Assembly (NCBI GenBank): GCA_002205965.3
Contig: NADL03000131.1
Span: forward strand, 160,735-224,734
Source: Kappaphycus alvarezii
Lineage: Eukaryota; Rhodophyta; Florideophyceae; Gigartinales; Solieriaceae
Length of the DNA stretch: 64,000 nt
Direction: 5' to 3'
Below the pieces are notes generated by a model. That model saw nothing but the letters and a program-made list of their open reading frames with translations, was not told where the DNA came from and ran no database searches. This document shows positions 1 to 64,000 of the stretch, piece after piece. Position 1 is the stretch's first letter. Every line of letters starts with the position of its first letter. The position numbers were made by a program, and so were the translations under genes.

Positions 1-480
1 CGGGCATGGAAGCCCGCCCGAATTCTCGGCCGTCGTCTCTCCCCGTATTCTTCCTCTAGCTTAAATGTCTGTCCTGTGAACCTGCCAGGTTCAAGCGACA
101 GACATTTGAGCTAGGATTTGCTTCATACATACCGCCACTACGCCTCCATCTGCGTGTGCGCTGATGGCTCAATTCCACGCCATAACCTCCTCCGTGATCG
201 GCTTATCTCTGAACTGTCGGTTTATTATATTGGACTGTGTCCTGTTCGCGAGTGGGCGCTTCCACAGGACGCCATTAGACCACCTTAACATCGCCGCCGC
301 CTGGATTTCTACATCAATAACGATTAGTTTGCCCCTCTGCCACACGGCTTTGACGTGACGGCTATTAGTTCCCAGTCCGAGCCCTACATTCGCATTCGCA
401 ATCCCGATCCATCCGCTGCTTTCTCTGCCGCTGAGCGGTGCAAAACCCTCCACTATGGCCCCCTTGTGCTTATCCGTCAT
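1..480 (+). pseudogene. RLE-type LINE, C-terminal fragment (L7)
   Basis: This is the end of a non-LTR retrotransposon reverse-transcriptase protein, cut by the window edge. At about 143-210 the forward strand reads SICVCADGS followed by RHNLLRDRL, the Cys/His-rich stretch that precedes the restriction-like endonuclease in R2-, NeSL- and CRE-type LINEs. At about 329-373 it reads PLPHGFDVTAIS, like the endonuclease core of the LINE at 52.6-53.8 kb, which has VCPCADGS and RPHGYDVTVIS in the same order. The parts lie in different frames, so the copy is dead. In a living element this domain nicks the target for target-primed reverse transcription. The assignment rests on motif order and on the in-window relative, not on a database match. 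Confidence 0.6.
56..114. repeat. 59-bp foldback (imperfect palindrome)
   Basis: The segment begins CTAGCTTAAATGTCTGTC and ends with its complement GACAGACATTTGAGCTAG, with inner arms GAACCTG and CAGGTTC. It would form a long hairpin with few mismatches. It sits inside the LINE fragment just before the Cys/His segment. It may be a miniature foldback insertion; no flanking duplication was established. Confidence 0.7.
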
Positions 481-938
481 CTACTTCTAGTGTCTATTGG
501 ACGGTTGTCCTCATATGAGGACTATTTCTAGCACTTCTTTTTCAATACAAACGTTTTTTACCTCAGCGCATTTCTTGTCCCTCCGCATTAGCTCATGAGT
601 CTAGATGGCCGATCAAAACAAACGTTTTCAAGATTGTTGACCTCGGTGAAGGCTAGAGCAGTTTTCCCTCACCAGCTTCCGCTCTTCGCAAGAAGTTGTG
701 AAAACGACTTCATTTCGGAAGGTAAAATAGTTCGTATTATCGTGGGGGTTTTCAGAAACGAGGGGGAAATTTTTGGGTTATTTTATGCATGGAAGATGTG
801 GTCGGTTATATCTATGCGGCTAATGCGTTATGAAACGAGGGCGCATGTATAGTAAAAATTACTGTACTGTAACTAAACATAAAAAATCTTTTTTCCAGTA
901 AACATTTAGGGCTTCCAAAACATTTACCTTTCCAAAAG
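481..938. other. Unassigned stretch with a dispersed-repeat relative
   Basis: No gene is recognised. The 16-bp palindrome GTCCTCATATGAGGAC occurs at 507-522 and again at 951-966. Around 757-830 the sequence GGGGGAAATTTTTGGGTTA and the following GCATGGAAGATGTGGTCGG match a stretch at 50790-50860, so this part belongs to a short dispersed repeat. Confidence 0.5.
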
Positions 939-979
939 TACCACCACCATGTCCTCATATGAGGACAATGGTGGTGGTA
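939..979. repeat. 41-bp palindrome at a LINE 3' end
   Basis: TACCACCACCAT, then the perfect palindrome GTCCTCATATGAGGAC, then AATGGTGGTGGTA. Twelve-base arms flank the 16-bp core with one unpaired base. The right arm is the (ACC)-type 3' end of the minus-strand LINE L1, whose tail also has an AATAAA signal (ATCTTTATTGG read on the plus strand). Confidence 0.75.
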
Positions 980-1013
980 AATCTTTATTGGTTGCACATT
1001 GTCGCACAGAAGC

Positions 1014-1643
1014 GAGGGCCGGAAAATATGGACCAAGTGGTCCCGACTCTGGAACCGGATAGGGGCATCTTCAGAGGCCTAGATATTTGGCAGGATTCAA
1101 TGGAGAATTCTATGCCGTTCGTGGATATTTGTGAGGATTGCCTGGTGGTGGAATGGATATTTCGGCGGAACTGTTTGGCTCTGATATAGAGGACTAAGAT
1201 ATTAAGGAAAGAATCTAGATGTTTATCCTGGTAGTATCTGCTATTAGTCTTTCTCGTTCAAACGATTCCAATTGATTCATTTTATGTTTCTTAGTATATT
1301 TCTTTGGGACTTTAGGGTTAGCCAAAAATTCTATATAAGCGGAGTAAACTGCTTTCTCTTGTGGAGGTCAAGCAAGTTGGCAGACAACTTCAAGTAAAGT
1401 CCCGAGTAGTAGGAAGTTGAGAGTCAACTCCAGACCCAAGAAATATTTTCCTACGCTTGTCACAGAGCATCAGTTGTAGACCCTGCCCCTTCCATACTTG
1501 CTTGTAGGCCTCTCAATTGTTTTCCTTATCCACTCCTTTTTGTTCGTTCAACTATACCGCGGTGGCACTTTTTCCGCCTGCAACACCTCCTCCTTGGGTA
1601 GTTGGTTCTGAATATCCCTTCTCCCGACGATTTACCCCTATCA
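1014..1643 (+). repeat. LTR A, 5'-truncated relative of the gypsy 2 LTR
   Basis: It contains the end of the U3 reading frame (MDQVVPTLEPD, VDICEDCL, then a stop near 1189). Next come a TATA box (TCTATATAAG, about 1330), the shared R/U5 region, and the family terminus CGACGATTTACCCCTATCA at 1625-1643. It interrupts LINE L1: the LINE tail is on its left and the LINE endonuclease region starts directly at 1644. Comparison with the LINE at 11944-12060 suggests some 90 bp of LINE were lost at the left junction, so no clean target duplication is visible. Confidence 0.75.
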
Positions 1644-2433
1644 GAGAATTCACGCAAAACGAGCAACGAAGTCGCGGAGCTACTGTTGAGGGGAGGAATT
1701 GTTGAAAAAAGAGGAGTGAAGGAAGCAAGGAGGCGGAAGAAACCCTGGTCGTCGTCGCCCAAGGCGCCATATGTAACAGTTCCGACCGAGGAGAAGAGGA
1801 TTTCGTTTTAGTCGCAGTAATTGCCGTACTGACGATGTTTCTCGCGCTTTGGGAGTGTCGCGGCAGCGCCTGCGTTACCTCTGTTTGGCGAGATGTGGCG
1901 GCGAGCAGAGGGGTTGGCAACGGTAACCTCGACAACTTTATCAGTACTGTGAAGGCCATAGGCAGCGGCAATGTAGATGTACATTCGTAAGGCAGGGTAT
2001 CAGAATGCCCAGGAGAATTGGGAACCTAGTAGAGGAGCGGATGCTCGACGAGGGCGACGATTCGTAACTTCTTTACAGAAGCAGGCGAGAGCGTTGCGGA
2101 GGAAGTGATGCCAATGAGTCGGGCCGTCTTCGTACTTGCAGGTCGAAGCGTGTTGGGCGCTTGGATATAAGACGCGTGCGACTTTGGCAGAGCGCCGGAA
2201 GCAGACCTCACAGCGAGTAGATCCAGGAAAAAGCGCGATACCAAGAGAGAGAGCCAGAACCATTACTGTGTCGGTATACCCTTTTTGAGTTGATTGCGGT
2301 TTTCTGAAAAACCATGGGATAGACCGGATATATTTTTCAAGAGTAAAACACCCAAATCTTTTTCCCCTTCAAGAGCCAGAGCGACTTTCAACGCAGAAGG
2401 GGACATGCATGTACTGCGGTGGGGTGAAGGAAC
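1644..2433 (-). pseudogene. LINE L1 endonuclease region
   Basis: Minus-strand reading with frame changes. GIALFPGSTRCEVC and QHASTCKYEDG form a C-x2-C...H-x3-C cluster. This matches GSTRCAVC...GQHSLTCKYEDG in the copy at 54.3-54.5 kb. Downstream the remains of the endonuclease core and C-terminus follow (compare TLAEREKHRHYG and the C-terminal ELRDFVTSFAF of the 54.9-kb copy). The Cys/His cluster precedes a restriction-like endonuclease in R2-like LINEs. The frame is broken by point indels and by the 113-bp insertion at 2259-2371, so this copy is inactive. Confidence 0.65.
2259..2371. repeat. 113-bp dispersed insertion with 9-bp target duplication
   Basis: The insertion is flanked by AGAGCCAGA at 2250-2258 and 2372-2380. 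The related LINE at about 54341-54352 lacks it and shows one copy of the site, so this is a real insertion. It has no obvious terminal inverted repeats or poly(A). Relatives (CCATTACTGTGTC..., AGTAAAACACCCAAA) lie at 50656-50772 and in part at 17498-17560 and 27233-27285. Confidence 0.7.
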
Positions 2434-3925
2434 TGTTAGGCGCGTGCTGATAGGAACGGATTTTTTGTCGCTGTCATCTACAGACTTTTAGTTTACTGTA
2501 CTACCTCCCCTTGTCCAAAATTGCTTATAGTTCCGGTCCTTCCTCGTCCTCCGGAGCCTTGCTTATCATTACCGCAGTCCTCTCTGAATTTACATCCATT
2601 TTATCTAGATATTTTTATACTGTATCTACCCCTCTGAATCGATCCCGAATCAATTTCTTTCTCCTTTTTTGCTTACTTCCTCCTCCAAATTCGTTTTTTT
2701 GAGAAAAAGGACGCCAAATGCACTACTACAAAAACCCTTGCAGATTTATTTTACCTATTCCTAATCTATAGACCTGCCCCGGGAGGCTATTTAAACCCCT
2801 TTATTCCAAGTTTCAAACGTCCCCGATCATTTTACTCATCACCCCTCCCCATCACACACTCAAAACACCCTCCATTGCCTCCCATTCCCCAAAACCTACC
2901 AAAATGAACAATTTATGCCCTCGAAAGTTATTTCCAAAATCGCCATCCCGGCCCCTAAACTCTATTCCCTACTCCCTTTCGGACCTACTGACCTTGATGA
3001 CTACCTGCGCCGGCAAACGAAAAAGAAGGTGATCGAATTCGTGCGTCGCCTTTTTATTGAGGATGAGGCGGAGGAGGTAGGCAAGGACGGGAGTGGTATA
3101 TCGAGGAGGGAGGTGGGGAGACTTTTGAGGAGTGCGGTAGCCCCTGAATTGGTCTACGACGTTAATAACGGGGAGGATGGTTGAAGAGGAAGAGGAGGAA
3201 GAGAAGGAAGGGGAAAAAGAGGAGGAAGAGGAAGAAAAAGAGGACGAGGACGAGGTGGATGATGAAAAGGGGACATGGAAAGTGTTGCAATGGTGGGGCC
3301 TGGCCTGAAGAGTATGGAACAAGTGGTGCCGACGCTGGAACCGGATGGAGATATCTTAGTAGTTTAGATATCTCCCAGGAGGAAATAGAGACCTATGAGC
3401 CGTTCGCAGATATTTGTGGGACTGCTTGGGCAGCATGGATATTTTGGAGTAGTTGCTTGGATCTCACTTAAAGAATGGGAAATAAGAGGACCTTGTTGAT
3501 TGTTAGTTTCTTAAGTATCTTTTGTTAGATTATATCGTCCACAAAATTGTTTTTTGCTCCTGGTACCTTCTGTATTTTCTTCGGACTTCAGGGGTAGCCT
3601 CTAGTCTATATAAGTTGAGTAAACTGCTTCCTCATGGAGAGGTCAAGCAAGTTGGCAGACAGCTTCAAGCCAAGTCCTGAGTAGTAGGGATTTGAGAGTC
3701 GACTCTTGACCCAAGAAACCTTTTACCTACGCTGCTCACAGAGCATCAGTGGTAGACCCTGCCCTTTCATACTTGCTTGTACCCTTCTCAACTTTCTTCC
3801 ACTATACACTCCTTGTTGTTTCGTTCAAACTATACCACGGTAGCACTTTTGTCGCTTGCAACAACTCCTTCTTGGGGTAGTTGGTTCTGAGTATCTCTTC
3901 TGTCCCATACAATTTACCCCTATCA
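2434..3925 (+). repeat. Solo LTR B of the gypsy 2 family
   Basis: The copy starts TGTTAGGCGC and ends TACCCCTATCA, the same termini as the LTRs at 55019-56497 and 62535-63999 but inverted. It is flanked by GGAAC at 2429-2433 and 3926-3930, a perfect 5-bp target duplication, so it arose by LTR-LTR recombination after insertion into LINE L1. It holds a TATA-like TATTTAAA at 2788-2795 before the U3 gene and a second TATA (TCTATATAAG) near 3604-3612. Confidence 0.92.
2904..3485 (+). pseudogene. U3-encoded acidic protein, broken copy in solo LTR B
   Basis: The ATG at 2904 lies about 110 bp after the TATA-like box. A one-base shift follows within ten codons. The good frame then reads PFGPTDLDDYLRR, KKKVIEFVRRLFIED and VAPELVYDVNN to about 3180. 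The acidic tract is frame-shifted and reads as Lys/Arg in one frame. The end is recognisable as DCLGSMDILE, a stop, then a degenerate LLGSHLKNGK before TAA at 3483-3485. Layout and length match the intact copy at 62965-63546. The function is unknown; it is annotated as a member of the U3 protein family of this window. Confidence 0.75.
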
Positions 3926-3930
3926 GGAAC

Positions 3931-4431
3931 AAAAAGATAGCAGAGGAGGAGGAAATGTTGGCACGGAGAGGGCCCGTGCTCGGTCGGGTGCTGCTGCGGA
4001 CAAGAACAACCTGTCAGACTCCGATTGCATGAGTTCAGTTGTGATCGCAGACTGGAGCCTTTCACCGGGGACCGTGATGAACAACGCTCGAAAAGTGCTG
4101 CAGCTGTAAGCGACGAAGGCAGCTGCGGATGGCGGGAGTATAAGAGCGAGATTCCAGACCGAGGATCTCTTCCCGGTGGCGATCGTGGAAAACGGTCAGC
4201 AGGTCGGAGATGAGTCCAAAAGAAGTAATTAGAGATGCTGCGTAAGCAGCCTCGGTAATGTTCGAAGTTTGCCGAAGGCCTAGATTCTCCATTGGGAAGG
4301 GGAGAGAGGCCTGGATCCAGGGCCGATTCGGGTAGGGCAATTGCAACTTGTGGAATTTTTCTGCTTCTGATCGAAGCCGGCGGTGAGTACCGCAGATTAA
4401 GTGGGGGGAAAGTGCGTAGCAAGTGCATGAA
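3931..4431 (-). pseudogene. LINE L1 reverse transcriptase C-terminal part
   Basis: Minus-strand frames give PESALDPGLSPLPNG, then PPGRDPRSGISLL and EHGPSPCQHFL. These align in order with the LINE at 53.85-54.28 kb (DRAWLQAPLPFSMGGLGLLQ, PPGRDPSVSV, EHGSLRADI). The GGLGL-type motif is typical of the region after the reverse-transcriptase palm in these LINEs. Several frame changes make it inactive. Solo LTR B separates it from the endonuclease part at 1644-2433. The sequence rejoins across the GGAAC duplication. Confidence 0.6.
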
Positions 4432-4454
4432 CTTGGTGGTGGTAAATCTTTATG

Positions 4455-4459
4455 GGTTG
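4455..4459. repeat. Target duplication GGTTG, left of gypsy 1
   Basis: GGTTG here and at 11939-11943 flank gypsy element 1. Joining the flanks recreates a sequence like the undisturbed LINE tail at 969-1012 (GGTAAATCTTTATTGGTTG followed by CACAGAAGCG). Confidence 0.9.
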
Positions 4460-5178
4460 TGATAGGGTAAATCGTCGGGAGAAGAGATACTTAGAACCAA
4501 CTACCCCAAGACGGAGGTGTTGCGAGCGACAAAAGTGCTACCGTGGTATAGTTGAACAAATAAAAAGGAGTGTATATGGGAGAGAGTTGAGAGGGCTACA
4601 AGCAAGTATAAAAGGGGCAGGGTCTACCACTGATGCTCTGCGACCAGCTTAGGAAAAAGTTTTCTAGGGTCTGAAGTTGACTCTCAACTTCCTACTACTC
4701 GGAGCTTGACCTGAAGTTGTCTGCCAACTTGCTTGACCTCTCAAGGAGGAAGCACTTTACTCAGCTTATATAGACCTTTCGGCTAATCCTAAAGTCTCAA
4801 TCAAACATACTAAATACCATAAAACGCATTCACGGGAATCGTGTGAACCAGAGAGACCATTAGAAGATATTTCCTCAAGGTAAATATCTAGGTGCCATAC
4901 CCATGCCAGCCACCCATCGGCCAGGGGTGGGAATTGATGTGGCCATTATATAGACCTTTCAGAGTCACTCGTAGTATCACCCACAACCTAGAACTGTACT
5001 GACATCCACTATGACAGCGTGTCCTAAAATAAAAAATCAACCGATGAATTTGCCACACTCACCCAAATTAAAAATATCTTGCAAATTCAAAAACTGTAAA
5101 AATATCTTCCCAGTTCCAATACTGTATACAATTATGGTCCTCATCTAAATTTTTTCGTGTGCGAATTTGCGCACATCA
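4460..5178 (-). repeat. Gypsy 1 3' LTR
   Basis: In element orientation it starts TGATGTGCGCAAATTCGC and ends GATTTACCCTATCA. The matching copy is at 11220-11938. About 320 bp at its 3' side are shared with the gypsy 2 LTR; the rest is not. Confidence 0.95.
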
Positions 5179-5189
5179 CGCCCTCCCGC
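5179..5189 (-). other. Gypsy 1 polypurine tract
   Basis: Directly upstream of the 3' LTR the minus strand reads GCGGGAGGGCG. This is the expected place for plus-strand DNA priming. Confidence 0.55.
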
Positions 5190-5211
5190 TCAAGACGAAC
5201 GTCCCGGCTCG

Positions 5212-6297
5212 TCACTGCTCTTGTTGTTCTTGTGGGAGTTCTATCCATTCATCAGGGAGAGTATAGGGTTCACTATAAGGATATGGTAGTAGCTCATTTC
5301 CAATATGATGAGAGAGTGTGTACCGTGCGATGACCGGCTCATCTCCTTGGTCAAGAGTTTCGTAGATTCGGCGTATGGTTTCATAGTGTTCTCTAATGAG
5401 CTCCTCCCGTTTCACTTCTCCAAACCTTCCAAATGTGAGGTAGTAAACGTAGTATGCAAACTTTTCTGGCAACGGGTCCAGAAACGGGTATCTGAAGGAG
5501 AAAAAAACTCGCAACATAAGGACTGAGTCCTCACGAGTAAGGTGCGCCCCGTGAATGGTCTGGAAGCACATGCAAATACTAATGGCAAAAAAGGAAATTA
5601 CTTCTGCTTCTCGAGGGTCCTCTGTCATTTCGCGAAGCCAACGTCTAATTGGTAGTCGTCCAATAATTAAGGATGCATAGTTTCCCCCTGGGAGACTAGG
5701 CGGTGTTTGAGGCGATCTTCTTGGCGATCTTCCTCGCTGCTCCCGACGCCTTGCCCTCTTCGATGATCCGCCCCGATCACTTGATGGTCCAGCTCGTATC
5801 ATCATCACGGCCTCGGGAGGATCCTGGTCTTCGGCTGAGGTTGTATTTCTGAGCGGAGCAACGTAAGGTTCCCATAGAGGATATGGGACCAGTCGATATT
5901 CCATATCAGGGGGCAAGCTGTAACCTCTCAGTCGCACATCTTGGTTGTTCTTGAGAAATACGTAAACTGGACGGATAATGTTCAGATATGTTTGCGACAA
6001 GTCTCCGATAGCTACCATTCCATACCTCCCTATAGAGTAATGATATATGACTTCCACAAACTCTGGACCTGCTTCCGTGAACCTTCCGTTTTGGAATGAG
6101 AATAGAACTCTGATCAATAGTCGGAAATCTTCTTGAGGTAGCAATGGTCCGTTCAACGTACGAAAACATAGGCATATATTAATGTAGAAATGGATGATTA
6201 CGTGGAGTTCGTAGTAGTCACGCGTAATCGAGATGATCCATTCCCAGGCCCTTTTTCCTCCCATAGGAATCATTCTATAGTTAAAGATGAGTATGCC
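5212..6297 (-). CDS. Gypsy 1 pol C-terminal extension: two copies of an unrecognised domain
   Basis: These are the last 361 residues of a 697-residue open frame (5212-7305) that starts within the integrase. Module A (extension residues about 20-150) and module B (about 225-350) align along their length. ICLCFRTLNG pairs with ICMCFQTIHG, LLIRVLFSFQ with LMLRVFFSFR, YSIGRYG with LTFGRFG, and LVPYPLWEPY with LLPYPYSEPY. A linker at about 165-205 is rich in Arg, Ser and Pro (KRARRREQRGRSPRRSP) and could be a nuclear localisation or nucleic-acid-binding segment. No membrane segment is visible, so an envelope is unlikely. The extension takes the place of the chromodomain seen in the gypsy element at 43.5-50.2 kb; a role in target choice is an inference. 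It is uninterrupted here and in gypsy 2. Confidence 0.85.
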   Translation of the reverse strand, partial: GILIFNYRMIPMGGKRAWEWIISITRDYYELHVIIHFYINICLCFRTLNGPLLPQEDFRLLIRVLFSFQNGRFTEAGPEFVEVIYHYSIGRYGMVAIGDLSQTYLNIIRPVYVFLKNNQDVRLRGYSLPPDMEYRLVPYPLWEPYVAPLRNTTSAEDQDPPEAVMMIRAGPSSDRGGSSKRARRREQRGRSPRRSPQTPPSLPGGNYASLIIGRLPIRRWLREMTEDPREAEVISFFAISICMCFQTIHGAHLTREDSVLMLRVFFSFRYPFLDPLPEKFAYYVYYLTFGRFGEVKREELIREHYETIRRIYETLDQGDEPVIARYTLSHHIGNELLPYPYSEPYTLPDEWIELPQEQQEQ

Positions 6298-7479
6298 TCG
6301 TGGTTGCGCATAGTCCTGTGTGAGAAGGAATTCTTCAGGCCTCTGATGGTAAGGGACCAGACGACGTGCATGGATTGCCCTCCTTGATCTCTTCCCTGAG
6401 CTTGAACAGAGCTTATAATGCGGGTGTCTTTCCTCCGTGACGATGCAAGGGTTCGAGTACTTTGTTTGGAAAGCCGGCCACTTCACAGCCTGTTGCATTG
6501 CTTTTCCGTGTGCTACAAGTACTTTAGAGCCGACTGAGAAAGTTTGGACTGGAGGCTCTTCATCCTTATTTCTTGTCTGTGTTAGCGCGCGGTGTGATCT
6601 CCAGCTTTCGGTGGCCAATAGTTCGACCTCTCTACTCTCTTCATCGATAACATTTGTTTCCATATCTCTCTGTAACATTCTAGGAGCTCTTCCGTACATT
6701 AGCTCAAACGGTGACCGTCCACTTCTTCCTCTTCTTCGCCGATAGCCGTATAACACTTTTGGTAAGGCATCTTCCCACTGGATTTCATTCTCGGACATAG
6801 TTTTCGATATTGATCGTTTGATGGTTCCAACCATCCTCTCCGCTTTCCCGTTTGACATAGGAGCATATGCGAGAACTGTCTTTAGCTGAATACCTTTTTC
6901 TTCCAAGAAACGAAGCAGTGAAGTTGCAGTAAAACAAAGTGCGTTATCCGAGATGATCCTTTTTGGAAGACCAAACGGTTCAATTATTTCTTTTTCGATG
7001 AATCTCAGGACCACTTCAGCATTGGCCTCCTCAACTGCAACTGCTATTGGCCATCCAGTAAGATGTTCCACCCCTATAAGGAGATATTTGTTTCCGGAAG
7101 AGGTTTCCTTGAATGGGCCGGCAAAGTCAATTGAAAAGGTTTCAAAGAGACCGGAAACTGGAAAGCCTAGAGTTGTCTTATACTTTCGTATTGGCGTGAA
7201 TTTTTGACAGTTGTCGCAGCTTTTCACGAAGTTATAGACGTCCTTATGGATACTGGGCCACCAGAATCTCTCAGTAACGAATTTTTGGTTGTTTCGAGAT
7301 CCCAATGCCCTAACTCATCATGAAAAGTCCTCAAGATCTTCATTCTTTCTTTCAAAGGGGCCACTAGTCGAGGACCGGCTTTCGTGTGTCGGAAGAGTTT
7401 CCCATTCCATGTGTAAAAGCCTTTTGATTCCTGCGTACCCAATTTCTGTGTTCAATATCAACCTTTCTCATTTCTAGTC
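6298..7479 (-). pseudogene. Gypsy 1 integrase
   Basis: The minus strand shows the zinc-binding HHCC region (FHDELGHWDLETTK, then CDNCQKF). The catalytic core follows with FSIDFAGPF (first Asp), RIISDNALCF (second Asp) and SNGKAERMVG (Glu). After the core, WPAFQTKYSNPC and HARRLVPYH resemble the GPF/Y-type module after gypsy integrases. The HHCC part is separated from the core frame by a one-base deletion near 7290 relative to gypsy 2. From 7305 down to 5212 the frame is open and continues into the novel extension. The enzyme would insert the cDNA into the genome. The family assignment is firm; this copy is probably defective. Confidence 0.9.
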
Positions 7480-8869
7480 CATCCAGGAATTTAATTAGTC
7501 CGTCAATATTAGCTTCGTACTCGTTATTGTTCGGCACTTGCACCTCGGCAACTCCGACGATTCTCGGAAGCTTTTTCATTTGGAATCAGTGGATCCCTCA
7601 AGCGGGATAGGTATCGGCAGGCTGATTATTGCGTCCGGGCCTATACACAATTTCAAACCGATATTCTGCGAAAATGTCGAGCCATCGGGCCAAGCGGTGA
7701 TGTACATCTTTCTTTTGGAATGCTGTCTTAAGTGCCTGGTGATCAGTTATCAAGACAAATTTCTCGAGTGATAAAAGGTAACGCGAAACTTTTTCAGTGC
7801 GAAGACAACAGCGAGCGCTTCTTTTTCGCAGACTGAGTATCTCTTTCCGCATCATTCAGAGTGCGACTTGCGAATTGAACCGGGTGTAGTCTTCCGTTTT
7901 CATCTTTTTGGGACAAAACGGCACCCAAAGACCGTTCTGAGGCATCTGTCTCCACAACAAATGGTCTCTTGAAATCTGGATACATGAGCACTGGGGGACA
8001 CATAGCTTATCTTTAAGCTCTTCAAATGCGGTTTGCATTTCCTTGTTCCATAAAAATTTTCCGTTCTTTGTTGTGCTGGCATGTAACGGTGCTGCAGTCT
8101 TGGCGAAATCTTTGATAAATCTCCTGTAATATGAGGCCAGTCCTAAGAAGCTTCGAACCTCCGTCTTTGAAGCGGGCCTTGGTGCCAACTTGATTTTTTT
8201 CGTTTTCTCTGGATCCACTTTAATTCCCTCTTGATCGACGATATGACCGAGTAATTGGATAGACGTTTTCGCAAAGAAGCATTTGCTTAACTTAATTTTC
8301 AGGCTGTACGCAGCTATTTTCTCCACCACAGTCTTGACATGCGATATGTGCTGATCCAAGGTTTTTGAGAATATCACTACATCATCGATATAAACTCTTG
8401 CAAATGGAAGTCCTTTCAAAACCTCGTTCATCATTCTTTGGAATGTAGCTGGGGCATTCATGAGACCAAAAGGCATCACTTCGAACCTGAATGTACCGGC
8501 TTTGCTGGTAAAAGTTGTTTTTTCCTTGCATTTTTCATCCAATGGAATCTGCCAATAACCAGTGTAAAGATCAATTGAGGTGAAGTATCTCCCGTCCTTC
8601 AAGTCCTCGAGGATTTCCTCCATTTCGGAATCGGAAATCGATCGGGTATCATTCTCTGGTTCAGTTGTCGGTAATCGACGCAAAAACGCAGCTTTCCATC
8701 CTTCTTTGGTGCGACCACAACTGGAAATGACCATGGGGATGAAACTGGCCGAATGATATCATTTTCCAGCATACTTGTAACATTCTCTGAGATAAATTGG
8801 TCATATTTTGGCGGTTGACGTCTAGGCCTGTGGTAAATTGGTTGAGTATCGGTAAGTTCAAATGAGTGA
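7480..8869 (-). pseudogene. Gypsy 1 reverse transcriptase and RNase H
   Basis: Reverse transcriptase motifs in order on the minus strand: FCVDYRQLNQ, FTSIDLYTGYWQIPL, FEVMPFGLMNAPATFQ and the active site VYIDDVVIFS. The connection domain follows with KVDPEKTKKIKLAP and FLGLASYYRRFIKDFA. RNase H shows VVETDASERSLGAVLSQ and FVLITDHQALKTAFQKKD, ending in VYRPGRNNQPAD. The frame changes at about 8600-8700, 7900-8000 and 7850, and again near 7600, each by one or two bases, while gypsy 2 is open at some of these places. The enzyme would copy the element RNA into cDNA in a cytoplasmic particle. Confidence 0.93.
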
Positions 8870-9732
8870 GTGACCGGTACACTTGCTTGTCTTAAATCTG
8901 ATACACTCCATGCAATTACTTCGGAAGATGTTAACATGTCGGATATTATCATTGAGGCGGGGGCTGGAAGGTGCTGTACTTTTTCTTGAATTTCTCCAAT
9001 TTGGCGCTGGTCCTTTTCTTGATCCTCACCCTCCAAATTTTGAAGGACCTCTTCCGGCGTGCTCACATCTTCAGATATGGAATTCGATATATTCTTGTTT
9101 TCCGTGCAATTGTAATCTTCTTTCATGCCCGAATTCCGTCCTTTGATTCGATATTATCGCAAAAAGAAACACATTCAGGTGTCAAACCTACCCTAGAATT
9201 CCATTCTTCATCTGTTTCAAACCCAGAATCATAATCGTCCCATGTCATGTTCATTGTCCCCCGAGCGTACCCTTTCTCACTTCCGAAAGTGTTAGTTGGT
9301 TCGGAATCTTCGCTGTCATAGCTAGAAGTGAAATCTTCACTGTCCGTCTCTCTTAGATCTTCCGGATGTGTGCTTTTGTCGAAATCCAGGGGCATCTTCA
9401 CGTTTCTGCCGTCAACATTAACTGAAACGATTTGGTTGCCCAAGTCAATGCAGGTCCCTAGTCTTTCCATGGTAGGACAGCCAATGATTGCATCGAAAGG
9501 GAGCTCCGGCATGACGAGAAAGTCTACATCAACTTTAGAGTCCCCAAAGAACACGGAAACCTTGTTAACAGTGCCCATGCATTTTGAGACGGTTCCATCC
9601 GCCACAGTTATTCTTCGAGTAGTTGGAATAATTTCGAGACCTAAATCTGTCACCAAAGTTTCTGAGATAAGGTTTGGAACAGCGCCCGAATCGAAAAGAG
9701 CTTGGGTTTCATTCCCAATACTTTGACTGGTA
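8870..9732 (-). pseudogene. Gypsy 1 protease and acidic spacer
   Basis: An aspartic protease of retroviral type. The FDSGA active-site motif lies near 9684-9695, followed by PTTRRITVADGTV and LPFDAIIGCPTMERLG, the flap and second half of the fold. From about 9330 to 8900 comes a Glu/Asp/Ser-rich spacer (for example EDLRETDSEDFTSS) before the reverse transcriptase. One frame covers 9123-9656 and another 8599-9126. The DSG motif itself is reached after a frameshift from gag. The protease would cut the gag-pol polyprotein. Confidence 0.85.
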
Positions 9733-11129
9733 CTAGTTTAAGACGTCTTGGTGCTGTCGAGGCCGATTGAAGAAACAGTTTCTTACCCTTAGCGGACTTA
9801 TTAGACCTGATAATTTTTTTGAGTTTTTTCTCGCATCCTCTGCGTCGCCCCTCAAAAGTTGACCAAACGTTATCCCAGTTGGGGCCGATGCAAGCTCAGC
9901 CACCAAATTGTACTTCTTCACATATTCTAGTACGTCCTTCGGGATACTCTTAAATTTCTTACTCTTTCTCGTCTTCTTGGCCGAAGTGTTTCCCACCCCT
10001 GGAACAACTTGATCAAGCCTCTTGGTTCGAGGAGGTACAGGTGCTGGGATATGCTCCAGCATTCCATAATCTAGCCTAGGTTTTTTCGACAAAACGTTCC
10101 CTTCCCCATCCCTTTTTGTCACATTAACTTGACTGATTTCTTCAGCGATGGATACATTACCGGCATCCGCCAACCTTTGATCCTTCCTGTTTTGTAAGAT
10201 TTTCATCTCTGGTCCTGACTCACTCCTCGCGTCCGATAAATTTGCTCTTCTGTTGTCTTTAGACCAGCAGTTACTTTCATGATGCCCGTAACGACCGCAC
10301 TTTCCACAACGAGTGTTTCTATGTGGATTATCAGGACACCTATTTGCAAAGTGTCCAGGCTTGTGACAGTAGGAACAGACTTCTGCGGCCTTGGGGGCCC
10401 CAGACTGGTTCTTCTTAATGGTAAGAGTAAGGCTTTCCAACTGCGAGGTTATCATGTCAAGTCGATTATCGAATCGGGTTTCCAACCTTTCTTCCAAGTT
10501 TTTGACATCGCTCCTGACTGATTCCAATGCTGCTGCGCTAGTAGCTGGCCTTTGATAATTCTTTTCAGGATGCACGATCGGCATAGATGTACGGGTTTCC
10601 CTCGGTATTTCACTTAGTGACTGAAACGTCTCCGAATTTTTGACAAATTCTACTATGGTACCCTTCAGTTCATTAAAAGTGTGAGGGCCCTTGATGAGGA
10701 GGAAATCGGAGAGCCGCTTATCCCCCATCGCCGCCTTACGCAGCATTCCGTACTTGGCTTGGGCGTTGAACCCAGCCTTTTCATAGAGATCACACAAGTA
10801 TACCAATGAGCTTAACAAATCGTCGAAGTTGAGCCGGGCCTCTATGGCGGTACGAATCATCTCATCTGGTTCTACCTGCTTAGCATATTCTTTCACAAGC
10901 CACTCACATACCTCACCGAAGTTACGCCCATTCCCGTTAAGAGACCACCCGTTGATAAACTTGGCCTTATATTTGTGCTTTGCGTCACCATGAAGATAGG
11001 CGAAGATACTTTCGGCCTTCTCTTCATCGCTCTTCTCACGCATCACAACGTTGACATATGTATAGAGAAACTCCTCAACGTCTCATTCTTGCCCCCTGTG
11101 AACGTTATACGAGCAGCGTTGAGATCCAT
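9733..11129 (-). pseudogene. Gypsy 1 gag with two zinc knuckles
   Basis: The probable start is the Met at 11129 (MDLNAARITFTGG), by comparison with the same start in gypsy 2 at 62445. A one-base deletion near 11083 breaks the frame after about 15 codons. From 11046 to 9733 it is open for 437 residues. That frame holds a capsid-like helical part (KAESIFAYLHGDAKHKYKAK, FGEVCEWLVKEYAK), a Pro-rich linker, and two perfect CCHC knuckles, CSYCHKPGHFANRC and CGKCGRYGHHESNC, at about 10300-10385. A basic tail follows (KKTRKSKKFKSIPKDV). Gag builds the particle and packages RNA. Confidence 0.9.
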
Positions 11130-11199
11130 GATTACCAGAAAAGAAATCCCCTCGAATGGTTCCCTAAGACTGCTCAACTCGAATACCTCGGGTGCAACC

Positions 11200-11217
11200 C
11201 CCTCCACAAGAGTACCA
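11200..11217 (-). other. Gypsy 1 primer-binding site
   Basis: Two bases after the 5' LTR the minus strand reads TGGTACTCTTGTGGAGGG, starting with the TGG complementary to a tRNA CCA end. Gypsy 2 has the identical site at 62515-62532. The tRNA was not identified. Confidence 0.65.
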
Positions 11218-11219
11218 AA

Positions 11220-11938
11220 TGATAGGGGTAAATCGTCGGGAGAAGAGATACTTAGAACCAACTACCCCAAGACGGAGGTGTTGCGAGCGACAAAAGTGCT
11301 ACCGTGGTATAGTTGAACAAATAAAAAGGAGTGTATATGGGAGAGAGTTGAGAGGGCTACAAGCAAGTATAAAAGGGGCAGGGTCTACCACTGATGCTCT
11401 GCGACCAGCTTAGGAAAAAGTTTTCTAGGGTCTGAAGTTGACTCTCAACTTCCTACTACTCGGAGCTTGACCTGAAGTTGTCTGCCAACTTGCTTGACCT
11501 CTCAAGGAGGAAGCACTTTACTCAGCTTATATAGACCTTTCGGCTAATCCTAAAGTCTCAATCAAACATACTAAATACCATAAAACGCATTCACGGGAAT
11601 CGTGTGAACCAGAGAGACCATTAGAAGATATTTCCTCAAGGTAAATATCTAGGTGCCATACCCATGCCAGCCACCCATCGGCCAGGGGTGGGAATTGATG
11701 TGGCCATTATATAGACCTTTCAGAGTCACTCGTAGTATCACCCACAACCTAGAACTGTACTGACATCCACTATGACAGCGTGTCCTAAAATAAAAAATCA
11801 ACCGATGAATTTGCCACACTCACCCAAATTAAAAATATCTTGCAAATTCAAAAACTGTAAAAATATCTTCCCAGTTCCAATACTGTATACAATTATGGTC
11901 CCATCTAAATTTTTTCGTGTGCGAATTTGCGCACATCA
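11220..11938 (-). repeat. Gypsy 1 5' LTR
   Basis: 719 bp, matching 4460-5178 except for one G added at the element's 3' edge and a CT difference near 11901. It has TG...CA ends in the minus orientation. A TATA box (TATATAA, 11527-11533 on the plus strand reading TTATATA) should start the genomic RNA. A second TATATA lies near 11706 in the unique U3 part. Confidence 0.95.
11527..11533 (-). promoter_or_regulatory. Gypsy 1 TATA box
   Basis: The minus strand reads GTCTATATAAGCTGAG here. The same box, at the same distance (about 300 bp) from the LTR 3' end, occurs in every LTR of this family in the window, for example near 1330, 3604, 28160, 42362, 49732, 51380, 55330 and 62838. Confidence 0.75.
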
Positions 11939-11943
11939 GGTTG
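11939..11943. repeat. Target duplication GGTTG, right of gypsy 1
   Basis: Matches 4455-4459. Confidence 0.9.
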
Positions 11944-13061
11944 TACAATGTTGCACAGAAGCGTGCGGAAGGTATTCATAAATCAACTAGGGATGCGGGC
12001 GGCGGGTAGAAACCTGTCACGCATGCATTAATTGGAGACTAAACGAAAAACGGGTAACGAAGTCGCGGAGCTCCTGTTGAGGGGAGGAACCGCGACGGGA
12101 AGCAGCGAAGGAAGCAAGGCGGCGGAAAAAACCTTGCCGTCGTCGCCCAAGGCGCCATAGATATCAATCCCGACGGGGGAGAGGAGGATATCGTTTTGGT
12201 TGCAGTAAGTGCCGTAATGACGATGTTTCTGCGCTCTGCGAGTGTTGCGGCAGCGCTTGCGGACACCGTACTTGGCGAAATGTGGCGGCGTGCGGAGGGG
12301 CGGGCAAAAGTAACGTCGACGGCGATATCGGTACTGTGAAGCCCGTATCCAGCGAGTATGTTAATGTCCATTCGTAGCGCGATGGAAGGAAAGGAAAAGA
12401 AAACAAACTTGGTGGCGTTCGCAACGAGACGGTGTAAGTGGAAAGCCAATTGGGCATAGTCCAAATCTCGAAGGGATTGGAAGATACGGTCAACGGCGAA
12501 TAGGCGGCCTGCGAAGAACTGGGAAACAAACGAGTCCGATCCAATCGGAGATCCCCGCATGGTGAAACCGAGGGGTAAAAATGGGGCACGGAAATGACAA
12601 AGGGGGGTGCGAATGGGAGAAACCGTAAACTTGGGTCTTGGAAAGGTTGAGGTGGAACCCGAGTGGAACTCTTTAAAGTTGGATGAAACGGATGGCGGCG
12701 GCGGCTTGGGAACGAGGAAGGAAAAATGTTACCGTCATCTGTATACAAGCATTCTGGGCAGGTAAAAACTTCTCCTGTAACGAGAACAAGAGAGGATGAA
12801 GAGCCAAGGCAAAGAGCAAGGAACCGAGGGGATCACCTTGCTCAGTGCACTCTGAACTACGAATATAGAAGGATCCGAAAGCAAGCTCTGTATGGGCATC
12901 GTAACAGGAGTGTGCCCACCGTGCGAGGTTTTGGGCATGCGTTTGTGAGGCTTCCAGAAAGCGCTGGTACTAAAAGGTAGTGTACAGGGCGAAAGCATCC
13001 CTGGGTTACTCTCAGCAGTAGCCACTCCCCAGTCTTCAGAAAATAGTCGTCCTACGTACAT
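11944..13061 (-). pseudogene. RLE-type LINE copy L2, RT to 3' tail
   Basis: The minus strand from about 13061 down carries the reverse-transcriptase motif CTEQGDPLGSLLFALALHP near 12770-12845. After a frame change comes YTDDGN (12730-12748), the catalytic YxDD-type site. The thumb-like stretch SDSFVSQFFAGRL and AQLAFHLHRLVAN follows at 12420-12530. The part from 12375 down matches the endonuclease C-terminus of the 54.6-54.9 kb copy (YGLHSTDI, HPSARRHISPS, TLAER). The Cys/His part is missing, so L2 carries an internal deletion. Its 3' tail is split by gypsy 1 and resumes at 4459. Confidence 0.75.
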
Positions 13062-13085
13062 CCGTAATCAGCAAAGCACCCCATT

Positions 13086-14490
13086 GGATCGACCTTACCC
13101 AAGCCCACGACAGAGTGGACCGCAACATCCTCCTTCAAGATTGCCGCCGCCATTTCCCCCACGCTTCCCCGCCATGCTCTCTGCGTGCTTTGGGCCACTT
13201 CTCATCCGAACGAAAAGAAGACGCAACTGATACTACAGCTGTACTCCTGCTTGGCGTAATTCAGGACTCTCCTTCCTCCACGACTCTCTTTCTCCTCTAC
13301 ATCAATAATCTACCCATCATCCTCCACCCCATTCCCCGCCCTCCTGCACACCTTACCCCTCCCTCCCCTTCACCTTTGTCGCCGACGACGTCTTCTCCAC
13401 TGTTCTTCCCTCCCTCTCCTGCAAAAGCTCTTGTATGGGTGCCAACCTGGGCCTCTTCTCGCAACATGCTATGTACACGACAGAAGTGATCCTTCCTCCC
13501 CCTGTGCCCCCTGGGCCCAACCGAAATCTGTACACTCGCTGGTCAGCCTCCCCAATCGCAATCAGCAGTCTACCTTTGTATCAGACTGACCCCTGTTGGA
13601 ATTGAGCCAGCAGAGACCATTCCCCGTGCGACAGCAGCCATCATTGCCTCGACTTACCCCTTCCGCTCTGCTGCAATCTCCTCCGATTCTCGCCTAGCCC
13701 ACGCCAACTACGTCCTACAAACATTCGTTCGGAGCATATACATATAAGCTGCGTTCCTATTCCTGATATCACGGCTCTCTCAATTGCTGATGAAAATGGA
13801 CTACGACGGCGTTTGCCACAATCCTCCGAACACGACGCAACATGCACCAAACACATCTTGGCCGTCTCCGTTTTGTTTGTACCAAATTCTAAATCTACAA
13901 ACAATACAGCTCTACCACGCCCATCGCTTCACCACCAAACTCTGCCAGCTAGGCACCCCTCCTCACAGCTCCCGTCGCACCCTAGCCGTTCGCTCCCCCC
14001 AGCACCTCTCCACCTTCGGGGATGGTACCACTGTCCACCGTGCAATGAACATCGAGCTCGGCCGGACCACCTGGCCGACATATTTACGTCAATCCTGGAG
14101 CCGTCCTCCTTCCTTCCTCCCACTCCAGCCTACTTTCCGCCATCCGCCACCCGTACTACCATCGGCGAGTTTCCCACCGTCTAACCTCTCATTTGCTTTA
14201 TGGCCACCGTAGAAGACTCCTTCGCTGGTTACTGCACTGGTTCCCGTTCTACCACCGTCGCTCCAGCACCCCACAAGACGGCCCCTATCACCTACACAAC
14301 GGTCTCAAACTGCTTCTCCATTCAACGCTCTCCCGTCGACAACTCTAGACGCTTCACGCCGTCGTGATTCCCTTCGTTACATATTACACAACTTAGTCGC
14401 TAGTCCTTTCCGGGACACCCCAATGCTATGGCCCACGTCGGCTCCTTGTTGGGGGCCCTCTTCAATAAACGTTCAAGCTACCCTGAACTT
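13086..14490 (+). pseudogene. LINE L3, a different non-LTR reverse transcriptase
   Basis: The plus strand begins at motif A (IDLTQAHDRVDRNILL, about 13088-13135). It passes GVIQDSPSSTTLFLLYINNLP (13254-13315, the counterpart of LQGSPLSPTLFLLYIN), then FVADDV at 13374-13391 as the active site after a frame change. A C-terminal part rich in Pro, His and Ser runs to about 14220 in several frames. AATAAA at 14464-14469 may be its polyadenylation signal. Motif wording differs from L1, L2 and L4, so this is a separate LINE family. The N-terminus is absent; the copy abuts the 5' side of minus-strand L2. Confidence 0.7.
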
Positions 14491-15270
14491 CCCCTCATAG
14501 CATTAACACGGGAACAGTTCCATAAAATTTGTTAAAAAAACTTCTCCCATAGAAGATCTTCATTAGCGCAAAAAATTAAAAACGAGTGTGAGAGACCGTG
14601 TCGAGCATTATACACCATTTTTTCCTACATGCTTCTCACACATTCTTTAAATTTTTTGTCTTGCAAAAGATTTCCGCACAGAAACTTTGAGGTACAATGC
14701 TTCTCAAAGTTTGAGTAAAAATAAAAACATTCAAAGAATTTAGTAGTCCATATGAGTCGAGATGGGGGCCGACGAAACAGGAAAACGACCGCTCATTAAC
14801 TGTTTTCTAGTTTTAAATTTCATGTGAAAACCTGAGATCAACGGACGAGGCAAATTCATCACACAACCTTCTTTGCAATAATCACACTTTTTTGAAAGAA
14901 GCGAGTGCACTCTTTAACCATTTCGTATCATTATGAAGTCGCTCTATTTATGTAATACTGCCAATTCCGAAACTGCAAAATCTGCGGAGTTCTAATTCAC
15001 AAAGGCAAACATGAGCAAAACGCGCAAATCCAGCTTTCGTTCCAGCCGTCTCCGTCCTTACCAAGCCGTCCTCCGAATCTTCTACATTCGATTCCTCTCG
15101 ACACAATTCAGTCGCCTTCTGACCAAAACTCCGGGAAACCTCATTCAAGTGATTATGTAGAGACTACATCATATGATTTAGTCACTAAAAAATATTGCTA
15201 AAAGGCCAGCAATTCTTGTTTCTACTCGCAATCTCATCTCGTAAGAAAGCAACCCCTGCTGAGTCTCAGG
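14491..15270. other. Unassigned AT-rich stretch
   Basis: No coding region or repeat family is recognised. TGCTTCTCA occurs at 14629 and 14698, each beside A/T-rich sequence. Confidence 0.4.
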
Positions 15271-15279
15271 AGGAAGAGC

Positions 15280-17080
15280 ATTCTTAGTCAAAAGATTTTG
15301 AAAATAAGAAGAAAAAAATCAAAAAAGGAGGACCAACCAACGAGGAGATACGGTATTGGAGTAAAGAATTAGTACGCTGGAGCAAGCAAGAAAAGTCCAA
15401 CTTGGAACAAAGTGCTTTTTCCAATTCTGCGACGAAAACCAGGCAACGGAGCAGTGATCAACTTTACATTCAAACATCACTCACATCCGTAGGCAGTCAG
15501 GCAGCTGTGAATAGGAAGAACCAATACAATAGAAAACTGGTTTCATCTGCTTCATATGACGAGTACCCCAATTCTGCGAGGCCAATTTGATCATCTTCCC
15601 TGATGTGGCAGCAAAACTCAATAGGAAAGTGAACAGCGATGAAAATGAAGAATATTTGTCTGTTCAAAAGTCGAAGAGGAGGTCATCGTGATGAAGAAAA
15701 AAGTGAGAAGGAGGAAAAATGGAATTACTCACTAAGCGATGGAGGAAATTCTGTTGAGTCAAAACAAGAAAAATCTTTAAAGCTAGAGGCAAGCGGTTCT
15801 CAGAAAACTGGGATCGAAAGTTTTCAGGAGTTTGGATCAAGACGTTTCTTTGGAGTTAAAATCAGATACCTCTCAGGATTTCGATTCAGATATTTTTCAA
15901 GACTCTGCGTTCCAGAGGGTCACAGGAATCTGATTCAGATATTTTCCTCGTGTCTGAATCCGAAAGTTCTCAGGAGATTCAATCTGCAAGTTCAGGCTCC
16001 GAAGGCACGTTTGGAGAGACCGAGATTTTAAGTTGCTTCCAGGCTTCTCAGCAAAGGTTTATCGAACAGTTGCACAAAGCCCACCGGATTGTAATAGTGG
16101 ACAGACATGTTATGCATCTGCTGTTTTGCAATGCATCTTGAATGATAACGTATTCATGGAAAAGCTTTGTATCGAATGGATGAATCTTAAGAGCCGTTGT
16201 AAACGCTTTCCTTTCCACTGCTTTGATAGGACTATTAGTTCGCAGGAGCTTAGGCTCACAACTAACGTCGGAAAAACTACGAATTGGGATCAAGGGTGCT
16301 GCGGAAGATTTTGCGGACAACTATGAGCAGCAGGATGCTCAGAATTTCTGACTGCATTGTTTCAGCAGTTAGATGTCGAGCTTTCCAACCAGAACGAGGA
16401 TGGAAAAACGGTGGTCGACGAAAAACTTTGCTGTGGGATTGAAGACCTCAATGACCTGCGTAAGATGTCGAAAAAAGAAGTCTTCTAACGATGTGGTAAG
16501 AACTCTAGCACTACGCTAATGAGTCAGAATACAAACACAGGGAACATAGCTTTAAATAATTTACTCAAGAATTGCTTTCAAGCAGAGGAGGCAAACAGAA
16601 GGTGCGAACATTGCGGTCACATGACATCGATTCGGACAGATGGGATCACATCCGTGCCGCCTTGTATTGTATTCCACATGTTGAGATTTGAATTCCATAC
16701 CGAGGGAAGGCGCAAATCTGATGAAGTTGATATTCCAGACACCCTATGTATTGACGAGTTTATGTTACCGAGAGAAAACTCAGAATATATCAAACACTTC
16801 AAATAATGCGGTTCTGAAAGGGATCAAAATATCCAATTCATCAGCGGACGACCCAGAGCCCGACCACGCAAGGAGTGATTCACAATCGGAAAGGAGGAGT
16901 CGAAAATGATAGAAGCGTTGTCCAAGCAGCACGTCTATAGCTTGGGTGGAATTACCAGACATTTCCCTGTTTACGAAAATCAATCGCTTGATGGTGGTCA
17001 CTATGTTGCTTGATGTCAAGCTGCAAGAAAGTTGGTTCAATTGTAACGATTCTTCGTCACACTGAATAAGAAACACCCAA
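15280..17080 (+). pseudogene. Ubiquitin-specific protease (USP), broken
   Basis: The plus strand shows USP landmarks in correct order. The Cys box is DCNSGQTCYASAVLQC near 16086-16133, with the catalytic Cys in TCYAS. YEQQDAQNF follows near 16321-16350, then after a one-base loss LTALFQQLDVE, the usual QQDAxEFL helix. A zinc-binding CEHCGHMTSIRTDG lies near 16606-16648 and VPPCIVFHMLRFEFH near 16660-16700. The His box is SLDGGHYVA near 16980-17010, followed at once by a stop. An upstream Lys- and Ser-rich stretch (NEEIRYWSKELVRWSK, about 15333-15386; SESESS near 15952) may be the N-terminus. USPs remove ubiquitin from proteins. Frameshifts and stops suggest a pseudogene; unspliced introns are a weaker alternative. 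Confidence 0.72.
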
Positions 17081-17980
17081 CGAAGGTTTCAGGAAAAGAT
17101 GGTTCAGGGTATTTGCTCTGGTTCTATAAACAATAGCGCTTTTCTTTATATTGCACTGCCCAATGCTATCGTAGTGTTGGCAACGTTTCCAATTATCGTT
17201 CCGTATAGGTCCCAGTCTGACCCCTACTGCAGTTCTGATTTCGTCAACGACACATGTCTTACGAATGGTCTAAGAACGGCCTTGTGAGTTAGTCCCACCT
17301 GAATCTGCCTGTCTTTTAGACCCTTCACTACACAGATCTGTCCTCCCTTCCCGGGAAATAGTTGTCTGTATATCTAATCCGTTGGAATGGATCTTTACAT
17401 GTCGCACAATTATCACTCACCCGTGCAAAACTATTGTAGAGTAAATAGTAACCATCTAGGCGTCAGGTGAAAAGCTTGCATCACTTGATGACTTGATCAT
17501 GGGATAGGTCGGAAATATCTTCCAACAGTAAAACACCCAAACGTTTCCCCCTTGATTTTTTAGCAGAACAGAGAGAGAACAATTCCCTTCCCTCCCTTCC
17601 TCCCCCGCCCCCCTCTTCGTCCCCCGTCGTTGCGCGGCCGCGAGGAGCCGCCACGAGGCGGGCGGTGCCATTCAACAAGCTGACCTCGCAAGGCGATTTC
17701 CTTTGTTTTCCCACTGACATTCTCCTTCCACCGCGTTCATCTGGTGTAAGTATCACGCTACTCTCACTTTGATGCTCAACGCCCAACACCCGCCTTCCGC
17801 CAACACACCACCTTTCAGCTTTCGCATCTCCACCTCTTTTTGGCTACTCGAGAGGCGATTACGCTGTAGGCGTCCAACACTTCTCCCTCCCCCGCCGCCG
17901 ATCCTCACTTCCCAAGAGCCGAACTCCGCCGGCAAGTTCGAATATTGAAACGGTCAATTTTTGATCAACTACACGTGGCC
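17081..17980. other. Unassigned region before LINE L4
   Basis: 17498-17560 holds a copy of the dispersed repeat seen at 2259-2371 and 50656-50772 (GGGATAGGTCGGAAATATC, AGTAAAACACCCAAACG). 17570-17960 is GC-rich and Pro/Ser-coding in several frames, perhaps the LINE 5' leader. No gene is recognised. Confidence 0.4.
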
Positions 17981-17984
17981 ACCT

Positions 17985-19059
17985 GGAACCCAGGTTTGGT
18001 GACAATTACACTGTTGAAAAGGAGGTGCGAGGTGCATACCGGCGTACAGGATCGGAGTCCCGAGGTTTGGCATACAGCACTGTAATAAGTCCAATCGTTT
18101 AGTAGGGTGCACTGCTTCAAGACCTCAGGGAGGCGGAAATTTGTTACTAAGCACCCACGTGCCACTTTCGGACATACTGTAACCATGGAGCACTTGCGCC
18201 ACCTAGAACACAAGCCCATCGAAGGGGATGACGGAAAATGGCTGTCAGAAAGCCCGATGTGGGCACCAACTCGACAAGGCTACTACCAAGGCCCGGATAT
18301 TGCCCGCTGTGCCCATCGCTGAGGCGGGAATACGAACAGTCGCCAGTCTACTGGCCCACCTTCGTACTACACACAGCGTCGGGTCAAGATGGGACAACCA
18401 AAGGCGCATCAGCACGGCAAGTTGATGAGCTATCTCGCACAGGTGGGCTACTGGTACTGTGGTTGTCACAACCAGTACATAGGCTCTAAGGTTTCCGGCC
18501 GACGGCAAACTGCCTCTTCGAGTTCTCCTACTCAAGTGCCCAAGATGCACAGTCCATACGGCGCCGAGGCGGTACCTACCACTACACAAGACACAACTGC
18601 GCAGCCCATTACCGCCGACGACAGCCTCCCCAGTCCCCGTCCCAGACGACCCAGCCCCACCGGCAACACTGGTGTACCACACCTTGTATTCCCCCACCAA
18701 AGGCCCCTGTCCCCGCGGCTCTTTCATCACCAGCACCCCGCGGTAGTCGCTCAAACCATTGCCACCAGAGGCAGACGCTCAACCATCGACACCGGAGATA
18801 CAGCCACTGCCACCTATCCAAGACATATTCACAACGCACACTCCCGTCATGGCACATATCCCAACAAAATTCCGGGGACTACTCGCCGAGTTGTATGCCA
18901 AGACAATGGAGGAGGCAGTTGCCGCCTGCACATCTGGACAACCCCAGCGAGTGCAGACATTTGCCAAAGTATTCCTGTTTCCGGCAGTGATGTTTTCGGA
19001 CATGTCCCTCCCCAGCTCCTGTTCTCTCGAACGCCGCCCGCAAATCGATCGCAGAAGCA
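17985..19059 (+). pseudogene. LINE L4 N-terminal zinc-finger region
   Basis: Near 18166-18215 the plus strand reads FGHTVTMEHLRHLEH, the second half of a C2H2 finger. Near 18284-18380 PGYCPLCPS is followed after a frame change by LLAHLRTTHS, which makes a full CxxC...HxxxxH finger. A third Cys pair lies in YWYCGCHNQYIG near 18450. A Pro/Ser/Thr-rich linker runs to about 18900. R2- and NeSL-type LINEs have such fingers before the reverse transcriptase to contact target DNA. Frameshifts are several. Confidence 0.55.
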
Positions 19060-20530
19060 ATGAAAGAGCGGGTAGAACTATGGACCTCCGGCCAATACAT
19101 GACTTTTGTGGGAACAGGCCGTCAGTACGTCTCCCCCACGCGCTGCGGCTACGCCGCTATCTCCGACCAGCAACGGGTAAATATCAGCAGAGCTACTAAA
19201 CTGGCCAAGGAGGGGGCATATGGAAAGGCAGCACAGGCGCTCGGCTCGTTGGGCGTCTTACCACCCACCCGCGAGGTCGTCCAGGCACTCCTCGCGAAGC
19301 ACCCGCAACAAGCTCCCAACGACGAGGCAGCGCACCACACCCCACTAGACAATATCTCGCCCTTCCGCGACTTCACGGAGAAGGAGGTGCTCGATGCTGT
19401 TCGTGGGTTTAAACCAGGTTCCTCTGCGGGGGGTTCTGGTCTCAAAAACCTTGCCCACCTCGTCGAACTTCTGCGAGCCCCGTCTTCATCTGGCCCGTCC
19501 GGATTTTTGGCAGCCTTGTCTAAAATGGTGAAACACCCTAGCAGCCGGCAAGGCCCCAGCCGCTCTGCACCTTGGATAGCTGGAGCGCCCCTAACCCCTT
19601 TGGCCAAAAAAGACCGGACAACCCAGGCCAATAGCCGTAGGAGAAACGCTGCGCAGATTGACTGGTAGTTGCCTGATGACAAGAGCCTCCGCAGAGCAGC
19701 TAAATACCTACAACCGCTGCAGGTTGGCATTGCTACCCGATCCGGCACTGAATACCGTCGGTCCATGGAGTCCGAAGGGTCGTACAGAAGTTTGGGCACA
19801 CCTCCGAATACGCATTGCTGACTGTCGATCTCAAAAATGCATTCAATTTGTGCAGTCGGACAGCTTTCCTGGCAGCAGTCAAACACCACAGTTCCCCGAC
19901 CTGTTCCCGTGGGTGGCATACTGCTATGCACATGAGCCCGCTTTCTTGTTGTTTGGCAGCCATATAATCCGGAGCGTGCAAGGAACGCAACAAGGGGACA
20001 ATCTCGGTGGGCTCCTTTTTCGATCTTGCGCTGCACCCCGTTATCCTCAAAATCCAACGGATATTGAAAATCAGGGATGACGAAGAGCAGCAACTCGGCA
20101 ACCTGCTGTTCCAACTCTGGTACCATGATGATGGGTACATCATCGCAAAACACGACCAGCTCCGCAAGGCATGGACATCTTGTCATCGCCAGAGGCCACA
20201 GCTCGGGGTCTGCACCTGGCAGTGCGAAATGCAGAATTCTGGTGGCCAACTCCACCACTGGAGTCAGTGCAACGCCTCTATCCAAGAGAACTCACACAGG
20301 AGTACAGCGAGGGGCAGTTGTCCTGACGCTCCGGTTGGCACCAACCGGTTTACCCAACAGCACTTCACAGGCCATGTGAAGTCCCTAAAGCCGTTCCTCG
20401 ACACTATCATCGCCTTGGGGAACACGCAATCGCGTTCCAGCTCCTGCGCAACTGTTTTTAAGCTCGGATACCTGTTACGGGTGGTGCCACCAGCTGCACT
20501 GCGGAAGGCGCTGCAATATTCGATGCAATG
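19060..20530 (+). pseudogene. LINE L4 reverse transcriptase
   Basis: The first frame (to 19668) reads RATKLAKEGAYGKAAQALGS, LGVLPPTREVVQALLAKHP, FTEKEVLDAVRGFKPGSSAG and LTPLAKKD. This is the usual run-up to the palm in RLE-type LINEs. Later frames give TAFLAAVKHH, a GTQQGDNLGGLL motif near 19984-20019 with FDLALHPVI after it, and the active site WYHDDGYIIA near 20119-20148. At least four frame changes occur. The enzyme would prime cDNA synthesis from the nicked target. The minus-strand frame of 378 residues over the same region is a shadow. Confidence 0.85.
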
Positions 20531-20989
20531 ATGGAGAACTGTGTGCGCACACTGGCTGGGGGCGTCCTCGACCACGACATATTTCGAGAACTGCAGTTGC
20601 CCATGAAACCGATCACCGCAAGAAGCCATCACTGGGAATTGGACTCACTTCGGCGAAGTCAATTGCAGCTGCAGCCTTCCTCGCCTCCAGCGCAGCGTTC
20701 CAACAGGCTGTGTGCAGCCCTCCTCCCAGCGGCAATTACGGATCTCTCAACTTACCGAGACATCGTCGAGGCGCACCAGATTTGGTCCCTCTCTTGCTCC
20801 CAGTCCAGGATTATCCTTTAGTGCCTCTGCTCAAACAAAACACCATCACAGAAGACACTATCGGACGCCATCCACGAGCGGGTGCAAGAGGAGATCGATG
20901 TGGGCGACAATAGACGGCAGGCCTTCCGTGCCTCCATGGGGCTCCCGGCGCGAAAATTGGGTGTACTGCACCCCATCTCCGGGCCTTAA

Positions 20990-21502
20990 GACTAGCATTG
21001 AACCAAGAGAATTCTCAATATAGTTCCAATACTATTGCCAAGTCCCGCTCTTCCCCGGAAACACCATGCCCCAAGCGGAACTGCCCCGAAACTCTCGACT
21101 GTTTCGGCGACCATCTGTTGCACTGCTTACACGGGGGCGAGAGGACGCGAAAACACGACTGTCAGGTTCGTTTATTGGCAAGATCTCATGAAAGCCGCGC
21201 GACATCCAGTCATCGAGCCGCGAGAAGGGTCCACCGCACAAGACCCGATATTCGCGCAATGGGACGAACCGGCAGAACAGACTTCTTCGACGTCACCTTT
21301 GTCAACCCACTAGCGCCCTCGAACAGGAGAGTGAGGACATTCAACCCATTCACCTCGCTTAACGCGGCGAGAACGGCGAAACACAGAAGATACGAGTCCT
21401 TTATCGCGTCTTCCGCCGGAAGTAGGATAGTGCCCGTCCCTATCTCTACCCTCGGGGATGGCACCCGACGCCCAACGCGTTGCTAACCGACGTCGCACGC
21501 AA
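20990..21502 (+). pseudogene. LINE L4 endonuclease domain, left part
   Basis: At 21064-21130 the plus strand reads PCPKRNCPETLDCFGDHLLHC, a Cys/His cluster. Next come TRKHDCQVRLLA and the endonuclease core TRPDIRAMGRTGRTDFFDV (about 21236-21295) with VTFVNPLA. This matches the R/K-PD...D/E pattern of restriction-like endonucleases. The frame continues to TLGDGTR near 21470 and DAQRVANRRRTQ, reaching the CGCAA duplication at 21498-21502. The remainder is at 27028-27153. A relative ending ALESYEKAKGVHARHAAAAV is at 50.5 kb. Confidence 0.8.
21498..21502. repeat. Target duplication CGCAA, left of copia 1
   Basis: CGCAA here and at 27028-27032 flank the copia element. The joined LINE frame confirms the site. 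Confidence 0.95.
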
Positions 21503-22050
21503 TGCAAAATAATTGGGATAGGTAGATCCAAATAATAATAGTTCCAACTTGAATAAATAAATAAATGCCAAATCGGACTTAGAATGAATAATGAATAGAA
21601 AACCAAATTTAATAATATATCTGATCGAGGGAATATTTCGATGGCCCGAGAATGTAAAAATATTTCTAACAACCTAGACTACTTATACTCTACACCAGGG
21701 TGAACCTTCTACAAAAATCAGGTGAGCCGTTCAATATTTTGGTAGGCATAATTTAGGCTCAGCAATAATTATTGCAGTATTTTCCAGGTAAGCAATCATC
21801 CAGATAATAATCTGTTGAAGCATAAATGTAATAATTATAGTCTGTATAATAAAAAAAACCCAACTGTAGGACATAAAAATTATTTCACACTGAATTCAGC
21901 ATAAAATAGTGCCAGTGTAAATTAGATAAAATTAATCCTTGATGATTCATAATAAATCTAAGTTGTGGGCCTCAATAAAAATATTGCTCACAATTCAGCA
22001 TCACTGTAGGACACCGGGATAGAGATTAAAATATTTGGTCAATTTTCACA
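21503..22050 (-). repeat. Copia 1 3' LTR
   Basis: 548 bp; on the plus strand it starts TGCAAAATAATTGGGATAGG and ends GGTCAATTTTCACA. It matches 26481-27027. Confidence 0.95.
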
Positions 22051-22063
22051 CTACTTCCCCTTT
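22051..22063 (-). other. Copia 1 polypurine tract
   Basis: The minus strand reads AAAGGGGAAGTAG directly before the 3' LTR, the expected plus-strand priming site. Confidence 0.65.
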
Positions 22064-24157
22064 GAAATATTGAACTAAATTTATCCTGTTGACTGAGATG
22101 AATCCCCGAGATAAAATATTACTCATATCCATAGGTATAGATCCATCAAATAAAAGGAGCTTGAGCATGTCAGATACAGGACTGTCCTTTTTCGTGAGCG
22201 GGTCGGAGGGATTAATTGAACAGGTATCCATAGCATTTTCTTGATTTTGTTCGTTTCGAAATTATATCGAATTAATTGAACATCCGCTCTAATAGATTTA
22301 TCTTCAGGCACACGACAAGTAGATAGAGACTGAATAGATCTTTTGAATCAAAAGCAACATGAATAGGAATATTGATATTTAGAAGTGTACTGTATGCTGC
22401 TGCAATAATTTTTCTTCCTCGATAGCTTCACCAGCAGCCAATATTTCACCAGATGCAATAGATTTAACAGGACGCCGAATAGATGTGAAAGCCAATAAAT
22501 TGTATGAAATATTGAATTACAATTTAAGGATCCAATAGCAACCCACCAATACATCCAAGTTGCGCATTTGTCGATCCGGCTGGTTTTCCTGCATCAAGAA
22601 AAAACAACAACTGATAAATTGAAATTTCCAGAAACTTCCGGGCGCCGATACGTGCTTGTAGAACCAAAAGATTTTAAATTCCGAAGCATAGAAGATTGGA
22701 TAGATAAATCACGAACCAATGGATTTGACCTTTTCTGTTGTAAATATCTTGCTGTAAAGGCAGACACTGGAGATGCAACCATACCCAAATAGACAATTGA
22801 TCCGTTTAACGAATTAAAGGCAATTTTTCAAATGAGTTCATTTCTTCATCAGGTTGTTTCGACGATTTCTTGATATTGAATGGGTTCCAGTCCATTTAGC
22901 TTATCATCAGCTGAGACATTAATTTTATAGTCATCAAACTGCATGATTTTAACTCCATTGAAATAAAAGATCCAGGACTATGTACGATTGTACCAAGCTT
23001 ATATACTTTCCCAAGATCTTGGATAAATTGCTTCTTAATATTTTTTTTGTCCAGTAATAAGTATATCATCGACCAATTTAACAACAAGCAGAATTAAGGA
23101 TCCCTTTTAAACTCATGAAAAATAATTGGGGTATATAAACGACTGATTTCAATCCGAGGTCAAAGAAAGTATTATCAGAGTGTATTTGCCATTTTGCATT
23201 CGCGTTGACTAACCCATATGAAGCAGACAGTAATAACCAGTAGAAGGATTTTTCAAAGCAGGAGGTCTCTAAACATCTCGTAATGCTGATCCAGATTGTA
23301 AAAATGCAGACTTCACATCAACCTTTGATAAATTCCATTTAAAAATTGTAGAAATTGATAAGAAGAATCTAATTGCCATCGGGAACAAGATTCCGAGTCA
23401 GTTCTCAAATTATTTTTCTCCTTGTCCTCATTTCCATGCGGAGCAATCGAGCCTTGCAATAATAATTTCCATTATCCAAAATTTTTATTTTGTATAAAAC
23501 GTGACTGGATATTACATTCGAGTCGGGAGGAATTTTTGAACATGAATTTTTGAACACGTAGTGAGAAAATTATTTTCTTCCGTATTGTACGCATTTGAAA
23601 TAATATGAGATGGAAGTCCAGATGCTTGATGAAGTAAAAAATTCTTTAGATCCAAACCTTTTATGATAAAAACTCAGATCTTTTTGTTCAGATGATTTCA
23701 ATTCCCGTTCCAGGTAACAACTCAATTTCATGCGCATCAATTCCATCGTTTTCATCAATAGGGATATGAATTAAATTTTCAGGGTGCAGGGACTAAGTTC
23801 AGATTCAATCGGAACATGTTCGAGAGATAATATGTTTTTAGATTCTGATAAATTTCCATCACTTTCTGATTCATTATATTTTTTCGACTCAGTATTCATA
23901 TTTGTGTTAAAATTACCATCATCAGAATGATCGTCAAAATTGTTTTCGCCCACATTTTTCGCTTCCGGTAATATTTGTTTCATCAGAAATATCTTCCACA
24001 GAATATTCAATAGACTGATTCAATAAATCATTTGCCTTTTGAATTTGGTATGCTAGTTCATTAGATGAAACGGAATGTCGGACATCTTCAATTGCAGCAT
24101 GTATAAATTTTCCATTGGATCCAGGTACTGTGACGATAAGAGATTTTTTGTCGAATT
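22064..24157 (-). pseudogene. Copia 1 reverse transcriptase and RNase H
   Basis: The reading is scattered over frames. The reverse-transcriptase active site is seen as VVKLVDDILITGQKK near 23045-23090, followed by IKKQFIQDLGKVYKLG (22990-23035). RNase H remains include IDKCATWMYWWVAIGSLN near 22535-22580, then RADVQLIRYNFETNKI near 22260-22300 and PSDPLTKKDSPVSDMLKLLL near 22160-22215. The last is the usual copia ending before the 3' LTR. Many stops make it inactive. A Ser/Asp/Glu-rich spacer (SDDGNFNTNM, SESDGNLSESK) lies at 23800-23960 between integrase and reverse transcriptase. Confidence 0.8.
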
Positions 24158-25090
24158 TCAATACTGGTTTGGGCGATGACCAAGATCCTTTTTCTGATTT
24201 GGTAGATGAATAAAAATTTCCACAATATCGCCAACATTAATTGGAATATCGGTCACAGACTTTGATTTTAGAATAAGATTTAATTTCCTCTTGGCTATTA
24301 GCTCATTATGAGCTTCTCTTAAATCATTTGGTAGACTTCGAGGACCAGAATTATCGATGGGTCGAGTGTGACCAGTGGCAAGCTCGTATGAAGAAACAAC
24401 ATCATTTCCATATAAATCATTCGATATTTGAAACATTCGAGCAATACGAACCGTATTACTTGCAGAAGAATCGGATATTTTTAAACGGATATAAATGTCT
24501 CTCAATATTTTATGTTTTGACTCAATAATTTTTGTTATGGCGGCGGGAACCAATAGGACAAAACGAAATTCCTCTTTCCTCAAGATAGCTTCTAAAATAT
24601 CATTGTCAAACGCCTGATCTCCCATTAAATTGTTAGGGTCCCAAAATGGTGTTAACCAGAGAGTCTCAATACAATAATGCAATTTTCCATCCTTAAAGAG
24701 GGCACTATTGAACCAGTTGAATACCTGGTAACTGAGTCCATAATGTGAAAAATATCCAAGTTTTCCACAAAAAAATGATCCACACAAACCAATTCATTAA
24801 ATCCGCGAGATATAGAGCTTAAAGATACTGCACGAGGATGAGATGGTTTTTTTGTGACATCACAAAATTTGCAGGAGTCAATTATGCTTGATAAATATTT
24901 TTTGCATTCATCGTCCCATATAAAATTTCTTTGTAACAATAGTTTTATATCATCATAATTTGAGTGACCACATACATGTTTGTGAACCTTATTAATTATT
25001 TTCTTCTTTTCAGCCCAAGATATATTTTTGATGTATTGATATTGTTGGAACAAATTGCTGATAGAAATGAGTTTTCAATAGGTTCGGATG
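24158..25090 (-). pseudogene. Copia 1 integrase
   Basis: The zinc-binding region lies on the minus strand at 24860-25000 as HKHVCGHSNYDDIKLLLQ and CKFCDVTKKPSHPRA. The core follows with LVCVDHFFVENL (first Asp), GDQAFDNDILEAI (second Asp) and IIESKHKILRDIYIRL (Glu, about 24500-24550). The C-terminal part has a long helical region (LREAHNELIAKRK) and VGDIVEIFIH. One frameshift separates the zinc region (24652-25053) from the core frame (24158-24787). ESKH in the third catalytic position is characteristic of the GalEa group as I know it. Confidence 0.88.
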
Positions 25091-25099
25091 ATTGTATAA

Positions 25100-25609
25100 A
25101 TATATTTCCGGGTACATAACAATGATGACCATGATCCACCAATGTTATAGAATCGATTGAATTATTTGCGGACTCGAACTCGATGCGATTGTCCGTCATA
25201 TGAATAATATTTGATTTTCTTGTGATATTTCTTCCAATAACCCATTGAGATGATCCACTGATTATTAGATGCCTTATTTTAACCTGATTTCCATTGTCTG
25301 AAATAGCTGATAAAAATATTGAACCGATCATTTTTCTTTTTTCGCTTGAGTGGTCGCCATTTCCGTATTGCCAGAAGGGCGTGTCCTTGATACATTCAGG
25401 AAGTTCATCAAGAATTCCATTCCATTCCGGTAAAATAAATTTCGAAAGTGCTCGTAATTCAACAATCCCATTCCACTATACGGTGCTCCATCATCAAGTA
25501 ACGGACCTGGGTATAACGTATTTGACGGAGAATCAAGCACCGTTTTTACCATATGAAATGTTACAGAACCAGAATCATTTTTGTCTTTGATATTTTCTGC
25601 ATTTCCCAT
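25100..25609 (-). pseudogene. Copia 1 protease
   Basis: The minus strand reads PGPLLDDGAPYSGMGLLNY near 25465-25525, the aspartic protease active site. After a shift it reads IRHLIISGSSQWVIGRNITR near 25220-25285, the second half of the domain. DDGA is used in place of the common DSGA or DTGA. The domain would process the copia polyprotein. Two frames are needed, so it is broken. Confidence 0.8.
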
Positions 25610-26477
25610 TCTAGATGATGAACCTTTATGATAATTTTTAGCACTCTTGCATTTATCTTTTTCATAGGCCCAATGGCCAATTTCTCCACATCGGTCACAA
25701 GTTGATTTTGCCTTGAGGCAGCAAAGTCTTCAGGAGATAATCTTTGCTTATTATTTTTCTTGAAATTTTTCTTTTCTCCGTATGAAATATTTGATTGACT
25801 TGAAGAGATATATTTTTGAGCATTTCCATATATTTGATTTGTATTTTTTGGTTTATCACATGCACGAATAATAGATGATATTTCTGAATATTTGATTAAT
25901 TCTAGGATTTTTCCTTTTTCCAAATCGGCTTCTTCATGCTTCGGAGAAGCAGCAGCCAAAATAGATACTCGCTGGTTTGAATCAATTTTGGAATTAGCCA
26001 GGAGCAAAAATGATACCAGTGCTTCAGGTAATTTCGAAGTACCAGTAGATGAATGAAATCGGGCAATTTGAGCATCAAACCGTGATTCAAAATTTTTGAA
26101 AGACTCATTATCACCACGAGTAGTGTGCAATAGATCTAAGAATTTTTGAAATGTATCTGATATAGATGATAGAGGATCCACCTTATGAATAGCGTTAGCA
26201 ATCGCTAATGCACCATTTTCAGACTGAATTTCTGTGTCTGGAATTTTCTTACAAATATCAAGAGCTCGTCCAAATAATTGTGATTGTAAGACAAGACCTT
26301 GTACTGCCTTAGGAACCTTATTAGAATTTGATGCTGGTAATAAATCATGAACAGATTTCCATTTTGAACAGCATCAAAATATTTTTCTTGAGGTCCTTTA
26401 CCATCCGTCCAAGGAGCCGTGCGAAGATCCCATGAAAATTTCGGCCTTGAAGGAATTTCGGGGCGATCTGGGCCCAT
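25610..26477 (-). pseudogene. Copia 1 gag, start codon inside the primer-binding site
   Basis: The ATG at 26477-26475 lies within the primer-binding site. It opens MGPDRPEIPSRPKFSWDL, TAPWTDGKGPQEKYFDAVQ. A frameshift near 26360 follows. The main frame (25561-26181) carries DPLSSISDTFQKFLDLLH, SFKNFESRFDAQIARFHS and KLPEALVSFLLLANSKID, a copia-type capsid. A zinc knuckle CDRCGEIGHW...C lies in another frame near 25650-25700, with a longer last spacing (C-x2-C-x4-H-x7-C). The ATG assignment is supported by the protein-like stretch that follows at once. Upstream in the same frame the LTR is also open, so an earlier start is possible. Confidence 0.8.
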
Positions 26478-26480
26478 AAC
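26468..26480 (-). other. Copia 1 primer-binding site: initiator tRNA-Met anticodon arm
   Basis: Directly against the 5' LTR the plus strand reads CTGGGCCCATAAC, identical to the anticodon stem and loop of eukaryotic initiator tRNA-Met (CAU anticodon included). The minus strand (GTTATGGGCCCAG) would bind a 5'-half tRNA fragment, as in Drosophila copia. The ATG complementary to the anticodon is the gag start. Confidence 0.85.
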
Positions 26481-27027
26481 TGCAAAATAATTGGGATAGG
26501 TAGATCCAAATAATAATAAATAGTTCCAACTTGAATAAATAAATAAATGCCACAATCGGACTTAGAATGAATAATGAATAGAAAACCAAATTTAATAATA
26601 TCGAGGGGAATATTTCGATAGCCCGAGGATGTAAAAATATTTCTAACAACCTAGACTACTTATACTCTACACCAGGGTGAACCTGCTACAAAAATCAGGT
26701 GAGCCGTTCAATAATTTTGGTAGACAATTTAGGCTCAGCAATAATTATTGCAGTATTTTCCAGGTAAGCAATCATCCAGATAATAATTTGTTGGTAGCAT
26801 AAATGTAATAATTATAGCCTGTATAATATAAAAACCCAACTGTAGGACATAAAAATTATTTCACACTGAATTCAGCATAAAATAGTGCCAGTGTAAAATA
26901 GATAAAATTATTCCTTGATGATTCATAATAAATATAAATTGTGGGCCTCAATAAAAATATTGCTCCACAATTCAGCATCACTGTAGGACACCGGGATAGA
27001 GATTAAAATATTTGGTCAATTTTCACA
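26481..27027 (-). repeat. Copia 1 5' LTR
   Basis: 547 bp, TG...CA; matches 21503-22050 apart from scattered differences. Confidence 0.95.
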
Positions 27028-27153
27028 CGCAACGTCGCTACGAGGCAAGGGAGACCTACGCAAAGGTCAAAGAAATATTAACACAGCGTCATGCCGCAGA
27101 AGCAGTAATGTCCAATGCAGCGTGCCTGTTGGCCGGCCTCCCGTCAGTTTTCT
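27028..27153 (+). pseudogene. LINE L4 C-terminus, right part
   Basis: After the CGCAA copy at 27028-27032 the plus strand reads RRYEARETYAKVKEI, LTQRHAAEAVMSNAACLLAG and LPSVF, then a stop. It continues the frame that breaks off at 21502. The C-terminal pattern (helix with RHAAEAV...AGL) recurs at 50500-50628, so it is a conserved tail of this LINE family. Confidence 0.85.
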
Positions 27154-27869
27154 AGCGTTTTGACAACTTCCCGCCAACCCTTTACATTGTAAGGCTTTAC
27201 CATCACGACATCCCTTAGGGAACAGCTGACCATATTTTTCATGCATTAAAAACACCCCAAATTCCCCCCCTTGAAGAAATAACGCGAAATTAGTAGCTTC
27301 GATCTCGAAACTTATTGTCAGGGGAGGAATTGCGAAGGCTGGCAACGATAGAAGCAAGAAGGTGGAAGCCCCTGTGTCCTTTATCCGCAAGCGCGCCGAG
27401 TTTATAAAGCCTGAAAGGCAAGAGAGGATTTCATTAGCGTCGCGCAGTACTCACCGTACTCTTGAACAAATCAATAAAGGATTAAGTAGCCTAATATGTG
27501 GGAAGTAGGGTTCTTTCCTAAAAGATAAAGGGCGTTTTGCAAGCACCGCGAATTCCCCCTCCCCTGTAACTACAGAACTGGCCTTTTCCAAAATTCTTGC
27601 TCCCTTTATGTGGAAATCTATTATTGACCAATCTGATATCAGATGTAACATCAAAAACTTCGAAAAAAAAGAATTATTACAGCGCACCTGGGCTGGCATA
27701 CCGCGCTGGCTGAGTTGGCATGCAGCGTTGGCTATGCAGAAACTGTATTACCCAATATATTTTCAAGTAGTTTTAGAGGGACGCCGTGCACTGTACAGTA
27801 GCGGTGCTGCGCTGGTATAGCTACTGCTGAGGTGCCACAGATTTCTGGTGTTTGAAACTATATATAAAG
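27154..27869. other. Unassigned, with repeat fragments
   Basis: 27233-27285 carries a relative of the dispersed repeat (GCATTAAAAACACCCCAAAT). 27290-27345 resembles the minus-strand LINE C-terminus (CAGGGGAGGAATTGCGAAGG; compare 1688-1702). No intact gene is seen. Confidence 0.4.
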
Positions 27870-28480
27870 GAGGTAAGAGGATATGCCCGGGTGCACCAAT
27901 CATGGGGCTTTGTAAGGATTTTTTTAGTGATCTAGAATTTGCAGCTGCTGTGAACCACCCGAAGAATTATTTGTACACTGCATTGGATGTATGGATATTT
28001 TGGAAGAGTTTTTTGGCTCTGATCTCGGGGACTAGGACTGAGACAAGTGAATCTAGATATATATCCTGCCAATATCTGCTATTAGTCTTTCTCGATCACA
28101 TGAATCCATTTGATGCATTCTTCCATACTTCTTATATTCGTTCGAGACTTTAGGGTTATCCAAAAAGTGTATATAAACTGCGTAAACTGCTTCCTCCTGT
28201 GGAGGTCAAACAAGTTGGCAAACAAATTCAAGTCAAGTCCGAGTAGATAGAAATTTTAAAGTCAGCTTCAGACCCAAGAAAAATTTTTCTTATGCTGATC
28301 ACGGGGCATCAGTGGTATACACTGTCCTCTTTATCCTTTTTTGTAGCCATCTTGACTGTAACCTTTATCCACCTCTTTCTATTCGCTCAGCTATACCAAA
28401 AAAGCCTTTTTGTCTCTTGAGGCACCCTTTTTTGGTAATTGGTTCCAGGTATCTCTTATCCCGACAATTTACCCTTATCA
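27870..28480 (+). repeat. LTR D, old and 5'-truncated
   Basis: It shows the end of the U3 frame (ALDVWIFWKSFLALIS, about 27978-28022), the TATA (GTGTATATAAACTGC near 28160), the R/U5 region and the terminus CCGACAATTTACCCTTATCA at 28461-28480. It has many substitutions relative to the gypsy 2 LTR. The left edge is approximate. Confidence 0.75.
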
Positions 28481-28489
28481 CTATCATTT

Positions 28490-29690
28490 TTCAAAACTAT
28501 CGCCCTCCATTATTGAGTAAAAAACTGCAATCGTTTCCCCTTATGAATTCAAATTCACTGTTCGACTCTATTTTCTATTTTATGTTTAGGCTGCGACATT
28601 ACCTCGCTCTTTTATTTCACAAAAAGCTATTAAATGTTTTCAAAACATGTTCCTATTTAAAGATCGATATCAACATTGTTGAAACGGCACCCTTGCTAGC
28701 GACCCCACCATCTGCCTACTCCCGTTTTGCCCTCAAAATGAACATTGCCCCCCGTCAATCACCATCGTCAAAGCATCCAGAACCACCGTTCCTCCACGTC
28801 TTGGCCTTGATCGCCAATGGGCCAACAAAATACGAAGATAATCGTAAAGGGATGGACCTGGACCTCCTTCTGGAGTGGGTCTGCCGTTACTGTCTCGATG
28901 AGGCAGAGGAAGAGGAGGCAGAAGAGGAAGTAGAGGTTGACGATGCATAGGCAGTAGAGGACTTTGAGGAGCAGAAAAAAATCTGAGGCGAATGTGCATG
29001 GATCGGAAGATGAGAAAAATGGGTGGACCAATGGGAGCAACTGGTGCAGAATCGTGGAGGATCTGCTGTCGAGGATGAAGTGGATATGAATGTAGTTATC
29101 TTTATCTTGGACTTCTCTGTTGGAAATGAGGCGAAGGTTGAGGGTAATGAGGATGGGTTGGATAAGGCTTCATATCTCTGAGTAGTATATGTATCATTTG
29201 GACCGTTCGGCGGAATTTCTAGGGATTGCATTGGAATTATTGATATCTTGGAGGAATTGTTTGGCTCTGATCTCGAAGGATAAGCTCTTTAGGACTAGAT
29301 GAATGTATTTATCGTCATAGTATCTACATTTAGTTTTTCATGCCCAAAGCTTCCCATTAATAGATTTTATGGGACTTAGTACGTTTGTTTGATATTATTG
29401 TACGACCACCCCAAAAATTTCATGCAAGACGATTAATATGCTTCTCGTAGGAGGGGAAAGGTAGCTAGGAGAAAATTTTAATTACGGGCGGAAGTAATGC
29501 AGAAGTTAAAAGGGAACTTTTGCCCTGAGGGACATTTATTTAACTCTATTCTCTGAACATAGATGATAGGCCCTGTCCCTTCTATACTTGCTTGCATCCT
29601 CCTGGTCCCCCATCTTTATTCATCTTTTATCATTCCAACAACCATACTCCGCTGGCACTCTTGTCGCTTGCAACGCTTTTGCCTTAGGAT
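28490..29690 (+). repeat. LTR E, old
   Basis: This LTR directly follows LTR D. It contains a divergent U3 gene at 28738-29283 and a degenerate R/U5 ending near CTTGTCGCTTGCAACGC (29664-29680). Edges are approximate, and no target duplication was found. Confidence 0.6.
28738..29283 (+). pseudogene. U3-encoded acidic protein, divergent copy in LTR E
   Basis: The ATG at 28738 opens MNIAPRQSPSSKHP, LHVLALIANGPTKYEDN and LLLEWVCRYCLDEAEEEEAE, stopping at 28950 in the acidic tract. After frame changes the tail is CIGIIDILEELFGSDLEG with TAA at 29281-29283. The residues differ widely from the 62965-63546 copy, yet the order holds: basic N-terminus, PT/PN-D block, helix ending in EAEE, acidic tract, LEELFGSDL. 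Conservation of protein pattern over such DNA divergence argues that the gene was once under selection. Confidence 0.65.
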
Positions 29691-30745
29691 AAAAGCAATG
29701 TGCGGCTTTGAATTTTCATGCATTTAGGAGAATAACAAAGGGTATGCTTGATAAAATATCGTAAAAAGATTTGGAAGAAGAAAAGTATCACGTGTGGAGA
29801 TGTTAGTTTTGGTGAAAATAATAACAAATATTTAAACATGAAACAGAAAATTGTATTTTACAGTTAATTTGGACTCAGAAAGGAGAACTGCTGCAGGATT
29901 TCTTTTTTTTTGTTAAGGGAAAAGAAAAAATATTCATTTGAGAGAGTAGACGTCAATAATTGACCTTGGGATGAACGGAAGAGAAATTAGCGTGAAGGCT
30001 GGTTTCGTAATGACGAAAACCCCGCCTAAAGCAGAAAGATCAGGCTTTTTATTGACATTATCCATCGTTTCGGTTATACCGTCACTTTATTATTAAATTG
30101 TTTGGCCTTTCAAACGGATATGGGTTGAGCTGATTACCAACATGATATCCCGAAAAGTAAGTACGCGTCGTTGCTACTTGAGTGCTTTATTTTACAGTTC
30201 TCTGACACGTATAGATTTAACATATACCTAAGCTGTTTCTGTGTATGATAAATCCTCTTTAACAGACCAATGGTTTAATTGTTCAGTATTTAATTTGCGG
30301 CAGGCAGTTTTATTTGATTTATAAGTTTTTGCAGACCACTGCATTATTATTCAATTATTCAACCCATTTTCTGTATATGTTATACTTTTATTTGGTTTCG
30401 AATGTATCTTTTAATGATTAAGCTACAATGAAAATTTGATTTACCAGAAATGATGCATAGATTGTAATTAATACATATTTTTTGGATTTTTTGGGCATCC
30501 TGCGGCACTTTGCTTATTATTAGCGCTGCTTAAGATTGACTGCTTATAAATTAATTTATCCGGTAAAGTTAATGAACTATCCATGTTTATTCTATCTTCC
30601 TAAAACCATTTCATTCCCCCATTTTTATCCCAGAAGCAGCGCCTCAGCTGTTATTTGTCTCGGCGATGCTTCTGTCTTGAAGAGAAAAAACTTTTGTATA
30701 GTACTGCAGTTACTTACCCGATATATTGTAGACTAATAGGGTAAA

Positions 30746-30922
30746 ATGGCGTCAAAAAAAGAATATTACCAAGTACTCCAGATGAGGGAACTTGAAAGAG
30801 ATTTAATTGCATCACTAGAATTGCAATTACAAGTACGAGTGGTAAAAAGTGAAAGATTTGTCACTGCCATTGTTGGTAGTTCTCTAGGAGAAAACCTTAC
30901 AATTTCAATTAGAGGTTTGTAA
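30746..30922 (+). CDS. Hypothetical 58-residue ORF
   Basis: The frame reads MASKKEYYQVLQMRELERDL, IASLELQLQVRVVKSERFVT and AIVGSSLGENLTISIRGL. Composition looks protein-like, with an amphipathic N-terminal helix. The end (AGAGGTTTGTAAG) could also be a splice donor, so this may be a first exon. It is not recognised and no neighbour helps. Confidence 0.25.
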   Translation: MASKKEYYQVLQMRELERDLIASLELQLQVRVVKSERFVTAIVGSSLGENLTISIRGL

Positions 30923-31179
30923 GCTTACGAAGCGTTTTGGATCGAAATTGAATCTCAAAAAGCCTTTCGTCCCTAAAATAAATCATTTTTAAGAATTTTA
31001 TAGACTTTTTCAATACCAAAATCTCGATAAAATTATTCAAAGTACTTAGAGCGGCAGAAAAGCATTTCATATGGGCGCCGAAAATCCTTCAAAAGATACT
31101 TGTAAAGTACTGAGACGTATGTACTTCAAAATACTCATCCTGTAGGTCGAACCCTACAACTTTATTCAAGACATCATGG

Positions 31180-31540
31180 GTACTCTCGCAGGTTTCTCAC
31201 ATGTGAACGGCTCGTGATTGATCACCTCTTCCAAGAACAAATTCAGCTCAATAAATTTACGTTCAACTGATTTCATAAGCGGGACTACCTTTTCCATCGA
31301 GTTCATTCCTTTCTTTCCTTTGTGAACTGATTCGAACATCTCTTCATCTATGGACTCCTCGGTTTTTCTTTCTTCTTCTGTCTTTTAAGAATTCCTAGTC
31401 TCCCCTCGTCCTCAAAGCACGAAACGACATTACCATTATTCTTTCTAAAGGCAATTCTGCCCTTCTCTTGCGCTTCGATCTCTATCAAATTTCGAGCGAT
31501 AAGCTCTGCCAGGCTTTTACTATTGACGAACTATGGGCTC
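31180..31540 (-). pseudogene. Possible degraded coding region
   Basis: Minus-strand frames read SLAELIARNLIEIEAQEKGR, IAFRKNNGNVVSCFEDEGRL, then after a shift MNSMEKVVPLMKSVERKFIE and LNLFLEEVINHEPFTCE. Together these make roughly 115 protein-like residues rich in charged helices. No family is recognised. It could be part of an old gag. Confidence 0.25.
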
Positions 31541-32565
31541 CCCTACGTTATTTATATGTGCGGGAAACTTCGGAGAGAGGATGGAAGGAAGGAGATTGCG
31601 AGATTCTAAAATGGTAACTGAAGTGCTTAGGATATTCATAATGGTTGTAGAGGGTGTTGAGATGTTTTCGAAGGGTCGCGGATGATTTTCCGCAACACTC
31701 CAGTTCACGTAATGATTGCAAACTAAGACTACCAATGCGTGTAAAATCTTAAAATAGGCGGATTCTCTCGCTTAACAGTAGTGGAAGCCGTCCCTAAAAG
31801 AAATTCTTGTGAAAGAATCAAGTTTGATTATGAATGAAGATATTTAAGGTTGAAGTAAACTAAATGCGCCGATATGGCTAGCATTATCTACGGAGGAGAA
31901 GGCGGCTCTATATGAACGGAAAAAATGAAAAAAATTGTTTGGGGAAACTAAAAGTTCTGCGCTTAAAAAACGTATGCTATGAAGAAATGAATAAAAATTT
32001 GGCCGAGAAGAATTGCTTTCGTTAATTCTCTTGAAAATGGCCTCTGAAGCTTACTGCTACTTATATTTCTGACCATAAAAGATGCCTTAAAAGTGCCGGT
32101 GCAGAGTGCAGTCGTTGCGTTTTCCCTTCCTCCGGGTGTTCTATTTCAGAAAATTGATTAGGGGTGTGTTGGCTGGGGTTTGACTAGCCTTGTGACCTTT
32201 TTCTAAATGTTTGCCGTATTTGATGGCCTTCCCATGTTTGGGGTAATCGTTTTTGTTATGACTCGGCCATACAGAATGTTTTTGGTTTTTCTCTTTAAGT
32301 TTAATACCTAATCCATATTATCATCACTTCTTTTTCTACAGTCGATACTTCGACATTGCTGCACTTGGTACCTTTTATGACTTGGACTTACTTTCCCGTG
32401 GTGTCAAATATTTACGATATTGTAAAGTATAGCACATAATGGCACACTCTGGCCCAGTTTACCATCGCAGTAGAGAAACTGCAAGTCTCCTTACTAAGAT
32501 TTCACAATCTGCGCATATGTATAACAATTAGGTATCCCGTTTAAAATATACGCTAACTACCACCG

Positions 32566-32995
32566 TGGGAGTTAACTGGGTTTCAGCCACCTTGTTGGTT
32601 ACAGTAAATGAACCCCATTTTCCTTGTGTATCCCGCTGTACTGATGTGAAGAATGAAGGGTTGAATATTCAAAATCATTGAAATGAAACTCCATCTGGAA
32701 TCAACTCGCACAAGGACAAGGAATTCTGATTCAATTGTCAAATGAATGGCTGGGGCGGACGGACAATAGAATTCCTCGTTCAATATTCTCACTGAACTGT
32801 TCCCTTCCACTTCTCTGGCAATGTTAGTGATACTGTTGTAGACTAGTTATGTAGGTTCCCTTGAATAAGTATTTTCCTGCTATAATTGTCTACTTAAGGA
32901 GCACGTCGGTTGCAGGGCGTGATAATAAAACCAAAAATATAGCTTCAACCAATCCAGTACAACTTCGCTGTAAAAAGTGTTCGGAGAACATCGAC
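32566..32995 (+). repeat. Copia 2 left LTR
   Basis: It aligns with 37317-37765. Shared blocks include AATATTCTCACTGAACTGT, ATACTGTTGTAG and GTAGGTTCCCTTGA. A GGGCCCAG just after it (33001-33008) may be the rest of an initiator-tRNA-type primer site. Confidence 0.7.
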
Positions 32996-33359
32996 TTTTT
33001 GGGCCCAGAGCTTAATCATCTGAGAAAGCCTTCATCACTTCCCGAGTCAGCCAGGTTGCCATTTCTTTCATCTCACCTTTATTATATTCTCCGCGACTTT
33101 TGTTTGTTTATAGTGATGTCAAACCAGTTGGAGGAATAGACGACAACAATCGTTTGTACAGCTTTCCAGGAAATCCATGTGAGGACTTCCATTTGTGGTG
33201 TGCGCTCACGGAGGCTGTGCTACAATCCGAGGTAGCTATGCGGATGATTCAGCAGTAGTTTATTGGACAGGAGGGTAAATTATCACCTGAAAAGAGGCAG
33301 AATATAGCTACTGCCCGAGGGTTTGTTATCCAGGGCCTTGGAGATCGCCCGCTTCCTTT

Positions 33360-33905
33360 GGGTCTAACATCTAGTAACAACCTTTAAATAATGTAAAAAG
33401 GTTGCAAGAATGGTATGCTGCGTCAAATGCAGCTACCAGAGTGCAAATAAAAGCCCGGTTGTCGAAAACGAACTACATATCTGAGTCGAAGCAAGACAAT
33501 ATCAACAGTTTTGAAAGTATCTTTAATCCTGTAGCCGCGATGGGTAGCCCAATCTCAGACGATTTTTAAGTAGCCATGTTATTTTTTCGTTCAGTGAGAA
33601 GAATGCGTCACTAGTTGGGCACGTAATCGCTTCTCTTCAGACTAAACAGGGCGGGACAAACTGGGATCGTGCTTCTTCAGCGCTTCTTCAAGAATACGAG
33701 GAACAAGTCATGCGTGTAAGGCCCGTGAGATCAACTAAGTCTCGAAGACCTGGACAAACCCTAAGAGTAGAAACTAGAGGATGTAAGTCTGCCTGAGGAA
33801 ACAAAGAGGCAAGGAAGCAGGATGGACGCCGCTGTTATCGTTGCAAAAAGGTCGGACATTTGAAACATAATTGTCCAATGGGGCAAATTTGCCCAAATCA
33901 GCAAT
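33360..33905 (+). pseudogene. Copia 2 gag with zinc knuckle
   Basis: Frames read RLQEWYAASNAATRVQIKAR, KQDNINSFESIFNPVAAMGS, then VGHVIASLQTKQGGTNWDRA and SSALLQEYEEQVMRVR. A CCHC knuckle, CYRCKKVGHLKHNC, is at about 33836-33877. This is the standard capsid (UBN2-like) and nucleocapsid layout of copia gag. Stops and shifts are frequent. Confidence 0.75.
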
Positions 33906-34201
33906 CGACTGAAAGGAAGAGTGGAGGAAGAATGAAGGATGAGGCAAACACAGCACGTTGTTCGAACGCTCAGTATCTGGGGGAGGTTAAAGAATGCGTG
34001 AAGAGAAGTTCCTGTGCTTCTAGCACATGTCACTCAACCACACTATGGAAATTGAGGAGACCACGGAGAGAGAAAGTGTCTTTCTTAAGATTCGGGTGTT
34101 TGAGACTATATGATGTCGAATCTAGATTGGCTTCGAAATGTCAGAGCGACACAGGCCAGACCTATTGTACTTGGAGATGGTCGAACGATACACGACCCCC
34201 G

Positions 34202-34253
34202 CAGTGGTACCCTCGTATTGCGTACCTCAGTGGTACCCTCGTATTGCGTACCT
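34202..34253. repeat. Tandem 26-bp duplication
   Basis: CAGTGGTACCCTCGTATTGC plus CTACCT-like ending occurs twice back to back (34202-34227 and 34228-34253) inside the copia 2 protease-integrase area. It is a local slippage or repair product. Confidence 0.85.
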
Positions 34254-34539
34254 TAACCGGGGAGAGAGGTCAGTACGAAATGGCACTCGCTATTAGAACC
34301 TTTTTTTATGCATCTGATTCACGTTGCAATTCTATCGTGCTCTAATCTGTACGACCATAGATACATGATCAACTTTGGAAAGGGTCAATGCAACGGGATA
34401 CTTCAAGACACAACTCAGTTTGTTGGGAGAAATGTAGAGGGAGTGAAGGAAGTTGTTACACCACCGATTCCACCGGCATCGAATGCAGTTTTTGCCAAGT
34501 TTGTCGCGCTGGAAAGAGGGAAGACTGAAACGGAAGAGG

Positions 34540-34870
34540 GAGATCAAGCCTGGGCACGAACAACTCGGTCACGCTTATGCAGAGATTATCATGGACTTAT
34601 TTGGGTGCGGTGCGGGACTGGGCATGAGACCCAAATACGCAGAGGATCTGCATGCCACCGCCACTAGTTTCAAGGGAACACAGTCAAAGCAGTTACTGCA
34701 AACCAGCAGTCAAAGGTCCAAGGAAAGGATATATAAATCATACACTCCGATTTATGCAGTCCGATGTCCGTCGAGTCATTCTCGGGGGTTCGATACTTTG
34801 TCACTTTCATAGACGCGTTTTCGGGATATATGGTTGCACCATGATTGCCCATAAAGCGAGGTTGCAGAAC
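34540..34870 (+). pseudogene. Copia 2 integrase remnant
   Basis: At about 34745-34835 frames read IHSDLCSPMSVESFSGVRYF and VTFIDAFSGYMVAP, the first catalytic-Asp region of copia integrases (HxDxxxPM...FVTFIDDxSRY). Before it HEQLGHA (34558-34578) is the HxxLGH part of the zinc region. The downstream core is not readable. Confidence 0.7.
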
Positions 34871-36099
34871 GTTTCGGGTCATGTCAGGTGTGGTTTGAAA
34901 GAAAATTTGAATATCGCATCAAACGTCTACATTGCGATGCAGAACGAAATGGTGTTGCTCCTGATAAAATTAAACAGTAGGTATTGAGAATCAATCACTC
35001 CGCAGTCCTTTCCAAATAATAATGAGATAGCGAAGAGGGGGAGTTGCAACTTTTTGAATCAACACGGAGAATGCTAGACCGTGCATCACTACCCGGAACT
35101 CTGGACCGAGGCAGACGTGCATGCTGCACAGATTTGCAATTACTTCACAGCTCCCCTCGGAACACCCACACCTCGATAGAGCTGATTTCTGGTCAGAAAC
35201 GGAATATATCCTACTTCAGGTTATATAGATGCTTGGGACGGTATCATATCACCAAAGAGACAAGAGCGATGCTAAACACTAAGGCAGAACTTGGAGTTGT
35301 GGTTTTAATGCTATGAAAATAGAAATTTAGATTATGATTGCCATCCAGGAGTATGGCAGTGGTATCTAAGGACGTATCTGTGGATGAAACTATTTTTCCA
35401 GCCCGGGACTGGAAAGATGCCGAATCGCTGGAAGCACCGGCACTATTGGATGATTAAGATGAAAGAATTTGAGCCAATGCAACAGTTTCGGGGAGATGGA
35501 CACCGTCTTGACTGAGGAGGCTGCAGAAAAAAGGGGGATGTGACTGCAGTAAAGAATCTAATCCTGATATCGCCGATTCAGGAGATGCCTTACTTTAAAT
35601 CAGAGAGGTAATGCTGACATACTATCCACCAGATGAAAATGACCACCATGATCGTCAAGAGGCTGAGTGACATGAACTTGTTCCGGTACAGTCCAATACC
35701 CAAGGCCAAGGAGAGGAGAAAGCCTCCACTACACCTTTAGCTCCGCAGCTATAGCAAATTTGATTGAGCGTGATCCAATTTCTCTCGCGAAGCGCTGTCT
35801 TTTCATGATGCCGATGAGTGTAGACAATCAGTAGGTACAGAGGTTGCCTCACTTCCTGCCTGACCATGGAACATGAGAGGTCGAAACACAGGGTAATGCG
35901 ATCCGTCCATTCAGTACGACTACTGTTTGCCAGGAGAAGGGACTAAACGGGACGTCTTGTAATGCACGAAGCTCGCCCGATGTAAGGGTATTTGAACAGG
36001 GGAAAGTTCACAAAACTTCGCACCGGTAGCAGACTTCTCAACTGTTCGCGTTTGTCTCTCTATTGCTCTAATGGGTTCGTCACGTGGAATAAATGGACA

Positions 36100-36850
36100 T
36101 CAAAAAATTCTTGCGGTAAATGTTTACTTCTCTGCACCTCTGGTCCTGGATCTGTGCCGTAATGATCAGGTACTAAAGCATCAACGAGGTATTTATGGAC
36201 TGTATCAAGCTACTGTTCTTTGGTATCGTAAGTGAAAATTGGTTGTGAGGAAACTGGTGTTTGACGATTTCAGTCAATTGGTTGCGCATATCGAGGTGCT
36301 AACATAATAATTCATTTATGTTGATGATGATATCATCTTGATAAACAAGTCAAAAGAAGCTATCCATGAAATGAAAGATGGGCTTACTGTTGAGCTGGAT
36401 GTGAAGGATCTAAAAAAGCTCCGATTCTTCCAGGTGTGGTTTCTATGCAGAATTTAAAGGTAGCGTGCTTGTCGCGGCGCCACTACACAAGTGAGGTTTT
36501 GAAGCGGTTCTTTATGGCATATTGTAGGCGTGAGCACACCTATGTGCGAGGGGTCTTGAGAGATTTCGCTGCAACAGATGGCCTCGGTAGATGTCCAAAA
36601 GTATCAAGAACTTCTGGGCTGCTGACTCTTCCTGGCGACTAGGACTCAGCCCGATCTATCTGCATCTCCAGAATCCTATGCGTATACACTGTATCGCCAA
36701 AGGAGTTACATTAAAGTGCATTGAAGAGGGTTTTGAGGTATCTGCGAGGTACAAGGGGCTATGCTCTTTGGATTCTGAAAGGCATGGATATGGTGATCAG
36801 TGGATACTGCGATACAGATGTGGCGGCGAGAACTCAGATCGTAGGTCAAT
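36100..36850 (+). pseudogene. Copia 2 reverse transcriptase and RNase H remnants
   Basis: KHQRGIYGLYQATVLWYRK at about 36175-36231 is the L-x-K-A-L-Y-G-L-x-Q-A-x-x-x-W-Y motif. YVDDDIILINKS near 36317-36352 holds the active site. KVDPKVSRTSGLL-like and YTLYRQRSYIK pieces near 36590-36700 belong to the connection and RNase H. Stops are numerous. Confidence 0.7.
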
Positions 36851-37316
36851 TCCAGGCTTTATTCTAAATGGTACACCCCAGGTTTGGAGATACCGAGAAC
36901 CAATAACGATGGATTTATCGACTGTAAGAGGCTGAGCCCTCAGAACTTGTGAAGCTAAAAAGATGTTATTATGGATCTTCACCTGCTCGCTAAGTTAAGG
37001 TATCAAACGGGTGCAAGCCACAAAAGTGAGGGAGGATATCTAGTATATGTTTCCCTCGTCTGAATAAGGTATCAGGATTTCAAAACATGTTAAGGTACTT
37101 GGAATGCAAAACATGTCGCAATAGGAAGGAATTTTGCTAAGGAGAACGATGATCGAAGTGTTCTCTCACTATCGTATTGTCTGAGAAACAAGATGATTGC
37201 TAAAACCTTCAAAACTCGTTCGAGGAGGGTTTCCTTTGAGAGGCACAGGCAATCTTAGTCACTTCGTGCAGAATCGAAAAATCAAATGTGACTGCTTTAA
37301 ACAAGAGGGGGATCTG

Positions 37317-37765
37317 GATGCTATCAGGTTTTGTTCCTACACGGGCAAATATTTTCGTGTTATTTTGTAATACCACCGAGAGATTCCTATTCATCTTATA
37401 TCCAGCCGAACTGATGTGGCGAATGAAGGATTTAATGATCAGAATCATTTAAACGAATCTAAATCTGGTAGCATTTCTCGCAAGGTCGAGGAATTTTTTG
37501 ATTCAGATGTCAAACGAATGGTTGGAGCGGACGGATAATAGGATTCTTCGTTGAATATTCTCACTGAACTGTCCCCTACTACTTCCCTGACAACATTAGT
37601 TATACTGTTGTAGTCGAGTTAGGTAGGTTCCCTTGACTACGTAATTTTCTGCTTGAATTTTCTGCTTAAGGAATACTTCAGTTGTAAAGCCTGCTAATAA
37701 AATTAAAAAACTAGAGCAAACCAATCCAATACAAATCTGCAGTGAGACAACTTCAGAGAGCATCG
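37317..37765 (+). repeat. Copia 2 right LTR
   Basis: Aligns with 32566-32995 with many substitutions, so this is an old insertion. Homology seems to run some 20 bases past the left LTR's expected end (CATCGA and a T run), which makes the edge uncertain. Confidence 0.7.
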
Positions 37766-39689
37766 ATTTTTTTGGCCCGCTTTCGGGACGCTGTGATAGA
37801 AAAGATACCGAGCTCTCTGCTCTCTCTTGCTACTTCACCTAAGGCACAGTTGCAATTCTGCAAGCGCATAAATTTCATTTTTACAGTACCCGATATTTCT
37901 TCAGTAACTGTGTCGCTCAAGAAGGATCGTGAGCTCCCGTTACATTTCGTCTCGATACCCCACTTTGCAGGTATTGAACGCAGTGTGTACTGTGTTAGTT
38001 CCGAACTTTGGTCACCGCAATTGGCACTCGTACTGTACTTCCACCAGTAGCTCTGGTTTTAGTGGTTTTCTCAAGATCCAATGTTTATTCATGCTGGCAC
38101 AGTGCTACCAGCAGACACCGTCCTGTACAGCAAGGACATTTTCGATTATCGCCGCCCATTATTCCTGTACTGTATGCTCATCCGAAAGGGGTCGAGAGAT
38201 TGCAGTCCAAACCACTCGGCCCTCAATTTGACTTGATATTTTCGGAGGTTGAACGCACTTATTTGGCCAAGTGTCGACTTTCCTTATCTCCAACTTGAAT
38301 CTCCAGTATTTGACTGACATTACCTTCACTTAGCCGACCATCAATGGTTAACCAAACCTAGCTAACTAGTATCTATACATACCTGCCATTAGGGCTCCAA
38401 ACTGAGTGGCCATCCCGGTGCTGGCTCTGAACTTGACTCCCAACTTCCGCCTACGCAGAAAATTTGGCAAAAGCAACTTTGGCTATAGCCACGTTAATCC
38501 GGCCGGGTACCCCTTTCATTTATCCCATCTCTATCCAATTTTATACTAACATCTTTTTGTTTGCTTGTGATATTTACTCACACTTGGTGCCCGGGATCCG
38601 GTGTCTATACACAAATAGGAACTTCAAGTTGTCGTTGGTGACAACAATCTTATCTCCAAACCAGATATTCAGCACTGCCGACACACCACTACCTCTTCTT
38701 TTTGTCCATTATTGCACCCCTGGTGTATATGGCTCTTGAAATTCTATTCTTATCAAGATTCTAGCATTACGCGAGTCACGGTATGGCCTCGCAACCAGGA
38801 GGAAAGGTCTATCGTACATCCATCTACGAAATAACCCCAGCTCTACAATCCCAACGTCTCCTCACCGTCGGAGAGCTGTGCTACTGCATCGCAGGATGCT
38901 TCAAGAGAAAGAGGGACAGCTAACTCCCTGTGAGTTGTGGTTTGTGAGTTGGTTTTCTCTTTGTCTGACGGGATTCAATTCTTAGAAGAGACCAAATGCG
39001 CACCAGGCATTGCAATCCAATTATCCCAGAAGTAACTTCTCCGCACCTTAAATATTTGCCGGGTTTACCTCCTGATTGTTACCAATTCGCCCTGAGCCCT
39101 CTAAGGTTCGATTTGACTGCGACCTTCTCCCATTCTACACCCTATGGTCAGTCTTTGTCCTCTAGTTCTTACCTAATTCTCTTCTCTGATGAATAAGTCA
39201 TAAAAAAAGTTATTATGACCCTTTTTTATTATTTTATGATGGACTTTAATCCCCGAAATTTTAAAATGTAGGGTTTTGTTGATCCCAACACCAAAGCTGG
39301 ACTTCGAACTTTCTCCGAATACATGCCATTTCGAAAAAGACCAGTTCTGTCGCCGGCTACCAGAATTCCCAGCATATTCTGAGCTGTCTGGTTAAATAGC
39401 AATCTGCAGTTGCAACTAATCGAATAAAGTTTTTCTATCAAGAGAGCTGACGTTTTTATTCTAGACCATGAATAAATGTCTTACTTTTTCTCCTAATATG
39501 GGCTAAGAATGATAAGGCTCATGTGTCAAATCTTTAAATATTAAATGAGCAGGAAAATTGAGTACATGACAAATAGTGATTGGAATAAGTCGGTGCGGAA
39601 AAGAGTTTTTAAGCAAAAAATTCCAAAATGGGGTTGCTGTAAGCAAAAGAACCCACCAAAGTACAGTCACGATAATAAGAAGAGATGAA
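37766..39689. other. Unassigned stretch
   Basis: A small frame at 38783-38923 reads MASQPGGKVYRTSIYEITPA, LQSQRLLTVGELCYCIAGCF and KRKRDS. It is followed by GTGAGT at 38938-38943, a possible splice donor. Nothing else is recognised and no repeat family was matched by eye. Confidence 0.3.
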
Positions 39690-39699
39690 CAATAACGTA

Positions 39700-40860
39700 G
39701 CATCGAAGGGTAGCTATTTAATATATAAGAGTTAATTATACAATTGATGCTCAGTGCCTTACGTAGAAGTACTTCGTAGGTAAAAAGCTGACTTTCAAAT
39801 TCTCAACTATTTGTTTCGGTACTTGAAGTTTTCTGCAACCTTGAATCTTCTCTCCTACATATAATGATTAAATCAGTTCATATGGACTTTTCACTTAACC
39901 CTAATGTATTAAAAACACACTAAATTCCATAAAATGATTAAACGGAAATTTGAGGTGCAGCGAAAATGATAAAGGAGGTATTATCAGGATAAATATACAT
40001 CTACTCCTCCCAACATTCATTCTCGAGATAAGAGCCAAAAAAATCTTCCAAAATATTCATACCTCCAATGAAGTTCCTATAACTTTTTCGGTTGTCCCAG
40101 AATGATAGTTAACTCCCTCTTCCATGTCAAGGTCTTGCAACATCTCGTTAAGCCCTCAGTCTCCGCTTAATCCTCAAGATATAAGTCCAAGATAAACTTC
40201 GCGACCAATCTCTCCCTTTCTTCTCATACAACAGCTCCTCACGGTTGTACACGTATGGATCCATAGCTGGACTCAGTCCTTCTCACGTTCCCATCCCTCA
40301 ACATTCGTCTAATCATCGTCGGCTTCCTCTTTCTCTCTCTGCTTTCTCTGCCTCTTTTATAAATCAACAATAAAACTAATCCCGAACGAGATCCCGATCC
40401 ATACTTCTGCAGTAATCTTCTTAGTCAGTCGGCCTGTTGGTCAACAAACTCAGACCATTGATGTATCAGCGAGCTCTGATTGATTTGGCGGTGCTAAGTG
40501 GAGTATATTATACAAGTTGGCGAAAATTTAAGAGAATGTGCGGGTGAGCCGATGGAGTGGCTTGTTGCACGGGTTTTGCTTCAACAAATTCCTGTTGCAC
40601 TTTTGATAGGAGAATTTAATCGAACTATCACAGCTTTGGTAGGCATGAAAAATGCACGGCGTTTTTCGTGTTTGATTTTGGATTTGGATGTGATGGGGTA
40701 AAATTAAAAACCTTCTTGATAAAATATCTGCCTGATTATATGTCTGCACTAAATTTAGAACATGGAACAGTCACGAGTAGTAATTTTTCTTTTCGAAAGG
40801 AGTGGATAAATTCTTCAAAAAAAAACAGAGAGTGGAGTCTTAAATTGAGATTTAATTTAT
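39700..40860 (-). repeat. LTR F, very old
   Basis: On the minus strand the end of a U3 frame is visible at 40020-40075 (MNILEDFFGSYLE), with the acidic part before it and R/U5-like sequence after it down to about 39740. Edges are approximate. It is recognised mainly by the conserved C-terminal motif. Confidence 0.5.
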
Positions 40861-41249
40861 AAAAAAAAATGACTCCGGATTTTTTCAAATAAAAGAAATG
40901 ACGATTAGTTTAAAGAAAATGTCTGGGGTAGATCTCAGGAAGAAGAAGAGAGTATTTTGTGGAAAGGAAAAGTTTTGTTCTAACGTTATAAAAGCTTCTT
41001 AGGGGTTTGTGGGAGGCTCAAAGCTCTTCTCATTTGCATAGGAAAGAGCAACAGGGTTAACGAAAACTACGTCTAAAAAGGATGTGCCACCGACATCTTC
41101 CATTGGCGTGATATAGGGTCTTATCCGATGCTATTGGTGTAATCGTGTCTCAATGAATGTCCATCATATGACCTTGCGAAAGTCGTTTTAGGGTAGGTTC
41201 CAATTCACAGTTAATGCTAGAGCTGTGTGTTATTATAAAACGGTCCTTT

Positions 41250-42675
41250 CTATAGGAAAGCGGTCCTCTCCACACACTTTTGCCTTCTTCATCTCTGAAC
41301 TCTGATTTTTCAAAACAACACTTCCCACCTATTTTCCTTTAAAACAAAATCCTGAAACGAATTTTTCCCACCAATCCAAATTCCCTGTACAACTAAATTT
41401 CCATATTTTCTGTGAAGATTTTGGGCCTCCTTTTTCAAAAAAGAAATATTTCGATTCGTGATCCGCTTCGCCCTCCAAATTCAGTTCCGATATTTTGTCA
41501 AGCATATTTTTTGTTATTGACCTGATAGCATTCAAAATTGAAGCTGCGTCATTACCTTGGATTTTGTATTTCGTCCAAGGTCGTGAAACTTTTCGAAGAC
41601 GTCGCCATATTTAAAGTTCGACATCCACTTGTTTGAGTCAAAAACCCCGCAATAAACCACCCCAGCGGCTGACCCCCCTTTTTGCTCTCAACATGACCGA
41701 TCTCCGCCAGTCCGTCACCATCGCCAAGTCATCTCGAGTCCAACGCCCCCTAAACGCTCTGGTCTTGATCGACAATGAACCAAACGACTATGATTATTAT
41801 TGTAGAAGAATGAACCAGGAGGGCTTACGGGAGTGGCTCCGCCGGCACTGCTTAGAGGAGGCAGAGGAGGAGGTAAAGGAAGAGGATAGTGAAGAGAAGG
41901 CAGAACAGGAGGAGTTTGAGACTGAGGTAGAAAGATCGGAAGGTGAGGAGGAATGGGTGGAACCATGGAGGCCACTAGTGCACAACGGTGAGGGAGCTGA
42001 TGTGGAGGACGGAGGAGGAAGTGAGAAAGCAATATTTGTTTCTGACTCTTTTGAAAATGGTGAAGAGGAGGTTAAGTATTTTGATGAAGGATTGGAGGAG
42101 CTAGATATGTCTGAGCGGACTATTTATCATGCTGGACCTTTCCCTGGGATTTGTAGGGAATGCGTTGGATGTATGGAGTTTTTGGAGGATGTTTTGGCTC
42201 TGATCTCGAGGACTACGATTGGGAGGGGTAAATCTAGATATTTATCCTGATAGTATCGGCTGTTTGTATTTCTCGTTCAGTCGATTCCATATAATGCATT
42301 TTGTGGTACTTAATATGTTTATTTCAGACTTTTCTAGGTTTATAGGGTTATCCAAAAATTCTATATAAGCTGAATAAACTGTTACCTCTTGTGGAGTTCA
42401 AAAAAGTTTGCAGACAACTTCAACTCAAGCCCCAAGTAGTTAGGAAGTTGAGAGTCAACTTTAGACCCAAGAAAAGTTTTTTTTACGCTGATCACAGTGC
42501 ATAAGAGGTATACCTTGCCCCTTCTATACTCGCTTGTATCCCTTTCAACTGTCTTCCTTACCAATCTTTCTTTGTTCGCTCAACTATACCATTTTAGCAC
42601 TTTTGTAGTTAGCGACACCTCCCTCCTGGGGTAATTGGTCTTTGGCATCTCTTCTCCCGACGATTTACCCCTATC
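41250..42675 (+). repeat. LTR G, divergent subfamily with a nearly intact U3 gene
   Basis: It holds a TATTTAAA box at about 41608-41615, the U3 gene at 41693-42250, the TATA TCTATATAAG near 42361, and the terminus CGACGATTTACCCCTATCG at 42658-42675. It lies in a minus-strand LINE fragment (42676 onward). The left edge is uncertain. Confidence 0.75.
41693..42250 (+). CDS. U3-encoded acidic protein, open 185-residue copy
   Basis: A complete frame from ATG to TGA with TATTTAAA about 80 bp upstream. N-terminus MTDLRQSVTIAKSSR, then LNALVLIDNEPNDYDYYCRR and GLREWLRRHCLEEAEEEVKE. A long Glu-rich tract follows (about residues 65-105). The C-terminal region reads FPGICRECVGCMEFLEDVLA. The tail differs from LEELFGSDL because of small changes. 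Similarity to the gypsy 2 protein is confined to the pattern of blocks, yet the frame is open. Not recognised; possibly nuclear or nucleic-acid-associated judging by its acidic middle and basic N-terminus (inference). Confidence 0.7.
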   Translation: MTDLRQSVTIAKSSRVQRPLNALVLIDNEPNDYDYYCRRMNQEGLREWLRRHCLEEAEEEVKEEDSEEKAEQEEFETEVERSEGEEEWVEPWRPLVHNGEGADVEDGGGSEKAIFVSDSFENGEEEVKYFDEGLEELDMSERTIYHAGPFPGICRECVGCMEFLEDVLALISRTTIGRGKSRYLS

Positions 42676-43310
42676 GTTGTGCTTATATCAGTAACGACAA
42701 TGCTGCAAGTGGTCTCCGTAGATACTCATCATTTCAGGACAGCCGGCCTTCGGACAAGGAGTATCGACGTTGAACAAAGAGGTCTAGCAGAAGTACTGGG
42801 ACGATAAGGAGAAATCCCTGCTCTTAATTTATTTCTTTAAACCGGGGCACCATACTCAGCAGACCTACCCTGTGGATGAGGGCAGGAAATGACGGTGCAG
42901 AATGCCCGTGTGCGGATGTCGACGGACGGCATTCTGCTTACAAGGCCGCGTAAAACAGCATCGTTTACCTTCTTTGCGATGTTAGGTTGGAGGAGCAAAA
43001 TTTGATAAACGGAAGTCGAACCGGGGGTCGCCAAGAGGCGCTATATGTGTTAAAGGCAGCGATATCACCCTCGAACTCCAAGAGTTCCTGCGCGGATGGC
43101 GGTAAAAACTTACTTCATAGCTGATGCTTAGCGCCACCAGAGGCAAGACACGAAGTGGCTGTAGCTTTTTTTCAGAGGTGAGACAGATTCCCAGGGTCAG
43201 CTGTTTCTCCTGGAGCTAATCGACAGGTAATTGCATCCCATCGAATAGTGTCCTGCGGGCAGTGTATGGACACAGCTAACGGTATGGCTGCCGAAATACT
43301 CAATCCATGG
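42676..43310 (-). pseudogene. RLE-type LINE fragment (L9)
   Basis: The minus strand near 42710-42790 reads NVDTPCPKAGCPEMMSIYGD and HLQHC, the same Cys/His cluster as in L4 (TPCPKRNCPETLDCFGDHLLHC). Upstream (higher coordinates) NIAKKVNDAVLRGLVS belongs to the stretch between reverse transcriptase and endonuclease. LTR G cuts it off at 42675. Frames change several times. Confidence 0.65.
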
Positions 43311-43519
43311 GCGTTTGCAAGAGAGTAGCATAACTTGCAGAAAATGGTTCACTTTGCGGATTGCAATGTATTCATACGGTCACGGAGGTGCGGACCCGTT
43401 TCTGTTTTCTCCTTTCCTTCTCTCTAAACTCCGTTTAAATTCACCGCTAGAAGTGTCAGACGACGAAGTGAGCTACCCTATCAGTCACCCCCAATTAGAC
43501 ACCGCCAGGTGGTGGCCAC
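43311..43519. other. Unassigned flank of gypsy 3
   Basis: Nothing recognised. It ends CCAC at 43516-43519, matching CCAC at 50240-50243 on the other side of gypsy 3 (4-bp target duplication). Confidence 0.45.
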
Positions 43520-43744
43520 TGTTGCAGGACACGGTTGAGTGTCTTGTAGAGACTTGTCTGCTTCTCTTTACTGAATCTCAAATTGAAAGGCTTAAGTATT
43601 GTTGGAATTAAATGCTAACCGACAACGAGGAGAGTACATTTGAATCTCGTGGAGAGTGCATGATATTAATCGATAAATGAAATGTGTAATGCATTCCACA
43701 TTGCACTCACTTTACAGCTGTAATGCAGACGTAAGGCTGTTACA
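43520..43744 (-). repeat. Gypsy 3 3' LTR
   Basis: 225 bp, aligns with 48492-48643 plus 50164-50239. The uninterrupted GCATGATATTAATCGATAA in it shows the empty site of solo LTR H. A purine run GGAAGAGGGAG (43745-43755, minus) precedes it as polypurine tract. Confidence 0.88.
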
Positions 43745-43950
43745 CTCCCTCTTCCGAATACGACGCAAGGAGGAACGTGCGCGATCTACTTTTTTCTGGT
43801 CGGGAAAGCTTGAGAGAAACTGGTGCAACAGATCCGGTATGTCTTCATGCATAAGTTGGAGGGGTTCCCATATCGGATCTTCATGGCTGAAACCTCTCCA
43901 TTTTGCTTGCACTTCATTCCTTCGCTCTGAACGATTGTATCTGGGATCAA
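43712..43950 (-). pseudogene. Gypsy 3 chromodomain
   Basis: The minus strand reads DPRYNRSERRNEVQAKWRGF and SHEDPIWEPLQLMHEDIPDL, then LHQFLSSFP. This is a chromodomain: WRGF, then D-P-x-WEP and a C-terminal helix. Such domains after integrase bind modified histones and steer insertion to heterochromatin in chromoviruses. The frame continues into the 3' LTR. The domain is intact in outline, although the polyprotein upstream is broken. Confidence 0.88.
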
Positions 43951-43981
43951 AAGCTTAGTGATCGCATTATAGTGAGTGTTG

Positions 43982-45225
43982 TTATTGTCTACAGTCCTTT
44001 TTAAGATCTTCAGTTTCTTCGAAGGTAGAATCGTAATAGAACTTCAACCTGTTACAATGCACCAGCTCGAGATGATTATTGATAATGTACCGCCTCAAAC
44101 CCCACCCAGAATGGGCACGTGTGATCTTAAAAGGGCCTGTCCAGTGAACTTGGAGCTTGTGGCCGTCGCTTGGTTTGCGCTTTGCCACAAGAACGTAGTC
44201 TCCGACAGAAAAGTTTGATGAGTGAACGTGGGTTCGAGAATTATGGAGCTGGATAGCGGCGTTTTTAGCTTTTCCTCGACGTGACGCCACATCTTTGTCA
44301 TTCATCTAGGCCATTAGCATGCTAGTTTTTGCTATCTTCCGTAGTGTTAGCGCTTCATCAACTGATGAGACGATCTTAGAAGGCAGCAGCGTAAGTAGGC
44401 GAAGAGGATTGTCTGCTGGCAACCCTGCACGGTGACAGGTACACGGTTTCCAGAGAGCTTCTAATGCGTGGTTTAAAACAGCTGGATAATTGGGAGCATG
44501 ATAGGCCATTGTTTCTCCGCCAGTCTATATTCAGATAGTAGGGCGCGACAAGTCCTGAGTAGTTCGCGCCCAAGCCTTTCAATCGCCCATTGGATTGTGG
44601 GGCGTTCGGAGCGGTTAAATGATGCTGCGCGTGAGAGCCTTATTGAGGAGGTGCATTAAATGATTTTTAAAATGCGATCCACGGTCGGAGATCCAGAGGG
44701 GAACGACACCAAACGCAGCGAACCATTTCATAATGCCTGTCACTGCAGAAGATGCATCTGGAGCTGCAGCTGGGGTAGCCACGCGTAGGAGGATGCATCG
44801 TCCTTAAGCATTAGAACATATGAGAATTCTGTATCGCTATCTCCCATAAAAATGAAGTCAAAGTGAAGGATTTCGTTAGGCTTCTCAGCGTGGATGACAT
44901 GACCATAAGGCCTTGCAATTCGGTGACCTGATGATGTCGCTGCGCAATGAAGGCATGAGTCGAAGCTGCGGATATCATCGCCATTTTTTCCAGTAGTGTG
45001 TGCTTGAATTGTGCGAAGGGTAGTTTCAAAACTCTGTGTCCACTCCTCCCAAAGTGTGCCACTACATACAAACGAAGCTGAAGGGATACATTATCAGCTG
45101 GAATCCAAATGGCCCCCGATTCTCTTCCATAGACCATTAGATATTGGAAAGCAGGAGTTATTTTATCTGATATATTGACTGAGCCTTGCGCCTGCGTGAT
45201 ATCTTCCAATGCTGTCCATTTGAGG
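43982..45225 (-). pseudogene. Gypsy 3 integrase
   Basis: On the minus strand VAHFGRSGHRVLK begins the zinc region (about 45035-45080), with CLHC near 44945. The core follows: EILHFDFIFMGDSD (first Asp, about 44840-44885), MKWFAAFGVVPLWISDRGSH (second Asp, about 44670-44735) and ERLGRELLRTCRALLSEY (Glu, about 44530-44585). The C-terminal barrel is VGDYVLVAKRKPSDGHKLQV and HWTGPFKITRAHSG at 44095-44205. Several frameshifts. Confidence 0.85.
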
Positions 45226-46022
45226 TCATCGTCCTGAGTAGGTGCTAGAGGCGCTTGAAGTAAACGAGCGAGTTGCATATGGGTTACGGTGAGCATCATT
45301 CAACATGGCCTGATTTTCCTTACATCCCATCGGGATAATAGATCTGCCCAGCAATTTTCCATCACATCGATGTGTATGATGGTGTACTGGAAAGAGGACA
45401 ACAGCATTCCCCATCGTCGAACCTTGTTTCTTTGCGTTACGGGACATTGTGACTGAGCATTGATTTTGGTCGAAAATGAATACGAGATTACTATGGTCCG
45501 TGAACAATAGAACCCCTCTGGACGCATTAGTAAGTAGTACAGACGTTCGATGCAAAATATTTTGCCGCCGCTTCCTTTCTGGTGTGGACCATTTTTGAGA
45601 TGAGGAGGTAAAGAGCCGGAGAGGAACGCCAAGGCTCATGCTGCTGGTCCGCGAAAGGTTGTTCAATTCAGTCCTTGGGATTTGTGTGAGGATGCCAGAC
45701 CAATGAAAACCGCTTGCGTCAGTGAAAAGCATAGCATCTTTTGCGAGTCCAGGTGGCTAGACGAATGGCATTGGCAAGGCATCTTTGATTTGACTGAAAC
45801 ACCGCTCATGTTCTGCGCCCCATCCATGTTCGGAGAGTGATACTGTGGAAACTGCTCGCTTTTCGACGCCCAGCCTTCTGGTATATTTTTCCATAAATGT
45901 CGAGATCGGTGCCACCAGGGTGTTGTATGCCGGAATGGCACTGCGCATCCAGTTAGCTGAGCAAAGAAATTGTTGGAGCTCATCACCTGTAGACGGTGAA
46001 GGCATGTCGAGAGTGCTGTCAA
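45226..46022 (-). pseudogene. Gypsy 3 RNase H and connection
   Basis: The connection domain is MPSPSTGDELQQFLCSANWM, then STFMEKYTRRLGVEKRA (45850-46005). RNase H begins MLFTDASGFHWSGILTQIP at 45732 and continues in two frames through LLTNASRGVLLFTDHSNLVF. FTDASxxxW with TDH are the catalytic acidic residues' surroundings. Broken by a shift near 45630. Confidence 0.82.
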
Positions 46023-46053
46023 TCTGGAGGGGTCTAATCTTATTCCGTAACCG

Positions 46054-46700
46054 TCAATTATGCGCCAAGCACCGTACTTCTTTTAGAAATAGACTGCATT
46101 TCTTGGCATGCAGCTTTAAGCCTGCGTTTTCACAAATCTTAAAGATTTGTGTGAGAACTTCCAGAAGCTCTTCCTCTGATCGTGCATGGACGACCATGTC
46201 GTCAAGCCAAAGTAGAATGTTTTCTTTTTGATCTGGAACAAAAGCTGGATTGCGCTTTGCAGTATGCTGTCGCATTTTTCTGTCCATGCATGACTCGAGT
46301 CGGAGAATAGACCGCATTGGGCGTAATGAAGCTTTGAAATTCCTGCGAGTCGTGCTAGGGCAGTTGCCAATAACCATGGCATAAATCTAGGCTAGCGAAA
46401 CATTATGCCAGCCATCCTTGCAGTTTGTTTCTAAGTTCGGCATGGGCCAGGCATGCGGTTCTGTCACTTTGTTCACTGGTCGCAGGTCTACTGTGAAACG
46501 CCATTTCTCGGTCCTGGTTTCGGAATGATCAGGGGCACAAGCCCAGGAGCTTTCCGAGTTTGTAGATGAGACGATGTCTACTAGCTCATTGACCTTCTTC
46601 TCAAGGAATGCCAACTGCTCAGTGGAGTATTTGCGCGGGCGGACCCTAATTGGTTTGGCACCTTCGAAAATTTTGATTTTATCGGCTGTATATTGACGGG
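46054..46700 (-). pseudogene. Gypsy 3 reverse transcriptase
   Basis: The minus strand reads IRVRPRKYSTEQLAFLEKKV, then WRFTVDLRPVNKVTEPHAWP (motif 1-2), DLCHGYWQLPL (motif A), VYSPTRVMHGQKNATAY (motif B) and ILLWLDDMVVHARSEEELLE, with LDD as active site near 46186-46215. The last part is LKLHAKKCSLFLKEVRCLA. Frameshifts lie near 46390 and 46480. Confidence 0.88.
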
Positions 46701-46931
46701 AGGGTCAGAGCCAGACGGATCCTAAATATATCTGCGTGGTTCTTGACGATCTCTTCAATTGCGCCAAATTTTGCCTTGAATCCGGTCTTCTGGCGTCATC
46801 AATCATCATTCTAGGTAGATAGTTCTTCATCTGGTATGTGCGTCCCTGTTCCACAACCTTGTCCAACTGGGAAATTTCTAGCGTACTTTCTGTGGCACTG
46901 CCAAGCGCAGTCTGCTTAGGAATTTCTTCAT

Positions 46932-47465
46932 CTAGAAGCGTATTTCACTTGTTGATGTTGTTTCCCTCAGCAATTGAGATAGCTGTCCTCCATTTGCTGT
47001 ATGGTTCGTGGGTAAGGAGTCATCTGCTTCCCAAGTGATGTTAGATAGATCTGTATTATCGAAAAATGTCGAATCAGTGCTAGGTGCTATCCAAGTTGAA
47101 ACTAATGATTGCAGTAATGGACGGGAAAATAAAACCTCATCCATACCATCATCCATGACGAGGTACTCAATATTTCGTAATCGCATAGGCCCCTCCGGTG
47201 TATGAATAGTGGCGGACACTCGGGCTTTCCTGCTTTCCAGTACTGTGCGAGTGTGTTCATTAGTGATGGCCAATCGCATGAATAGCTTCCAATGGTAAGA
47301 CAGGAACAAAGATACTGTGATTGGCCAGAGAATGCAGATGGTGGCGCCTATTGCTGCATGATCCGCTCCATAGTCGCCGGAGACGACAACTGAAACCTTG
47401 TCCATCAGCATTCCCGATAGCCTACCATTTATAGCAGAGGGCTGAGACGAAACCAGTCGACTCAA
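46932..47465 (-). pseudogene. Gypsy 3 protease-like domain
   Basis: A 177-residue frame contains VSVVVSGDYGADHAAIGATI near 47360-47420 at the position of a retroviral-type aspartic protease. GDYGAD replaces the usual D-S/T-G. The second half (ATIHTPEGPMRLRNIEYLVM, DDGMDEVLFSRPLLQSL) resembles the IxxMRxVxxLVxD...IxxLGxPLL part of such proteases. If functional it would process the polyprotein. Confidence 0.7.
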
Positions 47466-48480
47466 AGACCTTTTTTCTTAGACTCTCTGTATTCTCGAAG
47501 GAGTTCTTTCTTCTGATTAGGTTCTGTTTTAGGGCAATCTCGAAAGAAATGGCACTCACCAGGGCACGTTTTCGTATTTAAACAGGGCGGGTGATCTATT
47601 TGTAGGTTCCCCTTCAGCTGCTTTGCCATTTCCAGTACTTGATTTGTCCTTGATAGCAGAACCTGATCGCTCATTGCCGACATGGTTCTGATCACGGCCT
47701 TCTTCTTATAATTCGCTCGAGTGCTCTCTAACTGCACCTCATCACAGGCCATGCTTAGCGCCCTGTTTATAGTTCCATTATCATCTGGACCTCTCAACGG
47801 GACATATTTCTCACAATTCGTAGCTTCTGCAATGACATAAGTGTAGAATGACATCCAATTACTTGCCAAGTTGGCCTGTCGCAGTGTAAGTCAGCTTCAA
47901 GTTTTCGTCATAAAGCAGCAGGACACAATAGTGAACAAATATGTCCTATTGCCAGTTTTGGATTATCTTTTGGAAGGTTCTCCAAACCACGACGACGTAA
48001 AAAATCATAGTCCGCGAAAAGGCTGAGTATCCGCAGCTCCGGGTCATCTTCCTTATAGTTATGCGAACATACTTTTTCAAATCAGCCGCCAGAGATAGCC
48101 GGGTGATTGAGTCAGCAACTCGTCCAACTTTCTCAGAGAGTCAAGCTAGTAGGAAGGCTCTGACAGTTCTTCCATTGAAGAGACATCCTTGAAAGTGTTT
48201 GGCGAATTAGAGAAGTTAGTAGGTTTGTTGTAACCGACGCTTCTATAGAAACGGGAATAAACGTGCGCTCTTGGCCAGCTATGTCCTTGGCATTGCTTAA
48301 ATAATCTTCCCGTTCCTTGAGGAAAGTTCGGATCTAATTGCGTAACAACTTTCGAAGAGGTGGATATTGAATGGGCATGAGCATGGGCTACCTTGTAGAG
48401 TGACTGTCCTCCATTGCCGTGAAGAATCACCTGAGGCGATAGCACGGCTTTTGGCAGCCGGCTGAATTTTGCCACGAATG
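47462..48480 (-). pseudogene. Gypsy 3 gag region
   Basis: A frame at 47462-47869 reads MASNWMSFYTYVIAEATNCE, TMSAMSDQVLLSRTNQVLEM and ends with a Cys/His cluster CPGECHFFRDCPKT near 47540-47580, probably the nucleocapsid zinc site with non-standard spacing. From 47870 to 48480 the frames are scattered (KVVTQLDPNFPQGTGRLFKQ near 48300). Confidence 0.6.
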
Positions 48481-48643
48481 CAAGTGATCACTGTTGCAGG
48501 ACACGGTTGAGTGTCTTGTAGAGAATTGTCTCCTTCTCTTTACTGGATCCCAAATTGAAAGAAAGGCTTAATTATTGTTGGGATTAAACGCTAACCGACA
48601 GTAAGGAGAGTACATTTGACTCTCGTGGAGAGTGCATGATATT

Positions 48644-50158
48644 TGTAAGACAGGAAATGGTACTCCCTCGTTTAATACAGGAAATGATCCTCCCAAAGGG
48701 ACCAATAATTTACAACGATCCCGCCCCTGGCTCCGCTTACCTTCCTTTCCAAATTTGTCTACCATCCTCCCTAGATATTATTAATACTATATCCTCTCCT
48801 CGAAATCAGCGTTCTACGTCTTTTTTATCTACATTCTTCATCAAATTCACTCCTTATGCAGAAATTTCACGCAAATTCGCTATTGCGATTTCGATTTTAG
48901 CTTTTTAGTGCCAACTCCAGTCCGCCTCTAAGGTGTACTTAAACCCATTTTACCCAACTTTTTTAATATCCACCAACCCGTACACACATTTCTCTCCCCC
49001 TTACACCCTCTATCCTTCATCCACAATCGCCCCACTCCATTCACAACCAATATGAACAACCTTCGCCCCTCCGCCTCCATCGCCAAAAATCGCCACCCCC
49101 GCCCCCTAAACTCCATTCCCCTACTTCCTTTCGGACCTACTGATCGTGATGAATATCTACACCGCCGAACCAAAAAGAAGGTGATCGAATTCGTGCGTCG
49201 CTTGTTTGTCGAGGACCAAGCGGAGGAGGTAGGTGAGGGGCAGGAGTCGGAAGTCGAGGAGTAAGCCGGGGAGACCTTCGAGTAGTGGGCAGCCCCGGAG
49301 TTTGTCTACGAGAATGAGGATGACGAGAAGGATGACGAGGAAGATGATGGGGATGATAAAGAGGAGGACGAGGAGGATGGGGGAGGGAGACAGAGAAAGT
49401 GTTGGAATGGTGGGACCGGGGCTGGACGGCAATGACTAAGTGGTGCCTACGCTGGAACCGGATGGGAGTATCTTTAGTGGTTTAGATATCTCCCAGGAGG
49501 AAATAGAGAGTTATGGGTCGTTCACAGATATTTGTGGGGACTGCTTGGGCAGCATGGATATTTTGGAAGAGTTGTTTGGGTCTGATCTAGAGAACACGAA
49601 ATAAGAGGACCAGATAGATTGTTCGTTTCCTTAATTATCATTTGTTTAGAGTATATCATCCACACAAAGTGTTTTTATGCAATTTGGTATCTTCTGTAGT
49701 TTTGTTCGGACTTCAGGGGTAGCCAAAAGTCTATATAAGTTAAGTGAACTGCTTCCTTATGGAGAGGTCAAGGAAGTTGGCAGAAAACTTCAAAAGAGAT
49801 ACTCCAGTAGTAACGAAGTTGGCAGTCATCTTCGGGCCCAAAACATATAAACGGCTCTCAAGCCTCGAAGCTAGGTGGAAGAGCCTCCCCGTTTAGAATT
49901 GTTGGGGATCCACCGGGCCCTCTTCAATTTCAGCCCATTGCATTTGCCTTGCAACGTACACGGAAGCAGATCTATTGTTCGCAAGGCGAAGGTACAGCCT
50001 GCCCCTTTCGGACAAAGTCGGTTTCCCTAGGTCTCTCGTCCGTATACAGCACATTTTGTTCCCCAAACTACCTTACCATGGCACTTTTGTCGCTCGCAAC
50101 ACCTTCGTTTTGGATAGTGGGCGTTGGATATCTCTCTTACGCCGACTTTCTGCTAAAA
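48644..50158 (+). repeat. Solo LTR H inside the gypsy 3 LTR
   Basis: A divergent member of the gypsy 2 LTR family, starting TGTAAGACAGG, flanked by ATATT at 48639-48643 and 50159-50163. The uninterrupted site is present in the gypsy 3 3' LTR near 43662. TATA TCTATATAAG is near 49730. The 3' end (GCCGACTTTCTGCTAAAA) is worn. Confidence 0.88.
49052..49602 (+). pseudogene. U3-encoded acidic protein, broken copy in LTR H
   Basis: The ATG at 49052 opens MNNLRPSASIAKNRHPRPLN, IPLLPFGPTDRDEYLHRR and KKKVIEFVRRLFVEDQAEEV, with a stop at 49262-49264. The acidic part (YENEDDEKDDEEDDGDD) and the tail (DCLGSMDILEELFGSDLEN near 49539-49595, then TAA at 49602) follow in other frames. A clear relative of the 62965-63546 protein. 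Confidence 0.8.
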
Positions 50159-50243
50159 ATATTAGTCGATAATGTAATGTGTAATGCATTCCACACTGCA
50201 CTCACCTTACAGCTGTAATGCAGATATCAGGCTGTTAAACCAC

Positions 50244-50640
50244 GAGGTTGGATCTCAGAGGAAGGGAGAATCTCGGTCTCTTTGAGTGTGGCCTTGTGTT
50301 TGGCTGCAATTTATCCGTCGTCATAGTACCATGACTACAAAAGGAGTATGTCTAGCCCTGTGTCATCCTCACCCAGGGCAGCCAGTAATGAATTGATCTT
50401 CAGAGCAAGAGGGAAAGGTTTCGGTGTTTTACACCCTTGGAGTGTGAGTCCCCACTCTTGGAAGGTCGCACCCGGGTGCTTGTGCAGTGCTGAGAGACAT
50501 GGCAAGTAACGTGGCCGTGAGGGCATTGGAATCGTACGAAAAAGCTAAGGGGGTTCATGCAAGGCACGCTGCAGCAGCCGTCTCGTCCGATGCGGCCTTC
50601 TTTATGGCTGGCCTGAAGGTGGCCTTTTAGGGAGCGTAAG
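50244..50640 (+). pseudogene. RLE-type LINE C-terminus (L8)
   Basis: At about 50500-50628 the plus strand reads DMASNVAVRALESYEKAKGV, HARHAAAAVSSDAAFFMAGL and KVAF, then a stop. This matches the tail of L4 (ARETYAKVKEILTQRHAAEA). The stretch before it is not readable. It forms the right flank of gypsy 3. Confidence 0.65.
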
Positions 50641-50870
50641 TAATGGGGAATTCCTTCCCCATTACTGTGTCTGCATACCTTTTTGAGTCGATTGTGGTTT
50701 GACCTGGAAAACTATTGGATAGATCGGATATATCCTCAAAAAGTAAAACACCCAAACCTTTCCCCCTTGGAAGATATATCCGAACTAACGGCAATGAGGG
50801 GATTTTTGGGTTATTTAATGCATGGAAGATGTGGTCGGTTATATCCACCCGGCTAATGCGTGAAGGACCA
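50641..50870. repeat. Dispersed repeat pair and an 11-bp-arm hairpin
   Basis: GTAATGGGGAA and TTCCCCATTAC form a perfect inverted repeat at 50640-50665. 50656-50772 is a copy of the 113-bp repeat (ACTGTGTCTGCATACC, AGTAAAACACCCAAACC). 50773-50870 is a related sequence in the opposite direction (GGGATTTTTGGGTTATTTAA, GCATGGAAGATGTGGTCGG), as at 757-830. Confidence 0.65.
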
Positions 50871-51504
50871 GGACAAAGAGCTAAGCAGGTCTCCTAATAA
50901 GTAGTGTGGCACAAATTCGTCTAACGGGCTGGCTTAAAGCCTGCCACAGTGGCGTATGTCGGCTGCAATAAATGAAAACCCAGTACTTCCCCCATCTCAC
51001 TTTTTCCTAATTATGTGCAATAAACGTTGCATTCGACGAGATTTTGGATTCGCATCCAATCTGATAGGGGTAAATCGTCGGGAGAAGAGATATTCAGAAT
51101 TAACTACCCCAAGAAGGAGGTGTTGCAAGCGACAAAAGTGCTACCGTGGTATAGTTGAACGAACGAAAAGGAGTGGATAGGGAAGACAGTTGAATGGGCT
51201 ACAAGCAAGTATGGAAGGGGCAGGGTCTCCCACCTATGCTTAGTGACTAGGGTAAAATAAATGCTTCTTGGGTCTGAAGTTGACTCTCAACTTCTTAACT
51301 ATTTGGGACTGAGCTTGAAGCTGCCTGCCAACTTGCTTGACCTCTCCATGAGGAAGCGGTTTACTCAGCTTATATAGACTTTTGGCTACCCCTAAAGTCC
51401 GAACAAAAATACAGAAGGTACCAGGAAACGCGCAGAAACAATTTGTGCGGACGACATACTCTAAACAGAAGATACTTAAGGAACTAACAATCAATGAGGC
51501 CCTC

Positions 51505-52140
51505 TTATTTCCCATTCTCTAAATCAGATCCAAACAACTCCTCTAAAATATCCATGCTGTCCAAGCAGTCCCCACAAATATCTGCGAATGGCTCACAGCT
51601 CTCTATTCCCTCCTGGGAGATATCTAAACTACTAAAGATATCTCCATCCGGTCCCAGCGTCGGCACCACTTGATCCATACTCTCCAGTCCAGGCCCCACC
51701 AGTACAACACTTTCCATGCCCCCATTTCCCTCATCCAACTCTTCCTCGTCCTCGTCATCCTCCTCTTCCTCCTCTTCATCCTCATCCTCATCCTCATCCT
51801 CATCCTCCTCTTCATCCTCATCCTCATCCTCATCCTCATCCTCCTCTTCAACCTCATCCTCCCCGTTCTCCTCTTTATTAACCTCATAGACCAATCCAGG
51901 GGCTACCCACTCCTCAAAAGTCTCCCAGATCCCTCCTCGATGTCCCACTCCCGCCCTTACCTACCTCCTCCGCCTCATCCTCGATAAAGAGGCGACAACG
52001 AATTCGATGACCTTTTTCTTGGTTTGCCGGCGCAGGTAGTCCTCGCGGTCAGTAGGTCCGAAAGGGAGTAGGGGAATAGAGTTTAGGGGGCGGGGATGGT
52101 GATTTTTGGAAATGATTTTTGAGGGGCGTAGAGTGGTCAT
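51505..52140 (-). pseudogene. U3-encoded acidic protein, copy in solo LTR I
   Basis: Start MTTLRPSKIISKNHHPRPLN at 52140, then PFGPTDREDYLRRQTKKKVI and EFV, where two bases are missing near 51988. From 51948 the frame is open to 51505: WVAPGLVYEVNKEENG, then an Asp/Glu tract of about 50 residues encoded by (TCCTCA)-type repeats. It goes on to MDQVVPTLGPDGDIFSSLDI, ESCEPFADICGDCLDS and MDILEELFGSDLENGK. This copy gives the best reading of the middle and C-terminal regions. Confidence 0.8.
51735..51860. repeat. TCCTCA microsatellite in the U3 gene
   Basis: Repeated TCCTCA with TCCTCC interruptions, coding for Asp/Glu on the minus strand. Its length differs in every LTR copy. Confidence 0.85.
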
Positions 52141-52601
52141 TTTGGTAGGTTTGGGGGAATGGAGGTAATGGAGGGTGTTTCGGGTGTGTGTGGGGAGAAG
52201 GTGTGATTAGCAAAATGACCGGGGACGTTTAAACTTGGAATAAATGGGTTTAAATAGGCTCCCGGGGCAGGTTCTATAGATTAGAAATAGGTAAAATAAA
52301 TCTGCAAGGGATTTTTGTAGTAGTCCATTTGCGCCCTTTTTCTCAAAAAACGAATTTGGAGGAGGAGGTAAGCAAAAAGGGAAAAAGAACTTGATTCGGA
52401 TCGATTAAGAGGGGTAGATACAGTATAAAAATATCTAGATAAAATGGAAGTAAATTTGGAGAGGACCCGGTAATGATAAGCGAGGTTCAGGGAGGATGAG
52501 GAAGGACCGGAACTATAAGCAAATTTGGACAAGGAGAGGTAGTACAGTAAACTATAGGCCTGTAGATGACGGCGACAAAAAAATCTGCGCCTAACACAAT
52601 C

Positions 52602-53810
52602 CATGGGTTTAAATTGGATATCTTAGAGGCTTATTCATTGTAACGGACTACCTCGGCAATATATCCCTTGTCGGTTTTTCGCCACCAGTCAAATTATTGG
52701 AACAACTTCACAAATGCCGGTGCCTGCCGCCTTCTGTATATTCTTCGATGTACCCGGCCGCATATCACTCTTTCTGGAGCCGACATATTCGACTCTGGAC
52801 TGCGAAAAATCTCGAGGACTTGCATAGTGCCTTTACGTCTCGCTGCTGGACACTTGCTCAGCTCCCTCTCCGCATAGGTTGCTTTGGTCTGACTTCAAAG
52901 TCCGTAATTGGTGATATCTGCTACGCTGCCTCTTTTCCCTCTAGCCTTTCTCTGATCCCAAGGTCTCCTTTCATCTACTCCCTTTCCGATGGAAGAACTC
53001 CTTCGTGACCCTTTAAGCACGCCTCTGACTCCCGTGGCCTCTCGACGCATCTTCAGCTTCCTGCTCTCCTTCATCTCCCGCCATATTCTCGACGTTCTGT
53101 GTACTGCGATTATCAGCATTTAGCCTCCGATGCCGCTGCTCCTTTTGCCTTTGCTCTCACCATCGCTTGGCGCCGGTCGTTGACATCCTTGGGCATCATG
53201 TTAGTGTCTGCCCCTGTGCTGATGGCTCCGTTCATCGTCACAATTTGCTTCGCGATCATCTTTATTTTAGGTCACTACTCTCGCCATTGCTCTCCGCCCC
53301 GTATGAGAACTGGAATTTCCCCAGGATGCCGCTCTTTCTTCTCCCCTTCGTCATCACCTCGATCTCTTCATTGACGACCCTCAGTTTGCTCCCCGCCCAC
53401 ACGGATATGATGTGACTGTGATCAGCCTCCATTCCGTGCCCTACAATCGTTCCACAGTCTTCGATGCCACCGCTCTCCTTGCTTAAACTGCCAAGAACGA
53501 TAGGTATCGCGCAGTTGCGATGATCTTGATATGGCTTTCTACCCGATGTGTTTCGATATCTACGGCTCTGTTGTTCCTGGGACGAGGCTGGGTTGCATCG
53601 CATTTCTGCGTACATCGACTCGCGGAAAGGGACAAGTCCTGTTGCCGAACGTCAACGCCTGCTACTCGTTCTTAGTTCCTTGGTCCAGCAACGTACTGCG
53701 ATTGCAGTCAATCGCAGGAAGCTACACCGCCCTGATCCGTAATTCTGTAGTCCGGATATTTCATGCGTCAGCAAAGGTCCCTCTCTCACAAAATGGAAAT
53801 TTAGAATAGG
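52602..53810 (+). pseudogene. RLE-type LINE fragment (L5)
   Basis: Plus-strand frames read FSPPVKLLEQLHKC, then LPLRIGCFGLTSKSVIGD near 52861-52914, the post-palm GGxGL region. A Cys/His segment LGHHVSVCPCADGS and RHNLLRDHLYF follows near 53188-53275. The endonuclease part has RPHGYDVTVIS near 53395-53430 and ERQRLLLVLSSLVQQRTAIA near 53655-53715. The same motifs occur at the start of the window (1-480). Frames shift at least five times. Left flank is solo LTR I; the 3' part leads into L6 in the same orientation. Confidence 0.7.
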
Positions 53811-55018
53811 TTATGCGGTATTCGCGGCCAGCTTCGATCAGAAGCAGAGGAAGCTTTCCATCTGTTGCAATTGCCCTTCTCGGATCGGGCCTGGCTTCAG
53901 GCCCCTCTCCCCTTCTCAATGGGCGGTTTAGGTCTCCTGCAAACTTCGGACATTCCCGAGGCTGCTTACGCAGCATCTCTGATTGATTCTTTTGGACTTT
54001 TCTACACTGCTGACTCTTTCCCACGACCGCCACCTGGCAGAGATCCCTCGGTCTCGGTCTGCCATCTCGCTCTTATTCTCCCGCCACACGCAGCTGTCTT
54101 CGTCGCTTACAGCTACGACACTTTTAGAGCGTTGCTAATCGCCGGTCCCCGGTGAAAGGCTCCAGTCCGCGATCACAACTGAACTCATGCTATCGAAGTC
54201 TGACAGGTTGTTCTTGTCTGCAGCAGCACCCGACCGAGCACGGCTCTCTCCGTGCCGACATCTCCTCCTCCTCTGTTTTCTCTTCGTTTCCTCGCCCCCA
54301 CCGCGGTACGTACATGTCCTCTTCTGCGTGTAAGTCGCTATGGCTCTTCGTCTCGACATCGTGCTATTCCTTGGATCTACTCGCTGTGCGGTCTGCTCCC
54401 CGCGCTCGGCCGACGTCGACCCCGTCTTAGATCCAAGCGGCCAACACTCGTTGACGTGCAAATACGAGGACGGAATGACTCGTCGACATCACGTCTTCAG
54501 CAACGTTCTTGCCCGCTTCTATAAGGAAGTTGGGATCGTCACCCTCGTCGAGCATCCGCTTCTCTCCCAAGTTCCCAACTCGTCTGGGCATTCGGAGTCC
54601 CCCGCATTACGAATTGACATTTACGTTCCCGCTGCCTATGGGCTTCACAGTACTGATATAGTTGTCGGCGTTACTGTTGCCCACCCCTCCGCTCGCCGCC
54701 ACATCTCGCCAAGCGCAGTTACCGCAGGCGCTGCCGCGACTCTCGCAGAGCGCGAGAAACATCGCCATTACGGCACTTACTTTCACCAAAACGATATCGT
54801 CCTCTCCCCCGCCGACATTGACTTCTATGGCGCCTTGGGCGACGATGGCAAGGTTTTTCTCCGCCGACTTCCTTTCTTCGCTGCTTCCCGTCGCGGTTCC
54901 TCCCCTCAACAGGAGCTTCGCGACTTCGTTACCAGTTTTGCGTTTGGTCTCCAAGTGATCCAGGCGCGACAGGTTTCCACCCGCCGCCCGTATTCGTTGT
55001 TAATTTCTGAATACCCTC
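53811..55018 (+). pseudogene. RLE-type LINE copy L6 with long endonuclease frame
   Basis: RQLRSEAEEAFHLLQLPFSD-like sequence begins near 53830. DRAWLQAPLPFSMGGLGLLQ and IPEAAYAASLIDSFGLFY follow to 54155. From 54340 to beyond 54960 one frame is open: IVLFLGSTRCAVCSPR, GQHSLTCKYEDGMTRRHHVF, VTLVEHPLLSQVP, then ALRIDIYVPAAYGLHSTDIV and VGVTVAHPSARRHISPSA. This is a C-x2-C...H-x3-C cluster plus endonuclease core. It ends ELRDFVTSFAFGLQVIQARQ and is cut by gypsy 2 at 55018. It is the best-preserved member of the L1/L2 family here. Confidence 0.8.
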
Positions 55019-56497
55019 TGATAGGGGTAAATCGTCGGGAGAAGAGATACTTAGAACCAACTACCCCAAGACGGAGGTGTTGCGAGCGACAAAAGTGCTA
55101 CCGTGGTATAGTTGAACAAATAAAAAGCAGTGTATATGGGAGAGAGTTGAGAGGGCTACAAGCAAGTATAAAAGGGGCAGCGTCTACCACTGATTCTCTG
55201 CGACTTGCTTAGGAAAAAGTTTTCTTGGGTTTGAAGTTGACTCTCAACTTCCTACTACTCGGAGCTTGACCTGAAGTTGTCTGCCAACTTGCTTGACCTC
55301 TCCATGAGGAAGCAGTTTACTCAGCTTATATAGACTTTTGGCTACCTGTAAAGTCCGAACAAAACTACAGAAGATACCAAGAAATGCATAAAAATACTTT
55401 GTGTGGACAATATGCTCTAAGCAAAAGATACTTAAGAAACTAACAATTAATTTGGTCCTCTTATTTCCCATTCTCTAAATCAGATCCAAACAACTCCTCT
55501 AAAATATCCATGCTGTCCAAGCAGTCCCCACAAATATCTGCGAATGGCTCACAGCTCTCTATTCCCCCTGGGAGATATCTAGATTACTAAATATATCTCC
55601 ATCCGGTTCCATCGTGGGCACAACTTGATCCATACTCTCCATTCCAGGCCCCACCAGTCCAACACTTTCCATTCCCCCTGTTCCCTCATCCCTCTCCTCC
55701 TCCTCCTCCTCCTTCTCCCCATCTCCTCTTCATCCTCTTCCTCATCCTCCTCATCCTCCTCATCCTCCTCTCCTTCTCCCGAGCCTCGTGCACTAGCTCA
55801 GGGGCTAACCATTCCTCGAAGGACTCCCCGCTCTCCTCCTCGACCTTCTCAGCCTCTCCCTCACTTACCTCCCTCGCTTCTTCTTCTATGAAGAGGCGGC
55901 GAACGAACTCGATGATTTGCTTCTTTGTTTGCCGCCGGATGTAGTCGTCGGCATCGGTTGGCCCGTAGGCGGCGAGACGAAGGCCATTGATGGGACGGGA
56001 AGGGCGGTTTTTGGAAATGGGGACAGAGGGGCGAAGGTTGTTCATTTTGATAGACGTCGGGGAACGGGAGGCAATGTAGGGTGTTTTGGGTGTGTGGGGG
56101 AGAGAGGTGATGAGTAAAATGATCGGGGCATTTGAACTTAGAATAAAGGTTTAAATAGGCTCCCGGGCAGGTTCTATAGATTAGGAATAGGTAAAATAAA
56201 TCTGCAAGGGATTTTGTAGTTGCATTTGCGCCCTTTTTCTCAAAAAAAACGAATTTGGAGGAGGAGGTAAGCAAAAAGGGAAAAAGAACTTGATTCGGGA
56301 TCGATTCAGAGGGGTAGATACAGTATAAAAATATCTAGATAAAATGGAAGTAAATTTGGGAGGACCGCGGTAATGATAAGCGAGGTTCAGGGAGGACGAG
56401 GAAGGACCGGAACTATAAGCAAATTTGGACAAGGAGAGGTAGTACAGTAAACTATAGGCCTGTAGATGACGGCGACAAAAAAAATCTGCGCCTAACA
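55019..56497 (-). repeat. Gypsy 2 3' LTR
   Basis: It starts TGTTAGGCGCAG and ends TTTACCCCTATCA in element orientation. In order it carries the TATA-like box (near 56148-56156), the U3 gene (55461-56045), the genomic-RNA TATA (near 55326-55333) and R/U5. Confidence 0.95.
55461..56045 (-). pseudogene. U3-encoded acidic protein, copy in gypsy 2 3' LTR
   Basis: Starting MNNLRPSVPISKNRPSRPIN at 56045, it is identical to the right-LTR copy through EEWLAPELVHEAREK. A frameshift in the acidic tract then turns Asp/Glu into Arg/Met runs. The tail (FADICGDCLDS, MDILEELFGSDLENGK) is intact in another frame, ending at 55461. Since this LTR is the 3' copy, its U3 would be part of the element's genomic RNA. 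Confidence 0.82.
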
Positions 56498-56533
56498 CCC
56501 CCCCGGACTTAGGTCGAACGTCCCGTCTCGTTC

Positions 56534-57619
56534 TCAATGCTCTTGTTGTTCTTGTGGGAGTTCTATCCATTCATCAGGGAGAGTATAGGGTTCACTATAA
56601 GGATATGGTAGTAGCTCATTTCCAATATGATGAGAGAGTGTGTACCGTGCGATGACCGGCTCATCTCCTTGGTCAAGAGTTTCGTAGATTCGGCGTATGG
56701 TTTCATAGTGTTCTCTAATGAGCTCCTCCCGTTTCACTTCTCCAAACCTTCCAAATGTGAGGTAATAAACGTAGTATGCAAACTTTTCTGGCAACGGGTC
56801 CAGAAACGGGTATCTGAAGGAGAAAAAAACTCGCAACATAAGGACTGAGTCCTCACGAGTAAGGTGCGCCCCGTGAATGGTCTGGAAGCACATGCAAATA
56901 CTAATTGCAAAAAAGGAAATTACTTCTGCTTCTCGTGGGTCCTCTGTCATTTCGCGAAGCCAACGTCTAATTGGTAGCCGTCCAATAATTAAGGATGCAT
57001 AGTTTCCCCCTGGGAGACTAGGCGGTGTTTGAGGCGATCTTCTTGGCGATCTTCCTCGCTGCTCCCGACGCCTTGCCCTCTTCGATGATCCGCCCCGATC
57101 ACTTGATGGTCCAGCTCGTATCATCATCACGGCCTCGGGAGGATCCTGGTCTTCGGCTGAGGTTGTGTTTCTGAGCGGAGCAACGTAAGGTTCCCATAGA
57201 GGATACGGGACCAGTCGATATTCCATATCAGGGGGCAAGCTGTAACCTCTCAGTCGCACATCTTGGTTGTTCTTAAGAAATACGTAAACCGGACGGATAA
57301 TGTTCAGATATGTTTGCGACAAGTCTCCGATAGCTACCATTCCATACCTTCCTATAGAGTAATGATATATGACTTCCACAAACTCTGGACCTGCTTCCGT
57401 GAACCTTCCGTTTTGGAATGAGAATAGAATTCTGATCAATAGTCGGAAATCTTCTTGAGGTAGCAATGGTCCGTTCAACGTACGAAAACATAGGCATATA
57501 TTAATGTAGAAATGGACGATTACGTGGAGTTCGTAGTAGTCACGCGTAATCGAGATGATCCATTCCCAGGCCCTTTTTCCTCCCATAGGAATCATTCTAT
57601 AGTTAAAGATGAGTATGCC
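56534..57619 (-). CDS. Gypsy 2 pol C-terminal extension, duplicated domain
   Basis: The same 361-residue extension as at 5212-6297, with only a few conservative changes (for example VIVHF for VIIHF). It is open from 57820 to the stop at 56534. The two modules (ICLCFRTLNG...LVPYPLWEPY and ICMCFQTIHG...LLPYPYSEPY) and the basic linker KRARRREQRGRSPRRSP are kept. In this copy most upstream pol frames are broken, so it is notable that the extension is not. No family recognised. Confidence 0.85.
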   Translation of the reverse strand, partial: GILIFNYRMIPMGGKRAWEWIISITRDYYELHVIVHFYINICLCFRTLNGPLLPQEDFRLLIRILFSFQNGRFTEAGPEFVEVIYHYSIGRYGMVAIGDLSQTYLNIIRPVYVFLKNNQDVRLRGYSLPPDMEYRLVPYPLWEPYVAPLRNTTSAEDQDPPEAVMMIRAGPSSDRGGSSKRARRREQRGRSPRRSPQTPPSLPGGNYASLIIGRLPIRRWLREMTEDPREAEVISFFAISICMCFQTIHGAHLTREDSVLMLRVFFSFRYPFLDPLPEKFAYYVYYLTFGRFGEVKREELIREHYETIRRIYETLDQGDEPVIARYTLSHHIGNELLPYPYSEPYTLPDEWIELPQEQQEH

Positions 57620-58790
57620 CCGTGGTTGCGCATAGTCCTGTGTGAGAAGGAATTCTTCAGGCCTCTGATGGTAAGGGACTAGACGACGTGCATGGATGGC
57701 CCTCCTTGATCTCTTCCCTGAGCTTGAACATAGCTTATAGTGCGGGTGTCTTTCCTCCGTGACGACGCAAGGATTCGAGTACTTTGTTTGGAAGGCCGGC
57801 CACTTCACAGCCTGCTGCATTGCTTTCCCATGTACTACAAGTACTTTAGAGCCGACTGAAAGGTTTGGACTGGAGGCTCTTCATTCTTATTTCTTGTCTG
57901 TGTTAGCGCGCGGTGTGATCTCCAGCCTTCAGTGGCCAGTAGTTCGACTTCTCTACTCTCTTCATCGATAATATTTGTTTCCATGTCTCTCTGTAACATT
58001 CTAGGAGCCCTTCCGTACATTAGCTCGAATGGTGACCGTCCGCTTCTTCCTCTTCTTCGACGATAGCCGTATAACACTTTTGGTAAGGCATCTTCCCACT
58101 GGATTTCATTCTCGACATAGTTTTCGATATTGCTCGTTTGATGGTTCCAACCATCCTCTCCGCTTTACCGTTTGACATAGGAGCGTATGCGAGAACTGTC
58201 TTCAGCTGAATCCCTTTCTCTTCCAAAAACGAAGCAGTGAAGTTGCAGTAAAACAAAGGGCGTTATCTGAGATGATCCTTTTTGGAAGACCAAACGGTTC
58301 AATTATTTCTTTTTCGATGAATCTCAGGACCACCTCAGCATTGGCCTCCTCAACTGCAACTGCTATTGGCCATCCAGTAAGATGTTCCACCCCTATAAGG
58401 AGGTATTTGTTTCCGGAAGAGGTTTCCTTGAATGGGCCGGCAAAGTCAATTGAGAAGGTTTCAAAGAGAGCGGAAACTGGGAAGCTTAGGGTTGTCTTAT
58501 ACTTTCGTATCGGAGTGAATTTTTGACAGTTGTCACAGCTTTTCACGAAATTATAGACGTCCTTATGGATACTGGGCCACCAGAATCTCTCCGTAATGAA
58601 TTTTTTGGTTGTTTCGAGATCCCAATGCCCTAACTCATCATGAAAAGTCCTCAAGATCTTCATTCTTTCTTTCAAAGGGGCCACTAGTCGAGGACCGGCT
58701 TTGTGTGTCGGAAGAGTTTCCCATTCCACAATGTAAAGGCCTTTTGGTTCCTGCGTACCCAATTTCTGTGTTCGAGATCAACCTTTCTCA
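57620..58790 (-). pseudogene. Gypsy 2 integrase
   Basis: HHCC region FHDELGHWDLETTKKFITER and CDNCQKFTPIRKYK, first Asp FSIDFAGPF and second Asp RIISDNALCF lie in one frame (58202-58762). A one-base loss near 58229 separates the part with YAPMSNGKAERMVGTIKRA (Glu). Two further shifts near 58110 and 57860 follow before the open C-terminal frame. Compared with gypsy 1 the breaks are at other positions. Confidence 0.9.
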
Positions 58791-58793
58791 TTT

Positions 58794-60190
58794 CTAGTCC
58801 ATCAAGGAATTTAATAAGTCCGTGAATATAAGCTTCGTACTCGTTATCGATCGGCACTTGAACTTCGGCAACTCCGACGATGTCTCGGAAGCTTTTTCAT
58901 TTGGAATCAATGGATCCCTCAAGCGGGATAGGTAATCGGCAGGCTGATTATTGCGTCCGGGCCTATACACAATTTCAAACCGATATTCTGCGAAAATGTC
59001 GAGCCATCGGGCCAAGCGGTGATGTACATCTTTCTTTTGGAATGCTGTCTTAAGTGCCTGGTGATCAGTTATCAAGACAAATTTCTCGAGTGATAAAAGG
59101 TAAACACGAAACTTTTTCAGTGCGAAGACGACAGCTAGCGCTTCTTTCTCGCAGACTGAGTATCTCTTTTCCGCATCATTCAGAGTGCGACTTGCGAATT
59201 GAACAGGGTGTAGTCTTCCGTTTTCGTCTTTTTGGGACAAAATGGCACCCAAAGACCGTTCTGAGGCATCTGTCTCCACAACGAATGGTCTCTTGAAATC
59301 TGGATACATGAGCACTGGGGGACACATAGCTTATCTTTAAGCTCCTCAAATGCAGTCTGCATTTCCTTGTTCCAGTAAAATTTTCCGTTCTTCGTAGTGC
59401 TGGCATGTAACGGTGCTGCAGTTTTGGCGAAATCTTTGATAAATCTTCTGTAATATGAGGCCAGTCCTAAGAAGCTTCGAACCTCCGTCTTTGAAGCGGG
59501 CCTGGGTGCCAACTTGATTTTTTTCGTTTTCTCTGGATCCACTTTAATTCCCTCTTGATCGACGATATGACCGAGTAATTGGATAGACGTTTTCGCAAAG
59601 AAGCATTTGCTTAACTTAATTTTCAGGCTGTACGCATCTATTTCTCCACCACAGTCTTGACATGCGATATGTGCTGATCCAAGGTTTTTGAGAATATCAC
59701 ACATCATCGATATAAACTCTTGCAAATGGAAGTCCTTTCAAAACCTCGTTCATCATTCTTTGGAATGTAGCTGGGGCATTCATGAGACCAAAAGGCATCA
59801 CTTCGAACCTGAATGTACCGGCTTTGCTGGTAAAAGTTGTTATTTCCTTACATTTTTCATCTAATGGAATCTGCCAATAACCAGTGTAAAGATCAATTGA
59901 GGTGAAGTATCTCCCGTCCTTCAAGTCCTCGAGGATCTCCTCCATGTTGGAATCGGAAATCGATCGGGTATCATTCTCTGGTTCAGTTGTCGGTAATCGA
60001 CGCAAAAGCAGTTTTCCATCTTCTTTGGTGCTACCACAACTGGAAATGACCATGGGGATGAAACTGGCCGAATAATATCATTTTCCAGCATACTTGTAAC
60101 ATTCTCTGAGATAAATTGGTCATATTTTGGCGGTTGACGTCTAGGCCTGTGGTAAATTGGTTGAGTATCGGTAAGTTCAAATGAGTGAGT
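58794..60190 (-). pseudogene. Gypsy 2 reverse transcriptase and RNase H
   Basis: VDYRQLNQRMIPDRFPIP, FTSIDLYTGYWQIPLDEK, FEVMPFGLMNAPATFQR and VYIDDV occur at 59697-60053. The connection region KVDPEKTKKIKL and FLGLASYYRRFIKDF lies at 59180-59640. RNase H is an open frame at 58794-59327 with VVETDASERSLGAILSQ, VLITDHQALKTAF and VYRPGRNNQPADYLSRL. The frame breaks just after YIDD, near 59700, by loss of one base. Confidence 0.92.
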
Positions 60191-61060
60191 GACCGGTACA
60201 CTTGCTTGTCTTAAATCTGATACACTCCATGCAATTACTTCGGAAGATGCTAACATGTCGGATATTTTCAGTGAGGCGGCGGCGGGAAGGTGCTGCACTT
60301 TTCCTTGGATTTCTGCCATTTGGCGCCCTTTTTCTTCTTGATTCTCAACCTCAATATTTTGAAGGACCTTTTCCGGCGTGCTCACATCTTCAGATATGGA
60401 ATCCGATATATTCCTGTTTTCCTTGCAATTGTAATCTTCTTTCATGCTCCGAATTCCGTCCTTTGATTCGATATTATCGCAAAAAGAAACACATTCAGGT
60501 GTCACACCTACCCTAGAATTCCAGTCTTCATCTGTTTCAAACCCAGAATCATAATCATCCCATGCCATGTTCAGTATCCCCGAGCGTACCCTTCTCCACT
60601 TCCGAAAGTGTTAGTTGGTTCGAAATCTTCGCTGTCATAGCTAGAAGTGAAATCTTCACTGTCCGTTTCTTTCAAATCTACCGGATGTGTGCTTTTGTCG
60701 AAATCCAGGGGCATCTTCACGGTTCTGCCGTCAACATTAACTGAAACGATTTGGTTGCCCAAGTCAATGCAGGTCCCTAGTCTTTCCATGGTAGGGCAGC
60801 CAATGATTGCATCGAAAGGGAGATCAGGCATGACAAGAAAGTCTAAATCAACTTTAGAGTCCCCAAAGAACACGGAAACCTTGTCAACAGTGCCCATGCA
60901 TTTTGATACGGTTCCATCCGCCACAGTTATTCTTCGAGTAGTTGGAATAATTTCAAGACCTAGATCTGTCACCAAAGTTTCTGAAATAAGGTTTGGAACA
61001 GCGCCCGAATCGAAAAGAGCTTGGGTTTGCATTCCCAATACTTTGACTGGTACTAGTTTA
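60191..61060 (-). pseudogene. Gypsy 2 protease and acidic spacer
   Basis: ALFDSGAVPNLISETLV (active site about 61005-61025), PTTRRITVADGTVSKC and LPFDAIIGCPTMERLG are in the same open frame as the gag C-terminus (60571-61848). The spacer with KETDSEDFTSSYDSEDFE runs on to the reverse transcriptase after a shift near 60570. Here gag and protease are fused in frame, which suggests a single gag-pol frame in the parent element. Confidence 0.85.
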
Positions 61061-62445
61061 AGACGTCTTGGTGCTGTCGAGGCCGATTGAAGAAACAGTT
61101 TCTTACCCTTAGCGGACTTATTAGACCTGATAATTTTTTTGAGTTCTTTCCTCGCGTCCTCTGCGTCGCCCCTCAAAAGTTGACCAAACGTTATCCCAGT
61201 TGGGGCTGATGCAAGCTCAGCCACCAAATTGTACTTCTTCACATATTCTAGTACGTCCTTTGGGATATTCTTAAATTTCTTACTCTTTTTCGTCTTCTTG
61301 GCCGGAGTGACTCCAACTCCTGGAACAACTTGATCAGACCTCTTGGTTCGAGGAGGTACAGGTGCTGGGATATGTTCCAGCATTCCATAATCTAGCCTAG
61401 GTTTCTTCGATAAAATGTTCCCTTCCCCATCCCTTTTTGTCACATTGACTTGACTGATTTCTTCAGCGATGGATACGTTACCGGCATCCGTCAACTTGTG
61501 ATCCTTTCTGTTTTGTAAGATTTTCATCTCTGGTCCTGACTCGCTCCTTGCGTCCGATAAATTTGCTTTTCTGTTGTCTTTAGACCAGCAGTTACTTTCA
61601 TGATGCCCATATCGACCGCACTTTCCACAACGAGTGTTTCTATGTGGATTATCAGGACACCTATTTGCAAAGTGTCCAGGCTTGTGACAGTAGGAACAGA
61701 CTTCTGCGGCCTTGGGGGCCCCAGACTGGTTCTTCTTAATGGTAAGAGTAAGGCTTTCCAACTGCGAGGTTATCATGTCAAGTCGATTATCGAATCGGGT
61801 TTCCAACCTTTCTTCCAAGTTTTTGACATCGCTCCTGACTGATTCCAATGCTGCTGCGCTAGTCGCTGGCCTTGATAATTCTTTTCAGGATGTACGATAG
61901 CAGATGTACGGGTTTCCCTCGTACCTCACTAGTGACTGAAACGTCTCCGAATTTTTGACAAATTCTACTATGGTACCCTTCAGTTCATTAAAAGTGTGAG
62001 GGCCCTTGATGAGGAGGAAATCGGAGAGCCGCTTATCCCCCATCGCCGCCTTACGCAGCATTCCGTACTTGGCTTGGGCGTTGAACCCAGCCTTTTCATA
62101 GAGATCACACAAGTATACCAATGAGCTTAACAAATCGTCGAAGTTGAGCCGGGCCTCTATGGCGGTACGAATCATCTCATCTGGTTCTACCTCCTTAGCA
62201 TATTCTTTCACAAGCCACTCACATACCTCACCGAAGTTACGCCCATTCCCGTTAAGAGACCACCCGTTGATAAACTTGGCCTTATATTTGTGCTTTGCGT
62301 CACCATGAAGATAGGCGAAGATACTTTCGGCCTTCTCTTCATCGCTCTTCTCACGCATCACAACGTTGACATATGTATAGAGAAACTCCTCAACGTCTTC
62401 ATTCTTGCCCCCTGTGAACGTTATACGAGCAGCGTTGAGATCCAT
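61061..62445 (-). pseudogene. Gypsy 2 gag
   Basis: Start MDLNAARITFTGGKNEDVEE at 62445, open to 61885 with FLYTYVNVVMREKSDEEKAE and FGEVCEWLVKEYAKEVEPDE. After a short break near 61900 the second frame (from 61848) holds the zinc knuckles CSYCHKPGHFANRC and CGKCGRYGHHESNC and the basic KKTKKSKKFKNIPKDVLEY. The start is chosen because the two copies agree from this Met, about 90 bp after the 5' LTR. Confidence 0.9.
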
Positions 62446-62514
62446 GATTACAGAAAAGAAATCCCCTCGAATGGTTCCCTAAGACTGCTCAACTCGAATA
62501 CCTCGGGTGCAACC

Positions 62515-62532
62515 CCCTCCACAAGAGTACCA
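62515..62532 (-). other. Gypsy 2 primer-binding site
   Basis: Same sequence and 2-base spacing as in gypsy 1 (TGGTACTCTTGTGGAGGG on the minus strand). tRNA not identified. Confidence 0.65.
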
Positions 62533-62837
62533 AATGATAGGGGTAAATCGTCGGGAGAAGAGATATTCAGAACCAACTACCCCAAGAAGGAGGTGTTGCA
62601 AGCGACAAAAGTGCTACCGTGGTATAGTTGAACAAATAAAAAGGAGTGTATATGGGAGAGAGTTGAGAGGGCTACAAGCAAGTATAAAAGGGGCAGGGTC
62701 TACCACTGATCTCTGCGACTGCTTAGGAAAAATTTTCTTGGGTTGAAGTTGACTCTCAACTTCCTACTACTCGGAGCTTGACCTGAAGTTGTCTGCCAAC
62801 TTGCTTGACCTCTCCATGAGGAAGCAGTTTACTCAGC

Positions 62838-62844
62838 TTATATA
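62838..62844 (-). promoter_or_regulatory. Gypsy 2 genomic-RNA TATA box
   Basis: The minus strand reads GTCTATATAAGCTGAG. It lies between the end of the U3 gene and the R/U5 part. Confidence 0.75.
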
Positions 62845-62964
62845 GACTTTTGGCTACCTAAAGTCCGAACAAAACTACAGAAGTACCAGGAAATGCATAA
62901 AAAACTTTGTGTGGACAATATACTCTAACAAAAGATACTTAAGAAACTAACAATAATGGTCCTC

Positions 62965-63546
62965 TTATTTCCCATTCTCTAAATCAGATCCAAACAACTC
63001 CTCTAAAATATCCATGCTGTCCAAGCAGTCCCCACAAATATCTGCGAATGGCTCACAGCTCTCTATTCCCCCTGGGAGATATCTAACTACTAAATATATC
63101 TCCATCCGGTTCCATCGTCGGCACACTTGATCCATACTCTCCATTCCAGGCCCCACCAGTCCAACACTTTCCATTCCCCCTGTTCCCTCATCCTCCTCCT
63201 CCTCCTCCTCCTCTCCTCCCCATCTCCTCTTCATCCTCTTCCTCATCCCCTCATCCTCCTCATCCTCCTCATCCTTCTCCCGAGCCTCGTGCACTAGCTC
63301 AGGGGCTAACCATTCCTCGAAGGACTCCCCGCTCTCCTCCTCGACCTTCTCAGCCTCTCCCTCACTTACCTCCCTCGCTTCTTCTTCTATGAAGAGGCGG
63401 CGAACGAACTCGATGATTTGCTTCTTTGTTTGCCGCCGGATGTAGTCGTCGGCATCGGTTGGCCCGTAGGCGGCGAGACGAAGGCCATTGATGGGACGGG
63501 AAGGGCGGTTTTTGGAAATGGGGACAGAGGGGCGAAGGTTGTTCAT
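62965..63546 (-). CDS. U3-encoded acidic protein, open copy (about 193 residues)
   Basis: Met at 63546, about 100 bp downstream of a TATTTAAA box; an in-frame upstream Met at 63627 is less likely, since other copies share only the inner one. N-terminal block MNNLRPSVPISKNRPSRPIN, then GPTDADDYIRRQTKKQIIEF and VRRLFIEEEAREV, predicted helical. The middle is acidic with EDEEDEG and a Glu run. The stretch CRRWNRMEIYLVV is out of frame relative to the 51505-52140 copy. C-terminus ESCEPFADICGDCLDS and MDILEELFGSDLENGK. No signal peptide or membrane segment is visible. The acidic/hydrophobic tail resembles a transcription-activation motif, but that is conjecture. It occupies the same place as MMTV sag or lentiviral nef: it can be expressed from the 3' LTR portion of the genomic RNA or from its own promoter. 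Confidence 0.82.
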   Translation of the reverse strand: MNNLRPSVPISKNRPSRPINGLRLAAYGPTDADDYIRRQTKKQIIEFVRRLFIEEEAREVSEGEAEKVEEESGESFEEWLAPELVHEAREKDEEDEEDEGMRKRMKRRWGGEEEEEEEDEGTGGMESVGLVGPGMESMDQVCRRWNRMEIYLVVRYLPGGIESCEPFADICGDCLDSMDILEELFGSDLENGK

Positions 63547-63648
63547 TTTGATAGACGTCGGGGAACGGGAGGTAGGGTGTTTTGGGTGTGTGGGGGAGAG
63601 AGGTGATGAGTAAAATGATCGGGGCATTTGGAACTTAGAATAAAGGGG

Positions 63649-63656
63649 TTTAAATA
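63649..63656 (-). promoter_or_regulatory. TATA-like box before the U3 gene
   Basis: CCTATTTAAACCCC on the minus strand, about 100 bp before the U3 ATG. The same box precedes the gene at 2788-2795 (LTR B), near 52248 (LTR I), near 56152 (gypsy 2 3' LTR), and as ATATTTAAAG near 41610 (LTR G). Confidence 0.6.
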
Positions 63657-64000
63657 GGCTCCCGGGCAGGTTCTATAGATTAGGAATAGGTAAAATAAAT
63701 CTGCAAGGGATTTTGTAGTATTGCATTTGCGCCCTTTTTCTCAAAAAAAACGAATTTGGAGGAGGAGGTAAGCAAAAAGGGAAAAAGAACTTGATTCGGG
63801 ATCGATTCAGAGGGGTAGATACAGTATAAAAATATCTAGATAAAATGGAAGTAAATTTGGGGAGGACCGCGGTAATGATAAGCGAGGTTCAGGGAGGACG
63901 AGGAAGGACCGGAACTATAAGCAAATTTGGACAAGGAGAGGTAGTACAGTAAACTATAGGCCTGTAGATGACGGCGACAAAAAAAATCTGCGCCTAACAC

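Follow-up and report, generated by a model that had tools for sequence, protein, structure and literature searches.

The lentiviral nef and spumaviral bel genes are accessory or regulatory genes that extend into the U3 part of an LTR, and the spumaviral Tas protein is a transactivator. They go no further than an overlap with the 3' LTR, and they are expressed within the viral gene set. What they have in common with the gene described here is the reach into U3, and no sequence similarity to its protein was found. In MMTV, the sag gene is a protein gene located mostly in U3, and a promoter within the U3 of the LTR has been described (PMC4667437). Going by the cited part of that paper, the likeness to the arrangement reported here is a protein gene in U3 combined with a promoter inside U3. 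However, MMTV is a vertebrate retrovirus, whereas the elements of the red alga Kappaphycus alvarezii are gypsy-type, hold the whole frame in U3 behind an upstream box of its own, and coexist with LTRs that have no gene. Sequence searches (E<=0.001 and E<=0.1) gave no homology of the U3 protein to the MMTV superantigen.

Cassandra TRIM elements are non-autonomous and carry a 5S rRNA-derived unit with its own promoter in the LTR (PMC10853983). The likeness is a gene-derived unit with its own promoter in an LTR; the difference, according to the cited part of the source, is that the unit is related to 5S rDNA and is not a protein gene. In the 64-kb window, by which we mean the whole stretch of DNA analysed, neither 5S rRNA nor any other Rfam family matched at the gathering score. 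In the crapaud element of Podospora anserina, LTR subfamilies have diverged in the 5' half of both LTRs (PMC10787394), as the U3 parts have here, but crapaud is fungal and the cited part of that paper mentions no gene in the LTR. The open-access literature searched yielded no Ty3/gypsy family whose U3 contains a complete selected gene. A protein gene in U3 is already known from MMTV sag; what appears to be new is such a gene in a gypsy-type family.

The window contains two minus-strand gypsy-type elements, gypsy 1 and gypsy 2. Their internal regions are collinear, with 195 substitutions and 25 indel events in 6024 aligned bases, and taken together they show the Ty3/gypsy domain order (protease, RT, RNase H, integrase). 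The hallmarks of LTR retrotransposons (TG...CA LTRs, PBS, PPT, target duplication) are found, the outer flank of gypsy 2 lying beyond the contig end. The gypsy 2 5' LTR is followed by the PBS-like TTTGGTACTC. For the integrase frame, the top-scoring match with an organism name is from Chondrus crispus, 41%. The features of the two elements are:

4460-11938, minus strand, gypsy 1, complete element, target duplication CAACC
4460-5178 and 11220-11938, minus strand, gypsy 1 LTRs, 719 bp, without the U3 gene
5212-7305, minus strand, integrase frame of gypsy 1
7856-8734, minus strand, RT frame of gypsy 1
55019-56497, minus strand, gypsy 2 3' LTR (copy B), with 18 substitutions and 18 indel events relative to copy A
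56498-56517, minus strand, G-rich polypurine tract (PPT) preceding the gypsy 2 3' LTR
58794-59327, minus strand, RT-RNaseH frame of gypsy 2
60571-61848, minus strand, aspartyl protease frame of gypsy 2 (the gypsy 1 counterpart, 9123-9656, is below the cut-off)
62511-62534, minus strand, PBS-like sequence TTTGGTACTCTTGTGGAGG, directly after the gypsy 2 5' LTR
62535-63999, minus strand, gypsy 2 5' LTR (copy A), TGTTAGG...CCTATCA, at the contig end
62838-62844, minus strand, TATATAA, genomic-RNA promoter of copy A
62965-63546, minus strand, U3 gene of copy A, open over 193 codons (ATG at 63546, stop at 62967-62965); compared with open copies elsewhere it carries frameshifts that cancel out
63649-63656, minus strand, TATTTAAA box of copy A, 110 bases upstream of the U3 gene start

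Around these elements a repeat, with copies 79-86% alike, is found beside the gypsy 2 LTR (54608-55018), just outside gypsy 1 (11968-12376) and beside an LTR fragment near 1643 (1644-1989). The stretch 18000-20600 is GC-rich (0.565 at 18001-20000) and has several long frames on both strands, five of which were tested and gave no Pfam match; near it, 22000-26000 is AT-rich, with a GC content of ~0.34.

In element order the gypsy 2 LTR thus reads TATTTAAA box, 193-codon frame, genomic-RNA TATA and R/U5. The preliminary description had placed the box, the ATG, the stop and the TATATAA exactly where we find them. Copy A is nevertheless not clean: set against open copies, its frame is out of register at about residues 100-115 and again at 141-158, and it returns by chance. 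When the R/U5 of copy A was searched, the other 39 copies among the matches listed were only 96-97% identical, and nearly all of them spanned a few bases more. The window ends at 64000 with the contig itself (C130:224734), and the LTR shows several small deletions relative to other copies among the matches listed; because of this position and these deletions, base-level claims on copy A need care. The cancelling frameshifts and the contig-end location rule out copy A as an intact gene. Judged by these alignments, its open frame is in part luck; the U3 gene itself is not.

Nor is the gene tied to the gypsy 2 type of LTR. Copy A included, the window holds ten copies or remnants of it, and one of the nine others represents a diverged lineage:

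1016-1194, plus strand, copy E, C-terminal remnant
2903-3486, plus strand, copy C, within an LTR copy at ~2461-3925
27931-28032, plus strand, copy M, C-terminal remnant
28738-29280, plus strand, copy N, decayed, TATTTAAA at 28654
40000-40504, minus strand, copy J, decayed
41693-42238, plus strand, copy K, diverged, largely open, TATTTAAA at 41608, shared R/U5 at ~42234-42675
49052-49604, plus strand, copy F, broken
51062-52596, minus strand, solo LTR (copy D) with a U3 gene copy, 5-bp target duplication GATTG on both sides
51505-52140, minus strand, U3 gene of copy D, frameshift after codon 48, C-terminal part in frame
55461-56045, minus strand, U3 gene of copy B, first 62 codons the same as in copy A, frame broken in the acidic tract

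The lineage of copy K is diverged, at ~30-42% identity.

Searches of the 336 Mb genome gave at least 156 matches with the frame of copy A (150 of 10,368 candidates scored) and at least 152 with copy K, 41693-42238 (150 of 6,755 candidates scored). With the open copy L064 (150 of 10,938 candidates scored) at least 135 full or nearly full-length matches were obtained, at least 104 of them without an in-frame stop. All these counts are lower bounds from the matches listed, in which well-preserved copies are favoured. Among 60 loci from the copy A and copy K searches, 27 stay open for 160 codons or more when read from the expected start.

We classed 54 loci by their place in an element, some of them being one LTR fetched twice: 13 lie in a 5' LTR (plus one for which the start was not found), 16 in a 3' LTR (the far end not being found for six), four in both (tandem), three in a solo LTR with target duplication and 11 in neither, while six were not classifiable. 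Two of the solo LTRs with target duplication are open (L007, L011) and one has stops (L016). Three LTR pairs have a matching 5-bp target duplication, a PBS and a PPT: L063/L064 (GATTT), L066/L065 (GATAT) and L076/L077 (GTTCC). The U3 frame is open in both LTRs of the last two pairs and only in L064 of the first. Over 1,487-1,539 aligned columns the paired LTRs differ by 7, 6 and 3 mismatches, respectively, plus indels, and these few mismatches indicate that the three pairs are young.

On one contig three LTR gene copies follow each other in a single orientation ~7.6 kb apart (G000:C834:510205-525955), and on another four copies, also in a single orientation, are ~10.37 kb apart (G000:C782:16803-48363). 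This spacing suggests tandem LTR-internal-LTR arrays. The genome also gave three phycobilisome-family matches above the cut-off, one closest to the C-phycocyanin beta chain in PDB. Like the Chondrus crispus match of the integrase, they fit a red-algal genome, although the phycobilisome matches may also stem from cyanobacterial contamination. Two loci, L101 and L102, are phycobilisome-like gene fragments on large contigs, each in an open frame; they may be a nuclear gene, an organelle insertion or contamination.

To assess coding, we used a phase test that works without intact frames. It was applied to six pairs of diverged copies, picked as sister-like, over 48-61 codons at the N-terminus. Substitutions at codon positions 1, 2 and 3 number 71, 77 and 126 (total 274, p=9.4e-6), and the compared stretches contain no in-frame stops. 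The in-frame dN/dS of the six pairs is 0.27, 0.19, 0.75, 0.38, 0.33 and 0.45, the outlier of 0.75 being copy K against L047; the two shifted frames of the same pairs give 0.44-5.82. Between L003, which is of the A type, and L058, of the 168-aa type, the N part gives a dN of 0.32 and a dS of 1.19, and the C part 0.53 and 2.43. In these two copies each of the remaining two sense frames has 6-18 stops. Between old lineages dN/dS is mostly 0.2-0.45, so the ratio below 1 that the preliminary description had proposed as a mark of a protein is found between diverged lineages, mostly well below 1. A ratio near 1 in young copies had been named as evidence against a protein. For 21 A-type copies, among them L001 and L019 with frameshifts, pooled pN/pS comes to 0.54 in the N part and 0.73 in the C part, which is not cleanly near 1 and is expected when decaying copies are mixed with constrained ones. 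As in MMTV sag, a selected protein-coding frame is thus found inside U3, and these comparisons leave us with very little doubt that it is a real selected protein gene.

Intactness was examined in a sample independent of the gene: 40 LTRs that were picked up solely through the non-coding DNA upstream of it. From the first 22 of these, 20 were fetched, leaving out copy A and one already listed with stops. None of the 20, which are close relatives of copy A, has a fully open frame. Rates were computed for 17 of these LTRs against L097, with copy A, L096 and L099 dropped, the latter two because they carry other gene types. Per kb, substitutions and indels are 27.7 and 21.0 in the leader, 2.7 and 7.7 in the N part, 65.7 and 15.5 in the acidic tract, 3.9 and 4.4 in the C part, and 7.4 and 5.0 in the 3' non-coding part. 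Since indels in the N part (7.7/kb) are not rarer than in the 3' non-coding part (5.0/kb), there is no sign of frame keeping among those 17 copies. The excess of indels over substitutions in both coding parts looks like assembly error or slippage, from which decay is indistinguishable here. As this excess is what such errors would produce, we rejected the 0 of 20 as a refutation of the gene. For the younger type, 40 LTRs were likewise found by upstream DNA; at least 11 are among the gene matches listed for the L064 query, eight of them, the query included, without a stop.

Of 60 fetched loci, 42 have the TATTTAAA box at a distance of 40-200 bases upstream, as do six of eight window copies; these are raw counts over related loci. 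Where A-type and 168-aa-type loci have the box, it nearly always stands 106-118 bases before the start, and in most K-type loci with a box the distance is ~80-90 bases. By blastn the U3 of copy K does not align to that of copy A, and the box is thus also present in lineages whose U3 is not alignable to the A type. The genomic-RNA TATA and its neighbourhood are common to gene-bearing and gene-free LTRs, several K-type loci having no exact match in the stretch examined. The sequence therefore supports the earlier claim that U3 of a Ty3/gypsy-type element contains a protein gene preceded by a TATA-like box of its own, distinct from the TATA of the genomic RNA, and a dedicated U3 promoter is likely. 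With box, frame, genomic-RNA TATA and R/U5 in one LTR, the parts of a complete expression unit are together, and a solo LTR retains them.

The LTRs are mosaic. Identity between L003 and L058 is 0.94-0.98 upstream of the leader (four windows), falls to ~0.4-0.8 within the gene and rises to 0.77-0.97 on approaching R/U5. Against copy D, L003 has low identity (0.60-0.79) only in the leader and over the N-terminal half of the frame. Two LTRs of the gene-independent sample, L096 and L099, combine the shared upstream segment with other gene types. The simplest reading would be that gene lineages have been swapped between conserved promoter and R/U5 segments, as an exchange of old lineages. Solo LTRs had been expected to carry the gene, as they do, and to let it spread and diverge without the element; on the latter point the alignments instead reveal swapping of gene lineages between LTRs.

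The LTR of gypsy 1 is 92% identical to L058/L059 from its base 290 to the LTR end. The match begins at base 2012 of L058, five bases past the end of the stop codon (frame 1501-2007). Bases 1-289 are unrelated to the U3 gene by blastn, and no sense frame in the LTR exceeds 40 codons when counted from a Met. In the genome search with the gypsy 1 U3, the best 40 of 1,054 candidates are all 100% identical over 339 bp, which indicates a recent spread of the gene-free type. The abundance of these LTRs also means that the U3 gene is dispensable in cis. Absence of the frame from a wider set of LTRs had been put forward as evidence against the gene; a gene-free type does exist, yet it stands beside the gene-bearing ones and does not cleanly amount to such an absence.

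The open copies encode 168 (L058 type) to 202 residues (L061), with a pI of ~4.05 in the three computed. The N-terminal 60 residues have a pI of 10.1 in the A type (basic) and 5.8 in L058, the C-terminal 60 are acidic (4.1), and an acidic linker joins the two parts. The gene has a GAG/GAT tract of variable length that is stop-poor. Shared motifs are the N-terminal LRPS...GPTDxDDY..RR, a Cys-x-x-Cys and the C-terminal MDILEELFGSDLE; they are altered in the K lineage. Among 5.8 billion proteins there are no relatives of the copy A protein at E<=0.001 and none of 13 copies at E<=0.1. The PDB gave a single match by sequence (E 0.5), Pfam none for the U3 frames of the window and scattered weak ones for single members (best E 0.0067), and the viral contigs no relative. 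The two AlphaFold models, the second from a single sequence without the first Met, have a mean pLDDT of 44 and 52 and are too poor to interpret or to serve as queries in a structure search. L058 contains VIVISDSSD at residues ~102-110, which we take to resemble a SUMO-interaction motif; it is missing from aligned A-type copies. An acidic, mostly disordered (predicted) protein with a basic N-terminus would suit a transcription regulator, judging from composition.

We regard the U3 gene as close to proven; its predicted function we infer. A short mRNA would run from the upstream TATTTAAA box to the poly(A) site of the LTR itself. The protein would act in trans as a regulator of the elements, most likely by activating LTR transcription in a way that resembles the retroviral transactivators, without kinship to them, a role predicted from composition alone. 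Gene lineages would be exchanged between LTRs, probably by template switching during reverse transcription, and gene-free LTRs such as those of gypsy 1 may depend on the product of gene-bearing ones. For the gene and the LTR architecture together with a regulatory role we give a rough probability of 0.6. A regulatory accessory protein of some kind is the function that we favour with modest confidence, and a transcription activator in particular is a tentative proposal.

The protein could instead be an accessory factor other than an activator, for instance a suppressor of host silencing, a factor in copy-number or superinfection control, or a co-factor of integration. A small, acidic, mostly disordered (predicted), fast-evolving protein without relatives fits such a factor, as do the SUMO-interaction-like VIVISDSSD that we presume in the 168-aa type and the dispensability in cis, which would be expected of trans-acting or self-limiting factors. 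The evidence singles out no one of these roles, and self-restriction fits poorly with the many young gene-bearing copies; we consider this explanation unlikely, though a serious one. That the frame is a passenger, whether a host gene that was captured or a small mobile element of unrelated origin sitting inside the LTR, would account for gene-free LTRs on nearly the same element and for gypsy 1 homology that starts five bases past the stop codon. It is improbable given purifying selection over old divergence inside LTRs and the lack of a relative among 5.8 billion proteins.

Finally, the frame might be open by accident, owing to an acidic microsatellite with few stops inside a regulatory U3, with no protein made. 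The GAG/GAT tract is stop-poor and variable in length, copy A is open only through cancelling shifts, and its close copies are fully open in 0 of 20 cases. The third-position excess and the low dN/dS are, however, found in the N- and C-terminal parts, outside the tract; L003 and L058 have 6-18 stops in each of their other two sense frames, and open copies make up at least 104 of at least 135 listed. An accident is therefore highly improbable.

In its full form, the preferred reading of a gene with a regulatory role describes an LTR superfamily in one eukaryote as a two-promoter unit that would encode its own trans-acting regulator, with solo LTRs as working genes, the gene as a traded cassette and gene-free LTRs driven by gene-bearing ones; this whole picture is speculative and, taken together, rather doubtful. 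LTRs are usually regarded as non-coding control sequence, and here each of them, solo LTRs included, can double as a protein gene. With gene-bearing and gene-free LTRs side by side around almost identical internal regions, the benefit of an LTR-encoded protein becomes directly testable in one genome. As solo LTRs keep the U3 gene, the usual route of retrotransposon decay would multiply genes, which may regulate the remaining copies.
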